Positions 1 through 64,000 of a stretch of 64,000 nt of DNA are shown one piece after another. The stretch covers positions 1 through 64,000 of the forward strand of contig NZ_BANH01000040.1 in the NCBI RefSeq assembly GCF_000964465.1, written 5' to 3'. A program made the position numbers and the translations under genes. Origin of the DNA: Gluconobacter thailandicus F149-1 = NBRC 100600. GTDB taxonomy: Bacteria > Pseudomonadota > Alphaproteobacteria > Acetobacterales > Acetobacteraceae. The notes under the pieces are model-generated. The model was not told the origin of the DNA. It worked only from the letters and a program-made list of their open reading frames with translations, and did not search any database. The first letter of the stretch is position 1, and every line of letters starts with the position of its first letter.

Positions 1-53
1 GAGCTTGAATCACATCAGATCGATTTTCCAAACAGGCTCTAAGGATTATGATA

Positions 54-72
54 TATATAAGATTCTTATATA
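54..72. repeat. 19-bp perfect palindrome at the end of the tetR gene
   Basis: Nine-base arms TATATAAGA and TCTTATATA flank a single central base. The right arm overlaps the stop codon (66-68) of the minus-strand TetR gene. It may help end tetR transcription or bind a protein. There is no GC stem with a U-run, so it is not a standard terminator. Confidence 0.4.
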
Positions 73-719
73 GAAACAATTCTCAAAATTGTCTCGATAT
101 TAAAGCGAATGCGTTCTGCCTGAGCTGTTTCGGACATTAGTTCCCGTTCGAAAATGATTGAACCCGTGTACTGGTTGGTGAAGTAATAGTAACTGACAGC
201 TGCGATGGTGATATTGAGCTGTACCGGGTCAACACCGTCTCGGAAGAGTCCTTGTGTCACCCCGCGCTTCAAAATTTTGTCGACCAGACCAACAAACCGT
301 CGGCTAACAATTTTGACAGGTTCTGAGGTCTTGAGATGTCGGGCCTGAGCCAGGTTTTCGCTGTTCACCAGTGAAATGAATTCTGGATTCTGGATGTAAT
401 AGTTCCAAGTGAAGCGAACGAGTCTTTCAAGAGCGTCTCTTGGGTCCAGACTATCCAGATCCAGCTTTTTTTCGGATTCCCGAATGTCGAAATAGGCGTT
501 TTCCAGCACCGTCTGGAAGAGTTTCTCTTTGCTTTCAAAATAGTGGTAAATCATGCGCTTGTTGGCATTGGCTTCCAGCGCAATCGCATCGACGCGCGCG
601 CCCTCGAGGCCGTTGCGTGCAAATTCCTTCTTTGCAGCATCAAGGATACGGCCCTTGGTGGCTTCGGCATCCCGGATACGGGGACGGGCGGGCTGTGTGT
701 CTGTGGGCTGTGCGCTCAA
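66..719 (-). CDS. TetR/AcrR family transcriptional regulator
   Basis: This 217-residue protein has an N-terminal TetR helix-turn-helix at about residues 20-65, with the typical run KGRILDAAKKEFARNG and then KRMIYHYFESKEKLF. The helical ligand-binding domain contains NPEFISLVNSENL, a pattern I associate with regulators of catabolic operons. It diverges from the aldehyde dehydrogenase gene across a 469-bp gap carrying an inverted repeat and direct repeats. By position it is the likely ligand-responsive repressor of the catabolic cluster to its right. Whether it also binds the two TAACTA operators at 4335 and 7367 is inference. The ligand is unknown. Confidence 0.9.
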   Translation of the reverse strand: MSAQPTDTQPARPRIRDAEATKGRILDAAKKEFARNGLEGARVDAIALEANANKRMIYHYFESKEKLFQTVLENAYFDIRESEKKLDLDSLDPRDALERLVRFTWNYYIQNPEFISLVNSENLAQARHLKTSEPVKIVSRRFVGLVDKILKRGVTQGLFRDGVDPVQLNITIAAVSYYYFTNQYTGSIIFERELMSETAQAERIRFNIETILRIVSI

Positions 720-1188
720 CGGAGGGTCTCGCTTTTGCTGGAACGGGCCGGAAGTTTTCCCGCTTTATGGCGAGAAATGATCAGACGTCAAAACATCACA
801 TAAAAAATCACATAGAAAAGCGATTTATATATCACTATAACGTGATTTATGAGATTTTCCGTTATGCGCTACCAAAGTAACCAGTCGGTGCAAAAGGGAG
901 TTTCCCTTCCAGGAGCGAGAAGGAGGAATTCGACGGGCAAGATGGAAGCAATATCCCAGAGCAGAAGTTTTTTCTGAAACATTCTGGGTTGAACGGCTTT
1001 CCTCTGGAGAGGCCCGTTTCCGGATATCGCCCGTCAATGAAGCGTCCCTTTTTGAAGCCGTTGGTGTGAAGAACGTTCAAGAGAATCTGTAGCGTTAAAG
1101 ATTTTGAGCTGATGACCGTCTTCTCACAGCAGAAACTGAAACGGCGATGTGTCTGCACAATCGCCAGAAAGACAGGGAGAAGCCGTCC
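720..1188. promoter_or_regulatory. Divergent control region between tetR and the catabolic cluster
   Basis: No convincing gene lies here. The AT-rich part at 790-850 holds ATCACATA at 795-802 and again at 807-814. An inverted repeat ATCAC-TATAAC-GTGAT lies at 831-846. The three ATCAC copies start at 795, 807 and 831, in steps of 12 and 24 bp. A second inverted repeat, AAGGGA-gtt-TCCCTT, lies at 894-908. These are plausible TetR operators and promoter elements. The rest, about 910-1188, looks like untranslated leader with no clear structure. Confidence 0.5.
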
Positions 1189-2685
1189 ATGAACAAGATG
1201 GCACAGAAACTGGCTCCATCCGGAGTTGCTCGTGACTTTGGATTTTTCATCGATGGTGAGTGGCGCCACGGACGTGAGATGTTCGAGCGCAAATCTCCCA
1301 GTCATGATGTTGTAGTCACGCGGATTGCACGTTGCACGGAAGAGGATCTGAACGACGCAGTGGCTGCTGCCCGCCGTGCGTTTGAAAACGGCACATGGGC
1401 TGGTCTGGCAAGTTCGGAACGTAGTGCGATCCTGTTGAAGACGGCAGAACTGCTGAAGCAGCGCCGCGACGATATTGCCTTCTGGGAAGTGCTGGAAAAC
1501 GGCAAGCCGATCTCACAGGCCAAGGCCGAGATCGACAACTGTATTTCCTGTTTCGAGATGGCTGCGGGTGCCGCACGTCTTCTGCATGGAGACAGCTTTA
1601 ACAATCTTGGCGAGAGCCTGTTCGGCATGGTTCTGCGGGAGCCGGTCGGGGTTGTTGGCCTCATTACGCCCTGGAACTTCCCGTTCATGATCCTGTGTGA
1701 GCGCGTGCCATTCATTCTGGCATCCGGCTGCACAGTTGTTGTGAAGCCAGCGGAAGTGACCAGCGCCACCACGCTGATGCTCGCCGATATTCTGACAGAA
1801 GCTGGCCTGCCAAAGGGCGTCTATAACGTCGTAACCGGCACGGGCAAAAGCGTTGGGCAGGCCCTGACGCAGCATCCGGATGTAGACATGCTCTCCTTCA
1901 CCGGCTCCACCGGGGTTGGCCGGTCCTGCATTCATGCGTCCGCAGACAGCAACCTCAAGAAGCTTGGCCTGGAGCTTGGTGGCAAGAACCCGATCGTCGT
2001 CTTCGCGGATAGTGATCTGGAAGATGCGGCCGATGCGGTGGCCTTCGGGATCAGCTTCAACACCGGGCAGTGCTGCGTCTCGTCCAGCCGCTTGATTGTC
2101 GAAGAGTCCGTGGCCGACAAGTTTGAGAAGCTGGTTGTCGCCAAGATGGAAAAGATCCGCGTGGGTGACCCGTTCGACCCGGAAACGCAGATTGGCGCCA
2201 TCACAACGGATGCGCAGAACAAAACCATTCTTGATTATATTGAGAAGGGTAAGGCCGAAGGCGCGCGCGTTCTGTGTGGTGGCAACAAGGTCGATCTGGG
2301 TCGTGGGCAGTACATCGCGCCAACGCTCTTCACGAATGTGAAGCCGGACATGTCGATTGCGACAGACGAAATCTTTGGTCCTGTGCTGTCAGTCTTCCGG
2401 TTCGGCACCCTTGAAGAAGCGATCTCCCTGGCCAATGACACGGCTTATGGTCTGGCGGCGTCTGTCTGGACGAAGGACATCAGCAAGGCCCTGAAGGTGA
2501 CACGCAAGGTTCAGGCCGGGCGCTTCTGGGTCAACACGATCATGGCTGGCGGCCCCGAAATGCCGCTGGGTGGTTTCAAGCAGTCCGGCTGGGGCCGTGA
2601 AGCGGGGATGTACGGAGTGGAGGAATACACCCAGATCAAATCCGTTCACGTCGATCTCGGTAAACGGACGCACTGGATCTCCTGA
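1189..2685 (+). CDS. NAD(P)-dependent aldehyde dehydrogenase
   Basis: It oxidises an aldehyde to the carboxylic acid with NAD(P)+, in the cytoplasm. The 498-residue length is normal for the ALDH superfamily. Visible motifs are PWNFP (cofactor domain), ELGGKNP with the general base Glu262, GQCC with nucleophile Cys296, and EIFGPVL near the C-terminus. I chose the ATG at 1189 because a GGGAGA ribosome site lies just upstream; the ATG at 1147 would add 14 residues not typical of the family. The GMC oxidoreductase gene starts one base after this stop codon, so the two enzymes probably act in sequence (alcohol, aldehyde, acid). The natural substrate cannot be read from the sequence. Confidence 0.92.
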   Translation: MNKMAQKLAPSGVARDFGFFIDGEWRHGREMFERKSPSHDVVVTRIARCTEEDLNDAVAAARRAFENGTWAGLASSERSAILLKTAELLKQRRDDIAFWEVLENGKPISQAKAEIDNCISCFEMAAGAARLLHGDSFNNLGESLFGMVLREPVGVVGLITPWNFPFMILCERVPFILASGCTVVVKPAEVTSATTLMLADILTEAGLPKGVYNVVTGTGKSVGQALTQHPDVDMLSFTGSTGVGRSCIHASADSNLKKLGLELGGKNPIVVFADSDLEDAADAVAFGISFNTGQCCVSSSRLIVEESVADKFEKLVVAKMEKIRVGDPFDPETQIGAITTDAQNKTILDYIEKGKAEGARVLCGGNKVDLGRGQYIAPTLFTNVKPDMSIATDEIFGPVLSVFRFGTLEEAISLANDTAYGLAASVWTKDISKALKVTRKVQAGRFWVNTIMAGGPEMPLGGFKQSGWGREAGMYGVEEYTQIKSVHVDLGKRTHWIS

Positions 2686-2686
2686 T

Positions 2687-4279
2687 ATGACTGGTTTCGA
2701 TTACGTTGTCGTTGGTGGCGGCTCGGCAGGATGTGTTCTTGCCGCCCGTCTTTCCCGAAACCCGGCGGTGCGCGTCTGCCTGATTGAAGCAGGCAAGCGT
2801 GACACCAATCCGCTCATTCACATGCCGGTTGGTTTTGCGAAAATGACGACAGGTCCCCTGACATGGGGGCTTGTCACCACACCGCAGAAACACGCCAACA
2901 ATCGCCAGATTCCGTATGTGCAGGCGCGTGTTCTGGGTGGTGGGTCTTCCATCAATGCCGAGGTCTTCACGCGTGGTCACCCGTCCGATTTCGATCGGTG
3001 GGAAGAGGAGGGGGCAGACGGCTGGGGATTCAAAAACATCCAGAAGTACTTCATTCGCTCCGAAGGAAATTCTATTCTTGCCGGATCATGGCACGGAACG
3101 GATGGTCCACTTGGCGTGTCGAACCTGGATTGCCCGAACCCCGTCAGCCGCGCCTTCGTGCAGAGCTGTCAGGAAATCGGTATTCCGTACAACCCTGACT
3201 TTAACGGTCCAGTTCAGCAGGGCGCTGGTATTTATCAGCTCACTGTTCGCAATAACCGCCGCTGCTCCACGGCCGTTGGCTATTTGCGTCCAGCCCTGAA
3301 GCGGAAAAATCTGACGGTCATTACTGGCGCAACGGTTCTGAAGATTGTCTTTGAAGGCAAGCGGGCCGTTGGCGTTCAGTACGTGGCTGACAGGCAGGTT
3401 CATACCGCCCGTGCAGAGCAGGAAGTGCTTGTCACGTCCGGTGCAGTCGGAACGCCAAAGCTGATGATGCTGTCTGGTGTTGGTCCCGCTGCGCACCTGA
3501 AAGAACACGGGATTCCGGTTGTTCATGATCTGCCAGGTGTCGGCCAGAACCTTCAGGACCACTTTGGTGTCGATATCGTCGCCGAGCTGAAAGGCCATGA
3601 CAGTTTCGACAAGTACAACCAGTTCAAGTGGATGATGTGGGCTGGTCTGCAATATTCGCTGTTCGCAAGTGGCCCCGTTGCCTCGAACGTCGTGGAAGGG
3701 GGAGCCTTCTGGTACGGCGATCCGGCTGCAAGTTGCCCGGATCTTCAGTTCCATTTCCTTGCAGGTGCAGGCGCGGAAGCGGGTGTGGCCTCCGTGCCAA
3801 AAGGAACGTCAGGTATTACGCTCAACAGCTATACGCTCCGTCCAAAAGCGCGCGGGTCCGTCACGCTGCGTTCATCAGATCCGCGGGAAGCGCCGATTGT
3901 GGATCCGAACTTCCTTGGACATCCGGATGACCTGCGGACCACGGCAGAAGGCGTTCGCCTGAGCTATGAGATGTTCGGCAGTCATTCGCTGCAGAAATAC
4001 ATCCGTAAAGTCTGCCTGCCAGAAGGTGGTGGCCGCACGATCAAAGCTTATGAGGAGTATGCCCGACAGCAGGGGCGCACATCCTATCATCCGACCTGTA
4101 CCTGCAAGATGGGCCGGGACGAGATGGCTGTGGTTGACCCGCGACTGCATGTGCACGGTCTGGAAGGCATCCGGATTTGTGACAGTTCGGTCATGCCCTC
4201 GTTGCTCGGGTCCAACACCAATGCGGCAACAGTCATGATTGGTGAACGAGCGGCGGATTTCATTCTGGGGAATGCCTGA
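2687..4279 (+). CDS. GMC family FAD-dependent alcohol (choline-type) dehydrogenase
   Basis: A 530-residue flavoprotein of the glucose-methanol-choline family. The N-terminal FAD-binding motif is VVVGGGSAGCVLAARLS, and the second family signature is near SGAVGTPKLMMLSGVGP. The C-terminal catalytic region has HPTCTCKMG with His468 as catalytic base and GSNTNAATVMIGE with Asn510/Asn512. Members oxidise a primary alcohol to the aldehyde and pass electrons to a quinone or other acceptor. It starts one base after the ALDH stop, so translational coupling is likely. A longer in-frame start at 2570 lies inside the ALDH gene and is rejected. An 89-bp gap with its own operator separates it from the next gene. 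Confidence 0.92.
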   Translation: MTGFDYVVVGGGSAGCVLAARLSRNPAVRVCLIEAGKRDTNPLIHMPVGFAKMTTGPLTWGLVTTPQKHANNRQIPYVQARVLGGGSSINAEVFTRGHPSDFDRWEEEGADGWGFKNIQKYFIRSEGNSILAGSWHGTDGPLGVSNLDCPNPVSRAFVQSCQEIGIPYNPDFNGPVQQGAGIYQLTVRNNRRCSTAVGYLRPALKRKNLTVITGATVLKIVFEGKRAVGVQYVADRQVHTARAEQEVLVTSGAVGTPKLMMLSGVGPAAHLKEHGIPVVHDLPGVGQNLQDHFGVDIVAELKGHDSFDKYNQFKWMMWAGLQYSLFASGPVASNVVEGGAFWYGDPAASCPDLQFHFLAGAGAEAGVASVPKGTSGITLNSYTLRPKARGSVTLRSSDPREAPIVDPNFLGHPDDLRTTAEGVRLSYEMFGSHSLQKYIRKVCLPEGGGRTIKAYEEYARQQGRTSYHPTCTCKMGRDEMAVVDPRLHVHGLEGIRICDSSVMPSLLGSNTNAATVMIGERAADFILGNA

Positions 4280-4334
4280 AGACAATGTTTTCAGGCGCTT
4301 CCTCGCAAACGACATATTTTTACGCGACCAAAAG

Positions 4335-4352
4335 TAACTAATAAGATAGTTA
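4335..4352. promoter_or_regulatory. 18-bp operator-like inverted repeat before the CoA-transferase gene
   Basis: The sequence is TAACTA-ATAAGA-TAGTTA, perfect 6-bp arms with a 6-bp centre, ending 16 bases before the ATG at 4369. The same arms with the same spacing occur at 7367-7384 before the acyl-CoA dehydrogenase gene. Size and symmetry suit a TetR-type dimer. Position over the promoter or leader suggests repression. The regulator is not proven. Confidence 0.65.
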
Positions 4353-4368
4353 TATTGGATCAGAGGCA

Positions 4369-5940
4369 ATGACCAAGACCAGAACCGCAGCAGAAGCCGT
4401 CAGTCTCATCAAGGACGGGGTCACCATCGCAATCAACGCGTCGTCCGGCCTCCTGTGCCCCGATGACGTTTTGAAAGCTCTTGGTGAGCGTTTCGAAAAA
4501 GAAGCCGCGCCGAAAAACCTGACGACAATCCATCCGATTGCGACGGGGGACATGTTCGGAACAAAGGGCGTGGATCACCTTGCCCAGCCTGGCATGATCC
4601 GGAAGATCATTGGTGGGTCTTACCCGTCTGGTCCGAGCAATGCGGAGCCACCGCTCATCTGGCAGCGCATTCTGGCCGAAGACGTGGCGGCTTATAATCT
4701 CCCATCCGGCGTTATTTTCGACATGCTGCGAGAAGGTGCGGCACTACGTCCCGGTGTGCTGACGAAGGTTGGCCTCGATACGTTTGTAGACCCGAAACGG
4801 GAAGGCGGTGCGATGAATGCGTCCGCACGGGCTAACCCGATCGTGCGTCACATGGACTTCGAGGGCGAAGACTGGCTGTATTTTCCGGCGCTGAAACCGG
4901 ATGTGGCAATCATTCGCGCTTCGACAGCGGACGAAAATGGCAACCTGACATTCGAGCAGGAAGGCGCCACGCTGGGCGCGATGGAAATGGCATTGGCGGC
5001 TCATAATAACGGCGGCCTAGTCATCGCGCAGGTTCGCTGCGTAGCAGAGCAGGGCACGCTGAAACCGCATGATGTCAAGGTACCGGGTATTCTCGTGGAC
5101 GTTGTCGTGGAAGCCCCCGATCAGCTTCAGACGACTGCCACGCCTTACGACCCTGCAATTTCCGGCGAGATTTTCCGGCCTCTATCGTCCTTCGCCATTC
5201 CGGACTTCAACCCGGGCAAGGTCATTGCACGACGAGTAGCGCAGGAACTGAAGGATGGCTGGGCCGTCAATATCGGGTTCGGTATTTCCGCGAATGTGCC
5301 GCGCATCCTGCTGGAGGAAGGCCTGCATGGCAGCGTGACGTGGGTCATCGAGCAGGGACCTGTCGGTGGTGTTCCACTGCTGGACTTCAAGTTCGGCTGT
5401 GCGAGTAATGCCGAGGCGTTCGTCGCCTCTCCCCATCAGTTCAGCTACTTCCAGGCTGGCGGCTTTGACTGCTCCCTGCTGTCCTTCCTTGAGATCGGGG
5501 CTGATGGATCGGTCAATGTCAGCCGCCTTGCTGCCACGCCGCATCGCACCGCGGGCGCAGGCGGGTTTGTGGACATTACGGCACGCGCCAAGCGCATCAT
5601 CTTCTCAGGCAATTTTAATGCCGGTGCCAAGATGTATATCGAGGACGGTCGGCTGGTGATTGATCGGGAAGGCAAGATTTCCAAGATCGTGCCGGAAGTG
5701 GATCAGGTCAGCTTCTCGGGGCCTAGAGCGACTGAAACAGGGCAGGACGTGACGTATGTGACGGAACGCTGTGTTCTCAAGCTTCTGAATGGTGAACTGA
5801 CGGTTACGGAAATCGCACCGGGCATTGATCTGCAGAAAGACGTGCTCGATCAGGCTTCTACGCCGCTGAAGGTTTCTCCTGAACTGAAGGAAATGGATGC
5901 CGTTCTGTTCAGGGATGCCGTGATGGGTCTCCGGCTCTGA
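4369..5940 (+). CDS. Family I acyl-CoA transferase (YdiF/propionate CoA-transferase-like)
   Basis: The 523-residue single chain fuses the two halves (alpha and beta) of a SCOT-type CoA-transferase, as in propionate CoA-transferase and YdiF. Such enzymes move CoA from a donor such as acetyl- or succinyl-CoA to a free acid through a glutamyl-CoA thioester. The candidate catalytic residue is Glu328 in VIEQGPVGG, at the position expected for this family. N-terminal CoA-binding features include DGVTIAINASSG and IHPIATGDMFGTKG. In this cluster it would activate the acid made by the ALDH to an acyl-CoA for the acyl-CoA dehydrogenase. An operator repeat sits just upstream. Exact acid specificity is unknown. 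Confidence 0.88.
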   Translation: MTKTRTAAEAVSLIKDGVTIAINASSGLLCPDDVLKALGERFEKEAAPKNLTTIHPIATGDMFGTKGVDHLAQPGMIRKIIGGSYPSGPSNAEPPLIWQRILAEDVAAYNLPSGVIFDMLREGAALRPGVLTKVGLDTFVDPKREGGAMNASARANPIVRHMDFEGEDWLYFPALKPDVAIIRASTADENGNLTFEQEGATLGAMEMALAAHNNGGLVIAQVRCVAEQGTLKPHDVKVPGILVDVVVEAPDQLQTTATPYDPAISGEIFRPLSSFAIPDFNPGKVIARRVAQELKDGWAVNIGFGISANVPRILLEEGLHGSVTWVIEQGPVGGVPLLDFKFGCASNAEAFVASPHQFSYFQAGGFDCSLLSFLEIGADGSVNVSRLAATPHRTAGAGGFVDITARAKRIIFSGNFNAGAKMYIEDGRLVIDREGKISKIVPEVDQVSFSGPRATETGQDVTYVTERCVLKLLNGELTVTEIAPGIDLQKDVLDQASTPLKVSPELKEMDAVLFRDAVMGLRL

Positions 5941-5984
5941 ACGCGCCGGGCCGCATTTTCCGTGAGTGGAGTCTGAAAGAAGTC

Positions 5985-7244
5985 ATGACAGTCGACGATC
6001 ACAGTTTCCTGACAGGTCTGTTCAATGCAGCCATTACCGCCGCGGATGCAGACCTTATACTGGCTGCCAATCTGCCAGAACGCCCAAAGGGCAAGACGGT
6101 GGTGGTTGGAGCCGGAAAGGGCGCAGCCCAGCTCGCCGCAGCGTTCGAGCGCGTATGGGGTGGTCCGCTGGAGGGGGTGGTCGTCACCCGTTATGGCTAT
6201 GGCTACCCCACGAAACAGATCCGTGTTCTGGAGGCCGCTCACCCCGTCCCGGATGAAGCTGGTCTGGCTGCGACGGCTGCCCTGTTCGAAGCTGTGCGGG
6301 GACTGGGTCCGGATGATCTGGTCGTCGCTCTGATCTGCGGTGGTGGGTCGGCGTTGCTGCCGAGCCCACCAGAAGGCTTTACGCTGGAAGATGAAGCAGA
6401 ACTCAGCCGGGTTCTTCTGTCATCTGGCGCGCCGATCTCCGTCATGAACATCATTCGAAAGCAGTTTTCGGGCATTAAGGGCGGCCGTCTGGCTGCTGTC
6501 GCTGCCCCGGCAAAAGTGGTCTCACTCGTGGTTTCGGATGTCCCGTTCGATGATCCGGCGCAGGTTGCGTCCGGCCCAACAGTGCCCGACACAAAGACCC
6601 GTGAAGATGCAAGGCATATGGCCAAGGCCTGGAAGCTGGCTCTTCCGCCAAAGGTGCAGGCCTGGCTTGACGGGGACCTCGGACAGGCGCCCCGGCCTGA
6701 TGATCCGGCATTCGCCGGGCATGAAGTCCGGATCGTGGCGTCGGCTCATCTGTCTCTGGAAGCAGCGGCAGCGGCGTCCCGGAATCTCGGCATTCCCGCC
6801 GTTATCCTGTCCGATGCGATCGAAGGGGAAGCGCGGGATGTCGGGAAGGTTCATGCGGCGATTGCCCGTGAGGTCAGTATCCGCAATCAGCCTTTTCAGA
6901 AGCCGGTCGTCATCCTGTCGGGTGGCGAAACAACGGTGACCCTGCGTGGGCGCGGGCGCGGCGGACGCAATACAGAGTTTCTTCTGTCCTTTGCGCTCGC
7001 GGCTGAAGGCCTGCCTGTTTCCGCGCTTGCGGCGGATACGGACGGAATTGACGGGTCTGAGGATAACGCCGGGGCCTTTGCAGATGGGGAGAGCATGGGG
7101 CGGCTAAGGGAGCGTGGGATCAACCCGTCCGTCCTGCTGGCGGAAAACGATGCCTATACTGCTTTTGAGGCCTTGGATGATCTGTTTGTTCCAGGTCCAA
7201 CGGGAACAAACATCAATGATTTTCGCGCTATTCTGCTGAGGTAG
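5985..7244 (+). CDS. Glycerate 2-kinase / MOFRL family protein
   Basis: A 419-residue member of the GckA/TtuD family, older name hydroxypyruvate reductase, with the GCK domain followed by the C-terminal MOFRL domain. Visible family features are VVGAGKGAAQLA near residue 40, CGGGSALL, VLSGGETTVTLRGRGRGGRN and the end FVPGPTGTNINDF. The usual reaction phosphorylates D-glycerate to 2-phosphoglycerate with ATP. It follows the CoA-transferase by 44 bp and is probably cotranscribed. Its presence implies that the pathway releases glycerate, or hydroxypyruvate/tartronate semialdehyde that is reduced to glycerate, into lower glycolysis. Confidence 0.9.
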   Translation: MTVDDHSFLTGLFNAAITAADADLILAANLPERPKGKTVVVGAGKGAAQLAAAFERVWGGPLEGVVVTRYGYGYPTKQIRVLEAAHPVPDEAGLAATAALFEAVRGLGPDDLVVALICGGGSALLPSPPEGFTLEDEAELSRVLLSSGAPISVMNIIRKQFSGIKGGRLAAVAAPAKVVSLVVSDVPFDDPAQVASGPTVPDTKTREDARHMAKAWKLALPPKVQAWLDGDLGQAPRPDDPAFAGHEVRIVASAHLSLEAAAAASRNLGIPAVILSDAIEGEARDVGKVHAAIAREVSIRNQPFQKPVVILSGGETTVTLRGRGRGGRNTEFLLSFALAAEGLPVSALAADTDGIDGSEDNAGAFADGESMGRLRERGINPSVLLAENDAYTAFEALDDLFVPGPTGTNINDFRAILLR

Positions 7245-7366
7245 AAAAAGATGGCGAAGTAAAAACTGTTGTTGAGCGAGAACGAATTCATTCTGGTTAT
7301 TACGACTATCAAGTTCTTTTGATTTCATAATGCAGAATGGCCTTGAAAACAGATTAGCCAACATAC
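7245..7366. promoter_or_regulatory. Promoter region of the acyl-CoA dehydrogenase unit
   Basis: The 160-bp gap after the glycerate kinase is clearly AT-richer than the flanking genes. It contains a possible -35 element TTGAAA at 7343-7348 and ends in the perfect operator palindrome described separately. A new transcription start here is likely, which would give a second unit of the same regulon. Confidence 0.4.
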
Positions 7367-7384
7367 TAACTAACCGGTTAGTTA
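7367..7384. promoter_or_regulatory. 18-bp perfect palindrome operator before the acyl-CoA dehydrogenase gene
   Basis: TAACTAACCGGTTAGTTA is a perfect palindrome, ending 20 bases before the ATG at 7405. Its outer six bases on each side are identical to those of the repeat at 4335-4352, with the same overall length. This looks like a TetR-family dimer site controlling both transcription units. Confidence 0.75.
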
Positions 7385-7404
7385 TCAATTAAGGGAATCG
7401 GGTT

Positions 7405-8547
7405 ATGTTTCTCAATGAAATTCAGGAGCAGGTTCGCGAAACCACGCGGTCTTTCGTGGATGAAGTCATTCGTCCTGCTGCTGAGGCCCTCGACCGCGAA
7501 GAGCGTTTCCCGGCCGAAATCTATGAAGAAATGGGCCGTCTGGGCCTGTTCGGCATTGCTGTTCCGGAAGAGCTGGGTGGGCCTGGTTTCGATACCCTGA
7601 CCTATGCCGTCGTGATGGAAGAACTGTCCCGCGGCTACGCCAGCGTTGCCGACCAGTGCGGTCTGGTGGAACTGATTTCCACACTGCTGGTGCGTCACGG
7701 CACGGATGAGCAGAAAGCCCTTTTGCCAGACATTCTCTCCATGAAGCGCAAAGTCGCTTACTGCATCACCGAGCCGGAAGCTGGCACAGATGTGTCCGGT
7801 ATCCGCACCACCGTAGAGCGGGATGGAGATGGCTGGGTTCTGAATGGCGGCAAAATCTGGATCCATAATGCTCCGGTAGCGGATCTCGGGTTCGTTCTGG
7901 CTCGGACCGACAAGGAAGCCGGCAACCGTGGCATGTCCATCTTCATTGTGGACCTGCACGCCAAGGGTGTTGAGCGCGGCCCGAAGGAACACAAGATGGG
8001 CCAGCGCGCGAGCCAGGTCGGTGCGCTTGATTTCACCAATGTGCGTCTGGGTTCTAACGCCCTTCTGGGCGAGATGAACCGTGGCTTTCACATGATGATG
8101 AGCGTGCTGGACAAGGGGCGCGTTGGTATTGCAGCGCTCGCCGTTGGTATTGCACAGGCTGGGCTGGAAGCTGCTGTGGATTATGCCGGAACGCGTAAGC
8201 AGTTTGGCAAGCACATCTCGGAATTCCAAGGCGTTCAGTGGCTTCTGGCCGATATGGCCAAGGACATCGAAGCTGCCCGTCTGCTGGTCCATTCCGCAGC
8301 TGTGAAAATTGACAACGGGCAGGATGCTACACGCTCCTGCTCCATGGCGAAGTGCTTTGCCGGTGACATGGCGGTGGCCCGTACGGCCGATGCGGTGCAG
8401 GTTTTCGGCGGGTCTGGCTATATCCGTGGCTTTGAAGTCGAGCGCCTGTATCGCGACGCCAAGATCACGCAGATCTACGAAGGCACGAACCAGATCCAGC
8501 GCATGATCATCGCGCGTGAACTGCTCAAGAAGGGCGCCCGTGCATGA
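7405..8547 (+). CDS. Acyl-CoA dehydrogenase, short-chain type
   Basis: A 380-residue FAD enzyme that removes two hydrogens from the alpha and beta carbons of an acyl-CoA and passes electrons to ETF. Family signatures are CITEPEAGTDVSG in the middle domain, FGGSGYIRGFEVERLYRD, and the catalytic glutamate in YEGTNQIQ near the C-terminus. Its length and the position of that Glu fit short-chain or branched-chain members. The genes for its electron acceptor (etfB, etfA, ETF-QO) follow in the same run. No enoyl-CoA hydratase or thiolase is encoded nearby, so this is not a complete beta-oxidation operon. It overlaps the next gene by 4 bp. Confidence 0.93.
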   Translation: MFLNEIQEQVRETTRSFVDEVIRPAAEALDREERFPAEIYEEMGRLGLFGIAVPEELGGPGFDTLTYAVVMEELSRGYASVADQCGLVELISTLLVRHGTDEQKALLPDILSMKRKVAYCITEPEAGTDVSGIRTTVERDGDGWVLNGGKIWIHNAPVADLGFVLARTDKEAGNRGMSIFIVDLHAKGVERGPKEHKMGQRASQVGALDFTNVRLGSNALLGEMNRGFHMMMSVLDKGRVGIAALAVGIAQAGLEAAVDYAGTRKQFGKHISEFQGVQWLLADMAKDIEAARLLVHSAAVKIDNGQDATRSCSMAKCFAGDMAVARTADAVQVFGGSGYIRGFEVERLYRDAKITQIYEGTNQIQRMIIARELLKKGARA

Positions 8548-9311
8548 AACAGGTCGCTCTCGTCACCGGCTCTTCACGCGGGATCGGCCTGGCCGCTGCG
8601 GAAGCGCTCGCTAAAGAAGGCTTTTCTTTAGCGGTCAACGGTCCGGTTGATGATGCAGAACTGCGTGCCGCTGTCGCCCGTCTGGAAGGGCTTGGCGCAA
8701 AGGTTGTGGCTGCCCCGTTCGACGTCTCCGACATCAGCGCCCATGAGGGTGTTCTGGCGCGGATCGAAGACGAACTCGGCCCGCTGACAACGCTGGTGAA
8801 CAATGCGGGCGTCGGCGTCCTCCAGCGGGGCGACCTGCTGGATGTGTCGGAAGCAAGCTGGGACCGGTGCCTGACGATCAATGCGAAGGCGATGTTCTTT
8901 CTGTCGCAGGCTTTCGCCAAGCGTCTTTTGGGGCGGGAACGGTCAGCGGATGCGTTCCATTCGATCGTCAATGTCACATCGTCGAACGCGACGGCTGTGG
9001 CAGTGCAACGGTCTGAATACTGCGCGTCAAAGGCTGCGGCGGCCATGGTGTCCAAGGCTCTGGCCGTTCGGCTCGGGATCGAGAATATCGCGGTCTATGA
9101 CGTTCAGCCTGGCCTGATCGCTACAGAAATGACGGCTGCCGTGATCCAGCACTACCGCCAGCGCGCGGAAGAGGGACTGACCCTGCTTCCCCGTGTTGGA
9201 GAGCCCTCGGACATGGGGCGCATCATCGCGGCCCTTGCCACCGGGAAACTGCCTTACACCACAGGCCAAGTCATTTCGGCGGATGCCGGAATGCTTGTGC
9301 CGCGCTTCTGA
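8544..9311 (+). CDS. SDR family NAD(P)-dependent oxidoreductase (3-ketoacyl-ACP reductase-like)
   Basis: A 255-residue classical short-chain dehydrogenase. The Rossmann motif is TGSSRGIG at residues 8-15, NNAG marks strand 4, and the catalytic residues are Ser in NVTSSNA and Tyr/Lys in YCASK. It starts inside the last codons of the acyl-CoA dehydrogenase gene (ATGA overlap), which implies coupled translation. Together with the DUF993 and TIM-barrel isomerase genes that follow, it forms a sub-cluster of the kind I associate with rhizobial carbohydrate catabolism, so the substrate is more likely a hydroxy group on a sugar-derived compound than fatty acyl-ACP. Confidence 0.88.
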   Translation: MKQVALVTGSSRGIGLAAAEALAKEGFSLAVNGPVDDAELRAAVARLEGLGAKVVAAPFDVSDISAHEGVLARIEDELGPLTTLVNNAGVGVLQRGDLLDVSEASWDRCLTINAKAMFFLSQAFAKRLLGRERSADAFHSIVNVTSSNATAVAVQRSEYCASKAAAAMVSKALAVRLGIENIAVYDVQPGLIATEMTAAVIQHYRQRAEEGLTLLPRVGEPSDMGRIIAALATGKLPYTTGQVISADAGMLVPRF

Positions 9312-9320
9312 GAAACGGTT

Positions 9321-10469
9321 ATGAAGATCATCCTGCCCGACGAAACCGGCCGGAAGATGGATTACCATCTGATCGGTACTCCTGTTCCTCGCAGTGTCCT
9401 TCCTGCCAATCCGGCCCGGATCGTCTACTCGGCGGCCCATGTCGTCGCAGATCCGTTTACGGATAATGCACCCTCCGGCCGCGCCACGATTGACTGGAAG
9501 AAGACGCTTGAGTTCCGTCGCTATCTCGTCGGTATGGGCCTTGGAATTGCGGAAGCCATGGATACGGCCCAGCGCGGCATGGGGCTGGACTGGCCCGGCG
9601 CGCTGGATCTGATCCGTCGCACCAAGGCCGAACTGCCGGATGCGATGGTCGTGAACGGCGCGGGGACAGACCATCTGGACCCGAAGGATGCACGGTCCGT
9701 CGATCAGGTGCTCGCAGCCTATCTGGAACAGGTCGAGGCGATCCAGAAGGTTGGCGCACGGGTCATCCTGATGGCCAGCCGTGCCCTCGTTCGCGTGGCG
9801 TCCAGTGCTGAGGACTATAAGCGGGTCTACCGCGAAGTGCTCTCTGCCTGTGATGAGCCTGTCGTTCTGCACTGGCTGGGCAAGGATTTCGATCCGGCTC
9901 TGGCAGGCTATTGGGGCACGGATGACTTCAGTGAGGCGCTGGAAACAGTGCTGAGCATCATTGAAGAAAACGTCTCGAAGGTGGACGGCATCAAGATTTC
10001 CCTTCTCGACAAGGAGAAGGAAATCATCATGCGTCGACGCCTGCCCAAGGGCGTGCGGATGTATACGGGTGATGACTTCAATTACCCGGAACTGATCGCC
10101 GGTGACGAGCAGGGCTACAGCCACGCGCTTCTCGGAATCTTCGATCCGATCGCGCCACTGGCGGCACGGGGGGTAAAACTGCTGGGTGAAGGCAATGTGA
10201 AAGGGTTTCACGACGCGCTTGATCCGACTGTTCCGCTGGCTCGCGTGATCTTTCAGGCTCCCACGCAGTACTACAAGACGGGTGTGGTGTTTCTGGCCTG
10301 GCTGAATGGCTTTCAGGATCACTTCGTCATGCTGAATGGTGCGCAGTCCATGCGGTCCCTCCAGCATTTCACGGAGATTTTCCGTCTGGCGGATGGCTGC
10401 GGCCTGCTGCGGAATCCAGATCTGGCCGTGCACCGCATGAAGTCGCTTCTGACGATGTACGGGGCCTGA
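9321..10469 (+). CDS. DUF993 family protein, aldolase-like (dihydrodipicolinate synthase superfamily)
   Basis: A 382-residue cytoplasmic protein of a family usually annotated as DUF993 or dihydrodipicolinate synthase family. It has a TIM-barrel feel, with the segment VDGIKISLLDKEKE in which Lys225 is placed like the Schiff-base lysine of DapA-type aldolases (typical GIKE). That assignment is inference. DapA relatives join or split pyruvate-type ketoacids and aldehydes, so this protein could perform the carbon-carbon cleavage of the pathway. It sits 9 bp after the SDR and 2 bp before the isomerase-like gene, a tight operon. No reaction is established to my knowledge. Confidence 0.8.
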   Translation: MKIILPDETGRKMDYHLIGTPVPRSVLPANPARIVYSAAHVVADPFTDNAPSGRATIDWKKTLEFRRYLVGMGLGIAEAMDTAQRGMGLDWPGALDLIRRTKAELPDAMVVNGAGTDHLDPKDARSVDQVLAAYLEQVEAIQKVGARVILMASRALVRVASSAEDYKRVYREVLSACDEPVVLHWLGKDFDPALAGYWGTDDFSEALETVLSIIEENVSKVDGIKISLLDKEKEIIMRRRLPKGVRMYTGDDFNYPELIAGDEQGYSHALLGIFDPIAPLAARGVKLLGEGNVKGFHDALDPTVPLARVIFQAPTQYYKTGVVFLAWLNGFQDHFVMLNGAQSMRSLQHFTEIFRLADGCGLLRNPDLAVHRMKSLLTMYGA

Positions 10470-10471
10470 TC

Positions 10472-11329
10472 ATGCGGGACTTTCGCCACGATCATTCGGC
10501 TCTCGCCCTCAATACCGCAACGCTTGGCCATAATGTACCGGGTGTCGGGGCAGGGTGGTCACCGGAACAGACGATCGACGCCTGTGCCGAACATGGCATT
10601 GGCGGGATCGTGTTCTGGCGGCGGGAGATCGAAGGCCGGGCTGCGGAAATCGGAGACCGGGCGCGCCAGGCTGGCGTGAAGGTTGTCGGCCTGTGCCGGA
10701 CGCCGTTTCTGGTCGGGCCGCTGGGTCTTCAGAGCGAAGAGGCGATCCTGTCGGACTTTCATTTGTCCATCGACCAGACGGCTGCGCTTGGAACGGATGT
10801 TCTGACCATCGTTGTCGGTGGAGTGGAAACTGGCACGAAGGGCGTAACCCGCAGCCTGGACATCGTGGCGGACCGGATGGCGAAAGCCATTCTTTATGCT
10901 GAGGCCTGTGGCGTGAAACTCGCGCTGGAGCCGTTGCATCCGGCTTATGCCGGAGACCGATCCTGCCTCACGACTACCCGTGACGCCCTGGATCTGTGCG
11001 ACCTTCTGGCGTCGGACAGCGTGGGTGTGGCGATCGATATCTACCATGTGTGGTGGGACACGGACCTGCCACGCCAGCTCGCTCGTGCGGGAAACCGCAT
11101 TCTGGGCTTTCACCTCTGTGACTGGCTCGTTCCCACAACCGACATCCTGCTTGATCGCGGGATGATGGGGGACGGCGTTGCAGACCTGCGGGGGATCCGC
11201 AGGGAGGTGGAAGCCGCCGGATATTCCGGCTTCTGCGAGGTGGAAATCTTTTCCGCGAATAACTGGTGGAAGCGCCACCCGGCTGACGTGCTGGACACGA
11301 TGGTCGAACGCTTCCGCACTGTCTGCTGA
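10472..11329 (+). CDS. Sugar phosphate isomerase/epimerase-like TIM barrel (xylose isomerase-like)
   Basis: A 285-residue member of the AP-endonuclease-2/xylose-isomerase-like TIM barrel family. Likely metal ligands appear in order in LALEPLHP (Glu), AIDIYHVWW (Asp/His), FHLCDWL (His/Asp) and CEVEIFS (Glu), the usual Glu-Asp/His-His-Glu pattern. Relatives isomerise or epimerise sugars, ketoacids or inosose, or hydrolyse such compounds. Its start follows the DUF993 stop by two bases. It probably prepares the substrate for the aldolase-like partner or processes its product. Confidence 0.83.
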
Positions 11330-11345
11330 CCCATCGGAGGGCATC

Positions 11346-12107
11346 ATGAAGATCCTCGTCCCTGTCAAACGTGTCGTCGATTACAACGTCCGCATCCGCG
11401 TAAAGGGTGACGGCTCTGGGGTCGAGCTTGCGAACGTCAAGATGTCGGTCAATCCGTTTGACGAAATCGCCATCGAAGAAGCGGTCCGTCTCAAGGAAAA
11501 AGGCATCGCCACGGAAGTGGTCGCTGTCTCTATCGGTGTGCCGCAGGCGAAGGAAACACTGCGAACCGTGCTCGCCATGGGCGCGGACCGCGCCATTTTC
11601 GTTGAAGCCACGACGGATGTGAATGTGGATATCGAGCCTCTCGCCGTCGCCAAACTGCTGGCAAAGGTGATCGAGGAAGAGAAACCGAACCTCGTCATCG
11701 CGGGCAAGCAGGCCATTGATAACGACATGAACGCGACCGGTCAGATGCTCGCCGCCCTGCTGGGCTGGGGGCAGGCCACGTTCGCGTCGTCTGTCGAGAT
11801 TGAAAACGACAGTGCAACCGTCAGCCGTGAGGTTGATGGTGGCCTTCAGACCATCCGCGTGAAGTTGCCTGCGATCATCACGTCAGACCTGCGCCTGAAC
11901 GAACCGCGCTATGTCGCGCTGCCCAACATCATGAAGGCCAAGAAGAAGCCGCTCGAAGAACGCAAGGCGTCTGACCTTGGCGTGGATATTGCGCCCCGTC
12001 TGAAGGTCATCCGTACGGCTGAACCGCCTCAGCGTCAGGCCGGTGTGAAGGTCAGTTCCGTTGATGAGCTGGTTTCGAAACTCAAGACTGAAGCAGGAGT
12101 GATCTGA
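11346..12107 (+). CDS. etfB: Electron transfer flavoprotein beta subunit
   Basis: The 253-residue protein begins [20 protein letters not shown], the standard EtfB N-terminus, so the ATG at 11346 (with GGAGG upstream) is chosen over an open frame reaching back to 11178. The family signature region is [25 protein letters not shown] near residues 117-140. EtfB and EtfA form the heterodimer that takes electrons from acyl-CoA dehydrogenases. Its stop overlaps the etfA start (TGATG). The pair lies in one run with its presumed donor and acceptor, so the electron chain is encoded as a unit. Confidence 0.95.
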
Positions 12108-13033
12108 TGTCTGTTCTGCTGCTCGCTGAAGTGGCCAATGGCCACCTCGCTACCGATACCGTTGCCAAGGCCCTTTCCGCTGTCAAAGCGCTGGGTGATG
12201 TAACGGTTCTCATTGCCACCCAGAACGGTGCGGATGCTGCTGCTGAAGCTGCAAAGCTCGATGGTGTGTCCAAGGTTCTGCTGGCGGATGACGCGTCTCT
12301 GGCCCATGAACTGGCTGAACCTGTCGCCGCCCTCATCGTGTCTTTGGCATCCGGCTATAGCCATATCGCTGCGGGCTCGACGGCGTTCTCCAAGAACGTT
12401 CTGCCACGCGTTGCGGCTCTGCTGGATGTCATGATCCTGTCAGACGTAACGGCCGTGAAGGATGCCGAGACGTTCGATCGCCCGGTTTACGCCGGCAATG
12501 CGATCCAGACCGTTCAGTCTTCCGATCCGGTGAAGGTTTTCACCATTCGTACGGCGGCTTTCTCGGCTGTTGGGGAAGGTGGTTCTGCCAATGTGGAAAA
12601 TGTCTCCGTTCCGGCTGATCCGGGTCTGTCGTCCTGGGTGGAAGACAAGGCAGTTGAATCCGAACGTCCGGAACTGACGGCAGCCAAGAACATCGTCTCA
12701 GGTGGCCGTGGCGTCGGATCGAAAGAGAACTTCGACACCATCGCCCGGCTTGCGGACAAGCTGAATGCCGCCATCGGCGCCAGCCGTGCTGCTGTGGATG
12801 CCGGATATGCGCCGAATGACTGGCAGGTCGGGCAGACGGGCAAGATCGTGGCGCCTGATCTGTATATCGCGGTCGGTATCTCCGGGGCGATCCAGCATCT
12901 GGCGGGCATGAAGGATTCCCGGGTGATCGTTGCCATCAACAAGGACGAAGACGCTCCGATTTTCCAGGTCGCGGATTACGGACTGGTGGGAGACCTCTTC
13001 ACCATCCTTCCCGAACTGACGGCAAAACTCTGA
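12107..13033 (+). CDS. etfA: Electron transfer flavoprotein alpha subunit
   Basis: A 308-residue FAD-binding subunit. The C-terminal FAD domain shows [32 protein letters not shown] and the signature region [20 protein letters not shown], followed by [19 protein letters not shown]. It partners EtfB to carry electrons from the acyl-CoA dehydrogenase to ETF-QO. Its ATG shares one base with the etfB stop codon. Confidence 0.96.
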
Positions 13034-13065
13034 CAGGCCAGCGGCCTGCAGGGAGGAGAAAGACC

Positions 13066-14718
13066 ATGACTACGATCGAACGGGAAAGCATGGACTATGA
13101 CATTGTCATCGTCGGCGCTGGCCCTGCCGGTCTCTCCGCGGCGATCCGGCTCAAACAGAACGAGCCAGACCTCTCCGTGGTCGTACTGGATAAAGGGTCT
13201 GAAGTCGGGGCGCATATCCTGTCAGGCGCGGTCATTGATCCGTGCGCGCTGGATGTGCTGCTCCCTGACTGGCGGACCATGGACGCGCCCATCACCGTGC
13301 CGGTGAGGGAAGACAATTTCTTCCTGCTGACGGAAAAGAGCCAGATCCGCCTGCCGAACAGCATGATGCCAAAACTCATGGACAACCATGGGAATTACAT
13401 CGTCTCGCTCGGGAACGTCTGCCGCTGGCTGGCACAGGTTGCGGAAGGTCTGGAGGTGGAAATCTTCCCCGGCATGGCGGCGAGCGAGATCGTTTATGAC
13501 GATCAGGGTCGGGTCGCGGGGGTTGTGGCCGGAGAGTTCGGCAAGAACCCGGATGGAACGCCGGGTAATGCCTATGAACCGGGTATGGAGCTTCGCGGGA
13601 AATACGTATTCTTCGCGGAAGGGGCACGGGGGTCACTGGCCCGTCAGTTGATGGACCGGTTCGCGCTTTCCGAAGGTAAAGACCCGCAGAAATTCGGGCT
13701 GGGCCTCAAGGAAATCTGGGAAATCGATCCCGCCAAGCATCATGAAGGCACGGTCACGCACACCATGGGCTGGCCGCTGAACAGCAAAGCCGGTGGCGGG
13801 TCCTTCATCTACCATCTCGACAACAATCAGGTCTGCGTCGGGTTCGTCGTCCATCTCGGCTATGAAAACCCGTATCTGGACCCGTATCGCGAGTTCCAGG
13901 AGTTCAAGCATCATCCGATGGTGGCCGAACTGCTGAAGGGTGGAAAGCGTGTGGCCTATGGGGCTCGTGCGCTTTCGGAAGGCGGTTGGCAGTCCATCCC
14001 CAGGGTGACTTTCCCTGGTGGCGTCCTGCTTGGCTGTTCCGCCGGGCTGGTGAATGTCCCGCGCATCAAGGGAAGCCACAACGCCATTTTCTCCGGCATC
14101 GCGGCTGCCGATGCCGCGCGGTCTGCTCTGGCTGCGGGTAGGGCACAGGATGAACTGACGGCTTATGAAGACGAACTCCGCAACGGCCCTGTTGGCGCGG
14201 ACCTCAAACCTGTTCGCAACGTCAAACCGCTGTGGGAGCGTTTCGGGCTGATCGGGGGCGTCGCACTCGGTGGCCTTGATGTGTGGGTGACCAGCCTGAT
14301 CGGGTATTCCCCGTTCCGGACCCTTCACCATGGCAAATCCGATGCCGCAGCAACGGGGCTGGCCTCACAGTTCAAGCGGATCGACTATCGCAAACCGGAC
14401 GGCGAACTCAGCTTCGACCGGACGACCAACGTGGCGTTCTCCTTTACGAACCATGAAGAACGCCAGCCATGTCATCTGCCACTGCGTGATCCTTCTGTCC
14501 CGGTAACGGTCAATCTGCCGCTCTATGACGAACCGGCCCAGCGATATTGCCCGGCGGGTGTTTACGAAGTTCTGCGGCCGGAGGGCGAGCAGCCACGCTT
14601 TCAGATCAACTTCCAGAATTGCGTGCACTGTAAAACCTGCGACATCAAAGACCCGAGTCAAAATATCGTCTGGACAACGCCGCAGGGTGGTGATGGTCCG
14701 AACTATCCGAACATGTAA
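13066..14718 (+). CDS. Electron transfer flavoprotein-ubiquinone oxidoreductase
   Basis: A 550-residue membrane-associated iron-sulfur flavoprotein that passes electrons from reduced ETF to ubiquinone. The N-terminal FAD motif is DIVIVGAGPAGLSAAIRL. The 4Fe-4S ligands are in the C-terminal part, in CPAGVYEV and NCVHCKTCDIKDP. The final residues around GDGPNYPNM are characteristic of the family. It lies 32 bp after etfA with its own ribosome site (GGAGGAG). It completes the route acyl-CoA dehydrogenase, ETF, ETF-QO, quinone pool, which feeds the respiratory chain typical of acetic acid bacteria. Confidence 0.96.
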   Translation: MTTIERESMDYDIVIVGAGPAGLSAAIRLKQNEPDLSVVVLDKGSEVGAHILSGAVIDPCALDVLLPDWRTMDAPITVPVREDNFFLLTEKSQIRLPNSMMPKLMDNHGNYIVSLGNVCRWLAQVAEGLEVEIFPGMAASEIVYDDQGRVAGVVAGEFGKNPDGTPGNAYEPGMELRGKYVFFAEGARGSLARQLMDRFALSEGKDPQKFGLGLKEIWEIDPAKHHEGTVTHTMGWPLNSKAGGGSFIYHLDNNQVCVGFVVHLGYENPYLDPYREFQEFKHHPMVAELLKGGKRVAYGARALSEGGWQSIPRVTFPGGVLLGCSAGLVNVPRIKGSHNAIFSGIAAADAARSALAAGRAQDELTAYEDELRNGPVGADLKPVRNVKPLWERFGLIGGVALGGLDVWVTSLIGYSPFRTLHHGKSDAAATGLASQFKRIDYRKPDGELSFDRTTNVAFSFTNHEERQPCHLPLRDPSVPVTVNLPLYDEPAQRYCPAGVYEVLRPEGEQPRFQINFQNCVHCKTCDIKDPSQNIVWTTPQGGDGPNYPNM

Positions 14719-14841
14719 AAATTAAATAAAGAGAAATATAAATAGTCTCTTTTATTTGATTTTACCTGTTAGGATAACACTAGAACATGAATAATTAAAG
14801 GCTGTTCCCCTAATTGGAACCTGAAGAAGAGGAACAAGGCA
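14719..14841. promoter_or_regulatory. AT-rich gap: likely terminator of the ETF unit and promoter of the transporter
   Basis: At 14723-14757 an AT-rich stem (AAATAAAGAGA against TCTCTTTTATTT, one bulged base) ends in T-rich sequence and may terminate the catabolic transcript. A short inverted repeat TGTTA-GGA-TAACA lies at 14767-14779, possibly an operator. The ribosome site GAAGAAGAGGAA precedes the ATG at 14842. Confidence 0.4.
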
Positions 14842-16239
14842 ATGAGTGGCATCGACCTTTCGGCATCGCCGCCAGTGTCCCTGAATGGTAAAAGTGTTCT
14901 GACCGCAATTCTGGCTGCGGTCGCGGGGCTGATGTTCGGCCTCGATCTCGGTGTGATTTCAGGCGCCCTGAAATTCATCGGTCAGGAATTCAACGTGACG
15001 GATTTCGGCAAGGAGTGCATCGTCTCGGCCATGATGGTCGGGGCGGCGCTGGGCGCAGTCTCCGGCGGGCGGCTCTCTTTCCTCTTCGGCCGCAAACGCC
15101 TGCTGCTGTCTTCCGCTTTTCTGTTCGTTTTAGGCTCGCTGCTCTGCGCGCTGGCAACGTCCGTCACGTTTCTCATCATCGGACGAATGGTGCTGGGTGT
15201 GTCTGTTGGCATCGCCAGCTTTACCGCTCCACTTTACATCTCCGAAATCGCCCATCAGCACTACCGTGGGTCCCTGATCTCGGTTTATCAGCTCATGATC
15301 ACGGTCGGGATTTTCGTAGCGTTCATCTCCGATGCGCTGCTGGCTTACTCCGGTTCCTGGCGCTGGATGCTGGGTATCGTGGCCATTCCCGGCGTGGTCT
15401 TCCTCCTGGGCGTGCTCCTGCTGCCGGACAGCCCGCGCTGGCTGGTTCTGCGCGGCCGTAAGGACGAAGCCTTCACGGTCCTGCATGAACTCCGTGGACA
15501 TGAGGGAGAAGCACGCTCTGAAATTGCAGACATTGAGGAGCAGCTCGCACAGATCGAAGGCGGTTACGGTCTTTTCAAGGCCAATGCCAACTTCCGTCGT
15601 TCCGTGTTCCTCGGGATTCTGCTTCAGACCATGCAGCAGTTCACTGGCATCATCGTGGTCATGTACTACGCACCGCGCATCTTCGAAGTCGCAGGCTTCG
15701 GCGATAATGCGGCCATGTGGGGTACGGCGATCGTTGGACTGGTGAATGTGCTCTCCACGTTCATTGCCATTGGCTTCGTGGACAAATGGGGCCGCCGTCC
15801 GATGCTGATCGCCGGTTTTATCATCATGACGATCGGCATGTTCACGGTTGGCACGCTCCTCTACTTCGGAACGGGTGACAGCGAACTGGCCCGTTATGGG
15901 GCGGTTACGATGCTTCTGGCCTTCATCGTGGGATTCGCGTTCTCCGCCGGGCCGCTGGTGTGGATCCTGTGCTCGGAAGTGCAGCCCATCAAGGGACGTG
16001 ACTTCGGCATTGCCTGCTCCACCTTCACCAACTGGGTCACGAACATGATCGTTGGCCTGACGTTCCTGACGCTCCTGAACACGATCGGCAACGCTCAGAC
16101 CTTCTGGATGTACGCCGCCTTCAATGCCTTCTTCATCTACCTGACCCTGAAATTCGTGCCTGAAACACGCGGCGTGACGCTCGAGCAGATCGAGCGGAAT
16201 CTCATGGCCGGCAAGCCCCTTAACCGGATCGGCCTGTGA
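14842..16239 (+). CDS. MFS sugar/proton symporter (sugar porter family)
   Basis: A 465-residue, 12-helix inner-membrane transporter of the sugar porter family, closest in look to GalP/XylE-type hexose or pentose:H+ symporters. Motifs seen are GVISGALKFI in helix 1, GRLSFLFGRKR after helix 2, PLYISEIAH with RGSLISVYQL in the middle, PDSPRWLV before the central loop, DKWGRRP, and the terminal PETRGVTLEQIE. It follows the ETF genes after a 123-bp gap and may import the substrate of the upstream pathway, though it could equally be an independent sugar gene paired with GAPDH. Confidence 0.93.
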   Translation: MSGIDLSASPPVSLNGKSVLTAILAAVAGLMFGLDLGVISGALKFIGQEFNVTDFGKECIVSAMMVGAALGAVSGGRLSFLFGRKRLLLSSAFLFVLGSLLCALATSVTFLIIGRMVLGVSVGIASFTAPLYISEIAHQHYRGSLISVYQLMITVGIFVAFISDALLAYSGSWRWMLGIVAIPGVVFLLGVLLLPDSPRWLVLRGRKDEAFTVLHELRGHEGEARSEIADIEEQLAQIEGGYGLFKANANFRRSVFLGILLQTMQQFTGIIVVMYYAPRIFEVAGFGDNAAMWGTAIVGLVNVLSTFIAIGFVDKWGRRPMLIAGFIIMTIGMFTVGTLLYFGTGDSELARYGAVTMLLAFIVGFAFSAGPLVWILCSEVQPIKGRDFGIACSTFTNWVTNMIVGLTFLTLLNTIGNAQTFWMYAAFNAFFIYLTLKFVPETRGVTLEQIERNLMAGKPLNRIGL

Positions 16240-16271
16240 CACCGCGTTCTGACATCACTTCTGGCAAGACG

Positions 16272-16299
16272 GTCCCGGCGCTCTCACGCCTGCCGGGAC
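16272..16299. other. Hairpin between the transporter and gap
   Basis: GTCCCGGC (16272-16279) pairs with GCCGGGAC (16292-16299) across a 12-base loop. No U-run follows, so it may be a processing or attenuating hairpin rather than a terminator. Confidence 0.3.
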
Positions 16300-16356
16300 A
16301 ATCCGCTGCCGTGGCTTCTTCCCAGCAGTGGTTTTCCCTCACGGAGACCCAAGACA

Positions 16357-17376
16357 ATGACAGTAAAGATCGCCATTAACGGCTTCGGCCGTATTGGCAG
16401 ACTGGCCCTTCGCAGCATTGTGGAAAGCGGTCGGAGCGATGTGATCCCCGTGGCCATTAATGGGCCAGGCTCCATCGAAGACAAGGTTCACATGCTGGTC
16501 TATGACAGTGTACATGGACGGATGCCGGGAGATGTTCACCTGGAGGGTGACATGTTGACCATTACCCATAATGGCCACACCTACGGCCCGATCCGGATTT
16601 CTTCAGAACGTGATCCGTCCAAAGTTCCGTTTGCTGGTGTGGACGTAGCAATGGAATGTTCGGGTCTTTTCACGACCAAGGAAAAAGCCTCCACCCTGCT
16701 GGAAGCCGGAGCCAGAAAGGTTCTGATTTCTGCTCCGGGAACGGACGTCGATGCGACTATCGTTTACGGCGTGAACAACGACATGCTGACGCCTGACATG
16801 ACCGTAATTTCCAACGCGTCCTGCACCACAAACTGCCTCGCCCCATTGGTGAAGGTGCTTGATGACAATTACGGTATCGAGTGCGGTTATATGGTTACGA
16901 TCCATTCCTATACGGGGGATCAGCAGATCGTGGACCGTCGTCACCGGGATCTGCGACGCGCACGCTCCGCTGCCCTGAACATGGTCCCGACCTCCACAGG
17001 AGCTGCCAAGGCGATTGGTTTGGTGCTGCCTCATCTGAAGGGCCGTCTGGATGGAACGTCCATCCGCGTCCCGACACCGAATGTCTCGCTGGTTTCGCTG
17101 GATTTCCTGTCGAAGCGACCTCCCGAGACGGCGAAAGAGATCAATCGCGTCATACAGGAAGCCGCGACAGGATCCCTCAAGGGGGTTCTTGCCTATAGTG
17201 ATGCGCCTCTGGTCAGTAGCGATTTCAATCATTCTCCTGCGTCATCCAATTTCGACGCCACGCAGACGGCCATCATGGAATGTGGCCGAATGGTCCGGGT
17301 CTGCTCATGGTATGACAATGAATGGGGCTTCTCGAACCGGATGATTGATACTGCCGTGCTCTTTGGGTCTCTCTAA
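16357..17376 (+). CDS. gap: Glyceraldehyde-3-phosphate dehydrogenase
   Basis: A 339-residue phosphorylating GAPDH that makes 1,3-bisphosphoglycerate from glyceraldehyde-3-phosphate. The Rossmann motif INGFGRIGRLALR is at the N-terminus, the active site SNASCTTNCLAP carries Cys156, and WYDNEWGFSNR is at the C-terminus. A good ribosome site (GGAGA) precedes the ATG. It is followed by a terminator-like hairpin at 17416. It stands apart from the usual gap-pgk neighbourhood, since no pgk is nearby. Confidence 0.95.
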   Translation: MTVKIAINGFGRIGRLALRSIVESGRSDVIPVAINGPGSIEDKVHMLVYDSVHGRMPGDVHLEGDMLTITHNGHTYGPIRISSERDPSKVPFAGVDVAMECSGLFTTKEKASTLLEAGARKVLISAPGTDVDATIVYGVNNDMLTPDMTVISNASCTTNCLAPLVKVLDDNYGIECGYMVTIHSYTGDQQIVDRRHRDLRRARSAALNMVPTSTGAAKAIGLVLPHLKGRLDGTSIRVPTPNVSLVSLDFLSKRPPETAKEINRVIQEAATGSLKGVLAYSDAPLVSSDFNHSPASSNFDATQTAIMECGRMVRVCSWYDNEWGFSNRMIDTAVLFGSL

Positions 17377-17415
17377 CGTGCTGACAAGTTTGTTTCGCTC
17401 TGTGAATCGGAGCAT

Positions 17416-17446
17416 AAAAGCACTTTCCTGACTGGAGAGTGCTTTT
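17416..17446 (+). terminator. Terminator-like hairpin after gap, enclosing the next gene's ribosome site
   Basis: AAAAGCACT (17416-17424) pairs with AGTGCTTTT (17438-17446), ending in four T. The loop holds GGAG at 17434-17437, the probable Shine-Dalgarno of the next ATG at 17448. Read-through and translation of the downstream gene could thus be linked. Confidence 0.6.
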
Positions 17447-17447
17447 C

Positions 17448-17912
17448 ATGATGTCCCGTCTGAGACTTCTGGCCGCAATGGCGTGTTTTGCCGCCCCTGT
17501 TTCGGCACTCGCGCAAGTTTCTGCGCCTATGCCCGCGACCTGCGACAATTCCAGATTCCTGAACGACCAGCAGACGTTTGAACAGCGTGGTGCAACACGT
17601 ACAGACCTTCCCGAACATATCTGCGGACGTGTTATCGCCGTGGCACAGCGGGCGCAAAGGACACGCAGCGGCTGGCATGGTTATTTCTACGTTGATGTCG
17701 GGCAGGGTGTCTCGATCCGGATCGTCTCCGGGCTGGACGAGATGAGTGCTCCTCAATGGCCATGGGTCCAAAAGGGCGACACTGTTGAGGTGCAGGGCCG
17801 GTATTACTACGACAGCCTGCGCAAGCAGGGCATCGACTGGACGCATCATGGCACGAGCCGCAAATGGCCCTGGGCCGGGTACGTAACTGTCAACGGACAT
17901 CGCTACGAATAA
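17448..17912 (+). CDS. DUF3465 family exported protein
   Basis: A 154-residue protein with a signal peptide (MMSRLRLLAAMACFAAPVSALAQ, cleavage after the last Ala-Gln) and a mature domain matching the DUF3465 pattern: CGRVIAVAQRA, GWHGYFYVDV, then VQGRYYYDS and HGTSRKWPWAGYVTVNG at the end. It should be periplasmic or secreted. No function is known to me; the fold is probably a small OB-like beta barrel (inference). An upstream GTG at 17439 is in frame, but the ATG at 17448 has better ribosome-site spacing. It converges on clpA across a shared terminator. Confidence 0.8.
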   Translation: MMSRLRLLAAMACFAAPVSALAQVSAPMPATCDNSRFLNDQQTFEQRGATRTDLPEHICGRVIAVAQRAQRTRSGWHGYFYVDVGQGVSIRIVSGLDEMSAPQWPWVQKGDTVEVQGRYYYDSLRKQGIDWTHHGTSRKWPWAGYVTVNGHRYE

Positions 17913-17914
17913 AA

Positions 17915-17945
17915 AAAGCCCCGGAGGATCGTCCTCCGGGGCTTT
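17915..17945. terminator. Bidirectional terminator between DUF3465 gene and clpA
   Basis: A near-perfect 14-bp stem, AAAGCCCCGGAGGA with TCCTCCGGGGCTTT, has a 3-base loop. The A and T ends make it function on both strands, ending both convergent genes. Confidence 0.9.
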
Positions 17946-17961
17946 CTCCTGACGAGACGAC

Positions 17962-20274
17962 TCAGTTCGTCGCTTCGTCTTTTTTCTCGGTAGCGTCTTC
18001 GCTTTTGACGTCCGAGCCTTCGATGATCTCGAAGTCCAGCGCGTCGTTTTTCAAACCGATCTTCACAGCGCCACCCTTTGCCAGTCGGCCGAAGAGCAGC
18101 TCTTCCGCCAGTGGCTTCTTGATGTGCTCCTGAATGACGCGGCCCAGAGGACGTGCGCCATACAGGCGATCGTAACCCTTCTCGGCCAGCCATTCCTTGG
18201 CGGCAGAGGAGATTTCGATCGTGACGTGACGGTCCGCCAACTGGGCTTCGAGCTGGAGAATGAACTTCTCCACCACGCGACCCACGGTTTCCGGCGTCAG
18301 GTTGGCGAACGGAATAACCGCGTCCAGACGGTTACGGAACTCAGGAGTGAAGGTGCGCTTGATCGCCTCTTCATCCTCGCCCGAACGGCTGGTGCGACCA
18401 AAGCCGATCGCTTCCTTGGACAGGTCCGCCGCACCCGCATTCGTGGTCATGATCAGGATCACGTTGCGGAAATCGACAGTTTTGCCGTTGTGATCCGTCA
18501 GACGGCCATGATCCATGACCTGAAGCAGGACGTTGTAAAGGTCCGGATGGGCCTTTTCGATTTCGTCCAGCAGCAGGACCGCATGGGGATGCTGGTCAAT
18601 CGCATCCGTCAGCAATCCGCCCTGATCAAACCCGACATACCCCGGAGGTGCACCGATCAGACGGGAGATCGAATGACGCTCCATGTACTCGGACATGTCG
18701 AACCGGATCAGCTCAATGCCCAGAGACGAGGCAAGCTGCTTGGCCACTTCCGTCTTGCCGACGCCCGTAGGGCCGGAGAACAGGTAGTTGCCAATCGGTT
18801 TCTCCGCATCACGCAGACCCGCACGAGACAGCTTGATCGCTGCGGCAAGCGCATCAATCGCCTTGTCCTGACCGAACACCATGTTCCGCAGATCCCGCTC
18901 CAGATGGCGCAGGGTCTCGCGATCATCCGCCGTGACAGCCTTGGGCGGAATACGCGCAATCTTGGCGATGGCGTCTTCCACATCCTTCAGTGTCACGGTC
19001 TTGCGGCGCTTGTTCTCGGGAACCAGCATCCGGGCTGCACCGACTTCATCAATCACGTCGATGGCTTTGTCCGGCAGCTTGCGGTCATGCACGTAACGGG
19101 CTGCCAGTTCGACGGCGCCACGCAGGGCCTCGTCGGTGTAGCGAACCTTGTGGTGCTTCTCGTAACTGCCTTTCAGGCCACGCAGGATCTTGATGGCGTC
19201 TTCGACAGAAGGTTCCGGCACGTCGATCTTCTGGAAGCGCCGAACCAGAGCACGGTCCTTCTCGAAGTGCTGACGGAACTCCTTGTACGTCGTGGACCCG
19301 ATGCAGCGCAGCGTTCCCGCCGCCAGAGCAGGTTTCAGGAGGTTGGACGCATCCATTGCTCCACCCGATGTTGCGCCTGCACCAATGACAGTGTGGATCT
19401 CGTCGATGAACAGGATTGCACCCGGCGTCTGATCAAGTTCCGTCACGACAGCCTTGAGGCGTTCCTCAAAGTCACCGCGATAGCGCGTGCCAGCCAGAAG
19501 CGAGCCCATGTCGAGGGAGAAGATCGTGCTGTCCTGCAGGACTTCAGGCACGTCCTTCTCAACGATGCGCTTGGCCAGACCTTCCGCAATGGCAGTCTTG
19601 CCCACACCTGGATCGCCCACATAAAGCGGGTTGTTCTTCGTGCGGCGGCACAGGATCTGGATTGTGCGTTCGATCTCCTGATCACGGCCGATCAGCGGAT
19701 CAATCCGTCCCTCACGGGCACGATCGTTCAGATTGACGCAATAGGTCGCCAGTGCGCCGTCCTTGGCCGCTTCCTTACGCTCCTCGCGTTCGGACGTCTC
19801 CTTGGACGCCGCGGCAGCCTTCCGGCCCGCACCACGGTCCGGAGCCTTTGCAATACCATGTGAGATGAAGTTGACGGCGTCGAGTCGCGTCATGTCCTGC
19901 AATTGCAGGAAGTACACGGCGTGGCTCTCCCGCTCGGCAAAAAGTGCAACCAGCACGTTCGCGCCCGTGACTTCATCGCGGCCTGTGCTCTGCACATGGA
20001 TGGCCGCGCGCTGGATCACGCGCTGGAAAGCCGCAGTCGGTTTCGGCTCTGTCGGACGGTCTGACGCCAGTCCTGCCAGATCCTTGTCGAGGAAGTCCGT
20101 CAGGTCGGAACGCAGTTTCTCAAGGTCGATTCCGCAGGCGCGGAAAACCGTCAGTGCTTCGGCATCTTCCGTGAGGGCCAGCAGCAGATGTTCGAGGGTG
20201 GCATACTCATGACGGCGATCTCCCGCGAATGTCAGGGCGCGGTGGAGCGTCTGTTCGAGCGTACGGGACAGCAT
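17962..20274 (-). CDS. clpA: ATP-dependent Clp protease ATP-binding subunit ClpA
   Basis: A 770-residue AAA+ unfoldase that feeds substrates to ClpP. The N-domain (residues 1-140) binds ClpS. The first AAA module has Walker [14 protein letters not shown] and Walker [11 protein letters not shown]; the second has [12 protein letters not shown] and [11 protein letters not shown]. The ClpP-docking tripeptide IGF is present in [10 protein letters not shown]. The length is normal for ClpA and there is no ClpB middle domain. It lies 125 bp downstream of clpS, the usual order in proteobacteria. A highly charged lysine/glutamate tail ends the protein. Confidence 0.97.
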
Positions 20275-20399
20275 AGGGTGGCGCTCCTCTCGACCTCTCG
20301 TGGAAGAGGTATCTTGTCGTGGTGCAACACGTAACGCCAGTCAGAAACGCAAGGCTGAACAAGAAATTGTCCAGTACCTGCATTTCTCAGGCAGGAAAG

Positions 20400-20828
20400 T
20401 CAGTCTTTTTCGATCGTACACTGAAGCGGATGCTGGTTCTGACGTGCCAGATCCATGACCTGAGCCACCTTGCTCTCCGCGACTTCGTAAGTGAAGACGC
20501 CGCAGACGCCCACACCCCGCTGATGAACGTGCAGCATGATGGCGGTGGCTTCTTCCCTGTTCTTGGAGAAGAAACGCTCCAACACATGCACGACGAATTC
20601 CATCGGCGTGTAGTCGTCGTTGAGCATCAGCACCTTGTACATGGACGGCTTGCGCGTCCGTGTCCGCGGGCGCACGACAACGCTGATCTCCAGATCGTCG
20701 TCATCGGGCATGCGTGGACCCGTCGGCTCCTTGGGGGCCGACGGGCCTGGTCCCATCACGGTCGATCCGCAAGCGGACTCGGCTGTCAGACGGGCGGTGG
20801 CAGGTGAAAGAAAATCGTAAGAAGACAT
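20400..20828 (-). CDS. clpS: ATP-dependent Clp protease adaptor ClpS
   Basis: ClpS delivers N-degron substrates to ClpA. The core domain shows [24 protein letters not shown] and [22 protein letters not shown], with the Met and His/Asp residues that shape the N-degron pocket. The N-terminus is about 60 residues longer than a minimal ClpS and is low-complexity. Three starts are possible, at 20903, 20828 (MSSYDFLS) and 20711 (MPDDDDLE). None has a strong ribosome site, and I take 20828 as a compromise giving 142 residues. The core assignment is firm, the start is not. Confidence 0.92.
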
Positions 20829-21074
20829 GACTGGTATGATATGGGACGCTTCCCCCGACTTGAGAAGGGGGTAAGAAGCAGTACATTTCGTGAATATCGC
20901 CATGTTCCTGACATGATCTGGTCAGCTTTGCGTCATGCTTACGAAAAATTAAGCAAACTCCCGCAAACCCTGTGGACGGGCGCTTTTTGTTGCGCCTAAT
21001 GTACTGGGATTACGGACTGTCCTGAGCAGTCTGACCGTCCCCGGCGATAATGTTTGTTCAGAGGCTGCCACATA
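20829..21074. promoter_or_regulatory. Divergent upstream region of clpS and the D,D-carboxypeptidase gene
   Basis: About 245 bp between divergent genes. I see no RNA gene or strong operator. There is a short GC hairpin GGGCGC-tttttgtt-GCGCC near 20980. The promoters of both units should lie here but could not be placed with confidence. Confidence 0.3.
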
Positions 21075-22130
21075 ATGCGCTTACCCTTCCGCAAGGCCCT
21101 TCTGTTATGCGCTCTCACGGCAGTGGGTATGGGATCTGCCCGAGCGCAGTATGCGGGCCATATTTCCAGCTTCGTGATGGATGCCCGGACGGGGGCCGTT
21201 CTCTCGCAGTCTGATGCGGATCTGCAACGCTATCCGGCATCCCTGACCAAACTCATGACACTCTATCTGACGTTCCGTGCGCTGGAAGCCCACCAGATCA
21301 CGCTCGATCAGGAAGTGCCAGTATCCATTCACGCGTCCATGCAGGCGCCATCCAAGCTTGGACTGGTGCCGGGAACGCGTCTGACGGTCGAGGAGGGGAT
21401 TCTCGCACTCGTGACGAAGTCGGCCAATGACGCCGCCTGCTCTCTGGGTGAATTTCTGGGTGGAGGCGATGAAGTCCGCTTCGCTCAGCTCATGACGCAG
21501 CAGGCCCGTGCTCTTGGCATGACCAACACAACGTTCCGCAACGCATCCGGTCTGCCAGACCCGGATCAGGTGACAACGGCGCATGATCTCGGAATTCTGG
21601 CCCAGCACCTGATCAACGATTTCCCGCAGTATTATCACTATTTCGGTGTGCCTTCCTTCTATTTCCATCGTCATCTGGTTCCGAACCATGATCCGATGCT
21701 GAAGATCTATGCCGGCGCTGATGGCATGAAGACGGGTTACACCGATGCTGCCGGCCGCAATCTCGTGACGTCCGCCATTCGTGGCAATGTCCGGCTGATC
21801 GGTGTCGTGCTCGGATCGTCTTCCAATGCTCGCCGTTCGATGGAAATGGCGTCCATTCTGGATGATGGCTTCGCCTCAGAAGGTATTGCACCGCAGCCGC
21901 TGATGCATCCGGTCGCACCGCGGACAATGATGATCGCCTCGGCCCGCCATGGCGGGCGCTTCGCGCATAGCCGGACGCTGGTTGCGTCCAGCCGCCCGAT
22001 GGAAGTGGCTGACGCACCGACCAGCCCCCGCCGCTTTGGCCGTATCACGCGCCATGGAGCGTCGGTTCGTATGGTCAGCGCCCATCATGTTGCTACCCAT
22101 CACAAGGCAGGCCGTCACTCGCGAGGCTGA
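21075..22130 (+). CDS. D-alanyl-D-alanine carboxypeptidase (penicillin-binding protein, S11 family)
   Basis: A 351-residue exported serine peptidase that trims the terminal D-Ala of peptidoglycan stem peptides. The signal peptide is MRLPFRKALLLCALTAVGMGSARA. The three penicillin-binding motifs are present: SLTK (Ser56, Lys59), SAN in VTKSANDAACS, and KTG in DGMKTGYTDAAG. The C-terminal tail after the catalytic domain is rich in Arg, Ser and His and does not look like the amphipathic anchor of PBP5. The ATG at 21075 is preferred to an upstream in-frame TTG at 21054 because the signal peptide begins there. Confidence 0.92.
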   Translation: MRLPFRKALLLCALTAVGMGSARAQYAGHISSFVMDARTGAVLSQSDADLQRYPASLTKLMTLYLTFRALEAHQITLDQEVPVSIHASMQAPSKLGLVPGTRLTVEEGILALVTKSANDAACSLGEFLGGGDEVRFAQLMTQQARALGMTNTTFRNASGLPDPDQVTTAHDLGILAQHLINDFPQYYHYFGVPSFYFHRHLVPNHDPMLKIYAGADGMKTGYTDAAGRNLVTSAIRGNVRLIGVVLGSSSNARRSMEMASILDDGFASEGIAPQPLMHPVAPRTMMIASARHGGRFAHSRTLVASSRPMEVADAPTSPRRFGRITRHGASVRMVSAHHVATHHKAGRHSRG

Positions 22131-22215
22131 AAAACTCGCGCCCCTGCCTTGCGGTTAGCGCAGGACAGTCGCATTTTGTCCCGACCTGTAAAAGATTGAG
22201 GATCGGGCGGCAGAC

Positions 22216-23019
22216 ATGGGTGATAATTCGCGTGGGATTGTTCTTTACGACAGTGAAGACTTCAAACACCTGAGAACGGTCGGGAAGCTGGCCGCAGAAA
22301 CGCTGGACATGATCACGGAGCATGTTCAGCCAGGTGTCACCACGGAAGAGCTGAACAGACTCATCCATGAATTCACGCTGGCCCGCGGTGCTACGCCTGC
22401 GCCTTTGAACTATCATGGCTTCCCGAAGTCCTGCTGCATCTCCATCAACCATGTCGTCTGCCACGGCATTCCTGGTGAGAAGAAGCTTTCCAACGGCGAT
22501 ATCGTCAATATTGACGTGACGTCCATTCTGGATGGCTGGTACGGCGACAGTTCCCGTATGTACATTGTCGGCAAAGCCCCGAAGAAGGCCGAGAAGCTGG
22601 TTGAGGTGACGTATGAGTCCCTCATGCTCGGGATCGAGCAGGTCAAGCCAGGCAATACGCTTGGAGACATCGGCCATGCGATTCAGGTCTATGCGGAAAA
22701 GAACCGTTTCTCCATCGTGCGTGACTTCTGTGGTCACGGAATTGGTCGTGACTTCCATGCGGCTCCGAACGTGCTGCACTACGGAAAGCCGGGGCAGGGC
22801 GTGAAGCTGGTGCCAGGCATGGTCTTCACGATTGAGCCCATGCTCAATATCGGCAAGCCAGACGTGAAAATTCTTGATGACGGCTGGACAGCCGTTACCC
22901 GTGACCGCACGCTCTCAGCTCAGTTCGAGCACATGATCGGGGTCACGGAAGATGGTTGCGAAATCTTTACCCTGTCCCCGAAAGGTTACAACAAGCCCCC
23001 ATACGGAGCTGGCGCATGA
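22216..23019 (+). CDS. map: Type I methionine aminopeptidase
   Basis: A 267-residue metalloprotease that removes the initiator Met from new proteins. Metal-binding and active-site segments seen are NYHGFPKSCCISINHVVCHG, DIVNIDVTSILDGWYGDSSR (two Asp ligands), CGHGIGRDFHAAP (His) and FTIEPML (Glu), with a final Glu near FEHMIGVTEDGCEI. The length is standard. The stop codon overlaps the start of the gamma-glutamyltransferase gene (ATGA), an unusual partner for map. Confidence 0.96.
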   Translation: MGDNSRGIVLYDSEDFKHLRTVGKLAAETLDMITEHVQPGVTTEELNRLIHEFTLARGATPAPLNYHGFPKSCCISINHVVCHGIPGEKKLSNGDIVNIDVTSILDGWYGDSSRMYIVGKAPKKAEKLVEVTYESLMLGIEQVKPGNTLGDIGHAIQVYAEKNRFSIVRDFCGHGIGRDFHAAPNVLHYGKPGQGVKLVPGMVFTIEPMLNIGKPDVKILDDGWTAVTRDRTLSAQFEHMIGVTEDGCEIFTLSPKGYNKPPYGAGA

Positions 23020-24815
23020 AAAAAATCTTTGCCCTGATTGTTGCAGGTCTGACAGGGGGCACGGCGCTGGCTGCCCCCGCATCGACCACCCTGAGTTCCG
23101 CTCATGATCCTCTGGCCTTCGGGCCGGATCAGATGTCACCGGGCGTTCTGGCTTCGGGCAAGCACGGTATGGTCGTTTCCGCGCAGCATCTTGCGTCGGA
23201 AGCAGGAGCAAAAATTCTTGCACAGGGCGGTAACGCCATCGATGCGGCTGTTGCTGTGGGCTATGCGCTGGCAGTTGTTTATCCGGCAGCGGGCAATATC
23301 GGCGGCGGCGGTTTCATGACCATCCGCCTGAAATCCGGGCAGACAGTATTCGTGGACTTCCGCGAACATGCGCCGGGTGCCGCAACGGCAACCATGTATC
23401 AGGATGCGTCGGGCAAGGTCATTCCGGATATGTCCACCGAGGGCTGGAAGGCCGTTGCAGTTCCGGGAACGGTCGCCGGACTGGATACGATCCTGCAGAA
23501 ATGGGGACATCTCTCGCGAGAAAAGGTCATGGCCCCAGCGATTGCTCTGGCGCGTGAGGGTTTCATCCTGAATGAAGGGGACGTTCAGCTTCTGAACACG
23601 TCCACGAAGTATTTCCGTCAGGACCCGTATGCCCGACCGGTCTTCCTTCGTCCGGACGGTTCTTCCTTTGAACCGGGCGACCGGCTGGTCCAGAAGAATC
23701 TTGCCACTTCTCTTGAACTGATCGCCAGGAATGGCCCCAAAGCCTTCTACGACGGGCCAATCTCTGCTGAAATCGTTCGCGCCAGCAAAGAGGGCGGCGG
23801 TCTTCTGGAGCCTGCGGATTTCACGAACTACCATATCCGTTTCATGGAGCCGATCCGCTGCACCTATCGCGGCTACACGATCGACACGGCTCCACCGCCA
23901 AGTGGCGGCGGTGTGGCACTCTGCGAGATCCTGAACATCCTGTCCGGCTATGACATGCACGCGCTTGGCCTGCACACGGCGGCTTCTGCACAGCGTGAAA
24001 TCGAAGCCATGCGTCATGCCTATTCAGACCGGCGCGATCTTGGCGATCCGGCGTTTGTCAAAAATCCGATCGAGCACCTGAATGATCCCGCTTATGCCGC
24101 GCAGGTGCGGGCTGGCATTCCGTTGGATCATGCTCTGCCATCCAGCACGCTGCGGGCAGGCGAAGCCCTTCCGGTCAAGGCCGCAGAAGCCGCGCCGGAT
24201 ACGCAGGAAAAGCACGAGACGACCCAGTTCTCCGTGCTGGACAAGAGTGGGATGGCGGTTTCGGCCACTTATACCCTCAATGGCTGGTTCGGCTCGGGCG
24301 TGATGGGCGGCAACACCGGCATCTGGCTTAATGACGAAATGGATGATTTCTCGTCCAAGCCGGGGGCGCCGAACATGTTCGGAATTGTCGGGTCCGAGGC
24401 CAATGCCATTGCTCCGGGCAAGACGCCGCTTTCCTCCATGTCGCCGTCGATTGTCTCGAAGGATGGCAAGGTGATCATGGTCATTGGCAGCCCAGGTGGC
24501 TCCCGTATCCCGACGATTACGCTGTCCGCCATTCTGGGTGTGCTCGATTACGGTCTGGATATCCGGCAGGCCGTGGATCTGCCCCGAATCCACGAACAGT
24601 GGGAGCCGTCTGCCGTGGAACTGGAGCCGGGTGCGCTGACGGATGACGTCATGAACACGCTGAAATCCGAAGGATATGCGCTGTCCCTGCACCGTCCATG
24701 GGGTGTGGCTGAGGGTATTCTGGCGGATCGTCCAAGCCTGTCCGCGCCCAGGACCGGCCTCCTTTATGGTGCTGCAGATCCGCGTCATGCCGGGGGTGAA
24801 GCGGCGGGTGAATGA
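23016..24815 (+). CDS. ggt: Gamma-glutamyltransferase
   Basis: A 599-residue periplasmic Ntn-hydrolase that cleaves glutathione and other gamma-glutamyl compounds. The signal peptide is MKKIFALIVAGLTGGTALAAP. The precursor is expected to self-cleave before Thr402 in TTQFSVLDKSGMAVSATYTL, giving large and small subunits. NGWFGSGVMG and the PSIV and GSPGGSRIPTITL segments of the small subunit are typical. The first ATG of the open frame lies inside map and lacks a signal peptide, so the start at 23016 is chosen. Translational coupling to map is likely. Confidence 0.95.
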   Translation: MKKIFALIVAGLTGGTALAAPASTTLSSAHDPLAFGPDQMSPGVLASGKHGMVVSAQHLASEAGAKILAQGGNAIDAAVAVGYALAVVYPAAGNIGGGGFMTIRLKSGQTVFVDFREHAPGAATATMYQDASGKVIPDMSTEGWKAVAVPGTVAGLDTILQKWGHLSREKVMAPAIALAREGFILNEGDVQLLNTSTKYFRQDPYARPVFLRPDGSSFEPGDRLVQKNLATSLELIARNGPKAFYDGPISAEIVRASKEGGGLLEPADFTNYHIRFMEPIRCTYRGYTIDTAPPPSGGGVALCEILNILSGYDMHALGLHTAASAQREIEAMRHAYSDRRDLGDPAFVKNPIEHLNDPAYAAQVRAGIPLDHALPSSTLRAGEALPVKAAEAAPDTQEKHETTQFSVLDKSGMAVSATYTLNGWFGSGVMGGNTGIWLNDEMDDFSSKPGAPNMFGIVGSEANAIAPGKTPLSSMSPSIVSKDGKVIMVIGSPGGSRIPTITLSAILGVLDYGLDIRQAVDLPRIHEQWEPSAVELEPGALTDDVMNTLKSEGYALSLHRPWGVAEGILADRPSLSAPRTGLLYGAADPRHAGGEAAGE

Positions 24816-24822
24816 TAGGGGG

Positions 24823-24850
24823 TTGTCAGACACCCCCATCTCCGTGTTAG
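24823..24850 (+). promoter_or_regulatory. Probable promoter of the SRP RNA gene
   Basis: TTGTCA (24823-24828) and TGTTAG (24845-24850) are 16 bp apart and would start transcription near 24857, where the RNA helix begins. The -35 lies in a GGGGGT/ACCCCC hairpin at 24818-24837 after ggt. Confidence 0.45.
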
Positions 24851-24855
24851 GAGAG

Positions 24856-24957
24856 CGCCGGGAGGTCGGCTTTGGACGGATACCTTGCCAACCCGGTCAG
24901 GTCCGGAAGGAAGCAGCCGCAGTGAGTTTTATCCGGGTCAAATGTCCGGCCTCCTAC
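24856..24957 (+). ncRNA. ffs: 4.5S signal recognition particle RNA
   Basis: The hallmark SRP domain IV sequence GGTCAGGTCCGGAAGGAAGC lies at about 24895-24914. The outer ends pair: GGAGGTCGG (24861-24869) with CCGGCCTCC (24946-24954). This gives a rod-like RNA of roughly 100 nt, the normal bacterial 4.5S size. It binds Ffh and targets membrane proteins. Its place just upstream of dnaX is common in alphaproteobacteria. The exact ends are approximate. Confidence 0.95.
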
Positions 24958-25058
24958 CAAGTGCAGCCTGTGGGCGCGACAGGTTTCCTGTTCTGCGCCC
25001 CGGCACAAGGCCGACAGAGAGCGGTCTTTATGTCCCGCTCTGACGGTTTTCCAGTTTC

Positions 25059-27035
25059 ATGACTGACGATAACGACGATCTTCCCCTACCGCCTGAAAGC
25101 GGTGGCGGCTTTTTCGGCGATGCGCCTGCGGAGCCTGCTCAGGTTCCCGCGCTCCAAGAAAACAACACGCCCTATCGCGTTCTTGCCCGAAAATACCGGC
25201 CTCAGACTTTTGAAGATCTGATTGGTCAGGACTCGCTGGTCCGTATCCTGCGGCGCGCGTTCGAACTGAAGCGTGTGGCCCATGCCTTCATGCTGACGGG
25301 TGTGCGCGGTGTGGGGAAGACCACAACAGCCCGTATCATCGCACGCGCCCTGAACTGTGTCGGCCCGGACGGGAAGGGTGGCCCGACGGCTGAACCCTGT
25401 GGTGTCTGCGCAAACTGCACTGCCATTCTTGCAGACCGGCACCCCGACGTTCTGGAAATGGATGCGGCCTCCCGCACCGGCGTCGATGACGTCCGTGAAA
25501 TCATTGAGGCGACCCGTTTCCGCCCGATGCAGGCCCGCATGAAAGTCTTCATCATCGATGAAGTGCACATGCTGTCCCGCAATGCATTCAATGCGCTGCT
25601 GAAAACGCTTGAAGAACCCCCGCCGCAGGTCACATTCATTTTCGCAACGACAGAACTGCGGAAGGTGCCGGTTACGGTCCTGTCCCGCTGTCAGCGTTTT
25701 GATCTGCGCCGTGTGCCGCAATCCCTGCTGATCGAGCATTTTGGCCGCATTGCGCAGAAAGAAGGTGCGAGCCTGTCCGACGATGCGCTGGCCCTGATTG
25801 CCCGCGCGGCCGATGGCTCAGTGCGTGATGGTCTCTCCCTTCTGGATCAGGCGATTGCCCAGGGCGCCAGCGATGCGGATGCCGTGTCCGACATGTTGGG
25901 TCTGGCGGATCGTGGACTGGTCTTTGACCTGCTTGAAGCTCTCATGGCGGGTAAGGCGGCAGAGGCTCTGGACCTGACGGATCAGGCCTATGCAAGAGGC
26001 GCTGATCTCGGCGTCCTTCTGGCTGACCTGCTGGATCTTCTGCATCTCGTGTCCCGCCTCAAGGCCATGCCGTCTCTGCGGGAAGGCCGGGATCTGCCGG
26101 AAGCAGAGCGGACGCGCGGCGGTATGCTGGCGGATCGTCTGTCCACCAGTGTTCTGGGACGTGCATGGCAGATCTTGCTTAAAGGTGTTGGTGAAGTCGA
26201 GTCAGCCCCTGACCGTCGTCAGGCCGCTGAGATGGTCCTGATCCGTCTGTGTCATGCCAGCCTCCTGCCGACGCCGGACCGTCTGATCCGCCAGTTGACG
26301 GAGGGGGGCGTAGACCTCTCGCTGCCGTCTGGTCCGTCTGGTCCGTCTGGTCCGTCTGGTGGCTCGGCGCAGGCAGGCCCCGCAGAGGGAGCGGGCGTTC
26401 AGGCACGTGCCACCCAGCAGGTTTCGACATCCATGGATCCGGGCGGCCCACGGGCACATGTGCGTCTGGTCGCCAATGGCGGGGAAATCATTGAGCCGGG
26501 CTACGCGGAGGCAGAAGCTGAACAGGCGCCAGAGCCTGAGCCTCTGACACCACCACGCACATGGCGGGAAATGGTGGCCCTCACATGGGACAAGGTTCCC
26601 CAGCTTCACGGTACTCTTCGTAATTCCGTGCATCTGGTGCGTTTTTCGCCACCGGACGTGCAGATCCGGCTGGAAGATAGCCACACCAAGGCTGACAGGC
26701 TGCTCCAGAATTTTCTGGAAGAGCACTTCCCTGGACAATGGCGTATCAGCCTCTCAACAGCCGAAGGCCAACCCACGCTTGATGAGCAGGGGGCCGAGGT
26801 CGTGCAGCTCAACCGGGCCGAAGTTGAGGCTCACCCTCTGGTCAAAGCCATTCTAGAAGCTTTTCCCGGTGCGAAAATCGGGGATGTGCAGGATCATTCC
26901 CTTGATGAATACGGTCTGCCACCCGAAATAACCGCACCATTGACGGAGGATGCTCCTCCCGACCTGGAATTCGCGCCTCTCGACGCCGATTTCCTTGATG
27001 AAGACGATCTACTGAAAGACCAGGAGCCGTTATGA
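25059..27035 (+). CDS. dnaX: DNA polymerase III subunit gamma/tau
   Basis: A 658-residue clamp-loader ATPase. Visible are the start of the AAA domain [16 protein letters not shown], Walker [10 protein letters not shown], a four-Cys zinc module (CVG...CGVCANC), Walker [10 protein letters not shown], and the SRC sensor [20 protein letters not shown]. The C-terminal third is a linker plus tau-specific domain. At residues 423-434 the linker has PSG repeated four times. No A-rich slippery site is apparent, so a gamma form by frameshift is not predicted. The stop overlaps the ybaB start. Confidence 0.96.
26325..26360 (+). repeat. Four tandem copies of a 9-bp unit inside dnaX
   Basis: CCGTCTGGT is repeated four times without mismatch and encodes four Pro-Ser-Gly triplets in the flexible linker. 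As a multiple of three it can change in copy number without a frameshift. Confidence 0.95.
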
Positions 27036-27355
27036 AGAACCTCGCCGGACTGATGAAGCAGGCCAGCCAGATGCAGTCCAAGATGGAAGAAGCCCAGAAG
27101 AATCTGGCGAATCTGACTGTGGATGGCGCGGCTGGTGCAGGCCTTGTAACGCTTCAGCTTACGGGTAAGGGCGAAATGCGCAGCCTGAAGATCGACCCGA
27201 AGCTGGCTGATCCGAATGAAATGGAAATGCTTCAGGACCTGATCGTTGCAGCTTACACGGACGCGAAGAACAAGGCTGAAGCAGCCAGTTCCGAAGCCAT
27301 GCGTGACGTGACGGGTGGTCTGGATCTGCCACCGGGTCTGAAGCTTCCGTTCTGA
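27032..27355 (+). CDS. YbaB/EbfC family nucleoid-associated protein
   Basis: A 107-residue DNA-binding dimer of the YbaB/EbfC family. It starts [26 protein letters not shown], the typical amphipathic helix, followed by [20 protein letters not shown] and a C-terminal helix. The ATGA overlap with dnaX and its place before recR match the widespread dnaX-ybaB-recR operon. Confidence 0.94.
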
Positions 27356-27380
27356 TCCTTTTACCTGCGGACGTGACGCC

Positions 27381-27977
27381 ATGATGATCAGCAATGACAT
27401 CGAACAGCTGATTTCCATGCTGTCCCGTCTGCCGGGACTTGGGCCACGTTCCGCGCGGCGGGCTGCCCTCAGCCTGCTGCGCCAGCCAGAGGCCAGGATG
27501 CTGCCTCTGGCGCATCTCATGGAGCGGGCGGCAACAAGTGTGCGGACCTGCTCGCTCTGCGGCAATCTCGATACGGTCGATCCCTGTCATATCTGCACGG
27601 ATGCTCACCGTGATCGCGGTCTGGTCTGTGTTGTTGAGACTGTCGGTGATCTCTGGGCGCTGGAGCGGGCCGGAGTGCATCGGGGCGTCTATCAGGTTCT
27701 GGGAGGCACGCTTTCGGCGCTCGCAGGGCTTGGGCCGGATGATCTGAATGTCGCGTCTTTGCTGGATCGTATTGCCGAAGGTGGCGTGCGGGAGGTCATT
27801 CTGGCCCTTGGCGCGACTGTTGAAGGTGCAACAACGGCGCACTGGCTTCAGGAAAAACTTGCTCCGACGGATGTGACGGTCAGCCGTGTCGGTCATGGTG
27901 TTCCGATGGGTGGGGCGCTGGATGTGCTGGATGATGGCACGCTCGCCGCTGCCCTGATTGCACGACGGGCCTTATGA
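27381..27977 (+). CDS. recR: Recombination mediator protein RecR
   Basis: A 198-residue protein acting with RecO and RecF to load RecA on gapped DNA. The N-terminal helix-hairpin-helix region is LISMLSRLPGLGPRSARRAAL. A Cys4 zinc finger follows (CSLCG and CHIC), then the Toprim domain with VVETVGDLWALER and a Walker-like VSRVGHGVPMGGALDVLD. It lies 25 bp after ybaB and overlaps the next gene by 4 bp. Confidence 0.95.
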   Translation: MMISNDIEQLISMLSRLPGLGPRSARRAALSLLRQPEARMLPLAHLMERAATSVRTCSLCGNLDTVDPCHICTDAHRDRGLVCVVETVGDLWALERAGVHRGVYQVLGGTLSALAGLGPDDLNVASLLDRIAEGGVREVILALGATVEGATTAHWLQEKLAPTDVTVSRVGHGVPMGGALDVLDDGTLAAALIARRAL

Positions 27978-28717
27978 TCTCTCCGCACGTTCCCCGTACG
28001 GCCCTTGTGACGGGAGGAGCCCGGCGCATTGGGCGTGCGCTGGTCGAAATGCTAGTGCAGCAGGGCTTCACGGTGGCCATCCATTATCGTGACAGCGAGG
28101 CGGATGCTCAGGCGCTTCTCCGGCAGATCGGCGGTCGCGGCTGTCTTCTGAAAGCGGATCTGGCTTCTGAAAAAGACGTTGAGGCACTCGTTGCCGACGC
28201 CACGAACAAGCTGGGGCCGATCGGAATCCTCATCAACAACGCTTCGGCGTTTACGCGCGATGAGATCGAGACGGCGACCCGCGAAAGCTGGGACCGGCAT
28301 ATTGAGCCGAATCTGAGAGCACCGTTTGTTCTCTCGCAGGCCATGGCAAAGGCTTTGCCTGAAGATGCGGAAGGTCTGATTCTGAACATGCTGGATCAGC
28401 GTGTCTGGAATCTCACGCCGCATTTCGTCAGCTACACGGTCTCCAAGGCGGGTTTATGGACCCTGACGCAGACGCTCGCTCTCGCGCTGGCACCACGGAT
28501 TCGCGTCAATGCCATCGGGCCAGGGCCTGTTCTGCCGGCTGTAGGACAGTCTCAGGAACATTTTGATCGGATGTGTGCAGGAACGCCCCTGAAGCGTGGT
28601 GCCTCGCCTGAGGAGATTGCTCAGGCTGCTCTGGCCTTGTTCTCGCTGCCATCCGTAACGGGGCAGATGCTGGCCATGGATGGCGGTCAGCACCTGAACT
28701 GGTCACCCGCCCGATAA
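27974..28717 (+). CDS. SDR oxidoreductase, pteridine reductase/FolM-like
   Basis: A 247-residue short-chain dehydrogenase with TGGARRIGRALVEML (an Arg-rich NADPH motif), INNASAF, and the catalytic YTVSK. The C-terminal end MDGGQHLNW is characteristic of the pteridine reductase/dihydromonapterin reductase group in alphaproteobacteria. The likely role is NADPH-dependent reduction of dihydropterins. It is translationally coupled to recR by an ATGA overlap, which says more about genome packing than function. It converges on a lipoprotein gene 14 bp away. Confidence 0.8.
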   Translation: MISPHVPRTALVTGGARRIGRALVEMLVQQGFTVAIHYRDSEADAQALLRQIGGRGCLLKADLASEKDVEALVADATNKLGPIGILINNASAFTRDEIETATRESWDRHIEPNLRAPFVLSQAMAKALPEDAEGLILNMLDQRVWNLTPHFVSYTVSKAGLWTLTQTLALALAPRIRVNAIGPGPVLPAVGQSQEHFDRMCAGTPLKRGASPEEIAQAALALFSLPSVTGQMLAMDGGQHLNWSPAR

Positions 28718-28733
28718 ATTCCCCGATAAATTC
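28710..28733. repeat. 12-bp tandem duplication at a convergent gene junction
   Basis: CCCGATAAATTC occurs twice in a row without mismatch. The first copy contains the stop codon of the SDR gene; the second overlaps the stop codon of the opposing lipoprotein gene. It looks like a recent slippage duplication. Confidence 0.9.
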
Positions 28734-29319
28734 AGGGCTGAGGTTTCAGAGCCGCTGGAAGATAATCTTCCACAACCAGAGAAATAGGGGCGTTGTCAGA
28801 GGCGCGTCGAAGCATCGCTCTGTTTTCCAGAACGATTCCCGTAGCGGGATCAGGAAAATGCGATTCGAGTCGCTGTCGATGGAAATGCGTGTCCGCAACG
28901 GCCTTGCCGAATGGCGTGTCCGTCGTTTCCAGAACATGGTTCATGTCTGCGGTCAGTCGTTCCGGAACATACCAGTTCCACGCGTCTGACAGCGGAATAT
29001 CCCCACAGAGAAGCTGAACATGCCGAGTACGGATCTGATCGGCCTTCTGCACATCCAGCAGAAGAAGAATATCTCCGGACGGCTGTTCCTGGGCTGGAAG
29101 GCGCACCACCCGGATAGGGAGGCCGCAATGTTCCTGAAGGACCGCTGTTGCGCTTGGATGGCGCTCCAGCCGGTCGTTCAATGCACGAACGGCCGCGCCA
29201 TCCGGGGACGAAGCGTCTCCCGGACCGGCGCAGCCGCTCAATGCTGCTGCAAAGGAAAGAGCACGGACAACCTTAGTGGTCGTCCCGGTCGTCCTTGTCA
29301 GTCGTGACTTCGATGTCAT
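28732..29319 (-). CDS. Putative lipoprotein of unknown function
   Basis: A 195-residue protein with a plausible lipoprotein signal: a basic N-terminus, the hydrophobic run VVRALSFAAALSGC and a Cys lipobox followed by AGPGDASSPDG. The mature part has no motif I recognise; it contains an aromatic stretch SDAWNWYVPERL and two Cys residues (HCGLP and LLCGD) that might form a disulfide. The only usable in-frame start near the signal is the ATG at 29319, inside the end of the upstream zinc-ribbon gene (47-bp overlap in another frame). Lack of a clear ribosome site suggests translational coupling. Confidence 0.6.
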   Translation of the reverse strand: MTSKSRLTRTTGTTTKVVRALSFAAALSGCAGPGDASSPDGAAVRALNDRLERHPSATAVLQEHCGLPIRVVRLPAQEQPSGDILLLLDVQKADQIRTRHVQLLCGDIPLSDAWNWYVPERLTADMNHVLETTDTPFGKAVADTHFHRQRLESHFPDPATGIVLENRAMLRRASDNAPISLVVEDYLPAALKPQP

Positions 29320-29605
29320 TCGAAAGATCATCGTCATCGTCCAGATCATCGTCTGCCGCGATGACATCGTCATCGGCATCATCATCCGTGTCCAGATCGA
29401 CGTCGACATCATCTTCGTTCTCCTCGGGCTGAGCCTTCGGATCTTTCTCTTCCGGCAGCGGGCCTTCGCTGCGCTTGAGACGGCCGATGTCATTCGGCTG
29501 GGTGGTGCCACATTTAGGGCACACGGTAGGGACGCGGTTCAGGTCATAGAAGCGGGCGCCGCACTCAACGCACGTCCGTTTTAGACCGAGTTCGGGTTTT
29601 GCCAT
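29273..29605 (-). CDS. TIGR02300 (FYDLN acid) family zinc-ribbon protein
   Basis: A 110-residue protein with an N-terminal zinc ribbon (CVECG and CPKCG) around the defining phrase ARFYDLNRVPTVCPKC, then a strongly acidic low-complexity tail of Asp and Glu. The family is restricted largely to alphaproteobacteria, and its function is not known to me. The acidic tail suggests binding to a basic protein or nucleic-acid mimicry (inference). The start is set at MAKPELGLKR, the conserved family N-terminus, rather than six codons upstream. It diverges from aroA. Confidence 0.9.
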   Translation of the reverse strand: MAKPELGLKRTCVECGARFYDLNRVPTVCPKCGTTQPNDIGRLKRSEGPLPEEKDPKAQPEENEDDVDVDLDTDDDADDDVIAADDDLDDDDDLSNDIEVTTDKDDRDDH

Positions 29606-29743
29606 GTTGTGCAAGCCTGCCAATGCCTCGGATAAGGAACGCGGCCATGCCAGCTTGTTTCCGCCATGTCAAACCCGAAGTGTCCCAAAAACTGCATGAG
29701 CGGACAGTTTTGAAGGTGATTGACAGGCAGGAATGACCCTCGC

Positions 29744-31081
29744 ATGAACAGGGCTATGCAAGCGCGACCTCTGACAGTTTCCGCGTCCCCGAAGGGACTT
29801 TCCGGCCGTACCCGCGTACCGGGTGACAAATCCATCAGCCACCGTTCGCTGATGCTGGCCTCTCTCGCACATGGCCGTACGCATGTTTACGGCCTTCTGG
29901 AGGGCGAAGACGTCCTGCGGACCGCCGACGCCATGCGCGCGCTGGGTGCGACCATCACCCGCGATGGTGCCGTCTGGACCATCGACGGCCGGGGCGTTGG
30001 CGAACTGATCGAGCCAGCCGATGTGCTGGATATGGGCAACTCCGGAACGGCCGCGCGCCTTCTGTCCGGTATTCTCTCGTCCCACAAAATGAACAGTGTC
30101 ATGACCGGGGATGCGTCCCTGCGTTCCCGCCCGATGCGTCGTGTCATGGATCCACTGTCAAAGAATGGCTCCGAATTTCTGGCCCGTGAAGGTGGGCGTC
30201 TGCCGATGGCTGTCCGCGGTGATGGTCAGGCCAAGCCGCTTGAATACCGCCTTCCGGTTGCATCAGCGCAGGTCAAATCCGCTGTTCTGCTGGCCGGTCT
30301 GAATGCGGTCGGCAAGACGGTTGTGGAAGAGCCTGTCGCGACCCGTGATCACACCGAAAACATGTTGCGTCATTTTGGTGTCGAAGTTGATGTCTCTGTT
30401 CTCGATGCGGGTGGACGTCGAATCGAACTGACCGGTCCGGTGAAGCTGACAGCCCGTGACGTGACGGTGCCGGGCGATCCGTCCTCATCAGCTTTCCCCC
30501 TGGTGGCCGCCCTTCTGGTGCCGGGCTCTGATCTGCTGATCGAGAATGTGGGACTGAACCCCCTGCGGACAGGTCTTTTCACGACGCTGCTCGAAATGGG
30601 TGCCGATCTGACGATTGAGAACGAGCGTGTCGAAGGTGGCGAGCCTGTGGGCGACCTTCGCGTTCGTCATAGCAAGCTCAAGGGTGTGGATGTACCGCCT
30701 GAGCGTGCGCCTTCGATGATTGATGAATATCCGGTTCTGGCCGTGGCCTGTGCCTTCGCGGAAGGTTCCTCCCGTCTGCGGGGTCTGGAAGAACTGCGCG
30801 TGAAGGAAAGCGACCGTCTGGCCGCCACGGTTTCGCTGCTCAACGTCAATGGTGCGGAAACCGAAGTCGTGGGCGATGACCTGATCGTTCAGGGCTTCAA
30901 GGGACCGTTGGGTGGTGGCACCGTGACGACGCACATGGATCACCGTTTGGCCATGAGCGGCATTGTGTTCGGTCTTGCCGCGCAGAAGCCGGTTCATATC
31001 GACGACACGGCTTTCATCGAGACCAGCTTTCCCGGCTTTGTTGACCTGATGAACGCACTGGGCGCGGATATCCGGGCATGA
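29744..31081 (+). CDS. aroA: 3-phosphoshikimate 1-carboxyvinyltransferase (EPSP synthase), class II type
   Basis: A 445-residue shikimate-pathway enzyme making EPSP from shikimate-3-phosphate and PEP. DKSISHRSLMLASLA, SAQVKSAVLLAGLN, TRDHTENMLRHFG and APSMIDEYP follow the class II (Agrobacterium CP4-like) pattern rather than the E. coli class. The loop at the PEP/glyphosate site reads GNSGTAAR, with Gly where, from memory, CP4 has Ala. The ATG at 29744 or 29756 is plausible; an in-frame TTG at 29720 is less so. It overlaps cmk by 4 bp (ATGA), the common aroA-cmk-rpsA order. Confidence 0.95.
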   Translation: MNRAMQARPLTVSASPKGLSGRTRVPGDKSISHRSLMLASLAHGRTHVYGLLEGEDVLRTADAMRALGATITRDGAVWTIDGRGVGELIEPADVLDMGNSGTAARLLSGILSSHKMNSVMTGDASLRSRPMRRVMDPLSKNGSEFLAREGGRLPMAVRGDGQAKPLEYRLPVASAQVKSAVLLAGLNAVGKTVVEEPVATRDHTENMLRHFGVEVDVSVLDAGGRRIELTGPVKLTARDVTVPGDPSSSAFPLVAALLVPGSDLLIENVGLNPLRTGLFTTLLEMGADLTIENERVEGGEPVGDLRVRHSKLKGVDVPPERAPSMIDEYPVLAVACAFAEGSSRLRGLEELRVKESDRLAATVSLLNVNGAETEVVGDDLIVQGFKGPLGGGTVTTHMDHRLAMSGIVFGLAAQKPVHIDDTAFIETSFPGFVDLMNALGADIRA

Positions 31082-31716
31082 GCCATCCGCTCATCATTGC
31101 CGTGGATGGGCCAGCCGCAGCCGGGAAGGGAACGCTGGCCAAGGCGCTCGCGGCCCGGCTGGGTCTGCCGTATCTGGATACGGGGTTGCTGTACCGCGCT
31201 GTTGCGCGCCGGATGGTGAATGCGGGTCTGGACCCGGCGGGAGATGCGTCTGCCCAGGCGCAGGCACTCCAGCCGGAAGATCTTGCCCGAACGGATCTCC
31301 GTGTTCCGGAAATCGACCGGGGGGCCTCTCTTGTGGCGGCCCAACCAGCGGTTCGTGCAGCTCTTCTTGATCGTCAGCGCGTGTTTGCCACGCAGAGCGG
31401 CGCGGTTGTGGATGGCCGTGACATCGGAACTGTCGTCTTTCCGGACGCAGACGTGAAGTTCTTCATCACGGCCTCTCCCAGAACTCGCGCTCTGCGTCGT
31501 CATCGTCAGGTTCATGGCGAGGCTGCTCTGGCCGAGGCTGAACTTGAAGCGGCTGTCGCCGAGATTGTCGCGCGGGACTCGCGGGATTCTTCGCGAGATA
31601 CGGCACCACTTCTACAGGCTGTGGACGCTGTTCTGATTGAGACAGACGACCTTTCCGCAGAACAAGTGCTTGAAAAAGCCTGTGAAGAAGTCACACGCCG
31701 AAAGGGCCGCTCCTGA
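31078..31716 (+). CDS. cmk: Cytidylate kinase
   Basis: A 212-residue nucleoside monophosphate kinase that phosphorylates CMP and dCMP with ATP. The P-loop GPAAAGKGTLAKALA is at residues 10-24, followed by YLDTGLLYRAVA and DGRDIGTVVFPDADVKFFITASP with the CMP-binding residues. The length is standard. It lies between aroA (overlap) and rpsA (252-bp gap). Confidence 0.95.
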   Translation: MSHPLIIAVDGPAAAGKGTLAKALAARLGLPYLDTGLLYRAVARRMVNAGLDPAGDASAQAQALQPEDLARTDLRVPEIDRGASLVAAQPAVRAALLDRQRVFATQSGAVVDGRDIGTVVFPDADVKFFITASPRTRALRRHRQVHGEAALAEAELEAAVAEIVARDSRDSSRDTAPLLQAVDAVLIETDDLSAEQVLEKACEEVTRRKGRS

Positions 31717-31751
31717 TTGCCCGCAGAGAGCGGCCAAACACCCGTTTTTTT
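31705..31751 (+). terminator. Possible terminator after cmk
   Basis: GGCCGCTC (31705-31712) pairs with GAGCGGCC (31728-31735). A run of seven T follows after nine bases. The spacing to the T-run is longer than ideal, so it may be a partial terminator before rpsA. Confidence 0.4.
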
Positions 31752-31968
31752 ATTGACAGAGCGCCCACTGAGGGTGTTTTTGCGGGCTAGCACTGTGTCC
31801 GTAAGGGGCACGATGTCGTCTGTCGCGCGTATTTGCGCGCAGGCTTAACCTAACAGACCCGCCCTGACCTCTGATGGCAGCGGGGAGTCGTCACGACAGA
31901 TCCTGATCCTCGTGGCGCAGACGTGGATGATCGGTTTCAGGCCGAAAATCCGGGAATATTGTATTTAC
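31752..31968 (+). promoter_or_regulatory. rpsA leader region
   Basis: The roughly 215 bp before rpsA include a good -35-like TTGACA at 31753-31758, but no matching -10 at the normal distance; GGCTAG at 31785 is too far. The rest has no recognisable RNA element. Autoregulation by S1 through this leader is known in E. coli and possible here. Confidence 0.3.
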
Positions 31969-33678
31969 ATGGCTTCAGCCAATCAGACCCCTGCCGATCA
32001 CGGCATGGAAGATTTTGCAGCCCTTCTCGAAGAGACCCTGGGCCGCGACACCGGTTTTGACGGCTCCGTCGTCACCGGTCGCGTGATCCGTCTGACCGAC
32101 GAATTCGCTATCGTTGATGTCGGTCTCAAGAGCGAAGGCCGCGTTTCCCTTAAGGAATTCGGCCCGCCGGGTGTTGCTCCGGACGTAAAGCCGGGCGACG
32201 TTGTCGAGCTGTATGTCGAGCGTTACGAAGACCGTGACGGTTCCATCGTTCTTTCCCGCGAGAAGGCTCGCCGCGAAGAAGCATGGACCGCTCTGGAGCG
32301 TGCATTCGGCAACAACCAGCGCGTTAACGGCACGATCTATGGTCGCGTCAAGGGTGGCTTCACGGTTGATCTGGGCGGCGCAATGGCGTTCCTTCCGGGC
32401 AGCCAGGTTGACATCCGTCCGGTTCGTGACGTCGGCCCGCTGATGGGTCAGCCGCAGCCGTTCCAGATCCTGAAGATGGATCGCGCACGTGGCAACATCG
32501 TCGTGTCCCGTCGTGCCGTTCTTGAAGAAACCCGCGCAGAACAGCGTTCCGAGCTGATCCAGGGCCTGAAGGAAGGCATGATCCTTGACGGCGTCGTCAA
32601 GAACATCACCGACTACGGTGCGTTCGTTGACCTCGGCGGCGTTGACGGCCTCCTGCATGTCACGGACATCGCCTGGAAGCGCATCAACCACCCGTCCGAA
32701 GCTCTGCAGATCGGTCAGCCGGTTCGCGTGCAGGTCATCCGCTTCAACCCGGACACGCAGCGTATCTCCCTCGGCATGAAGCAGCTTGAAGCTGATCCGT
32801 GGGAAAATGTTGCACTCAAGTACCCGGCAAATGCCCGTTTCACGGGTCGCGTCACGAACATCACCGACTACGGTGCATTCGTCGAGCTGGAGCCTGGCGT
32901 CGAAGGTCTGGTGCACGTTTCCGAAATGTCCTGGACGAAGAAGAACGTCCATCCGGGCAAGATCGTCGCTACTTCCCAGGAAGTCGACGTCATGGTTCTG
33001 GACGTGGATAGCTCCAAGCGTCGTATTTCCCTTGGTCTCAAGCAGGTTCAGCGCAACCCTTGGGAGCAGTTCGAAGAAGAGCACAAGGTTGGCTCTGTCA
33101 TCGAAGGCGAAATCCGCAACATCACCGAGTTTGGTCTGTTCATCGGCCTCTCCGCAGACATCGACGGCATGGTTCACATGTCCGACCTGTCCTGGGACGA
33201 AGCTGGCGAAGCAGCCATGGCGAACTACGAGAAGGGTCAGGTCGTCAAGGCCAAGGTCCTCGACGTGGATCCTGAGAAGGAGCGCATCTCCCTGGGCATC
33301 AAGCAGCTTCAGGAAGATCCGGCAGCCGACACGCTGGCTCGCATCCAGAAGGGCGCAGTTGTTACCTGTGTCGTGACGGCAGTTCAGACGAACGGTATCG
33401 AAGTGAAGGTCGACGATCTGCTGACCGGCTTCATCCGTCGTGCAGAGCTGGCTCGTGACAAGGCCGAGCAGCGCCCAGAGCGGTTCGCTGTTGGCGAAAA
33501 GGTCGATGCAAAGATCGTTTCCGTTGACCGTGCAGCTCGCAAGCTGGCCCTGACGATCCGTGGCCGTGAGGTCGAGGAAGATAAGGCAGCTATCAACGAG
33601 TACGGTTCTTCTGACTCGGGTGCTTCCCTGGGTGATATCCTTGGCGCGGCAATTCGTCGTCGCACCACGGACGTCTGA
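31969..33678 (+). CDS. rpsA: 30S ribosomal protein S1
   Basis: A 569-residue RNA-binding protein that brings mRNA to the 30S subunit. It has six S1 (OB-fold) repeats; the best conserved carry phrases such as ITDYGAFVDLGGVDGLLHVTDIAW, ITDYGAFVELEPGVEGLVHVSEMSW and ITEFGLFIGLSADIDGMVHMSDLSW. The start at MASANQTPADHG is chosen because the open frame to 31912 adds residues not seen in S1. Strong codon bias (heavy use of CGT, GTC and AAG) fits high expression. A strong terminator follows. Confidence 0.96.
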   Translation: MASANQTPADHGMEDFAALLEETLGRDTGFDGSVVTGRVIRLTDEFAIVDVGLKSEGRVSLKEFGPPGVAPDVKPGDVVELYVERYEDRDGSIVLSREKARREEAWTALERAFGNNQRVNGTIYGRVKGGFTVDLGGAMAFLPGSQVDIRPVRDVGPLMGQPQPFQILKMDRARGNIVVSRRAVLEETRAEQRSELIQGLKEGMILDGVVKNITDYGAFVDLGGVDGLLHVTDIAWKRINHPSEALQIGQPVRVQVIRFNPDTQRISLGMKQLEADPWENVALKYPANARFTGRVTNITDYGAFVELEPGVEGLVHVSEMSWTKKNVHPGKIVATSQEVDVMVLDVDSSKRRISLGLKQVQRNPWEQFEEEHKVGSVIEGEIRNITEFGLFIGLSADIDGMVHMSDLSWDEAGEAAMANYEKGQVVKAKVLDVDPEKERISLGIKQLQEDPAADTLARIQKGAVVTCVVTAVQTNGIEVKVDDLLTGFIRRAELARDKAEQRPERFAVGEKVDAKIVSVDRAARKLALTIRGREVEEDKAAINEYGSSDSGASLGDILGAAIRRRTTDV

Positions 33679-33721
33679 GACCAGAAAATTTTCTCAGCCT
33701 AGTTACTGTGAAGATTTTGGA

Positions 33722-33749
33722 AAAGAGCCGCGGAAGCGGCTCTTTTTTT
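33722..33749 (+). terminator. Rho-independent terminator of rpsA
   Basis: A 10-bp stem AAAGAGCCGC with GCGGCTCTTT and a GGAA tetraloop is followed by a run of seven T. Confidence 0.93.
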
Positions 33750-33913
33750 GTCTGCACTTAAGAAAGCTTCTTTTTTTAGGGGGGTTTTGTTGAAGGAAAC
33801 CTTCGGGTAAGAATTAAGGTACCGTGATAGCGGCAGTCTTTTGCGGCCTATCGCCTGAATGACTGATGGTTTCGGTTCGAGATGGGAGTGGGTGTCAAGC
33901 ACCCAGGAGATTG
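33750..33913 (+). promoter_or_regulatory. Upstream region of the glycosyltransferase cluster
   Basis: About 160 bp with two small hairpins, GAAGG-aaa-CCTTC near 33793 and GGGTG-tcaag-CACCC near 33890, then AGGAG before the ATG at 33914. The hairpin next to the ribosome site might tune translation. No promoter could be placed with confidence. Confidence 0.3.
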
Positions 33914-36900
33914 ATGGCGGTTATTTACAACACAAACTACACCCACAATCCCAATTCCTATCTGACGCTGGCGGTCGAACGGGCCGCCAAATCTTTATTT
34001 GGGAAAGATCAGGTCGTTGTTGCTGACAACATGTCACTTGGCAGTATTGCTGCTTCAGGTGAACATGATGTTCTGATCTGTCTGGATGCACAGCGCATTA
34101 ATCTGGCGCTGATCCGGCGGGTTCGACCTGCTTTCAAGACGCTTATTCTCTGGACGTTTGAAGATCCGTTCATGCGGGATTTCAACGTTGAGAATGCAGG
34201 TCTTTTTGACTACGTCTTCACAAATGACCCATCCTGTGCCGAATATTATAACGGCAAGGGACATTACCTGCCGCTGGCCGCTAGTACGTCCATCCATGAG
34301 CGAAAGGTTCTTCCTGCCAGCGAGCTGGAATACGATATCTTCTTCGCAGGTACGATGTGGCCGAATCGCGTTCAGACATTGCGCCGGGTTATTGCGGCTT
34401 TCCCGGATGCGAAGCTCAAGCTGGTCTGCCCGGGTAACGAGTATCTACCACCACTTCCTGCTGATTTAGCCGCACTCGCCATTCAGCGGCCCATCAGCCA
34501 TGAAGCCTTCATTGATTTTGCGAATGTCAGCGCCGTTACTCTGACAATGTTCCGTGATTATGCCAGCCATGGCGATGTCAGTCAGGCTACAGCTCCGGGT
34601 CCGCGCTTCTTCGAGCTTGCTTTGGCTGGTACGGCACAGGTGGTTGAAGCTCCTGAAAGTATGGCCAGCGAATATTTCGACACGGTTGAGGGCGTCAGCC
34701 TGGCCCGTGATCCGGATAGTGTGGTGGATGCTGTTGCGCGTATTCTGGGTAACAAGAGTACACGTCGCAAGGCGGCCCAGGCTGCTCAGAAGTCCGTTCT
34801 GGCTCATCATCTTTATGAGCATCGCCTTGAGCAGATGCGGGAAATTACCGGAGCGGATTTTGGGCGCCGGAAGGCGTCGGACGTTGTGCCAGTGGCGCGT
34901 CGCCGTCGTCTGCGCATTCTCATGTGCACCCACTCCACCATCCACGAACAGGCCTGGGGTGGCGTGGAGGTCTATCAGCAGGCTCTCTGTTCCCTGCTGG
35001 GGCGTGATATCGAGTTCTTCTACTGGCTGCGTCGTGGAACATTCTGCCGTCTGACAACTGCGAGCGGTCAGGAGCTGGAGCGTTTCGATGTGCCTGAAGT
35101 GGGCTGGCAGGACGCGATGTGTGATGCGCCAGAAGAGATGGCGTTCTCCAGTGTCATCAGCCAGTACAATATGGACATCGTGCATTTCCAGCACCTGGGC
35201 CATCATGCGCTGTCATTGCCCATCATTGCGAAGGCCAATGGTGCAGGCGTTGTCTTTTCAGCGCATGACTTCTGGCTTGTTTCCGCCCGCTACAACCTGC
35301 TCAACCATGAGTTGCGTTATGTAGAAGACGAGGTTCGGTCGGTTCTGTCGGCCGATATTACGCTCAAGGCTTCCGAGAATGTCGAGTATGGTGGCGAACA
35401 GACACGCCGTGCGTTCGTGGCCAAGATGCTGCGTTCTGTCGACGCGATCATGTTCGGAACACAGCATTCGCGTGATCTGACCCATGAGATCTACCCGATC
35501 CTCAACGAAAAGATCAGCCTGATCACAGGTATTCCGAGCCCGGAAAATACCGTATCCGTCAAGCCGAAAGGCTACGAGCCTCTGGGTGAAAAGCCGCTCA
35601 ATATTGCGATTGTTGGAAACTTCCTGCGGACAAAGGGTGCGGACACGATCCTGTCCCTTATTGAGATCGCGCATCCGGATCACTTTGTTTTCCACATCTT
35701 CGGTTATGTGCACCCGGAGTATGAGGCCGTTCTGAATGCGGGACGTCGTTCCAATGTTAAGCTTTATGGCCGCTATGACATGGGTGACATCGAAGCCCTG
35801 AAGAAGGCGGATGTCGCTCTGAACCTGTCGATCTGGCCCGAAACCTATTGCATCTCGCTTTCGGAAGCCTGGCAGAACGGCCTGATTCCCATCGTGACAG
35901 ATGTTGGTGCGCTGGGTGATCGCGTCGAAGACGGCGTCAATGGCTTCAAGGTGCCCATCAACCGCCCCAGCATGGTTCTGGAACGTCTTGAACTGCTGCG
36001 TTCTTCCGAGCCGCTTCGCAAGGCGATCATGGCCAATATCGGCCCGCATCTGTGGACGCATGCCCGCGAATATGCAGACGGCCTTCTTGCACTTTATCAA
36101 GAGGTTGCGCCGCGCCGTCCAATGGGTGTGTCCGATCTTCGTCTGGATGCAGGGCAGGTCCACCTTCTGCCGCATCCGTCATGGCGCCATCAGGCTCCGC
36201 CGCGTCATATTTTTGATCCTCCGACGACGCGTGATCTGTCTGTTGAACTTCCTCTCCCGGTTTCTGACTGGTTCTCCATTCAGGGTGCCGAATGTTACAT
36301 CGACGATGTCTGCCATCATGTCTTCGCAACCGATGAGGACGAGGACTTCAAGGGATCGAACGAATTCCATATTCGTGGCTGGTTCCTGATCCCAGGCGTC
36401 ACCACGGCAGGACGCATGCTTACGGTCCTGATCGGGGAAGACGCGGACAGCCCGTTGATTTTCCTCGAGTGTGAGCGTGAAATTCGCGGTGACATTGTTG
36501 AAATGTTCAATGGTGCCCCACGTCGTTCGGGCTTCTCTGGAAAAGCAGCTCTTCGTGGTAAGTGGTGTGAGGGACGGTTCCGGGTTGGACTGGTCAACGT
36601 CATCAATGGCCAGGCTGCATTCCAGCTGACGTCCATCCAGATTGAAGTCGAGGGTGGCAAAATCGAAACGATCCAGCGTTCGGCTCCTGCAAACGATGTG
36701 ATCCTTGCCGATTTCAATCGTATTTCTCACAGTGACGGTTTGATGCGTGGTATCAAGCTCGCTGCGTTCCAGAAGGGGAAGCTGCACCCATATGGCAATG
36801 GGTTGCTGGAGCACTTTATTGATGAGTTCACGGGTGTTATCGGTGAGCCGGTCAAGGACGTTGAGCCTTTCGGGACCATTGCAATTCGTGGCTGGGCGTT

Positions 36901-37264
36901 CCTGAAGAGTCTGTCGCGTGCAGGGCAGATGTATGTCGGGCTGGTGCGCCCCGAGAAGGATGAACTGACGCTCTTCGGGATGGAGCGTAGTGCTCGTCAG
37001 GATGTGGCGACAGTGCATCGTGACGCTCCACTGTGTGCCGGTTTCTTCGGGGTTCTGAATCCGCTCCACGGCTATGCACGCCCACTGGATGGTGTTTACC
37101 GGGTGGCGCTGATCAATGTGGCCGGGGATGTGTTTGGAACGCATCTGACCGATCTTGTTGTAACCTTTGATGCCGGACGTATCGTTTCCACGGGCCGCGA
37201 AAGCCTGACGCTGGAGCAGGCCGAACGGGTAGAGTTCCTGCTGAATGAGAAAGCCATAGCCTGA
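33914..37264 (+). CDS. Large multi-domain glycosyltransferase (CgeB-like + GT4-like + duplicated C-terminal domain)
   Basis: A 1116-residue cytoplasmic protein. Residues 1-310 resemble CgeB-type glycosyltransferases (LILWTFEDPFMRDFN, HYLPLAAS, GPRFFELALAGTAQVVE). Residues about 325-750 form a GT4-like fold: the start LRILMCTHSTIHEQAWGGVEVYQQ, then LNIAIVGNFLRTKG and the donor-site region PETYCISLSEAWQNGLIPIV. Residues about 800-920 and 965-1095 are two copies of an unrecognised beta-rich domain, each with IRGW, a mid ER-x-x-R-x-D, AP...GF and a V-L-I/V-N-V segment. It probably builds a surface glycan or glycoprotein with the next two genes. ATG 33914 is chosen for its AGGAG site. Confidence 0.82.
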   Translation: MAVIYNTNYTHNPNSYLTLAVERAAKSLFGKDQVVVADNMSLGSIAASGEHDVLICLDAQRINLALIRRVRPAFKTLILWTFEDPFMRDFNVENAGLFDYVFTNDPSCAEYYNGKGHYLPLAASTSIHERKVLPASELEYDIFFAGTMWPNRVQTLRRVIAAFPDAKLKLVCPGNEYLPPLPADLAALAIQRPISHEAFIDFANVSAVTLTMFRDYASHGDVSQATAPGPRFFELALAGTAQVVEAPESMASEYFDTVEGVSLARDPDSVVDAVARILGNKSTRRKAAQAAQKSVLAHHLYEHRLEQMREITGADFGRRKASDVVPVARRRRLRILMCTHSTIHEQAWGGVEVYQQALCSLLGRDIEFFYWLRRGTFCRLTTASGQELERFDVPEVGWQDAMCDAPEEMAFSSVISQYNMDIVHFQHLGHHALSLPIIAKANGAGVVFSAHDFWLVSARYNLLNHELRYVEDEVRSVLSADITLKASENVEYGGEQTRRAFVAKMLRSVDAIMFGTQHSRDLTHEIYPILNEKISLITGIPSPENTVSVKPKGYEPLGEKPLNIAIVGNFLRTKGADTILSLIEIAHPDHFVFHIFGYVHPEYEAVLNAGRRSNVKLYGRYDMGDIEALKKADVALNLSIWPETYCISLSEAWQNGLIPIVTDVGALGDRVEDGVNGFKVPINRPSMVLERLELLRSSEPLRKAIMANIGPHLWTHAREYADGLLALYQEVAPRRPMGVSDLRLDAGQVHLLPHPSWRHQAPPRHIFDPPTTRDLSVELPLPVSDWFSIQGAECYIDDVCHHVFATDEDEDFKGSNEFHIRGWFLIPGVTTAGRMLTVLIGEDADSPLIFLECEREIRGDIVEMFNGAPRRSGFSGKAALRGKWCEGRFRVGLVNVINGQAAFQLTSIQIEVEGGKIETIQRSAPANDVILADFNRISHSDGLMRGIKLAAFQKGKLHPYGNGLLEHFIDEFTGVIGEPVKDVEPFGTIAIRGWAFLKSLSRAGQMYVGLVRPEKDELTLFGMERSARQDVATVHRDAPLCAGFFGVLNPLHGYARPLDGVYRVALINVAGDVFGTHLTDLVVTFDAGRIVSTGRESLTLEQAERVEFLLNEKAIA

Positions 37265-37283
37265 GGCGGGAGCGTTACGATTC

Positions 37284-40265
37284 ATGCCTGATCCAGTTCC
37301 GAACCAGCCTTCTGCTGGCCATCAGCCCCGCTGGCGCCAGTTTGATGAGCAGTGGTATCTTCTGCGATACCCGGAAGTCAGGGACTGGATGCATGAAGAA
37401 GGACATCAGGACCTTCATGCCTTCTATCTGGAGACAGGCCAGCGGTATGGCCACTCCCCAAACCGGTACTTTGATGAAATCTGGTATCGGGAAGCTTATC
37501 CGGACGTTCGTCGTGACCTGATTCAGGAGAAATGGCGATCAGGTTTCGAACATTATTGCGCCGAAGGTTATCGCCAGTATTCTCCGCACTGGCTATTTGA
37601 TGAAGCCGGTTATCTCCGGCGCTATCCTGAACTGACCCGGCGCTTCCTGGATGAGCAGGGTTTCCTGAATGGCTACGACCATTATCTCGAAGTTGGTGAG
37701 GCGCGTTATTATAGCGGGCATCAGTTTTTCGATGATGAATTGTGCCGTCGGCTCGCCTTGCGTTTCCCGGACTATTTCGACAGTAGCATCGGGCTGTTTG
37801 CTTCATGGCTGAACCTCCCGGCCAGCATCGCAGATGCAGGGCGGGTGTCGTGGTATTTCGATCCGGTCTGGTATCTGGACCGCTATCCGGATGTACGCCG
37901 CGAAATTGCTGAAGGACGTTACAGCAGCGCGTTACACCATTATCTGACAAATGATACGGCGCGTCGTTTTGATCCGCAGGAGCTGTTCTCCGAGCAGTAT
38001 TATGCAGACGCTCATCCGGATGTTGTCGCGTGTATTGATCTGGGGTCATTCCGAAACGGATACGAGCATTTTCTGCGCTTTGGCGCGCATGAAGCTCGGA
38101 TGCCCAAGGAAGGTATAGACCTTCTTGCACATATGAGCCGTCCGCAGGTGCGCAATGACGTTCGTAACCATCTCTATGACAGCGCATTCGCGCATCTTGT
38201 TGCGGCAAGAACCGGCGAGGCCCAGCGGGCAGCGCTCGTTGAAACGCCTGAGATAGACGAAAACCAGTCCAGACAGCTATTCGAGCGTGAGGCCGAGGCG
38301 CTGCTGCCAGCGCTCGCACGACACCCGCTTGATTTTACGGTTTCCGGGGTGCCGGAAGTCAGCGTCATTGTGGTCGTCTATAATCGGCTCGCCCTGACAA
38401 TGCAGGCGCTGTCATCGCTGCGGGCGAATTACGCTGGTGCGATACAGTTGATTGTTGTCGATTCAGGATCGCACGACCAGACACAACGTCTGGGAGAGCT
38501 GGTGCATGGTGCCAAAATCCTGCGCTTCAGGTACAATATCGGGTATCTGGAAGGCTGTAATGCGGCGTTGGCTGAAGTCGAGGCCCCCTTCGTTCTCTAC
38601 CTTAATAATGACTTGCGTCTGTATCCCTGCAGTATCGCGCATGCCCTGGAGCGTTTGCGGTTTGATGATGGAGTTGCGGCAGTCGGCGCAAAACTGATCC
38701 GGACAAACATGCGGCTGCAGGAAGCTGGTTCCATCATCTGGCGTGATGGGTCCACTTACGGGTACCGGCGCGAAGACAGCCCCAATTTGCCGGAAGCCAA
38801 CTTTGTCCGCGACGTGGATTACGTTTCAGCAGCATTTCTGATGATCCGGTCGTCCGTACTGAGGCGTCTGGGCGGGTACGATCTTCGTTATCGGCCTGCT
38901 TATTTTGAAGATACGGATCTGTGCGTTCGTATCCTCAAAATGGGTCTTCGGATTGTCTATGACCCGAATGTTGTCGTGGAACATCTGGAGTATGGAAGTT
39001 CCGGTTCGGCGGGTTCCCAGGCGCTGATGCACGCCAACCTGCGCATTTTCGCCCGGACGCATCAGGGTTTTCTGCGGTTCCAGCAACCCGCACATATCCG
39101 GAATGCCGTACAGGCCCGTGAACGTCGGTCAGATCGGAAGCACATCCTGTTTATTGAGGACAGGTTGCCTCTTCGTAGGCTCGGATCGGGCTACGTCCGT
39201 TCGAACGATGTCGTGCGTGCCATGGCGGCGCTTGGGTATCAGGTCACGGTTTTCCCGATGCTGCCGAGAGACCAGAGCGAACTTGAGCTTTTCGGGGATT
39301 TTCCTGAGACGGTTGAACTGATCGCAGATCAGCATCTTTCGACGTTCCCGGATTTCATTCAGGCGCGGGCGGGCTACTATGATCTCGTCTGGGTTGGGCG
39401 CACGCATAACATGGCGCGGTTGCTCCCGATCATGAATGAAGCCAGCCGTTATCTGCCGACGGGGGGAGCTGTTCTTGATACGGAGGTGATTTCCACGCCA
39501 CGGACGCTGGAGCGGATCAAGGTTCTGGATCTGCCGCAACCAAAGCTGAGCTTTGACGAGATGCTGCGGCGTGAGCTGGACTGTGCGCATTACTGTCAGC
39601 AGATCGTAGCTGTTACCGAGCACGACGCTTCTCTTGTGCGGCGGGCGGGTTACGAGAATGTCTCGGTTCTCGGTCATGAAATGCGCATTCGCCCTACGGC
39701 GGCGTCTTTCGAGAGCAGGAAAGATATTCTGTTTCTTGGTGCGTTGCATGACGAAGGCGCGCCCAACCATGACAGTCTGGAATGGTTTGTGGGAGAGGTT
39801 CTGCCTTTCCTGGACGAACTGCTCCCGGAAGATGTTCGCTTTACGATTGCCGGATTTATTCATCCGTCGGTCGATGTGAGTGTATTCGCAAGGCACCCCC
39901 ATGTGGATATTGTTGGTGCCGTGCATGATCTTGCACCTCTCTTTAATCGGCACCGCGTTTTCGTGGCACCAACCCGTTTTGCGGGAGGGTTGCCGTTCAA
40001 GGTGCAGGAGGCGGCGGCCTTTGGAGTTCCGATGGTGGTGACATCCCTTTTGGCCAGTCAGGTCGGCTGGAAGGATGATGTGGAACTGCTGTCGGCATCT
40101 GCGGAGGATGCCAAAGGATTTGCGTCCAGCGTTGCCCGTCTTTATCAGGACAGTGCACTCTGGATGCATTTGAGAAACGGGGCTCTGAAAGCAGTAGAAC
40201 GGGATTGCGCTCCTGCGCGGTTCCGGCAGGATCTTTCGGCGATCCTGCAGGCCTGCATCGCGTAG
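37284..40265 (+). CDS. Large glycosyltransferase with N-terminal YPDV repeats, GT2 and GT4-like domains
   Basis: A 993-residue protein. Residues about 20-275 hold six tandem units of roughly 45 residues built on FD-x-x-WY-x-x-x-YPDV followed by HY-x-x-x-G. Residues about 357-600 are a GT2 domain: EVSVIVVVYNRLALTMQAL, the metal-site-like YLNNDLRL, and the acceptor-side YFEDTDLCVRILKMG. Residues 615-993 look like a GT4/GT1 domain (ILFLGALHDEGAPNHDSLEWF, VFVAPTRFAGGLPFKVQEAAAFGVP). Two sugars could thus be added by one chain. It follows the first glycosyltransferase by 19 bp, probably in one operon. Acceptor and sugars are unknown. Confidence 0.82.
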   Translation: MPDPVPNQPSAGHQPRWRQFDEQWYLLRYPEVRDWMHEEGHQDLHAFYLETGQRYGHSPNRYFDEIWYREAYPDVRRDLIQEKWRSGFEHYCAEGYRQYSPHWLFDEAGYLRRYPELTRRFLDEQGFLNGYDHYLEVGEARYYSGHQFFDDELCRRLALRFPDYFDSSIGLFASWLNLPASIADAGRVSWYFDPVWYLDRYPDVRREIAEGRYSSALHHYLTNDTARRFDPQELFSEQYYADAHPDVVACIDLGSFRNGYEHFLRFGAHEARMPKEGIDLLAHMSRPQVRNDVRNHLYDSAFAHLVAARTGEAQRAALVETPEIDENQSRQLFEREAEALLPALARHPLDFTVSGVPEVSVIVVVYNRLALTMQALSSLRANYAGAIQLIVVDSGSHDQTQRLGELVHGAKILRFRYNIGYLEGCNAALAEVEAPFVLYLNNDLRLYPCSIAHALERLRFDDGVAAVGAKLIRTNMRLQEAGSIIWRDGSTYGYRREDSPNLPEANFVRDVDYVSAAFLMIRSSVLRRLGGYDLRYRPAYFEDTDLCVRILKMGLRIVYDPNVVVEHLEYGSSGSAGSQALMHANLRIFARTHQGFLRFQQPAHIRNAVQARERRSDRKHILFIEDRLPLRRLGSGYVRSNDVVRAMAALGYQVTVFPMLPRDQSELELFGDFPETVELIADQHLSTFPDFIQARAGYYDLVWVGRTHNMARLLPIMNEASRYLPTGGAVLDTEVISTPRTLERIKVLDLPQPKLSFDEMLRRELDCAHYCQQIVAVTEHDASLVRRAGYENVSVLGHEMRIRPTAASFESRKDILFLGALHDEGAPNHDSLEWFVGEVLPFLDELLPEDVRFTIAGFIHPSVDVSVFARHPHVDIVGAVHDLAPLFNRHRVFVAPTRFAGGLPFKVQEAAAFGVPMVVTSLLASQVGWKDDVELLSASAEDAKGFASSVARLYQDSALWMHLRNGALKAVERDCAPARFRQDLSAILQACIA

Positions 40266-40313
40266 AGGGGCCAGGTGACCGGATCATGAGAGTTTAAGGA
40301 AACAGGTGAGGCT

Positions 40314-41333
40314 ATGACCACAGAAGTGAAAGAACATGCCGCTGAAGCAGAGCGGAACGTGTCTGGCCTGACCGGACGTGTTCTGGTGTGTAGTGGCGGG
40401 CGTTATGAAAGCCAGGCCAACGCGCAGATCCGTGAGTCAATCATGGATGGCTGGGCAGAATGCTTTGGCGAAGAAAACGTAACGGCCGTCCATATTTCTG
40501 CCGCTGCATCATCCGTCAAAATTCTGAAGCCCACGATCGTATTCGCCATTGGCTCCTATCTGCCGGAGAGCACTTATTTCGGTGAAGTCTGCCGGGAAGC
40601 GAAAAAGATCGGCGCCGTAACGGTCTTCTGGGCAACAGAGGATCCCTATGAGCAGGATGCGAACTACCGCATCGCTGATGACTTTGATGTTGTGTTCTCC
40701 TGTGATCGCTGGGGCCACAATTTCTACCAGCGTGACCGGGTATTTCATCTGCCGCTCGCAGCCAGCCCCAAGCTGCACTATATGCCGATCGAAGAGAACG
40801 TCGAAAAGACGATCGACGTTCTCTTCTGTGGTGTGGCATTTACGAGCCGTAAAGACATCGTCCGCAATCTTCTGCCGGTTCTGCGCAATCTGAATATCAA
40901 GATTGTCGGTCCGGGCTGGGGTGAACTCGGGATCGGTTTCTCGGACGCTCGTATCGAGAAGTCCCAGCTTGTGGAGCTGTATCGTCGTTCGAAGCTTGTT
41001 CTCAATCTTGGCCGTTCGCTGCATTTCGAGAACAAGCGTTTCGTGATTGCGCCTTCCACGCCAGGTCCGCGGACATTCGAAGCGGCTTTGGCTGGCGCGT
41101 TCCAGGTCTTCCACGAAGATACGCATGAAATCCGTCGCTATTTCGACGCGGACGAAATCCCTGTCTTCTCCAACCGGATCGACTTTGAAAATCTGATTGA
41201 GAAGTATCTGGGGGATGATGAAGCGCGTCTGGCCATGACCCGCAAGGCTCAGGCGCGGACACAGGCCGAGCATCTTTACAGCCACCGTATCAAGCAGGCT
41301 CTGGCTGTGCTGCAGTCAGAGGGTTTTCTCTGA
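40314..41333 (+). CDS. CgeB family glycosyltransferase
   Basis: A 339-residue protein resembling the CgeB/spore-maturation glycosyltransferase group: VFWATEDPYEQDANYRIADDFDVVFSCD, FHLPLAAS, IDVLFCGVAF, and the donor-site-like GPRTFEAALAGAFQVF. It is clearly a paralogue of the N-terminal domain of the protein encoded at 33914, sharing the ED-P, HLPLAAS and GPR-F-E-ALAG features in the same order. It lies 48 bp downstream of the repeat-containing glycosyltransferase and ends the cluster. Confidence 0.8.
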   Translation: MTTEVKEHAAEAERNVSGLTGRVLVCSGGRYESQANAQIRESIMDGWAECFGEENVTAVHISAAASSVKILKPTIVFAIGSYLPESTYFGEVCREAKKIGAVTVFWATEDPYEQDANYRIADDFDVVFSCDRWGHNFYQRDRVFHLPLAASPKLHYMPIEENVEKTIDVLFCGVAFTSRKDIVRNLLPVLRNLNIKIVGPGWGELGIGFSDARIEKSQLVELYRRSKLVLNLGRSLHFENKRFVIAPSTPGPRTFEAALAGAFQVFHEDTHEIRRYFDADEIPVFSNRIDFENLIEKYLGDDEARLAMTRKAQARTQAEHLYSHRIKQALAVLQSEGFL

Positions 41334-41410
41334 ACTCGGATGTTGCTGAGCAGGTGATTATGGAAAGCCGGGCTTTCTGTCCGGCTTTTTCTTTTGCAGG
41401 TGTAGTGTTG

Positions 41411-41740
41411 ATGCAGACTGTCTGGCTCGCCGTTCTCTTGATTCTGGCTGCTTTTCTGGAAGTCGGAGGCGACGCCCTTGTGCGATCAGGGTTGCATACG
41501 GTTGGACTGGGCAGAGTAGGATACATTGCAGCCGGGGGCGCCGTGCTGCTGGTTTATGGCATGACCGTTAATCTGCCGGACTGGGATTTCGGGCGGCTTA
41601 TGGGCGTGTATGTCGCTCTGTTTTTTGTCGCTGCACAGAGTGTCGCTTATTTTGCTTTTGGCCAGACTTTGACGCTTCCGGTTTGTATCGGAGGTGCATT
41701 GATCGTGAGCGGGGGCGTCGTGATGACGGTCTGGCGCTAG
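41411..41740 (+). CDS. Small four-helix membrane protein, DMT/YnfA-like
   Basis: A 109-residue hydrophobic protein with four predicted membrane helices and a charged EVGGDALVRSG after helix 1. The layout (Glu in helix 1, a WDFGRLMGVYVALFF segment, then GGALIVSGGVVM in helix 4) resembles YnfA-type or small-multidrug-resistance-type DMT proteins. Substrate is unknown. The ATG at 41411 is chosen over an upstream one at 41354, which would add a non-membrane stretch of 19 residues. Confidence 0.55.
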   Translation: MQTVWLAVLLILAAFLEVGGDALVRSGLHTVGLGRVGYIAAGGAVLLVYGMTVNLPDWDFGRLMGVYVALFFVAAQSVAYFAFGQTLTLPVCIGGALIVSGGVVMTVWR

Positions 41741-41913
41741 GTGTTTAGCCCCGGGATTTGTCCATAAAGGTAGAAATGCCCGACGCGATGAGTCTCCGTC
41801 ACACCTTCGGACGGATCAGACGCAGGGGAATAAAAACATTCGGGCATAACTGTTTCAAAGGTTCCTGTTCCAGGGCCGGAAGACAAGTCTTCCGACCTTG
41901 GGAAAGCATTTGT
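41741..41913. other. Intergenic region with an inverted repeat between convergent genes
   Basis: CGGAAGAC (41877-41884) and GTCTTCCG (41887-41894) form an 8-bp inverted repeat with a 2-base centre. It has no T-run and is uncertain as a terminator. An open frame over 41758-42063 runs into the M16 gene on the other strand and is not credible. Confidence 0.4.
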
Positions 41914-44613
41914 TCACTTAGGCTGTGGACCCAGAACGATCTGGGCGAGGTCTTCAGGGCGAACCCACTTGCTGAAAGCAGCCTGTACCTGAGCGGGCGT
42001 CATGTCATAGATGGCTTTGGCTGCCTCTGCCGGGGAGTTCAGGGGCAGGCCAAGGTCGATTAGATCCAGATAACTTCCAGCCAGCGCGCCGAAGCTGGCG
42101 CGGGTCATGGGCTGCCGGCGGAGCAGGGAGGCCTTGGCGAGGTCGAGGCTTTCCTGCGAGACCGGCTGGGTCCGCATGTCCTGCACATCCTTGATGGCCA
42201 GCGTCCGGGCCTTGCTCACCTTGTCCGGGTCTGCGCCGAAACTGATGCCGAAGGAACTGCGTGTCCGGGAATAGCTGAAGCCGCTGCCCGCACCATAAAC
42301 ATAGCCCGTTCGAACGCGCAGATCCTGCATCAGACGGGACGAGAAGCCATTACCAAGGATCTCGTTGCCGACTGCCAGAGCGTGACGGTCAGGATCGGTG
42401 ACCTTCATGCCAATGGTTTCCACCAGCTTCACATCATCCTGCGAGCGTCCCGGATCGGCGACGACAGCCTGTGACGCTTTGCTGAGCGGAATGGACGCCA
42501 GATCAACAACAGGAGCTGGACCCGTGGCTTTCCAACCGCCGAATGCCTTCTCAACCTGATTTTTGGCATCTTCCGGGCTGATGTCACCAACGACGACGAT
42601 TGTCGTCAGATCCGGGCGATAGGTTGTCGCATAGTAGGACTTCACATCGTCCAGCGTGATCTTGCTTAGCGTGGCGGGTGTGGCTTCCCGAAGGGTTGGA
42701 TCATTGACTGGGACAAGCGCATGACGCGTGGCACGCCCGAAGCGGTAGGCCGGGGACTGAAGCTCGCCTGCACGTGCCTGAATGGCTTCCATCTGCGTGA
42801 CGTGGAATGCTTTTTCCGGGAAGGCGGGGTGAAGTTCGTGCTCTGCCAGCAGGGAAAGACCGGCACTGAAATTCTGCGTCAGGGTGCTGAGGCTGAAGCC
42901 AGGTCCCGCATTTTCATCTGCCGAAATGTCATCCAGGGCGCTGGCGAGGGCCAGACGGTCATGGCTTGTGCTGCCATACAGGAACATGTCTGAGGTCAGG
43001 CCAGCGACGCCTTCCTTCCCGGCAGGCTGCTGCAACGATGGATTCTGCCGGATGGACCCCACCAGCTCAACGGTATGGCTGACATGCTCTGGCTGAACCA
43101 GAAGGTGCAGACCATTCGGAAGCGTATAGGCTGTTGGTAGTGGGGCGGCAGCCGGAATGCTCAGACGTGCAAGAGCTTCCTCGGCCCAGGTCGGCAAGGC
43201 AACCTTTCCGGAAGGTGGTGTATTGAAGGATTCCGTTCCCCCGAAGCCTTTGCCGCCGATGGCCTTGCCATTTTCGCTTGGTGTCAGAGTGGCACTGATT
43301 GCGTGCTGCGGGTCCAGAAGGGCTTTGGCCAGATCATCCACCTGCGCCTTGGTGACGTTGCGGAAAGCCGCAATCATGTCGTCCGGGCTGTTCAGATGCT
43401 GGATGGCCACGGCCTGGGACCAGTTCTCAGCCAGCTCTGAAATGCTGTTGGTGTTGAATTCCAGTGAGGCGATTTCCTTGCGCCGAGCGGCTTCGATCAG
43501 ATCGGCCGGAATGCCATTCTTGCGGAACCCGTCCATGAGGGAGGCGAGAGTATGGCGCAGTTCATCCGGGTTCGCTCCTTTGGGGAAACCGGCATAGGCC
43601 ACGGCCAGACCGGCCTGTGCATCCGGATCGTACATGAAACCCGCATCCAGTGCCTTGCCATCCGGAACCAGTCCGAAGAGGGCACCACGCTGGCTTGCAA
43701 TCGCATCTGCCAGCAGCGTAACAGCCGCATAATTCGGGTCACGCTGCCCCGGCATCCGCCATGCCATGGTCACGAGACCGATGGGTAGATCCGTATCCAG
43801 CGCAAGGGACTGAGCCTTGGCAGGTGTAGGGGTCACAGTCGGGCGTTCTGGGAGCTTGGCAGCCGGAATGTCGCCAAATGCAGCCTCGACTTTCTTCAGT
43901 GTCTCCTGTGCGTCCACGTCCCCGGTAATGACGAGGATGGCATTGTTCGGGGCATACCAGGATTCGTAAAATTGCTTCAGCAATGGAGCTGTCGTTGCAT
44001 CAAAAGATGGACGCGTTCCGAGGGCATCGTGCTCGTATGGAGTGCCAGCGTACAGCGCTCCGCGAACCTGCGAGAGGTAGCGATAGATCGGGCTGGAAAG
44101 GTCTCGGGAGACTTCCTGTTCGATCGCGCCGCGCTCATGCGCCCATTCTTTCTCGGTGATGTTCAGGCCGCGCATCCGGCCTGCTTCGATCCGCAGAAGA
44201 ACATCCAGATCGGCTGCCGGGGCTTTGAAATAATATTGTGTGACGTCGGACGTGGTGTCCGCATTGTCGTTGTTGCCGAGTTGGGCGCTGATCGTGGAAA
44301 GCTGATCACGGGAGAGGGTCTGTGAACCGTTGAACATCATGTGCTCAAGAGCATGTGCCGTCCCCGGAAAGCCCTTCGGTGCGTTGACGGAGCCGACTTC
44401 ATAATTGAGCATCGTCTGGACGACGGGGGCCAGTGTGTCTCTCACGATTACGACCCGCAGACCATTTGGCAGCGTGGCGCGTGTGACCGTTGCCAGGGCT
44501 GCCGTGCTGGCCTGTGGGACTGCGGGCGCGGCCTGTGCGGGCGCCAGAAAGGGCGGGGCCAGCATGGAAGCTGCAAGCAGTGTCATACGGGTCAGGCGGG
44601 AGAAACCGGGCAT
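41914..44613 (-). CDS. M16 family zinc metallopeptidase (exported, two-domain)
   Basis: An 899-residue protein with a signal peptide ([28 protein letters not shown]). The inverted zinc motif HxxEH is present as HALEHMMF near residue 90, followed by the downstream Glu in the M16 active site ([15 protein letters not shown]). The second half repeats the M16 fold without the zinc motif ([36 protein letters not shown]), the usual catalytic plus inactive pair in one chain. The likely role is periplasmic peptide degradation. It stands alone, convergent with the small membrane protein gene. Confidence 0.9.
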
Positions 44614-44758
44614 AGAATGTTAACTTCCTGCGGGTAAAATGGTCTGTCAGACAGTAAATCGACTGTCGGGGATGCTGTCTACGGGAGCGGGATTGCTGAA
44701 GGATGAATAAAAAATCATGTGACGTGCTGGAGCGGTGCCCGCTAAGAACGGAAGTATT
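44614..44758. promoter_or_regulatory. Divergent promoter gap between the M16 peptidase and a membrane protein gene
   Basis: This 145-bp spacer shows nothing distinctive beyond an AT-rich GATGAATAAAAAATCATG stretch near 44702-44720. Confidence 0.25.
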
Positions 44759-45292
44759 ATGACGTCTTCCAATTTTATCGTTCGCTGTGATGACTGGCTG
44801 ATTGACCGGATTTTTCAGCCCGTGGCCAATCGATTGCCTTCAGGGCTGTCGGCAGTTCAGCTTGGTCTGAGCTTTCAGCTGGGTTCACTGATGCTGACTG
44901 GTGCCGCCCTGCTGCTGCCGATCATCCTGTTTGGCGTGACGCTGGGAGGACTGATTGATACGTCTCTCATCTGGTTCATGAACCTGGCCTTCTTTCTGGG
45001 GATGAAAAAGACGGTCCCGCTGATCCGGCCGGGCATGATGAACCCTCTGCGGCCGATGATGCTCAGCATGCGTATGATCGCCATTGCGTTTCTGATCTAT
45101 CAGCTCTTCCGCGGGCTGGATGGGGTCGGGATTGGCTGGGTCCTGTCGCAGCTCATGACGCTTTCGCAGCTGACATTCGTGATGGGGCTGTATTTTGTGT
45201 CCTGCCAGCCGCAGCTACCCCGTCAGCGGATGTCTTCCCGGACTGGCCCGATCATTGAAGGTGCGTGGTCCACTGGCGGCCGTATTCATTGA
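44759..45292 (+). CDS. Uncharacterised multi-pass membrane protein
   Basis: A 177-residue protein with about four hydrophobic segments (QLGSLMLTGAALLLPIILFG, LIDTSLIWFMNLAFFLGM, MLSMRMIAIAFLIYQLF, LSQLTFVMGLYFVSCQP). I recognise no family. The ATG at 44759 is used instead of an upstream alternative at 44735. The next gene, a glycosyltransferase, starts 12 bp after its stop, so they are probably cotranscribed and may share an envelope role. Confidence 0.65.
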   Translation: MTSSNFIVRCDDWLIDRIFQPVANRLPSGLSAVQLGLSFQLGSLMLTGAALLLPIILFGVTLGGLIDTSLIWFMNLAFFLGMKKTVPLIRPGMMNPLRPMMLSMRMIAIAFLIYQLFRGLDGVGIGWVLSQLMTLSQLTFVMGLYFVSCQPQLPRQRMSSRTGPIIEGAWSTGGRIH

Positions 45293-45304
45293 CGGAGGCA
45301 GGCA

Positions 45305-46333
45305 GTGAAAATTCTTCACTGTCTTTCAACACGGGAGTTTGCCGGAACCGAGCGACATGTCGCTGAACTGACGGCGTTTCAGGCACGCTCCCATGATGTC
45401 ACTCTCCTTCTGGAAAGCCAGACCGCAGACTTCAGAACTGGCGGTGATATTGCACATCATATCGCTTCTGCCGTTCGGATCGTCCGGGCGGACTGGCGTG
45501 GGTATCTGGGTTGTCTGGCCCGGCTGATGTACGGCGGCTCATTTGATGTTGTTCATACGCATCTGGGGCAGGCATCCATCCGGGCTGGTGCACTGAAGAA
45601 AGCTGGGCTTACGGGTAAAACACCCGTCGTTGGTACGCTTCATAATGCTTACCGCGGCCGGAGTTATGGCGGCCATGACGGGCTGATCTGTATTGCGCGA
45701 TGGCAGCAGGCCGACTTACCGACACAATGGGCAGAGCGACATGCCCTGATCTCGAACTGGACCATTCCTTCCCGACTGGATGCACAGCAGCGGGCCGTTG
45801 TTCGCAGCACCTTCCGGCAGAAGCATGATATTCCTCAGGATGCTTTCGTCATCTGCACGATGGGACGACTGGTCCCGGAAAAGCGGTTTGATCTGTTACT
45901 GCGCGCCTGGAAGCAGGCTGCACTCCCCGTCGATACCTACCTTGTTCTGATTGGGGACGGACCACAGCGATCATGCCTGGAGCGGGGGTATGTGGTGCAG
46001 GACCGCATCATCTTCGCCGGTTACAGTACGGATGCCCCCGCTGTGTTTGCTGCATTCGATGGTTTTGTTCTTTCCTCAACCCGGGAACCGTTCGGGTTGG
46101 TTCTTCTGGAGGCCATGGCCGCTGGTCTGCCTGTTTGTGCCACTGCGGCTGGAGGTGCGCTGGATATTCTGGGACATGATCCAGCCTGCCTTGTGCGGCC
46201 CGATGATGTAGACGCATTATCAGCCGGGCTGAGACGCCTCAGGCGGCAATCTGCGCAGGTCTGGGATCTGTCCTCGTACGATCTTGCAGAGCAGGCTCGA
46301 AAGACCGAGCAGTTTTACCACCGTTTCTTATGA
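45305..46333 (+). CDS. GT4 family glycosyltransferase
   Basis: A 342-residue enzyme of the GT-B fold. The N-terminal half begins MKILHCLSTREFAGTERHVAELT (G-x-E-R-H acceptor loop) and continues VVHTHLGQASIRAG. The C-terminal half has the nucleotide-sugar site: GRLVPEKRFDLLLRAW, LIGDGPQRSCLE, and the E-x7-E-like STREPFGLVLLEAMAAGLPV. It probably adds a sugar in LPS, capsule or exopolysaccharide synthesis. Specificity cannot be read. Confidence 0.88.
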   Translation: MKILHCLSTREFAGTERHVAELTAFQARSHDVTLLLESQTADFRTGGDIAHHIASAVRIVRADWRGYLGCLARLMYGGSFDVVHTHLGQASIRAGALKKAGLTGKTPVVGTLHNAYRGRSYGGHDGLICIARWQQADLPTQWAERHALISNWTIPSRLDAQQRAVVRSTFRQKHDIPQDAFVICTMGRLVPEKRFDLLLRAWKQAALPVDTYLVLIGDGPQRSCLERGYVVQDRIIFAGYSTDAPAVFAAFDGFVLSSTREPFGLVLLEAMAAGLPVCATAAGGALDILGHDPACLVRPDDVDALSAGLRRLRRQSAQVWDLSSYDLAEQARKTEQFYHRFL

Positions 46334-46340
46334 CCGTTGG

Positions 46341-46967
46341 TCACAGCTCGTAATGACGCGAGACATAACTGGAAAAACCGCCCGGATGGCGGACGAGGTC
46401 CCAGCTTTCCGAAAATGACGGAACGAACTGGAACAGGAACACCAGCATGGACAGGAAGAACAGGAGCATCCCGCGACCGACGAACCGGATGCGCCGCCAG
46501 AAATAAAGCGGTGGGATCAGAATCCAGAGCGGAGAGCCGGGGCGGAAACCTGCGGCCATCAGAGCCCGCCGGTCGGTCAGCATGGATGTAAAGATAATGG
46601 CAAAGCTGAGAATGACAGCGATGATCCCGGCCTGCCGGTCGGGCATGCCGCTGAACCATGCCAGCACATTGACAATCATGCTGCTGACAAAGGGGCCAAG
46701 AATACTCAGCCACGCCCATCGGTTGGAAACCCGGCTGGCAGGGAGTGCCGGTGGCACGCCTTCTGGCTGAGGCGGCCAGAAGGGACAGCTTCCCGCCGGG
46801 TGCCACTCTGCCCCGAATGACTCCGTCCAGCAGAGGGTGGAATGCTCGATCGTGCCTGTCTTCATCAGGGCCCGCATGCCATCTTCGGAGACCGGGCCTT
46901 TGCGGCTACCGTGTTCTTCGTAAAACCAGCTCACAGTCCGTCCTTGCTCGGGGAAAGTTGTCATCAT
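46341..46967 (-). CDS. GYF_2 domain membrane protein
   Basis: A 208-residue protein. The N-terminal 60 residues match the GYF_2 pattern (WFYEEHGSRKGPVSEDGMRALMKTG, then ALCW-like TLCW and EWHPAG), a protein-interaction domain often fused to bacterial membrane proteins. About four hydrophobic segments follow (AWLSILGPFVSSMIVNVLAW, IIAVILSFAIIFTSML, SPLWILIPPLYFW, GMLLFFLSMLVFLFQFV). The start is set at MMTTFPEQ. Its function is unknown. It converges on the GT4 gene and diverges from the lysozyme-inhibitor gene. Confidence 0.7.
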   Translation of the reverse strand: MMTTFPEQGRTVSWFYEEHGSRKGPVSEDGMRALMKTGTIEHSTLCWTESFGAEWHPAGSCPFWPPQPEGVPPALPASRVSNRWAWLSILGPFVSSMIVNVLAWFSGMPDRQAGIIAVILSFAIIFTSMLTDRRALMAAGFRPGSPLWILIPPLYFWRRIRFVGRGMLLFFLSMLVFLFQFVPSFSESWDLVRHPGGFSSYVSRHYEL

Positions 46968-47051
46968 CCTGAAAGGATGGGCGCCCAATCTGGCTGAAAG
47001 ATGCGTCCCAGGCAATGGTAGAGACGTTATCCTCTCAGGGAGGATCAAGTG

Positions 47052-47456
47052 ATGAAGAAATATTCAATCGGTCTGCTGTCTTTTTTCTGTCTGGCAACGG
47101 ATATGGCTATGGCTGCTTCGGCGAACAGCCTGCAGATCAAGCTGCTTTCAGGAACAAAGGTAGACCGCCAGACGGCAGTCTATACTTGCAGTGCGAAGGA
47201 CAGGAATGCGACAGACCTTCTTGCAGCACTTCCTGAAAATCGTGTGACCGTGCAGTACCTCAATGCGGGTGACATTAGCCTGGCGGTTCTGCAGGTTGGT
47301 GGTCAGACACAGGTGTTTTCGAATGTCATAGCAGCCGATGGCGCAAAGTATGCGGCCGCTCAGTATATCTGGTGGAGTAAAGGCGATGATGCGCTCTTTT
47401 CCAGTGCGACGGACGACAAGGCGCTTGTGACCTGCCGACCTGCTTCAAAAGGTTGA
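47052..47456 (+). CDS. MliC family lysozyme inhibitor
   Basis: A 134-residue exported protein with a signal peptide (MKKYSIGLLSFFCLATDMAMAA). The mature domain fits MliC: AVYTCSAKDR, VTVQYLNAGDISLAVLQVGGQTQVFSNVI, then KYAAAQYIWWSKGDDALF and a second Cys near the end for a disulfide. MliC proteins inhibit C-type (animal) lysozyme. No lipobox Cys follows the signal, so this form is likely periplasmic and soluble. ATG 47052 follows a GGGAGGA ribosome site. Confidence 0.85.
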   Translation: MKKYSIGLLSFFCLATDMAMAASANSLQIKLLSGTKVDRQTAVYTCSAKDRNATDLLAALPENRVTVQYLNAGDISLAVLQVGGQTQVFSNVIAADGAKYAAAQYIWWSKGDDALFSSATDDKALVTCRPASKG

Positions 47457-47534
47457 TGCCGTATCGGAACCGTTCCAATTTTCCATCAGCCATGCATGAT
47501 GGTTTCCGGCCCCGATCGGTAAGGAAAATACGTC

Positions 47535-48590
47535 ATGTCTGCTGTCTCCATGCAGGAGTTTCTGGAAAAGCTGCCCAAGGCTGAACTTCATGTTCATCTG
47601 GAAGGGACTTTGGAGGCAGACCTGAAGATCAGGCTGGCGGAGCGTAACAACCACTCCTTGAAATCCAGTACTGCGGAAGACATTCGGCAGGGCTATGTTT
47701 ATCATGACCTGCCATCTTTCCTTGCGCTCTACTATGAGGGTGTTGAGCTGCTACAGACAGAGCAGGATTTTCATGATCTCTGTTACGCCTATCTGGCAAA
47801 AGTCGCGCAGCAGAACGTGCTCTATACCGAGATGTTCTTTGACCCGCAGCTTCATATCCGTCGTGGGCTGGATTTTGGGACCGTCATCCGGGGCTTCAAT
47901 GCCGCGCAGGAGGAAGCTGAACGCGATTTCGGCATCCGCTCCAGCCTCATTATGTGTTTCATCCGGGAAATGAGCGCAGAATCGGCTGAGGACACCTTCA
48001 CTCAGGCGCTGCCCTATCTGGAGCAACCGGACCGTAGTCGCATCATTGGAGTGGGGCTGGACTCAGACGAGAAGGGCAACCCTCCTGCAAAGTTCGCGAA
48101 AACCTTCGCCCGTGCCAAAGCGATGGGACTTCATCTGACCATGCATTGTGATCTTGATCAGGAGAACACGCATGAGCACATTCGGCAGGCTCTTCAGGAC
48201 CTTGGGAGCGAACGGCTGGATCACGGGCTGAACGTGTTGGAAAAGCCTGACCTGATTGCAATGGCGCGCGACAGGGGCGTGACGTTTACACTCTGCCCAT
48301 CTCCGAATGATGTGATCCGTCCCGGTCGGTCCCGTCAGGACATCCGCGATATGCTGGCGGCAGGTCTGAAAATCACCATCAACTCCGATGATCCTGGCTA
48401 CATGCAGAGCGTGTATATGACGGAAAGTCTTGCCAAAGCGCAGAGCGCGGCGGATCTGACGCCGGAAGAGCTTGTTCAGATCAGCAGAAATGCCTTTGAG
48501 GCTGCCTGGATTTCTGATGCAGAGCGCGAGACCTATCTGGCGGCTCTTGAGGGTTTTGCGCAGACCTACAGGATTGCAGTTCCGGTTTGA
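47535..48590 (+). CDS. Adenosine/adenine deaminase-like amidohydrolase with altered active-site motif
   Basis: A 351-residue TIM-barrel amidohydrolase of the adenosine/adenine deaminase superfamily. First metal ligands are in AELHVHLEGT (His19, His21) and later ones in INSDDPGY (Asp285, Asp286), with a conserved HGLN. The Ser-Asp-Asp form and the overall layout resemble adenine deaminases. The region that reads HAGE in classical members, where Glu is the general acid, is here HCDLDQ (residues 204-209), so the family Glu is absent. The substrate may therefore be a modified purine or pterin. A strong terminator follows. Confidence 0.78.
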   Translation: MSAVSMQEFLEKLPKAELHVHLEGTLEADLKIRLAERNNHSLKSSTAEDIRQGYVYHDLPSFLALYYEGVELLQTEQDFHDLCYAYLAKVAQQNVLYTEMFFDPQLHIRRGLDFGTVIRGFNAAQEEAERDFGIRSSLIMCFIREMSAESAEDTFTQALPYLEQPDRSRIIGVGLDSDEKGNPPAKFAKTFARAKAMGLHLTMHCDLDQENTHEHIRQALQDLGSERLDHGLNVLEKPDLIAMARDRGVTFTLCPSPNDVIRPGRSRQDIRDMLAAGLKITINSDDPGYMQSVYMTESLAKAQSAADLTPEELVQISRNAFEAAWISDAERETYLAALEGFAQTYRIAVPV

Positions 48591-48601
48591 CGAAGACGTT
48601 A

Positions 48602-48648
48602 ACCTTTCCTGCCGCTTCAAAAAAGGGGGGGGCAGGAAAGGTCTTTTT
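48602..48648 (+). terminator. Rho-independent terminator after the deaminase gene
   Basis: A 12-bp stem ACCTTTCCTGCC (48602-48613) with GGCAGGAAAGGT (48631-48642) is followed by CTTTTTG. The loop is purine-rich with a run of G. Confidence 0.85.
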
Positions 48649-48802
48649 GAAAATAATTTCAGGAACAAATTCATATTCTTAGAAATAAATCATGTTTTTT
48701 TGTGTCTGTATTATTTCTGTGTAAATATAATTCAGGTATATCCGTATTCTTTGGATACAAAACATAAATTGATTATATTATTTCTGTGGCGATTATCTGC
48801 GC
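48649..48802 (+). promoter_or_regulatory. Very AT-rich region upstream of the acyltransferase gene
   Basis: About 150 bp is visibly richer in A and T than anything else nearby, with many TAT and ATAA steps. It probably contains the promoter and an UP-like element for the acyltransferase gene. No ORF of note was found. Confidence 0.4.
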
Positions 48803-49729
48803 ATGGCTTTAATCGTCCCGGCTCTGCGTCGCCTCTCCCATTACATGCAATCTGCTGCGCTGTGGAGCGTGATCGGCATCCTGCGCGGTGTGGGTCCAGA
48901 GCGTGCGTCTAACGCCGGTGGTTGGCTGATGCGCAGGGTGGGGATGAAACTCCCTGCGACCCGGGTCGCTGATCAGAACCTGCAACGTGCTCTTCCGGAA
49001 CTTGCGGCGGATGCGCGCCAACAGATTATTCGGGATGTCTGGACCAATCTTGGCAGAAACGTCACGGAACTCCCGCATCTGGCATCGTTCACGCAGAGTG
49101 AGATTGGACCGGGTTGGGAGATTGAAGGGGAAGAACATATCGCCGCTCTTCAGGCACAAGGGAGGCAGGCTCTTTTCTTTTCCGGCCATTTGGGGAACTG
49201 GGAACTGATCCTGCCGATTGCGGCCAGTCTGGGTGTGCCGGTTGCCGGTTTTTATCGGGCTTCCTCCAATCCGGCTGTTGAAGGCGCCACGCAGAAGATG
49301 CGTCAGAAAGCTTTGGGCTCAACCGGCACGATGTTCCCCAAAGGTCCCAAGGGGGCCCGGCAGGCTCTGACCCATTTGCAGAATGGTGGATCACTGGGGT
49401 TTCTGGTGGATCAAAAGATGAATGACGGGCTTGCCATTCCATTTCTGGGGCGGGACGCCATGACGGCTCCAGCCGTGGCTCAACTGGCCTTGCGCTTCAA
49501 CCTCCCCATTATTCCCGTGTATATCGTGCGTCTGGGGGCAGGGCGGTTCCGGATGGTATGTGAAGCGCCATTACAGGCTGAGCGCACCGGCGATCGTCAT
49601 GCGGATATCCGATCCATCTGCGTGGCCATGAATGAGACGCTGGAACGCTGGGTCCGTGAGCGACCCGGAGCGTGGCTTTGGCTGCACCGGCGCTGGCCGA
49701 AAGAGCCGGCAGCACTTCCGGTAATATGA
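48803..49729 (+). CDS. Lipid A biosynthesis acyltransferase (LpxL/HtrB family)
   Basis: A 308-residue inner-membrane enzyme that transfers an acyl chain to a lipid A precursor or similar lipid. The catalytic motif HLGNWE (His and Glu of the HX4D/E signature) lies near residue 128, followed by GVPVAGFYRASSNPAVEG and GFLVDQKMNDGLAIPFLG. The C-terminus has the typical ERWVRERPGAWLWLHRRWP. The N-terminal hydrophobic segment would anchor it. It stands alone between terminators. LpxL versus LpxM identity is not resolved. Confidence 0.88.
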   Translation: MALIVPALRRLSHYMQSAALWSVIGILRGVGPERASNAGGWLMRRVGMKLPATRVADQNLQRALPELAADARQQIIRDVWTNLGRNVTELPHLASFTQSEIGPGWEIEGEEHIAALQAQGRQALFFSGHLGNWELILPIAASLGVPVAGFYRASSNPAVEGATQKMRQKALGSTGTMFPKGPKGARQALTHLQNGGSLGFLVDQKMNDGLAIPFLGRDAMTAPAVAQLALRFNLPIIPVYIVRLGAGRFRMVCEAPLQAERTGDRHADIRSICVAMNETLERWVRERPGAWLWLHRRWPKEPAALPVI

Positions 49730-49731
49730 AA

Positions 49732-49762
49732 AAAGCCCCGCTGCATGATGCAACGGGGCTTT
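49732..49762. terminator. Bidirectional terminator after the acyltransferase gene
   Basis: AAAGCCCCG (49732-49740) pairs with CGGGGCTTT (49754-49762), with an inner TGCATGATGCA mini-stem. It serves the convergent acyltransferase and nucleoside hydrolase genes. Confidence 0.88.
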
Positions 49763-49767
49763 GTCGT

Positions 49768-50946
49768 TCAGGGTAGAGGGCGACCGCTGACAGGAGCCTG
49801 CGGGCTGCCGATCAGATCAAGGATCTGCTTTTCAAGTTTGGGTACATTGACGCGTAGGACGACTTCGTTTTTTCGCTCGCCCAGACCCGGCTCATAACCC
49901 GGTGTCCAGGAGACAACGTCCCCATAGCCCGGACCGAACTGGTTGTTCACATCCACGAACAGGTCCTGCTTCTCCATGATGATGCTCGGGTCCAGCCAGA
50001 CGGATGCTGCGATCTCATCCCAAAGCGGGAAGCCACTCAGATGCCACTTCATGACATGCCCGATGGGCGTACCGGTTGCTTCCAGCTTTTTCAGGAATTC
50101 CGGCGTGAGTTCCGTATCCGTTGAAGGGTCGGCCGGAACCATCACGATGTGCTTCCACGGCGCACGGAGGGCTGCACTTGCGCTTTCCGGGTCCAGACGG
50201 AAATTGAATTCACGGCGGGGACTGTTCAGAAACTCACGTGCAAACTGATGCGCCACCACGCCGGGCCGTGTCTGGCGCGGGTTCAGGCCACCGCCCATGT
50301 AAACCAGTTCTTTCGCGAGCCCGGCAAATTCCGGATCAAGCGTCTGCGCCAGTGCAATATTGGTCATCGGACCCGTTGCGATGATGCTGACCTGTCCTGG
50401 ATACTGATGAACCATGCGGATCAGGAAATCAGCCGCACGCTCGTTTTCCGGCTTCTTGACCGGGTTGCCGTAAGGCAGATCGGGCACGACATCGGGGCCA
50501 TGATAGTAGGGCAGGGGCTGCTCGGTCTTCTCGACCCATTTCTTCATCCAGACACCCTTCCAGATCAGCTTGCCATAAAGGGCTTCCCACCGATCTGTCA
50601 GCTTTTCGGAATTCAGGAACGGGTATGTCGCGCCGGGAACGACGGGGATATCGGCCCTGCCTGCCACTTCCACGCCACGAAGCGCATCATTCGTCGCTTC
50701 TTTCTGCCACACGTCTCCCGTGACAGTCGTGATGCCCAGCACGCGCACGTTGGGAGCCTTGATGATCATCCACTGTGCGATGCTGAAACCGTCATCATCA
50801 AAAATGACGAGGCGAGGGTCAGCCTTGGCCTGCGTCGCCCCTGCCAGAAGGCTGCCAACTGTCAGGCTGAGAGCCAGGGTCTGGCAAAGCCGTTTATGGA
50901 TCTTTGTGAAACGTTCCGTTTTACGGACGGTTGGGAAAAGAGGCAT
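49768..50946 (-). CDS. Exported nucleoside hydrolase-like protein with divergent calcium site
   Basis: A 392-residue protein with a signal peptide ending near AGATQAKA. Nucleoside hydrolase family features are VRVLGITTVTGDVW, ATGPMTNIALAQTL and VYMGGGLN. The N-terminal calcium motif, normally D-x-D-P-G-x-D-D, reads FDDDGFSIAQW (Asp50-52) and lacks the final DD pair. The C-terminal HD is replaced by WDEIAASVWLDP, which keeps Asp. Whether it still hydrolyses nucleosides is uncertain. Export implies scavenging from the medium or periplasm. The start is set at MPLFPTVRK where the signal peptide begins. Confidence 0.82.
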   Translation of the reverse strand: MPLFPTVRKTERFTKIHKRLCQTLALSLTVGSLLAGATQAKADPRLVIFDDDGFSIAQWMIIKAPNVRVLGITTVTGDVWQKEATNDALRGVEVAGRADIPVVPGATYPFLNSEKLTDRWEALYGKLIWKGVWMKKWVEKTEQPLPYYHGPDVVPDLPYGNPVKKPENERAADFLIRMVHQYPGQVSIIATGPMTNIALAQTLDPEFAGLAKELVYMGGGLNPRQTRPGVVAHQFAREFLNSPRREFNFRLDPESASAALRAPWKHIVMVPADPSTDTELTPEFLKKLEATGTPIGHVMKWHLSGFPLWDEIAASVWLDPSIIMEKQDLFVDVNNQFGPGYGDVVSWTPGYEPGLGERKNEVVLRVNVPKLEKQILDLIGSPQAPVSGRPLP

Positions 50947-51086
50947 GGGAGACGGGGTCCATGGCTGTTGGCGGAGAAACGCGAAACCATACCTCAAAGG
51001 GATGGTTTGCACATCGTACATGCATCGCCCGCATCACTTTGGAACAACCGCGTCTATCAGGCTCCAGGTGGGTATGTCTGAACCGT
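50947..51086. promoter_or_regulatory. Gap upstream of the nucleoside hydrolase gene
   Basis: This 140-bp stretch lies between two minus-strand genes. Open frames run through part of it but lack support. No clear terminator for the GT61 gene was seen. Confidence 0.25.
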
Positions 51087-52178
51087 TTAGGGAATAAGAG
51101 CGTCGATTTTATCGAGGAAGCTGCGAAGATCGTCTTCGGTACAGCCGACCTGAAATTCGTTCTTTTCCGGAGTGGGCCACTGGCAGCTTTTGGTCAGATA
51201 GACGTTTTGATGACCCATCAGATACCCAATGTTCAACTGGACGGAATTCCAGAAGCCAAGGCAGCCTACAACCGTGCCGGGACTGGAAAAAAGCGTGCTG
51301 TGCATGCCTGATCCATGTTCTCCGATGACTGCCGCTGCCTCGGAAAAAATCTGGATCTGTTCTTCCAGAGAAAGCTTCTCGGGCTGGATAATCTCATAGC
51401 CGCGTTCTGCTGCCATGGTCTCAAAAGCAGCCCGGTTGGGAAATGCGCGATTGCTATGGGAGAAGTCTGACCGTGACACCAGAATCTTGCGGGATTTCTT
51501 TTCAATACTGATGTTCGGTTTCAGGGAATTGTAAAAATCCCTGACAAAACTGTGGAAGGAAAATTCTTCCGTGTAGCAGTACGAGGGAAGAATGGCCTCT
51601 TTGCATAAAATGATGTCGGAGCCGGGATTATATCCGATGATATTGTCTCTCTTGACGCCGCACGCCAGAGCCAGAAAGCGGTAAATCCATTCGGGTGACG
51701 AATGCGGCAGAAGAATTTTCAGTTCCGAAAACTGCTCACCCTTCAGGGCTTTTACGACGCCAAACCGGGGCAGATAATCAATCAGCCAGTGTCCCCAGAT
51801 ATCAAAAGAAACACCATCGGCGACAATGACTGTTTCTTCGATGACGATCTTGTTTCTGGAAGACTGGGAAAAATAGTCGTCTTCGTGTGGGATGCTGCGC
51901 TGGTTGTCCTGCCCTGTGGCGCAGTCAAAGGCCAGATGCGTGTTGAGGGTTGTACTTCCCGGCCGGGTCACAATGAGGTCTTTGACTGTGTAAAAACCAA
52001 CGGGATTGAGGTCTTCGGCTGGTCTTTTCCAGTGATATTCGTAAACCCATCCCCGATGATCCGTCAGTTCCCAGATATTGAAAGGTCCAACGGATTTTTC
52101 AGCAGGTCTGCATTCCTGAAATTCCGAAATCCCGCAATCGGCAGTTTTCGTTCCTCGGGAAAGATCGGAAAATCTCAT
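51087..52178 (-). CDS. Glycosyltransferase family 61 protein (DUF563)
   Basis: A 363-residue protein with the GT61 layout: VADGVSFDIWGHWLIDYLPRF (the xxGHWLxDxLPR motif), ILLPHSSPEWIYRFL, RKILVSRSDFSHSNRAFPN (I-x-x-S-R) and AAAVIGEHGSGMHSTLFSSPGTVV (the GxHGxG motif). GT61 enzymes add xylose or other sugars; in bacteria they act in polysaccharide synthesis. The DNA is visibly AT-richer than its neighbours, with many AAA, ATA and TTT codons, suggesting horizontal transfer. No partner genes lie beside it. Confidence 0.8.
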   Translation of the reverse strand: MRFSDLSRGTKTADCGISEFQECRPAEKSVGPFNIWELTDHRGWVYEYHWKRPAEDLNPVGFYTVKDLIVTRPGSTTLNTHLAFDCATGQDNQRSIPHEDDYFSQSSRNKIVIEETVIVADGVSFDIWGHWLIDYLPRFGVVKALKGEQFSELKILLPHSSPEWIYRFLALACGVKRDNIIGYNPGSDIILCKEAILPSYCYTEEFSFHSFVRDFYNSLKPNISIEKKSRKILVSRSDFSHSNRAFPNRAAFETMAAERGYEIIQPEKLSLEEQIQIFSEAAAVIGEHGSGMHSTLFSSPGTVVGCLGFWNSVQLNIGYLMGHQNVYLTKSCQWPTPEKNEFQVGCTEDDLRSFLDKIDALIP

Positions 52179-52261
52179 GACATCAGGACCTTTGGTTCTA
52201 CTGTGCTGAGAACAATAGAAGCCTTTTTGTGCATGTTCCAGACGCTGGATTGATTTGAGGT

Positions 52262-52738
52262 TTAGAAATCCAGTGGTGCGTTGTCTTTCACTTCCTTGAT
52301 GACGAAAAACGTCCTTGCCTGACGAACACCAGGAAAGGCGATCAGCTTTTCTGCATGAAGACGGTTGAAATCGGCCATGTCATCCACGCGGATCTTGAGA
52401 AGATAATCAAAATCGCCCGCTACCAGATGGCAGTCCAGAACCATGGGCATGTCTTTCACGGCGGCTTCCAGTTCTGCAAAACTTTCGGGCGTGGACCGAT
52501 CCAGCACGACGCCAACCAGCGCAATCGTGCCCAGCCCGACCTTCACGGGGTCAATGTCTGCCCGGACGCCGCGAATATAGCCTTCCTGAAACAGTCGCTG
52601 CGTTCTGCGATGGCAGGTTGCGGCACTGACATTCACACGTTCCGCTAGCTCTGCGTTGGACATGCGTCCGTTGCCTTGCAGGAGCTGAAGAATCCGGCGG
52701 TCAATCGCGTCCAGATCTGGGGTGGAAGACTCTTTCAT
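52262..52738 (-). CDS. Lrp/AsnC family regulator, probable AcdR-type regulator of acdS
   Basis: A 158-residue regulator. The N-terminal helix-turn-helix is LDAIDRRILQLLQGNGRMSNAELAERVNVSAATCHRRTQRL, and the C-terminal RAM ligand domain includes VLDCHLVAGDFDYLLKIRV. It is divergent from the ACC deaminase gene across 143 bp. In ACC-deaminase bacteria such an adjacent Lrp-like protein (AcdR) usually activates acdS, so that role is the best guess. The residue match to AcdR itself was not tested. Confidence 0.85.
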   Translation of the reverse strand: MKESSTPDLDAIDRRILQLLQGNGRMSNAELAERVNVSAATCHRRTQRLFQEGYIRGVRADIDPVKVGLGTIALVGVVLDRSTPESFAELEAAVKDMPMVLDCHLVAGDFDYLLKIRVDDMADFNRLHAEKLIAFPGVRQARTFFVIKEVKDNAPLDF

Positions 52739-52881
52739 ATTTATCCTGACAAATCATAATATCTTCAACAATAATGACTAAAAACGAATATATGGAATAA
52801 ATTCCACCTTAAATTAGAAAGCACCTTCGGAAATAAATTTATTACCCATCATGGCCTGTCATTCTTTCAAGGGCGCAGACC
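52739..52881. promoter_or_regulatory. Shared control region of the Lrp-type regulator and acdS
   Basis: This AT-rich 143-bp spacer has an inverted repeat GGAAT-AA-ATTCC at 52794-52805, a candidate Lrp/AcdR binding site, and AAATAAATTTATT just after it near 52831. A ribosome site (AAGGGCGCAGACC region) precedes the acdS ATG at 52882. Confidence 0.45.
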
Positions 52882-53898
52882 ATGAAGCTGGAAAAATTCG
52901 AGCGTTATCCCCTGACATTCGGCAAGACTGCCATTGAGCATCTGTCGCGGCTGAGTGAAGCGCTGGGTGGTAAGGTGCAGATCTATGCCAAGCGTGAAGA
53001 CTGTAATTCCGGCATGGCGATGGGTGGGAACAAACTTCGCAAGCTGGAATATATCGTCCCGGATATTCTGGCTTCTGGTGCGGATACGCTGGTCTCCATC
53101 GGCGGCGTGCAGTCCAATCATACCCGCATGGTCGCAGCGACAGCCGCCAAGCTGGGTATGAAATGTGTTGTCGTGCAGGAAAAATGGGTTCCGCATTATG
53201 ACGCTGTTTATGACCGCGTCGGAAATATCCTCATGACGCGCCTCATGGGTGCTGAATCCCGCATTGTGGAAGACGGTTTTGACATCGGCATCCGCCAGAG
53301 CTGGGAAGACGCCATCCAATCCGTGAAGGATGCTGGTGGCAAGCCTTACGCCATTCCGGCCGGTGCGTCCGTTCATCAATATGGTGGCATCGGTTATGCC
53401 GCTTTTGCGGAAGAGGTTGCGGAGCAGGAAAAGGAACTCGGCTTCACGTTCGATTACATCATCGTCTGTGTGGTGACGGGTTCGACGCAGGCGGGAATGA
53501 TCGTCGGGTTCGCAGCGCAGGATCGGGCCGATCGGGTCATTGGCATTGATGCTTCCGGCACGCCAGAGCAGACGCGCGAGCAGGTGCGGGAGATCGTGGA
53601 CCGTACAGCAGAACTGGTGGAACTCGGGCGGACAGTGCGGGACGATGAGATCGTGATCCTCGAAGACTATGCCTATCCCGCCTATGGCGTTCCCTCCGAA
53701 GAAACGAACGAAGCCATCCGGTTGGCTGCCCGCACAGAGGCCATGATGACGGACCCTGTCTATGAAGGGAAATCCATGCAGGGTCTGATTGATCTGACGA
53801 AGAAGGGATATTTCCCGGACGGGTCAAAGGTTCTGTACGTCCATCTGGGCGGCGCGCCAGCCTTGAATGGTTACAGCTATTATTACCGCAACGGCTGA
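52882..53898 (+). CDS. acdS: 1-aminocyclopropane-1-carboxylate deaminase
   Basis: A 338-residue PLP enzyme that splits ACC, the plant ethylene precursor, to 2-oxobutanoate and ammonia. The PLP lysine lies in [11 protein letters not shown], with the phosphate loop in VTGSTQAGM. The two residues used to tell true ACC deaminases from D-cysteine desulfhydrase relatives are both present and at the canonical numbers: Glu295 (VYEGKSMQG) and Leu322 ([11 protein letters not shown]). The length is standard. It has a divergent Lrp-type regulator and its own terminator, a self-contained unit often gained by transfer. Confidence 0.94.
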
Positions 53899-53911
53899 TG
53901 CAGCCATAAAA

Positions 53912-53943
53912 AAACGCCGCGTCCCGGTTCGGGCGCGGCGTTT
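53912..53943. terminator. Bidirectional terminator between acdS and the aldehyde dehydrogenase
   Basis: A 10-bp stem AAACGCCGCG with CGCGGCGTTT encloses a CCCG-gtt-CGGG inner hairpin. A-rich and T-rich flanks make it work for both converging genes. Confidence 0.9.
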
Positions 53944-53969
53944 CTGTTTCAAGGCGATAAAGCCGGGCT

Positions 53970-56282
53970 TTAGCTGTTGTGACCGTTCAGTTCCCGCAGC
54001 ACGTCCGCCGGACGCATCGGAAGATGACGCAGACGGACACCCGCGGCATTAAACACCGCATTGCCGATGGCAGGCGCCACAACCGTCACGCCCGGCTCAC
54101 CAAGGCCTGTAGGCTTCTCGGTATTCTGGACGAACTCGATGTCCATATCCGGCACGTCCGGAATACGGACTGGCGTGTAAGTGTTGAGGTTGCTGTCCTT
54201 GATCGTACCGTTGACGATCTCGGTGCCTTCGAAGAGCGCCATGCTCAGGCCCCATAGCGCCGCACCTTCTGTCTGTGCCAGTGCGCCGCCCGGATCAACA
54301 ATCGTGCCGGCATCCAGAACCAGCCAGAGCTTCTGGCAGGTAATCACGCCGGTCTTGCGATCAACGTGAACCTGAGCCGCACCAGCCGTCCAGGTCGGCA
54401 TGCCGCGTTCCTGACCGAAGCTGGTGGCGATACCGATGGCCGTGTCTGCCGGAAGTTGCGTCTTGCCATAGTTGATCTTCTCGGCAAGGCGCTGAAGGGC
54501 GGCAGCCTGACGTTTTGCGCCACCAACCGCATTCGGAGAGTCACCCGCGTTACGGCCTGTGCCCGTGAACATGGACAGGCGGAACTCCAGCGGGTCCTGC
54601 TTCGTCTGGTGAGCGACTTCGTCGAGGAAGGATTCCAGAGCCCATGGCGTCCAGCCAGCAGACACGGAACGGAGCCAGCCCGGACGGAAGGTCTTGTTGG
54701 CCAGATCGTTCGTGATGGCGCGAACCCGGGTTGGGCCGGTGTCGTACCAGTGATCCGCACCGGCAATGGCGAACTGGTCGTAAGACTTGCCGTCTTCGCC
54801 CTTTGCCATGAAGGCAGGTGCCATGATGAGCGTTGGCCAGCCAGCGGTCGCGGCATAATCCATTGCCGTGATCTTCTTCTGGTCCGCATCGAGCGCGACG
54901 CGGATCGTCTGAAGCGACGGAGAGCGGATGGAGTCAAACGCCATGTCGTCAGAACGGGTCAGGATCAGCTTGACCGGTGCGCCACCGATGGCCTTGGACG
55001 CAAGAGCTGCCGGGATGGAGTAATCACCGTTCAGACGACGACCAAATCCGCCACCGAGCAGATAGGTGCGCATGACGATCTGCTCTTCCGGGACCTGAAG
55101 CGCCTTGGAGAGCTGCGGCAGAACGAGGGACTGCCACTGGTTGCCGGTATGGATTTCCCACATGCCGTCAACATGACGGGCCACGGCATTGACCGGCTCA
55201 AGCTGATAATGCGCAACGGATGCACAGGTGTAGCTGCGCTCGAAGCTGTGTGCCGGATGGGCCAGAGCCTCATCCACGCCCTTGTCGTTGAAGACGCGGG
55301 CCCCTGTGCTCGGGTCCGCAATCAGCTTGCGGCCGTGCTCGATGATGTCTGTTTCCGAGACATTGATCGTCGGGCCAGGGTTCCACTGAACATTCAGAAG
55401 GTCCGCAGCCTTGATGGCGGCTGGATAGGTCTTCGCCAGAGCCACAACCCAGCCCGGCACGATACCGGACGGATCATCCAGAACAACATAGCGGAGGAAG
55501 CCGGGGACTTTCTTCGCTTCGCTGTCATCGACGGACTGCACCTTCGCGGCATAACGCGTCGGCGGCATCTTCGGGCGGCCATAGACCATCCCGTCGAGCT
55601 TTACGTCGATGCCATAAATGGCCTTGCCGGTCGTCTTGTCCGGAATATCCAGAGCGGGAACCGGCTTGCTGATGAGGCGCCGTTCGCTGGCGGGCTTGAG
55701 CGGCAGCTTGGCCATCTCATCCGCCGTGAAGCTGCGCGTCGGCATGGCTTTCGAGACGATCTCGCCATAGGAGACGCTCTTGCTGCCAGCCGTGACCGTG
55801 CTGTTGCGGGCAATGCACTTGTCCGGCGTTGTGCCGAGGAGCTTTGCGCCTTCTTCCAGCATGATCGTGCGGGCAGCGGCGCCAGCCTGACGGAACGTGT
55901 CCCACGTATCCCAGACGGACCAGGACCCGCCGGTCACGAACTTGCCAGCCCATTTTGGAGCGGTGTCCACTTCCGTGATCTTGATGTGATCCCAGTCGGC
56001 TTCCATTTCGTCCGCAATGATACGGGCGAGGGCGGTTCCGACGTGCTGACCCATCTCGGCACGGACGACATTGACGTTAATGGAGCCGTCCGGCGCGATG
56101 GCGCACCACATGTTCGGCTCGAACGCGGCTTCCGGCGGCATGGCGGACGGGTAGGTCTGGGACGCTTCGGCCTTGCGGGCGAAGCCGAACATCAGACCGG
56201 CTCCGGCTGCCGTCATCAGGAAGCTGCGGCGTGAAAGACGGGCTTTGTCCGACTTGCGGGCAATCTGCTCGATTTTAGCCAT
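53970..56282 (-). CDS. Periplasmic aldehyde dehydrogenase, molybdopterin-binding large subunit
   Basis: A 770-residue xanthine-dehydrogenase-family protein with a Tat signal (SRRSFLMTAAGAG near residues 17-29). It carries the molybdopterin cytosine dinucleotide-binding regions (GGGFGRRLNGDY, GWLRSVSAGWTPWALESFLDE) and the C-terminal GLGEPGVTVVAPAIGNA, which holds the expected catalytic Glu. With the 2Fe-2S and cytochrome c subunits it forms the membrane-bound aldehyde dehydrogenase of acetic acid bacteria, which oxidises aldehydes to acids in the periplasm and reduces ubiquinone. The gene order cytochrome, small, large matches what I recall for Gluconobacter. It overlaps the small subunit by 8 bp. 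Confidence 0.9.
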   Translation of the reverse strand: MAKIEQIARKSDKARLSRRSFLMTAAGAGLMFGFARKAEASQTYPSAMPPEAAFEPNMWCAIAPDGSINVNVVRAEMGQHVGTALARIIADEMEADWDHIKITEVDTAPKWAGKFVTGGSWSVWDTWDTFRQAGAAARTIMLEEGAKLLGTTPDKCIARNSTVTAGSKSVSYGEIVSKAMPTRSFTADEMAKLPLKPASERRLISKPVPALDIPDKTTGKAIYGIDVKLDGMVYGRPKMPPTRYAAKVQSVDDSEAKKVPGFLRYVVLDDPSGIVPGWVVALAKTYPAAIKAADLLNVQWNPGPTINVSETDIIEHGRKLIADPSTGARVFNDKGVDEALAHPAHSFERSYTCASVAHYQLEPVNAVARHVDGMWEIHTGNQWQSLVLPQLSKALQVPEEQIVMRTYLLGGGFGRRLNGDYSIPAALASKAIGGAPVKLILTRSDDMAFDSIRSPSLQTIRVALDADQKKITAMDYAATAGWPTLIMAPAFMAKGEDGKSYDQFAIAGADHWYDTGPTRVRAITNDLANKTFRPGWLRSVSAGWTPWALESFLDEVAHQTKQDPLEFRLSMFTGTGRNAGDSPNAVGGAKRQAAALQRLAEKINYGKTQLPADTAIGIATSFGQERGMPTWTAGAAQVHVDRKTGVITCQKLWLVLDAGTIVDPGGALAQTEGAALWGLSMALFEGTEIVNGTIKDSNLNTYTPVRIPDVPDMDIEFVQNTEKPTGLGEPGVTVVAPAIGNAVFNAAGVRLRHLPMRPADVLRELNGHNS

Positions 56283-56751
56283 TGTTGGCGCCTCCCTGCT
56301 GTGCGGCAGCTGCTTCCTTGATGGCCTTGCGGATGCGGATATAGGTCATGCAGCGGCAGAGGCTGCCGCCCATGACGCCGTCAATCTCGGCATCCGTTGG
56401 GGTCGGATAGTCCTTCAGAAGGCTCGCAGCCTGCATGATCTGGCCGGACTGGCAGTAACCGCATTGCGGCACCTGCTGGTCACGCCAGGCCACCTGCACG
56501 ACGTGGTTGCCTTCCGGATCAAGGCCTTCGATCGTCGTGATCGAGGCGCCTTCGATGGAGGCAAGCGGCGTGATGCAGGAGCGTGTGGCGCGGCCCCCGA
56601 CATGCACGGTGCAGGCTCCACATTCGCCAATGCCGCAACCAAACTTGGTGCCGGTCAGGTTCAGCTCGTCACGCAGGACCCACAGCAGGGGGGTATCATC
56701 CGGTGCATCGACCGAAACGGGCTGTCCGTTGAGTTCAAATTTCGTGGTCAT
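56275..56751 (-). CDS. Aldehyde dehydrogenase 2Fe-2S small subunit
   Basis: A 158-residue electron-transfer subunit with two 2Fe-2S clusters. The plant-ferredoxin-like cluster is at CGIGECGACTVHVGG with a further Cys in RSCITP; the second domain has CGYCQSGQI and SLCRCMTYIRI. This matches the small subunits of isoquinoline 1-oxidoreductase-type and membrane-bound aldehyde dehydrogenases. It lacks its own signal peptide and would be exported with the Tat-bearing large subunit. Confidence 0.93.
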   Translation of the reverse strand: MTTKFELNGQPVSVDAPDDTPLLWVLRDELNLTGTKFGCGIGECGACTVHVGGRATRSCITPLASIEGASITTIEGLDPEGNHVVQVAWRDQQVPQCGYCQSGQIMQAASLLKDYPTPTDAEIDGVMGGSLCRCMTYIRIRKAIKEAAAAQQGGANNG

Positions 56752-56777
56752 CTTCGTGTTTCCCTGTCCTGCCCGGA

Positions 56778-58112
56778 TCAGTGCGAGGCGTTAACGGGCG
56801 GTGCGGACAGTGTGGCGCGGGCAGCCGCGGCCTTCTTTTCCAGATCCGTCCAGGGGGGGAGGGTGGTGCGTGTGCGGCGCAGATACGCGGCGATACGGGC
56901 CATGTCATGGTCCGAAAGGGCCGTGTAGAAGCTTGGCATGGCGATGTTGTCCTGACCTTCGGCAGCGCCGATGCCATGGAGCATCACCTGGAAGAGATTG
57001 TTCGGCTCATCCAGCCACAGCGCGTTGTTCAGAGCCAGTTCCGGACGGCCGGAGACAGGCTGCGGGCCAGCGTTGTAATGGCAGGCGCCACAGGCACCCT
57101 GATACAGGCGGGCATCGGCATCCAGCGTCTGCGGGCCAACCAGATCCTTGCCGGACATCTGCATGGCACGGGCAATGGCAGCCTGATCGCCCTGGGAGCG
57201 CTGGGCAGCCTTGGCGACGTCAGCATAATAATGTGCGATGGCGTGCACATCTTCTTCCGGGATCTTGGACAGGAAGCGATGCGGCACTGGCGACATCGGG
57301 CCAGCAGCGGAGCCGTGGAGCGGGGCTACACCAAAGCGCAGGTACTGGAAGAATTCGTCTTCCGTCCAGACCACCGGCGTTGGGTTGTGTTCGTTCAGCG
57401 GTGGCGCAATCCAGCCATCAATGACGGCACCGTCATAGGCGTGGCTCGTCTTTTCCGCACCCAGAAGGTTACGCGGCGTATGACAGGCGCCACAATGGGC
57501 GTTGCCTTCGGCCAGATAGGCACCACGGTTCCACTGTGCATCATGCTTCGGGTCGTTCTGGTAGCGGCCCGGCGTGAAGAACAGGAGCTTCCAGAAGCCC
57601 TGACCGATCAGGCGGATGTTGATCGGAAACGGGACCGTGTTGTCACGAGGCTTCAGATGCACGGCCGGGCGTGTCATCAGATACGCATACAGGTCCGAGA
57701 CGTCCTGATCGTTAACCTTCGTGAAGTGGTCGAACGGGAAGGCCGGGTAAAGCTGCGAGCCATCGCGGGCAATGCCCTTGTTCATGGCGCGCTTGAACGC
57801 GTCCAGAGACCAGTTGCCGATACCCCATTCCGGGTCAGGCGTGATGTTGGATGAGAAGATGTCTCCGAAAGGAGTAGCCATCTTGAAGTCGCCGGCCAGT
57901 TCGGGGCCAGGCTGGCCATCTACGCGGGTATGACATTCGGCGCAGTATCCACCAGCCGCGACGATTTCGCCGCGCTTGATGGCGTCAGCGGAGAAGGACG
58001 CGGTTGAAGGGGGGGAGATGGGAGCGATTGCGGGGTACCACGCATAGGCGAGGAACCCGAGGCCACCCACCGCGCCGAGGCCCACAATACTGGCGGCGAT
58101 CCGTTTGAGCAT
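56778..58112 (-). CDS. Aldehyde dehydrogenase cytochrome c subunit (three hemes)
   Basis: A 444-residue membrane-anchored cytochrome with three CxxCH sites: CAECH near residue 60, CGACH near 190 and CGACH near 345. The N-terminus MLKRIAASIVGLGAVGGLGFLAYAW is a hydrophobic signal-anchor. It passes electrons from the 2Fe-2S subunit to ubiquinone. The start at 58112 is chosen because the signal-anchor begins there; an upstream ATG at 58154 adds a charged stretch. It is the first gene of the three-gene operon. Confidence 0.92.
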   Translation of the reverse strand: MLKRIAASIVGLGAVGGLGFLAYAWYPAIAPISPPSTASFSADAIKRGEIVAAGGYCAECHTRVDGQPGPELAGDFKMATPFGDIFSSNITPDPEWGIGNWSLDAFKRAMNKGIARDGSQLYPAFPFDHFTKVNDQDVSDLYAYLMTRPAVHLKPRDNTVPFPINIRLIGQGFWKLLFFTPGRYQNDPKHDAQWNRGAYLAEGNAHCGACHTPRNLLGAEKTSHAYDGAVIDGWIAPPLNEHNPTPVVWTEDEFFQYLRFGVAPLHGSAAGPMSPVPHRFLSKIPEEDVHAIAHYYADVAKAAQRSQGDQAAIARAMQMSGKDLVGPQTLDADARLYQGACGACHYNAGPQPVSGRPELALNNALWLDEPNNLFQVMLHGIGAAEGQDNIAMPSFYTALSDHDMARIAAYLRRTRTTLPPWTDLEKKAAAARATLSAPPVNASH

Positions 58113-58479
58113 TCTTGCACTGTCCCGGCACTGTTTCAGAACTGCCGTCCTCATTGTGACGGATGATTGTCCCTCAATATGGTACGCGCTCCTGAAATGG
58201 AAGATTGAGATAACTCAAAATTTATCCGAATTGATGTTGTGGTTCAGTTTCCAGGGTGGGTTGGCCTCAATGTCACACATATTCGAGAGGTTTTCAGTCA
58301 AACTCACGCGGGATTGCGTCAATATTCATATTTATAAATAGGTATTTTATTAGTCCTATATGAACCAGTCACTGTCCTGAAACTCTGAAAAAACGATTCG
58401 TAGCGGATGAATATTCTGTCACTCAGTGCCAAAAAGAAGATATGCCTCAATTCAGAGGCATAATCCTGTCGCACAGAGA
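58113..58479. promoter_or_regulatory. Divergent control region between the Mo-aldehyde dehydrogenase and the ABC importer
   Basis: This 367-bp gap is AT-rich in its middle (58200-58380). A perfect inverted repeat TATGCCTC-aattca-GAGGCATA lies at 58441-58462, just before the importer start. I looked for a cobalamin riboswitch and a Fur box and saw neither. The rest shows nothing definite. Confidence 0.4.
58441..58462. promoter_or_regulatory. Inverted repeat in the importer leader
   Basis: TATGCCTC and GAGGCATA form a perfect 8-bp stem with a 6-base loop, 18 bases before the chosen start of the permease gene. It could be an operator for a metal- or oxyanion-sensing regulator or a small RNA hairpin. 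Confidence 0.5.
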
Positions 58480-59562
58480 ATGGAGCAGCCCTGTTCCCGA
58501 TGCCCCCTGATAGGGGATAGGATATGTCGATTATCCCGCGTGAAAGGACGCCTCATTTCCATTCGTCCGGCTCTTATTCGCAGCCTGTCTGCCGTAGCCC
58601 TTCTGCTGGCTGGCGTGCTGGCCTTGTGCTGTGGGCGGTATCCTCTGTCGCCATCGCGTGTCGTGGTGGTTCTTGGGAGATTACTGCACTTATGGGGCGG
58701 CTCTGACCCGATTGCCGACGCGATCGTCTGGCAGGTTCGTCTGCCGCGTGCTCTGGCAGGGCTTCTGGTCGGAAGTGCCTTGTCCTGTGGTGGAGCGACT
58801 TTTCAGGCTGTTCTGCGTAATCCGCTTGTCTCGCCGGATCTTCTTGGTGTTCTGAGTGGATCTGCGTTTGGGGCTGCGCTGGTCATTGTATTGGGTGGTT
58901 CGCCAGCACTGATCCAGATCGGGGCGTTCTGCGGAGGGCTGACGGCTGTCAGCTCTGGCCTCTCCGTTTCCCGGCTGTTACCGCAAGGTGGGCTGCTGAC
59001 GCTGTTGATGGGTGGCCTTATCGCCAATGCCGTGTTCACGGCTCTTCTGTCTCTTGTGAAATATACGGCTGACCCGATGGATCAGTTACCGGCCGTCGTG
59101 AACTGGCTTTTGGGCACATTGTCCCAGACAGGCTGGACGGAACTGTCCTGGCTGACTGTTCCCGTACTCGTCCTGGTTATGGTCCTTGTTCTACTGGCAC
59201 CCTTACTGGATGTTCTGTCTCTGGGAGATGACGAAGCCCGAAGTCTCGGGGTTTCCGTTCAGGTCATGCGGCCCGTTGTTATTCTGCTGGCGACGCTTGT
59301 CTGCGCCATGACGATCTCCATGGCCGGAATCATCGGCTGGGTTGGGCTGCTGGTGCCTCATGTGGCGCGGATGCTCGCGGGCGCAGAACATCGGAACATG
59401 ATGCCGGTCTGTGCCCTGCTGGGAGCAGCGGGGCTTATTCTGGCAGACACGGTCGCACGAAGCCTGACATCCGGAGAAGTGCCGCTCGGGATCATGACCG
59501 AGCTTTTCGGCGCTCTGGCCTTTGTTCTGGTGCTGCGCCGTCTGCGCGGGGAGAGCGTATGA
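58480..59562 (+). CDS. FecCD-type ABC importer permease
   Basis: A roughly 360-residue inner-membrane protein with the FecCD/BtuC pattern: VRLPRALAGLLVGSALSCGGATFQAVLRNPLVSPDLLGVLSGSAFGA, then GLLTLLMGGLIAN, and near the end AGIIGWVGLLVPHVARMLAG (ATPase coupling helix). About ten membrane helices are expected. Type II importers move iron-siderophores, heme, cobalamin or molybdate/tungstate. The start is uncertain: ATG 58480 or GTG 58540, with no strong ribosome site at either. It overlaps the ATPase gene by 4 bp. Confidence 0.88.
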   Translation: MEQPCSRCPLIGDRICRLSRVKGRLISIRPALIRSLSAVALLLAGVLALCCGRYPLSPSRVVVVLGRLLHLWGGSDPIADAIVWQVRLPRALAGLLVGSALSCGGATFQAVLRNPLVSPDLLGVLSGSAFGAALVIVLGGSPALIQIGAFCGGLTAVSSGLSVSRLLPQGGLLTLLMGGLIANAVFTALLSLVKYTADPMDQLPAVVNWLLGTLSQTGWTELSWLTVPVLVLVMVLVLLAPLLDVLSLGDDEARSLGVSVQVMRPVVILLATLVCAMTISMAGIIGWVGLLVPHVARMLAGAEHRNMMPVCALLGAAGLILADTVARSLTSGEVPLGIMTELFGALAFVLVLRRLRGESV

Positions 59563-60341
59563 CGGAGGTGTTCCTGTCCTGCGACGCTGTCACGCTGAAG
59601 CGCGCCGGGCGAGCGGCCGTGCTGGACGGGATTACGCTCACATTCCGCCGGGGGGAACTGGTCGGGCTTCTGGGGCTGAATGGCGCGGGGAAGAGTACGC
59701 TTCTGCGTATTTTGATGGGATTGCTGAAGCCGGCGTCCGGTACGGTTCATCTGGAAGGTCGTCTGTTATCGTCTTTTCGTTCGGCGGATGTCGCGCGGCG
59801 GTTAGCCTATGTACCGCAGGGGCATGCGGCGGTTTTTCCCTATACGGTGCGGCGGATGGTTGAGCTTGGACGTGTTCCCCATCACGGCATCGCCGGGCAA
59901 TTGGGGAAGGAAGATCAGCGAAAAGTCGATGCTGCGCTGGAGCGTCTGGGCCTGTGTGCACTGGCGGATCGACCGGTAACGGAACTGTCTGGCGGGGAGA
60001 GGCAGCGCGTTGTTCTGGCGCGGGCTTTGGCGCAGGAAGCGGTAGGGCTTCTGCTCGATGAGCCCATGACGGGGCTGGATTATGGTCATCAGGTCAGGTT
60101 GATGGGACTTCTGGCAGAGCTGGCGTCAGAGGGGCATCTTGTGTTTCTGACGTCGCATCGTCCGGAAGAGTTTTTTTCGTCCGGAAGTCGGGCGCTTGTT
60201 CTGGATCAGGGCCATATCGTTGCGGATGGTCCACCAGAGCAGATTGTGACGGCAGAGCGCCTGTCCCGCCTTTACGGTGTGCCGCTGGCGCAGATTGATC
60301 ATGCCGGGAAGCGGTTTTTCCACCATGAGGAGAATACATGA
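59559..60341 (+). CDS. ABC importer ATP-binding protein (type II)
   Basis: A 260-residue ATPase with Walker A GLNGAGKST, the Q-loop near YVPQGHAAVFPYTV, the signature LSGGERQRV, Walker B GLLLDEPMTGLD and the switch His in LTSHRPEEFF. It energises the permease encoded just upstream. ATGA overlaps at both ends tie permease, ATPase and binding protein into one operon. Confidence 0.93.
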   Translation: MTEVFLSCDAVTLKRAGRAAVLDGITLTFRRGELVGLLGLNGAGKSTLLRILMGLLKPASGTVHLEGRLLSSFRSADVARRLAYVPQGHAAVFPYTVRRMVELGRVPHHGIAGQLGKEDQRKVDAALERLGLCALADRPVTELSGGERQRVVLARALAQEAVGLLLDEPMTGLDYGHQVRLMGLLAELASEGHLVFLTSHRPEEFFSSGSRALVLDQGHIVADGPPEQIVTAERLSRLYGVPLAQIDHAGKRFFHHEENT

Positions 60342-61294
60342 TGACACTGTCTCGACTGTTCGGCGGGCTTCTGAGCCTCTCCCTCATGGCGACAACGGCC
60401 TATGCGGCGCCCCCCACGCGGATTGTGGAAGGATGGTACGCGCATAATGCGACCCTGATCATGCTGGGCGCGCAGGATCATATCATCGCCACGGTGGCCA
60501 AGCCTTCCATCATGCCCTGGATGTTCAGGCTGGTGCCGTCCCTGTCAAAAGCGCAGCCGCTCGAAGCTGGCAATCTGAACGGTGAAGAGCTGCTGCGTCT
60601 TGATCCGGATCTGGTGTTCGTCACGGCGTCCGGTCATTCGGCGGATGCTCTTTCAAAGGTGGGGCTGCATGTCGTACCGGAAGGGTTTGATCGTTTCGTC
60701 GGCCTTCTGGAATGTGTGGACGGAACGGCGACCCTGCTTCAGACGCCTCTGGCCGCCAAACGGGCGCAGGCTTATCGCGTGGCGTTCCTGAAAGCCGTCT
60801 CGCAGGCCGCGACCAATCCGCAGGGGCCAAAAGTTCTTCATGTTGAATCGCTCAAACCTCTGCGTGTTGATGGCGATCAGAGCATCATTGATCAGTGGAT
60901 TCTGTCTGCGGGTGGGCGGAATGCCGCTGTCGGCGTTCATGGAAACAAGCAGCCGGTGTCGATGGAGCAGATCCTGACCTGGAATCCGGACATCATCATT
61001 ATCGGGGCCAATGCAGGAGATCCGGCGCAGCTTGCCAGTGATGGTGTCTGGTCCCAGCTTGCGGCTGTGAAGGCGGGGCGTGTCTATCGCAATCCGTCCG
61101 GAATTTTCCCTTGGGACCGGTACGGCCCCGAACTGCTGCTGCAGGTCGACTGGGCACGGCAGATCGTTCAGACCGGCCATGTGGATGAGGCGGAAATGAT
61201 CACGAAAATGCAGGACTTCTACCGTCAGTTCTATGGCATCGCGCTGCGGTCCGAGGATGCAAAACGGATGCTTGCAGCCCTGCCGCCGGACTGA
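60338..61294 (+). CDS. ABC importer periplasmic substrate-binding protein
   Basis: A 318-residue exported protein (signal peptide MMTLSRLFGGLLSLSLMATTAYAA) of the class III/FecB-like fold: GAQDHIIATV, LLRLDPDLVFVTASG, a long connecting helix, and WNPDIIIIGAN with WSQLAAVKAGRVYRNPSGIFPWDRYGPELLLQ. The PWMFRLVPSL segment and the PWDRYGPE phrase recall the MolA/FecB-like binding proteins, so iron chelate, molybdate or tungstate are candidates. The divergent neighbour is a molybdenum enzyme. The substrate is undetermined. Confidence 0.88.
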   Translation: MMTLSRLFGGLLSLSLMATTAYAAPPTRIVEGWYAHNATLIMLGAQDHIIATVAKPSIMPWMFRLVPSLSKAQPLEAGNLNGEELLRLDPDLVFVTASGHSADALSKVGLHVVPEGFDRFVGLLECVDGTATLLQTPLAAKRAQAYRVAFLKAVSQAATNPQGPKVLHVESLKPLRVDGDQSIIDQWILSAGGRNAAVGVHGNKQPVSMEQILTWNPDIIIIGANAGDPAQLASDGVWSQLAAVKAGRVYRNPSGIFPWDRYGPELLLQVDWARQIVQTGHVDEAEMITKMQDFYRQFYGIALRSEDAKRMLAALPPD

Positions 61295-61377
61295 AACGGT
61301 AAAAAACACTCAAAAAGATTGCTGATTCGATCAGAATCGTTTCAGATATTGATTCGAAACTGCAAGGAAACTCTCGG
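61295..61377 (+). promoter_or_regulatory. Upstream region of the hexosaminidase gene
   Basis: This 83-bp gap contains GATTC-GATCA-GAATC at 61324-61338, an inverted repeat with 5-bp arms, and a further GATTCGAAAC at 61351-61360. It is a possible operator for amino-sugar control, not verified. Confidence 0.35.
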
Positions 61378-63525
61378 ATGACCCGGCCCTCCTCTTTCCC
61401 TAACGGTTCTTTCTGGAAAAAAGCATGTCTGGGTGCCGTTCTCCTGGCTGGTACGGCCTTTGGCGGAATGGCGCAGGCAGCTTCAGTACTGATGCCGGTG
61501 CCTCAGACAGTCTCTGCTTCCAATGGCGTCAGCCCTCTTTCCGGGGGCGTCCGGATTGTCTGGGATGCGCAGCCCTCTCCACTTCTGCAAAGAGCTGCGG
61601 CCCGTTTCACGACGCGGCTTGACGCTATTGCGGGGGCCGCAGGGCACGGCGCGCCTTATGTTCTCCATATCAGTGCTGGTCATGATCCGGCCTATCTTAC
61701 CACGTCAACCAAAGAGCATTATGCTCTGACCACCTCGGCTGACGGCGCTCATCTTGAGGCTGATGGTCCGGCGGGTGTTGTTTACGGCCTGGCGACATTC
61801 CTTCAGCTTGTGCGTCAGACGTCCGATGGGGCGGTCGTAGAGCGACTGCATATTGATGATGCCCCACGCTTTGCATGGCGTGGTCTTCTGCTGGACGTTT
61901 CCCGTCATTTTGCTTCTGTAGAGACCGTAAAGCGCCAGCTTGATGCCATGGAGCTGCTGAAGCTCAACGTGCTGCACTGGCATCTGAATGACGGCACGGG
62001 CTTCCGTGTGGAGAGTCATGTTTTCCCGAAGCTGACCAGTGTTGGATCACACGGACAGTATTATACGCAGGCCCAGATCCGGGATGTCGTGGCGTATGCT
62101 TCGGATCGCGGTATCCGCATTGTTCCGGAGTTTGATGTTCCCGGTCATGCGCTGGCTGTTCTGCAGGCCTATCCGGAACTGGCAGCCCAGCCGCTGCCGG
62201 ACGTTAATGCCGTGGGTGAAAACCTGAACAACCCGGCTATGGACCCGACCAATCCCAAGACGCTGAAATTCATTCGCGCGCTCTATGCGGAAATGGAGAC
62301 GCTCTTCCCTGATCATTACTTTCATTCGGGCGGCGATGAAGTTCTGGGAACGCAGTGGACGAATAACCCGAAGATTGCAGCCTACATGAAGGCACATGGT
62401 TACGCGGATGCTCCGGCTCTTCAGGCGGCGTTCACGGCGCAGGTCGAAAAGATCCTGTCCAGCCAGGGGCGGGTCATGATGGGCTGGGATGAAGTCAGCG
62501 AAGCGCCGATCCCGAAGAATGTTGTTGTGGAAGGGTGGCGCGGTTCCAAATGGACTGGTTCTGCCACGCAGGCTGGCCATCCGGTTGTGGTGTCTTCGGG
62601 TTATTATCTGGATCTGCTGACGCCATCGCGCACGCATTATGCGGTCGATCCGTATGACACGAAGGCGAATGGCATTACGCCGGCAGAACTGGAAGAAACG
62701 CATCCGAAGATCACGCCACTGCTTCAGGCCTTCCTTCAGGACCCGAATGCAGCCCCTCTGACCGACGATCAGAAGAAAATGGTTCTGGGTGCAGAAGGCG
62801 CGTTGTGGACGGAAGTCGTGTCCGAAAACATGCTGGATGCCCGTCTGTGGCCTCGTACGGCAGCTCTGGCCGAGCGGTTCTGGTCTTCTGAAAGCGTGCG
62901 GGATGTGGATGATCTGGAGCGGCGCCTGCCCGTCATTATGGCGGAACTCCAGGCAACGGGTTTGCAGGCCACACAGCATGAAAATGCTCTGAAAGAAGGG
63001 CTGGCTCCGGGACATACCGGCCCGCTTTCTATGCTTCTGAGTGCTACGGTTCCGGTACGGAACTATGCGTTGAACCGTCTGGCTTCCAAGAGTGGAGATG
63101 CGATGCTGTCAGCTCCGGTGGCAATTGCCGATCCGGATGCGTTTGAGGCCACGCGTTTCAACAGCATGGTCAAGCGGTATCTGGCGGGTGAGAAGAGCCT
63201 GAAAGCCCCACTGAAAGCCATGCTGACGGCCTGGTCCTCCAATGATGAAGCCTTTTCCGCTATTGCCAAGGACGTGCCAGCTCTCGAAGAGGTAACGCCT
63301 GTCTCCCATACGGTTGCGGCGCTTTCCAATGCTGGACTGAATGTTCTGAACGGTGCTTCGGGAACGGCCTGGCGTCTGGATGCGCAGCATCTGATCGCGG
63401 CACAGGATGAGTTCTTCCACAATTCGTCGAACCACATCCTGTCCCTGAAGAGTGAGCAGCCACCAGGTGGTCTGCTGATTGCCATTTTGCCGGGCATCAA
63501 GGCGCTCGTCGAAAGCCACAACTGA
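61378..63525 (+). CDS. GH20 beta-N-acetylhexosaminidase
   Basis: A 715-residue exported glycosidase that removes terminal beta-linked GlcNAc or GalNAc from chitin oligomers, glycoproteins or wall fragments. Signal peptide: residues 1-35, ending GMAQA. An N-terminal domain 2 covers residues about 40-155; the catalytic TIM barrel starts at APRFAWRGLLLDVSRHF. The catalytic Asp-Glu pair is in HSGGDEVLGT, as required for substrate-assisted hydrolysis, and Trp in MGWDEVSEAP and VVEGWRGSKW line the pocket. The C-terminal 200 residues are a helical domain I do not recognise. Confidence 0.93.
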   Translation: MTRPSSFPNGSFWKKACLGAVLLAGTAFGGMAQAASVLMPVPQTVSASNGVSPLSGGVRIVWDAQPSPLLQRAAARFTTRLDAIAGAAGHGAPYVLHISAGHDPAYLTTSTKEHYALTTSADGAHLEADGPAGVVYGLATFLQLVRQTSDGAVVERLHIDDAPRFAWRGLLLDVSRHFASVETVKRQLDAMELLKLNVLHWHLNDGTGFRVESHVFPKLTSVGSHGQYYTQAQIRDVVAYASDRGIRIVPEFDVPGHALAVLQAYPELAAQPLPDVNAVGENLNNPAMDPTNPKTLKFIRALYAEMETLFPDHYFHSGGDEVLGTQWTNNPKIAAYMKAHGYADAPALQAAFTAQVEKILSSQGRVMMGWDEVSEAPIPKNVVVEGWRGSKWTGSATQAGHPVVVSSGYYLDLLTPSRTHYAVDPYDTKANGITPAELEETHPKITPLLQAFLQDPNAAPLTDDQKKMVLGAEGALWTEVVSENMLDARLWPRTAALAERFWSSESVRDVDDLERRLPVIMAELQATGLQATQHENALKEGLAPGHTGPLSMLLSATVPVRNYALNRLASKSGDAMLSAPVAIADPDAFEATRFNSMVKRYLAGEKSLKAPLKAMLTAWSSNDEAFSAIAKDVPALEEVTPVSHTVAALSNAGLNVLNGASGTAWRLDAQHLIAAQDEFFHNSSNHILSLKSEQPPGGLLIAILPGIKALVESHN

Positions 63526-63535
63526 GACGATCGGT

Positions 63536-63578
63536 CATGCCCCGCTTTCTAGAGGCGGGGTATGGTTTTTGCGTCTCA
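63536..63578 (+). terminator. Probable terminator after the hexosaminidase gene
   Basis: GCCCCGC (63539-63545) pairs with GCGGGG (63555-63560) across the loop TTTCTAGAG, and TATGGTTTTTG follows. Confidence 0.6.
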
Positions 63579-63605
63579 TTCGTTTCGACTGTAAACTTAC
63601 ATAGC

Positions 63606-63658
63606 AGGCCCGAGGGCAGACCACATGGCCTGCCAGATTTTCACGATCGGGCCTTTTT
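63606..63658 (+). other. Terminator-like hairpin overlapping the start of the M13 peptidase gene
   Basis: AGGCCCGA (63606-63613) pairs with TCGGGCCT (63647-63654), the pairing ends in five T, and an inner GGCAG/CTGCC stem lies between. The hairpin encloses a GAGGG ribosome site and an in-frame ATG at 63625. It resembles an attenuator but may simply be chance. Confidence 0.4.
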
Positions 63659-64000
63659 GCATGCACCAGAAGACATTTCCCCGTAAGGCAGCTTTGCTGT
63701 TGTCCGCCAGTCTTGGGCTGGCAGCAGTGCCATCCGTTGTTTCCGCAAAGCCGGCTGTGCCGCTGATCACATATGATCAGTACGGTCTCGATCTCGCGGG
63801 CCGCAATATGAGCGTGAAGCCGGGTGACAGTTTCTTCGATTATGCCAACGGCAGCTTCCTGAAGACGCTCGAAATCCCGTCGGATATGAGCAGCTATGGC
63901 CCGTTCAATGCTTTGGCCGAGACGTCCCGTCAGCGCATTCAGTCCATCCTCAAGGACCTGTCTGCGCATCCGGTTGATGACCCGCAGTCAATCAACGAGA
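63625..64000 (+). CDS. M13 family metallopeptidase, N-terminal part (runs off the window)
   Basis: The visible reading frame encodes a signal peptide (KTFPRKAALLLSASLGLAAVPSVVSA) and then the M13/PepO N-terminal pattern PGDSFFDYANGSFLKTLEIPSDMSSYGPFNALAETSRQRIQSILKDL. The zinc motif HExxH lies beyond the window. Neprilysin-like M13 peptidases cut short peptides in the periplasm. Two starts are possible: ATG 63625 with a GAGGG ribosome site, or ATG 63661 (MHQKTFPRKA), which gives a more usual signal peptide but has only T-rich sequence upstream. Confidence 0.85.
   Translation, partial: MACQIFTIGPFCMHQKTFPRKAALLLSASLGLAAVPSVVSAKPAVPLITYDQYGLDLAGRNMSVKPGDSFFDYANGSFLKTLEIPSDMSSYGPFNALAETSRQRIQSILKDLSAHPVDDPQSINE

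Follow-up and report, generated by a model that had tools for sequence, protein, structure and literature searches.

Operators that seat two dimers of a TetR-family protein are known from regulators of the QacR and CprB type. Other members of the family govern catabolic regulons: PsrA, FadP and LiuQ, whose regulons are tabulated in PMC5343134, are TetR-family regulators of fatty-acid or branched-chain amino acid breakdown. Such fatty-acid and acyl-CoA regulons are among the known systems closest to the locus described here, whose TetR-family protein would likewise control a catabolic cluster.

The window analysed is a stretch of 64 kb (64,000 nucleotides) whose first base is also that of its contig. 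The acyl-CoA dehydrogenase that it encodes is 98–99 % identical to those of G. frateurii, G. cerinus and Gluconobacter sp. Gdi, the closest named relatives in a comparison from which very near records may have been left out. The genes of the cluster are as follows, with Pfam families in parentheses.

66–719, minus strand: TetR-family regulator (TetR_N and TetR_C_29, above cut-off)
1192–2685, plus strand: aldehyde dehydrogenase, ALDH (Aldedh)
2687–4279, plus strand: GMC oxidoreductase, choline-dehydrogenase-like (GMC_oxred_N/C)
4369–5940, plus strand: CoA-transferase, CoAT (CoA_trans)
5985–7244, plus strand: MOFRL-type, glycerate-2-kinase-like protein (DUF4147 and MOFRL)
7405–8547, plus strand: acyl-CoA dehydrogenase, ACD (Acyl-CoA_dh)
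8544–9311, plus strand: short-chain dehydrogenase, SDR (adh_short)
9321–10469, plus strand: DUF993 protein (DUF993)
10472–11329, plus strand: xylose-isomerase-like TIM-barrel protein (AP_endonuc_2)
11346–12107 and 12107–13033, plus strand: electron-transfer flavoprotein (ETF) subunits (ETF, ETF_alpha)
13066–14718, plus strand: ETF-quinone oxidoreductase (ETF_QO domains)

These gene assignments point to a pathway in which an alcohol is oxidized to an acid, CoA is transferred and a dehydrogenation takes place, combined with sugar-like uptake. Deoxyribonate pathways share a glycerate kinase and CoA steps with the cluster, a resemblance short of an established match (PMC6365646).

The preliminary description reported two copies of the pattern TAACTA-N6-TAGTTA, placed 16 and 20 bases before start codons. 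Both are present letter for letter, TAACTAATAAGATAGTTA at 4335–4352 and TAACTAACCGGTTAGTTA at 7367–7384, and the gaps to the ATG codons at 4369 (16 bases) and 7405 (20 bases) are correct. With up to two mismatches allowed, these are the sole two matches in the window; 100 shuffled windows gave a mean of 0.03 matches at this threshold and none reached two. The genome-wide search that had been proposed, carried out on the whole assembly (3,434,670 bases in 191 contigs), found the exact pattern at these two sites only, with one further match at one mismatch (C135:345) and 13 more at two; a control pattern read backwards has 186 matches at up to two mismatches. Across 26 genomes of the genus, the exact pattern has eight copies in four genomes, always as pairs 3032 bp apart, and every pair precedes the same two genes, CoAT and ACD, which speaks against the random placement named earlier as grounds for abandoning the proposal. 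The backwards control is similarly common in the genus (six exact matches in five genomes), so the copy number is unremarkable and the signal lies in pairing and placement. In four close genomes, 17 of 18 columns are invariant inside the CoAT site versus 44 of 77 outside it; the ACD site offers little contrast (16/18 inside versus 111/135 outside). A chance origin was rejected on the basis of the window shuffles, the paired placement in the genus and conservation in relatives.

Comparison with alphaproteobacterial relatives in public genomes redefines the operator. From 332 relatives the best 80 loci with the ACD gene were taken, and the 150-bp segment preceding ACD contains GTAAC-N6-GTTAC exactly in 50 of them, with at most one mismatch in 65 and with at most two in 73, versus none of 80 in-gene control segments of equal length at up to two mismatches; mononucleotide shuffles gave 4/1600 at up to one mismatch and 91/1600 at up to two. 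The arms in the relatives are identical but only two bases apart, as GTAACTA-NN-TAGTTAC. Since GTAAC-N6-GTTAC is what the relatives have in common, the 18 bp TAACTA-N6-TAGTTA with its spacer of six was rejected as the conserved unit, and the initial definition of the operator does not hold. Regions upstream of CoAT in relatives carry an operator of the ACD type, frequently ATAACTAGTTAGTTAC, and the operator therefore precedes orthologous CoAT and ACD genes in relatives from several orders, contrary to the other objection foreseen at the outset, a lack of conservation. Upstream of tetR orthologues the site is mostly the asymmetric GTAAC-N6-GTGCR. An operator-type site was found there in all 14 loci fetched from outside the acetic acid bacteria, 13 of them exact and one with one mismatch, in a search made looser by admitting any of three right halves on either strand of a 260-bp region. 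As the genomes are related, none of these locus and genome counts are independent.

A matrix was built from 79 unique sites, all from outside the acetic acid bacteria. Its five best positions in the 64 kb window, 7366–7381 (18.9), 7370–7385 (16.3), 4334–4349 (14.4), 877–892 (10.5) and 4338–4353 (8.0), collapse to three places, namely the two palindromes above and 877–892. Each of the palindromes consists of two overlapping units, or registers, of the GTAAC-N6-GTTAC type, shifted by 4 bp. The predicted control sites are as follows.

877–892, plus strand: third operator GTAACCAGTCGGTGCA, GTAAC-N6-GTGCA, asymmetric, between tetR and ALDH; fourth in matrix rank, its score of 10.5 being weak
4334–4353, plus strand: operator before CoAT, registers 4334–4349 (14.4) and 4338–4353 (8.0); contains 4335–4352
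7343–7348, plus strand: possible −35 element TTGAAA, 21 bases before register 7370–7385
7366–7385, plus strand: operator before ACD, registers 7366–7381 (18.9) and 7370–7385 (16.3), the top two positions of the window; contains 7367–7384

Simulated windows (n = 60) had a mean maximum score of 6.8 (s.d. 2.7, largest 14.7), and two estimates of the number of scores of at least 10 expected by chance are 0.12 and 0.32 per 64 kb; support for 877–892 therefore comes from conservation more than from its score. The asymmetric form recurs at the equivalent place in other Gluconobacter and in several other acetic acid bacteria. Thus, the statement that the window holds no third copy is true of the exact pattern, but the operator derived from relatives adds 877–892. 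In acetic acid bacteria, which lie outside the training set (window included), scores of at least 8 precede ACD in 25/26 loci, CoAT in 17/17 and ALDH in 24/26; the misses are L083 (ACD), L077 (ALDH, near the end of the locus) and L086 (ALDH, 7.0). L083 has no site before ACD, but ACD there lies close behind CoAT. Among 37 ALDH upstream regions from outside the acetic acid bacteria, only 12 score at least 8.

The protein encoded at 66–719 has an N-terminal helix–turn–helix domain (TetR_N, PF00440; 52.3 bits versus a cut-off of 24) and a C-terminal ligand-binding/dimer domain (TetR_C_29, PF17938; 137.1 bits versus 26.2). Two sequence features typical of TetR repressors accompany it: short palindromic predicted operators overlap the expected target promoters, and its own control region carries an operator-like site (877–892 and its equivalents, asymmetric). 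An orthologue with 57–71 % identity is present in 42 of 42 tested genomes of the 80 loci, the next relative being at 49 %; a further 19 loci have the orthologue nearby at 55–94 % identity, and the remaining 19 were outside both TetR tests. One genome (G263) has a partial second copy, 60 % identical over 78 residues. The TetR gene is divergent and about 6–7 kb from ALDH in all 14 loci fetched from outside the acetic acid bacteria, and the recognition helix ANKRM[IL]YHYF is kept in 59 of 60 aligned TetR rows, in which some genomes are counted twice. Within the genus, TetR occurs at 63 % identity or more in 13/26 genomes and ACD at 94 % or more in 11/26, all 11 of which have TetR. ACD is split over two frames in G014. 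G001 and G008 have TetR and no ACD, and in G008 the contig ends inside ALDH.

The operators before CoAT and ACD orthologues and the co-conserved neighbouring TetR lend good support to the earlier proposal that one regulator would serve both units, and this regulator is most likely to be the TetR encoded at 66–719, already named in the preliminary description. A different, unlinked regulator could instead act at both sites, leaving the TetR to its own neighbourhood through another element such as the palindrome TATCAC-TATAAC-GTGATT at 830–847; indeed, the tetR–ALDH region lacks TAACTA-N6-TAGTTA, and this second palindrome in it is conserved in the subclade of the window. We consider such an arrangement improbable, since the same region also contains the asymmetric operator, which is found before tetR orthologues of other orders too, and since TetR and operator occur together in every one of the 42 tested genomes. 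An early view that confined TetR binding to the 830–847 palindrome was demoted once the asymmetric operator at 877–892 had been found.

The sites occupy a consistent position relative to a promoter-like element. TTGAC lies within 45 bp in 52 of 79 operator-bearing ACD upstream regions, in 44 of these 52 at 20–23 bases before the operator (in-gene control, 0/80), and is absent within 45 bp in the other 27. A general promoter scan of 1–17500 detected no plus-strand promoter at either operator, missing TTGAAA; its six promoter-like sites, versus 6.0 in shuffles, include one on the minus strand over 7360–7388. At 20–23 bases past TTGAC, the operator would overlap the −10 end of the promoter as well as the start site, a position in keeping with steric repression. 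The palindromes would also be self-pairing, and, 16–20 bases before start codons, they might be taken for hairpins of an RNA leader and not for DNA operators; this can be nearly dismissed, as the distance past a −35-like box is almost constant in many relatives and as GTAAC-N6-GTGCR at tetR disrupts the stem yet stays conserved. Some TetR-family proteins are activators, and the present one could activate these promoters or have a mixed role, but sites that cover the expected −10 element and start favour a steric block and make activation very unlikely.

A profile search of the 26 genus genomes revealed an unlinked site, GTAACCATTTGGTTAC at C173:85039–85054, 24 bases before a gene for a major facilitator (MFS) transporter. 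The inventory is a lower bound, with 150 of 209 G000 candidates scored, and the CoAT and tetR–ALDH sites of the window, at 7.6 and 7.9 bits in the profile, fall below the scores listed genome-wide. Matches are listed for at least 12 of the 13 TetR-bearing genomes, with none listed for TetR-bearing G001, and for at least four of the 13 TetR-lacking ones, one weak match each. A match at C107:19710 falls within the coding frame of an OprB porin whose protein sequence is conserved, and it was set aside as probably due to chance. The MFS gene is core to the genus (26/26 genomes, broken in G022), and its operator is found only in the five genomes of the subclade (G000, G006, G007, G008 and G016; scores 21.9–26.1), where it has plain N6 spacing; the remaining 25 rows, from 21 genus genomes, score at most 3.4 upstream of this gene. 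The cluster of a Mesorhizobium genome includes a sugar-type ABC transporter. A binding protein with 82 % identity is encoded about 80 bases past an operator (17.4) in Gluconacetobacter liquefaciens (L093), whereas the 26 Gluconobacter genomes contain no close homologue of this protein (best 27 %). We infer from these sequences that the ABC transporter may have been replaced by the MFS transporter. At the Mesorhizobium locus, genes for transport and for alcohol dehydrogenase precede ALDH in the same orientation.

The doubled registers are concentrated in Gluconobacter. A second register scoring at least 6 is present in 9/10 ACD and 10/10 CoAT upstream regions of Gluconobacter loci (window included), compared with 3/55 and 3/45 outside the acetic acid bacteria; in other acetic acid bacteria it occurs before ACD in 5/16 loci, at 6.8–7.1, and before CoAT in 0/7. 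Register 7370–7385 looks ancestral and 7366–7381 added, since the former sits 21 bases past TTGAAA, the modal TTGAC distance. The doubling may provide seating for two dimers per operator. Half-sites displaced by 4 bp on B-DNA are rotated by about 140°. This bears on a variant that overlaps with the preferred reading, in which a single dimer in Gluconobacter reads the wider TAAC-N10-GTTA instead of two N6 registers. In its favour, the window and three genomes close to it have exact outer arms, but such a rotation of the half-sites, the retention by 7370–7385 of the relatives' −35 distance and the plain N6 spacing that the unlinked MFS site shows in these genomes make it rather unlikely.

Taken together, these observations make it quite probable that both palindromes are operators of the TetR encoded at 66–719, which would repress the CoAT, ACD and tetR–ALDH units and, in the subclade, the MFS gene; binding, repression, ligand, unit boundaries and the seating of two dimers are what we infer from sequence comparison. 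The TetR would bind GTAAC-N6-GTTAC-type sites close behind the −35 box, where the −10 element and the start are expected; bound there, it would block transcription of the CoA-transferase/glycerate-kinase unit, of the acyl-CoA dehydrogenase/SDR/DUF993/ETF unit, and of the tetR–ALDH divergent region together with the unlinked MFS transporter of the subclade. A substrate or intermediate of the pathway would free it from the operators. In Gluconobacter the two linked operators, with registers shifted by 4 bp, may each seat two dimers. Such a TetR switch probably controls a sugar-like breakdown pathway in many alphaproteobacteria. The regulon would then be larger than the preliminary description envisaged and would include a genus-specific operator variant. 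More tentatively, a regulon conserved in Acetobacteraceae, Rhodobacterales and Rhizobiales could link sugar-type uptake to acyl-CoA chemistry, with operators rebuilt in Gluconobacter to two-dimer registers shifted by 4 bp and a core MFS gene captured in the subclade after loss of the ABC transporter; this broader history is possible, with the odds somewhat against it. A candidate regulator, operator and target set for a widely conserved cluster with a DUF993 protein make its inducer and pathway accessible to reporter assays. The gain of an operator before a core gene and the remodelling of operators inside a single genus can also be seen here in clean form, and the locus could be a source of a native promoter for inducible expression in acetic acid bacteria.

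The literature searched, which lacked most subscription journals, contained no description of the regulon, the cluster, DUF993 or the operator sequence. Among characterized relatives, the 66–719 protein scores 54.3 bits with the NCBIfam model of Bacillus FadR (cut-off 200) and 30.3 bits with that of Vibrio PsrA (cut-off 300), both far below cut-off; its NCBIfam matches included no FadP or LiuQ model. RutR is the second-best NCBIfam match and a PDB sequence match, but the score of 51.6 bits is far below the equivalog cut-off of 368, and the target genes of RutR differ from those of this cluster. The overlapping registers within one palindrome suggest an arrangement similar to that of QacR and CprB, from which the operators described here differ in their register shift of 4 bp; the CprB chain matches only residues 17–105 of the 66–719 protein. 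Set beside these systems, the type of switch, a TetR protein, is ordinary, and it is the set of targets under its predicted control that looks undescribed.

Between tetR and the aldehyde dehydrogenase (ALDH) gene lies a second palindrome, which is kept within the subclade.

Window 830-847: palindrome TATCAC-TATAAC-GTGATT, between tetR and the ALDH gene

When the window was scanned with the operator matrix, this region gave a score of 6.7 at 831-846. Upstream of the CoA-transferase gene, two predicted operators are present in each of the gene-cluster loci L129, L130, L137, L138, L149 and L151, with the farther site located ~70-100 bp upstream of the other.

The profile search of the genus genomes also returned an operator-like match inside the reading frame of an OprB porin (G000:C107:19707-19727, corresponding to 1501-1518 of locus L005). 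Its conservation goes along with the OprB protein sequence, and the match is probably a chance occurrence. Among the matches listed, further weak ones (G007:C2:551687 and G008:C3:126075, 12.8 bits) lie ~600 bp from the porin match.

Two cluster copies in the genus are in decay. In genome G014 (locus L201), both the GMC oxidoreductase and the acyl-CoA dehydrogenase are broken over different frames; in G009 (L202), the acyl-CoA dehydrogenase and CoA-transferase are present only as pieces beside a full-length glycerate-kinase match, and TetR was not found in the fetched stretch.

Two observations concern transporter genes.

Window 14842-16239: sugar-porter MFS gene, following the electron-transfer flavoprotein genes
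L093:19944-19959: predicted operator (score 17.4) in Gluconacetobacter liquefaciens, ~80 bases 5' of a sugar-type ABC binding-protein gene

The MFS gene occupies the same position in the other Gluconobacter loci, and a search for an operator upstream of the window copy found none. The ABC binding protein of G. liquefaciens shares 82% identity with its counterpart in the Mesorhizobium cluster.
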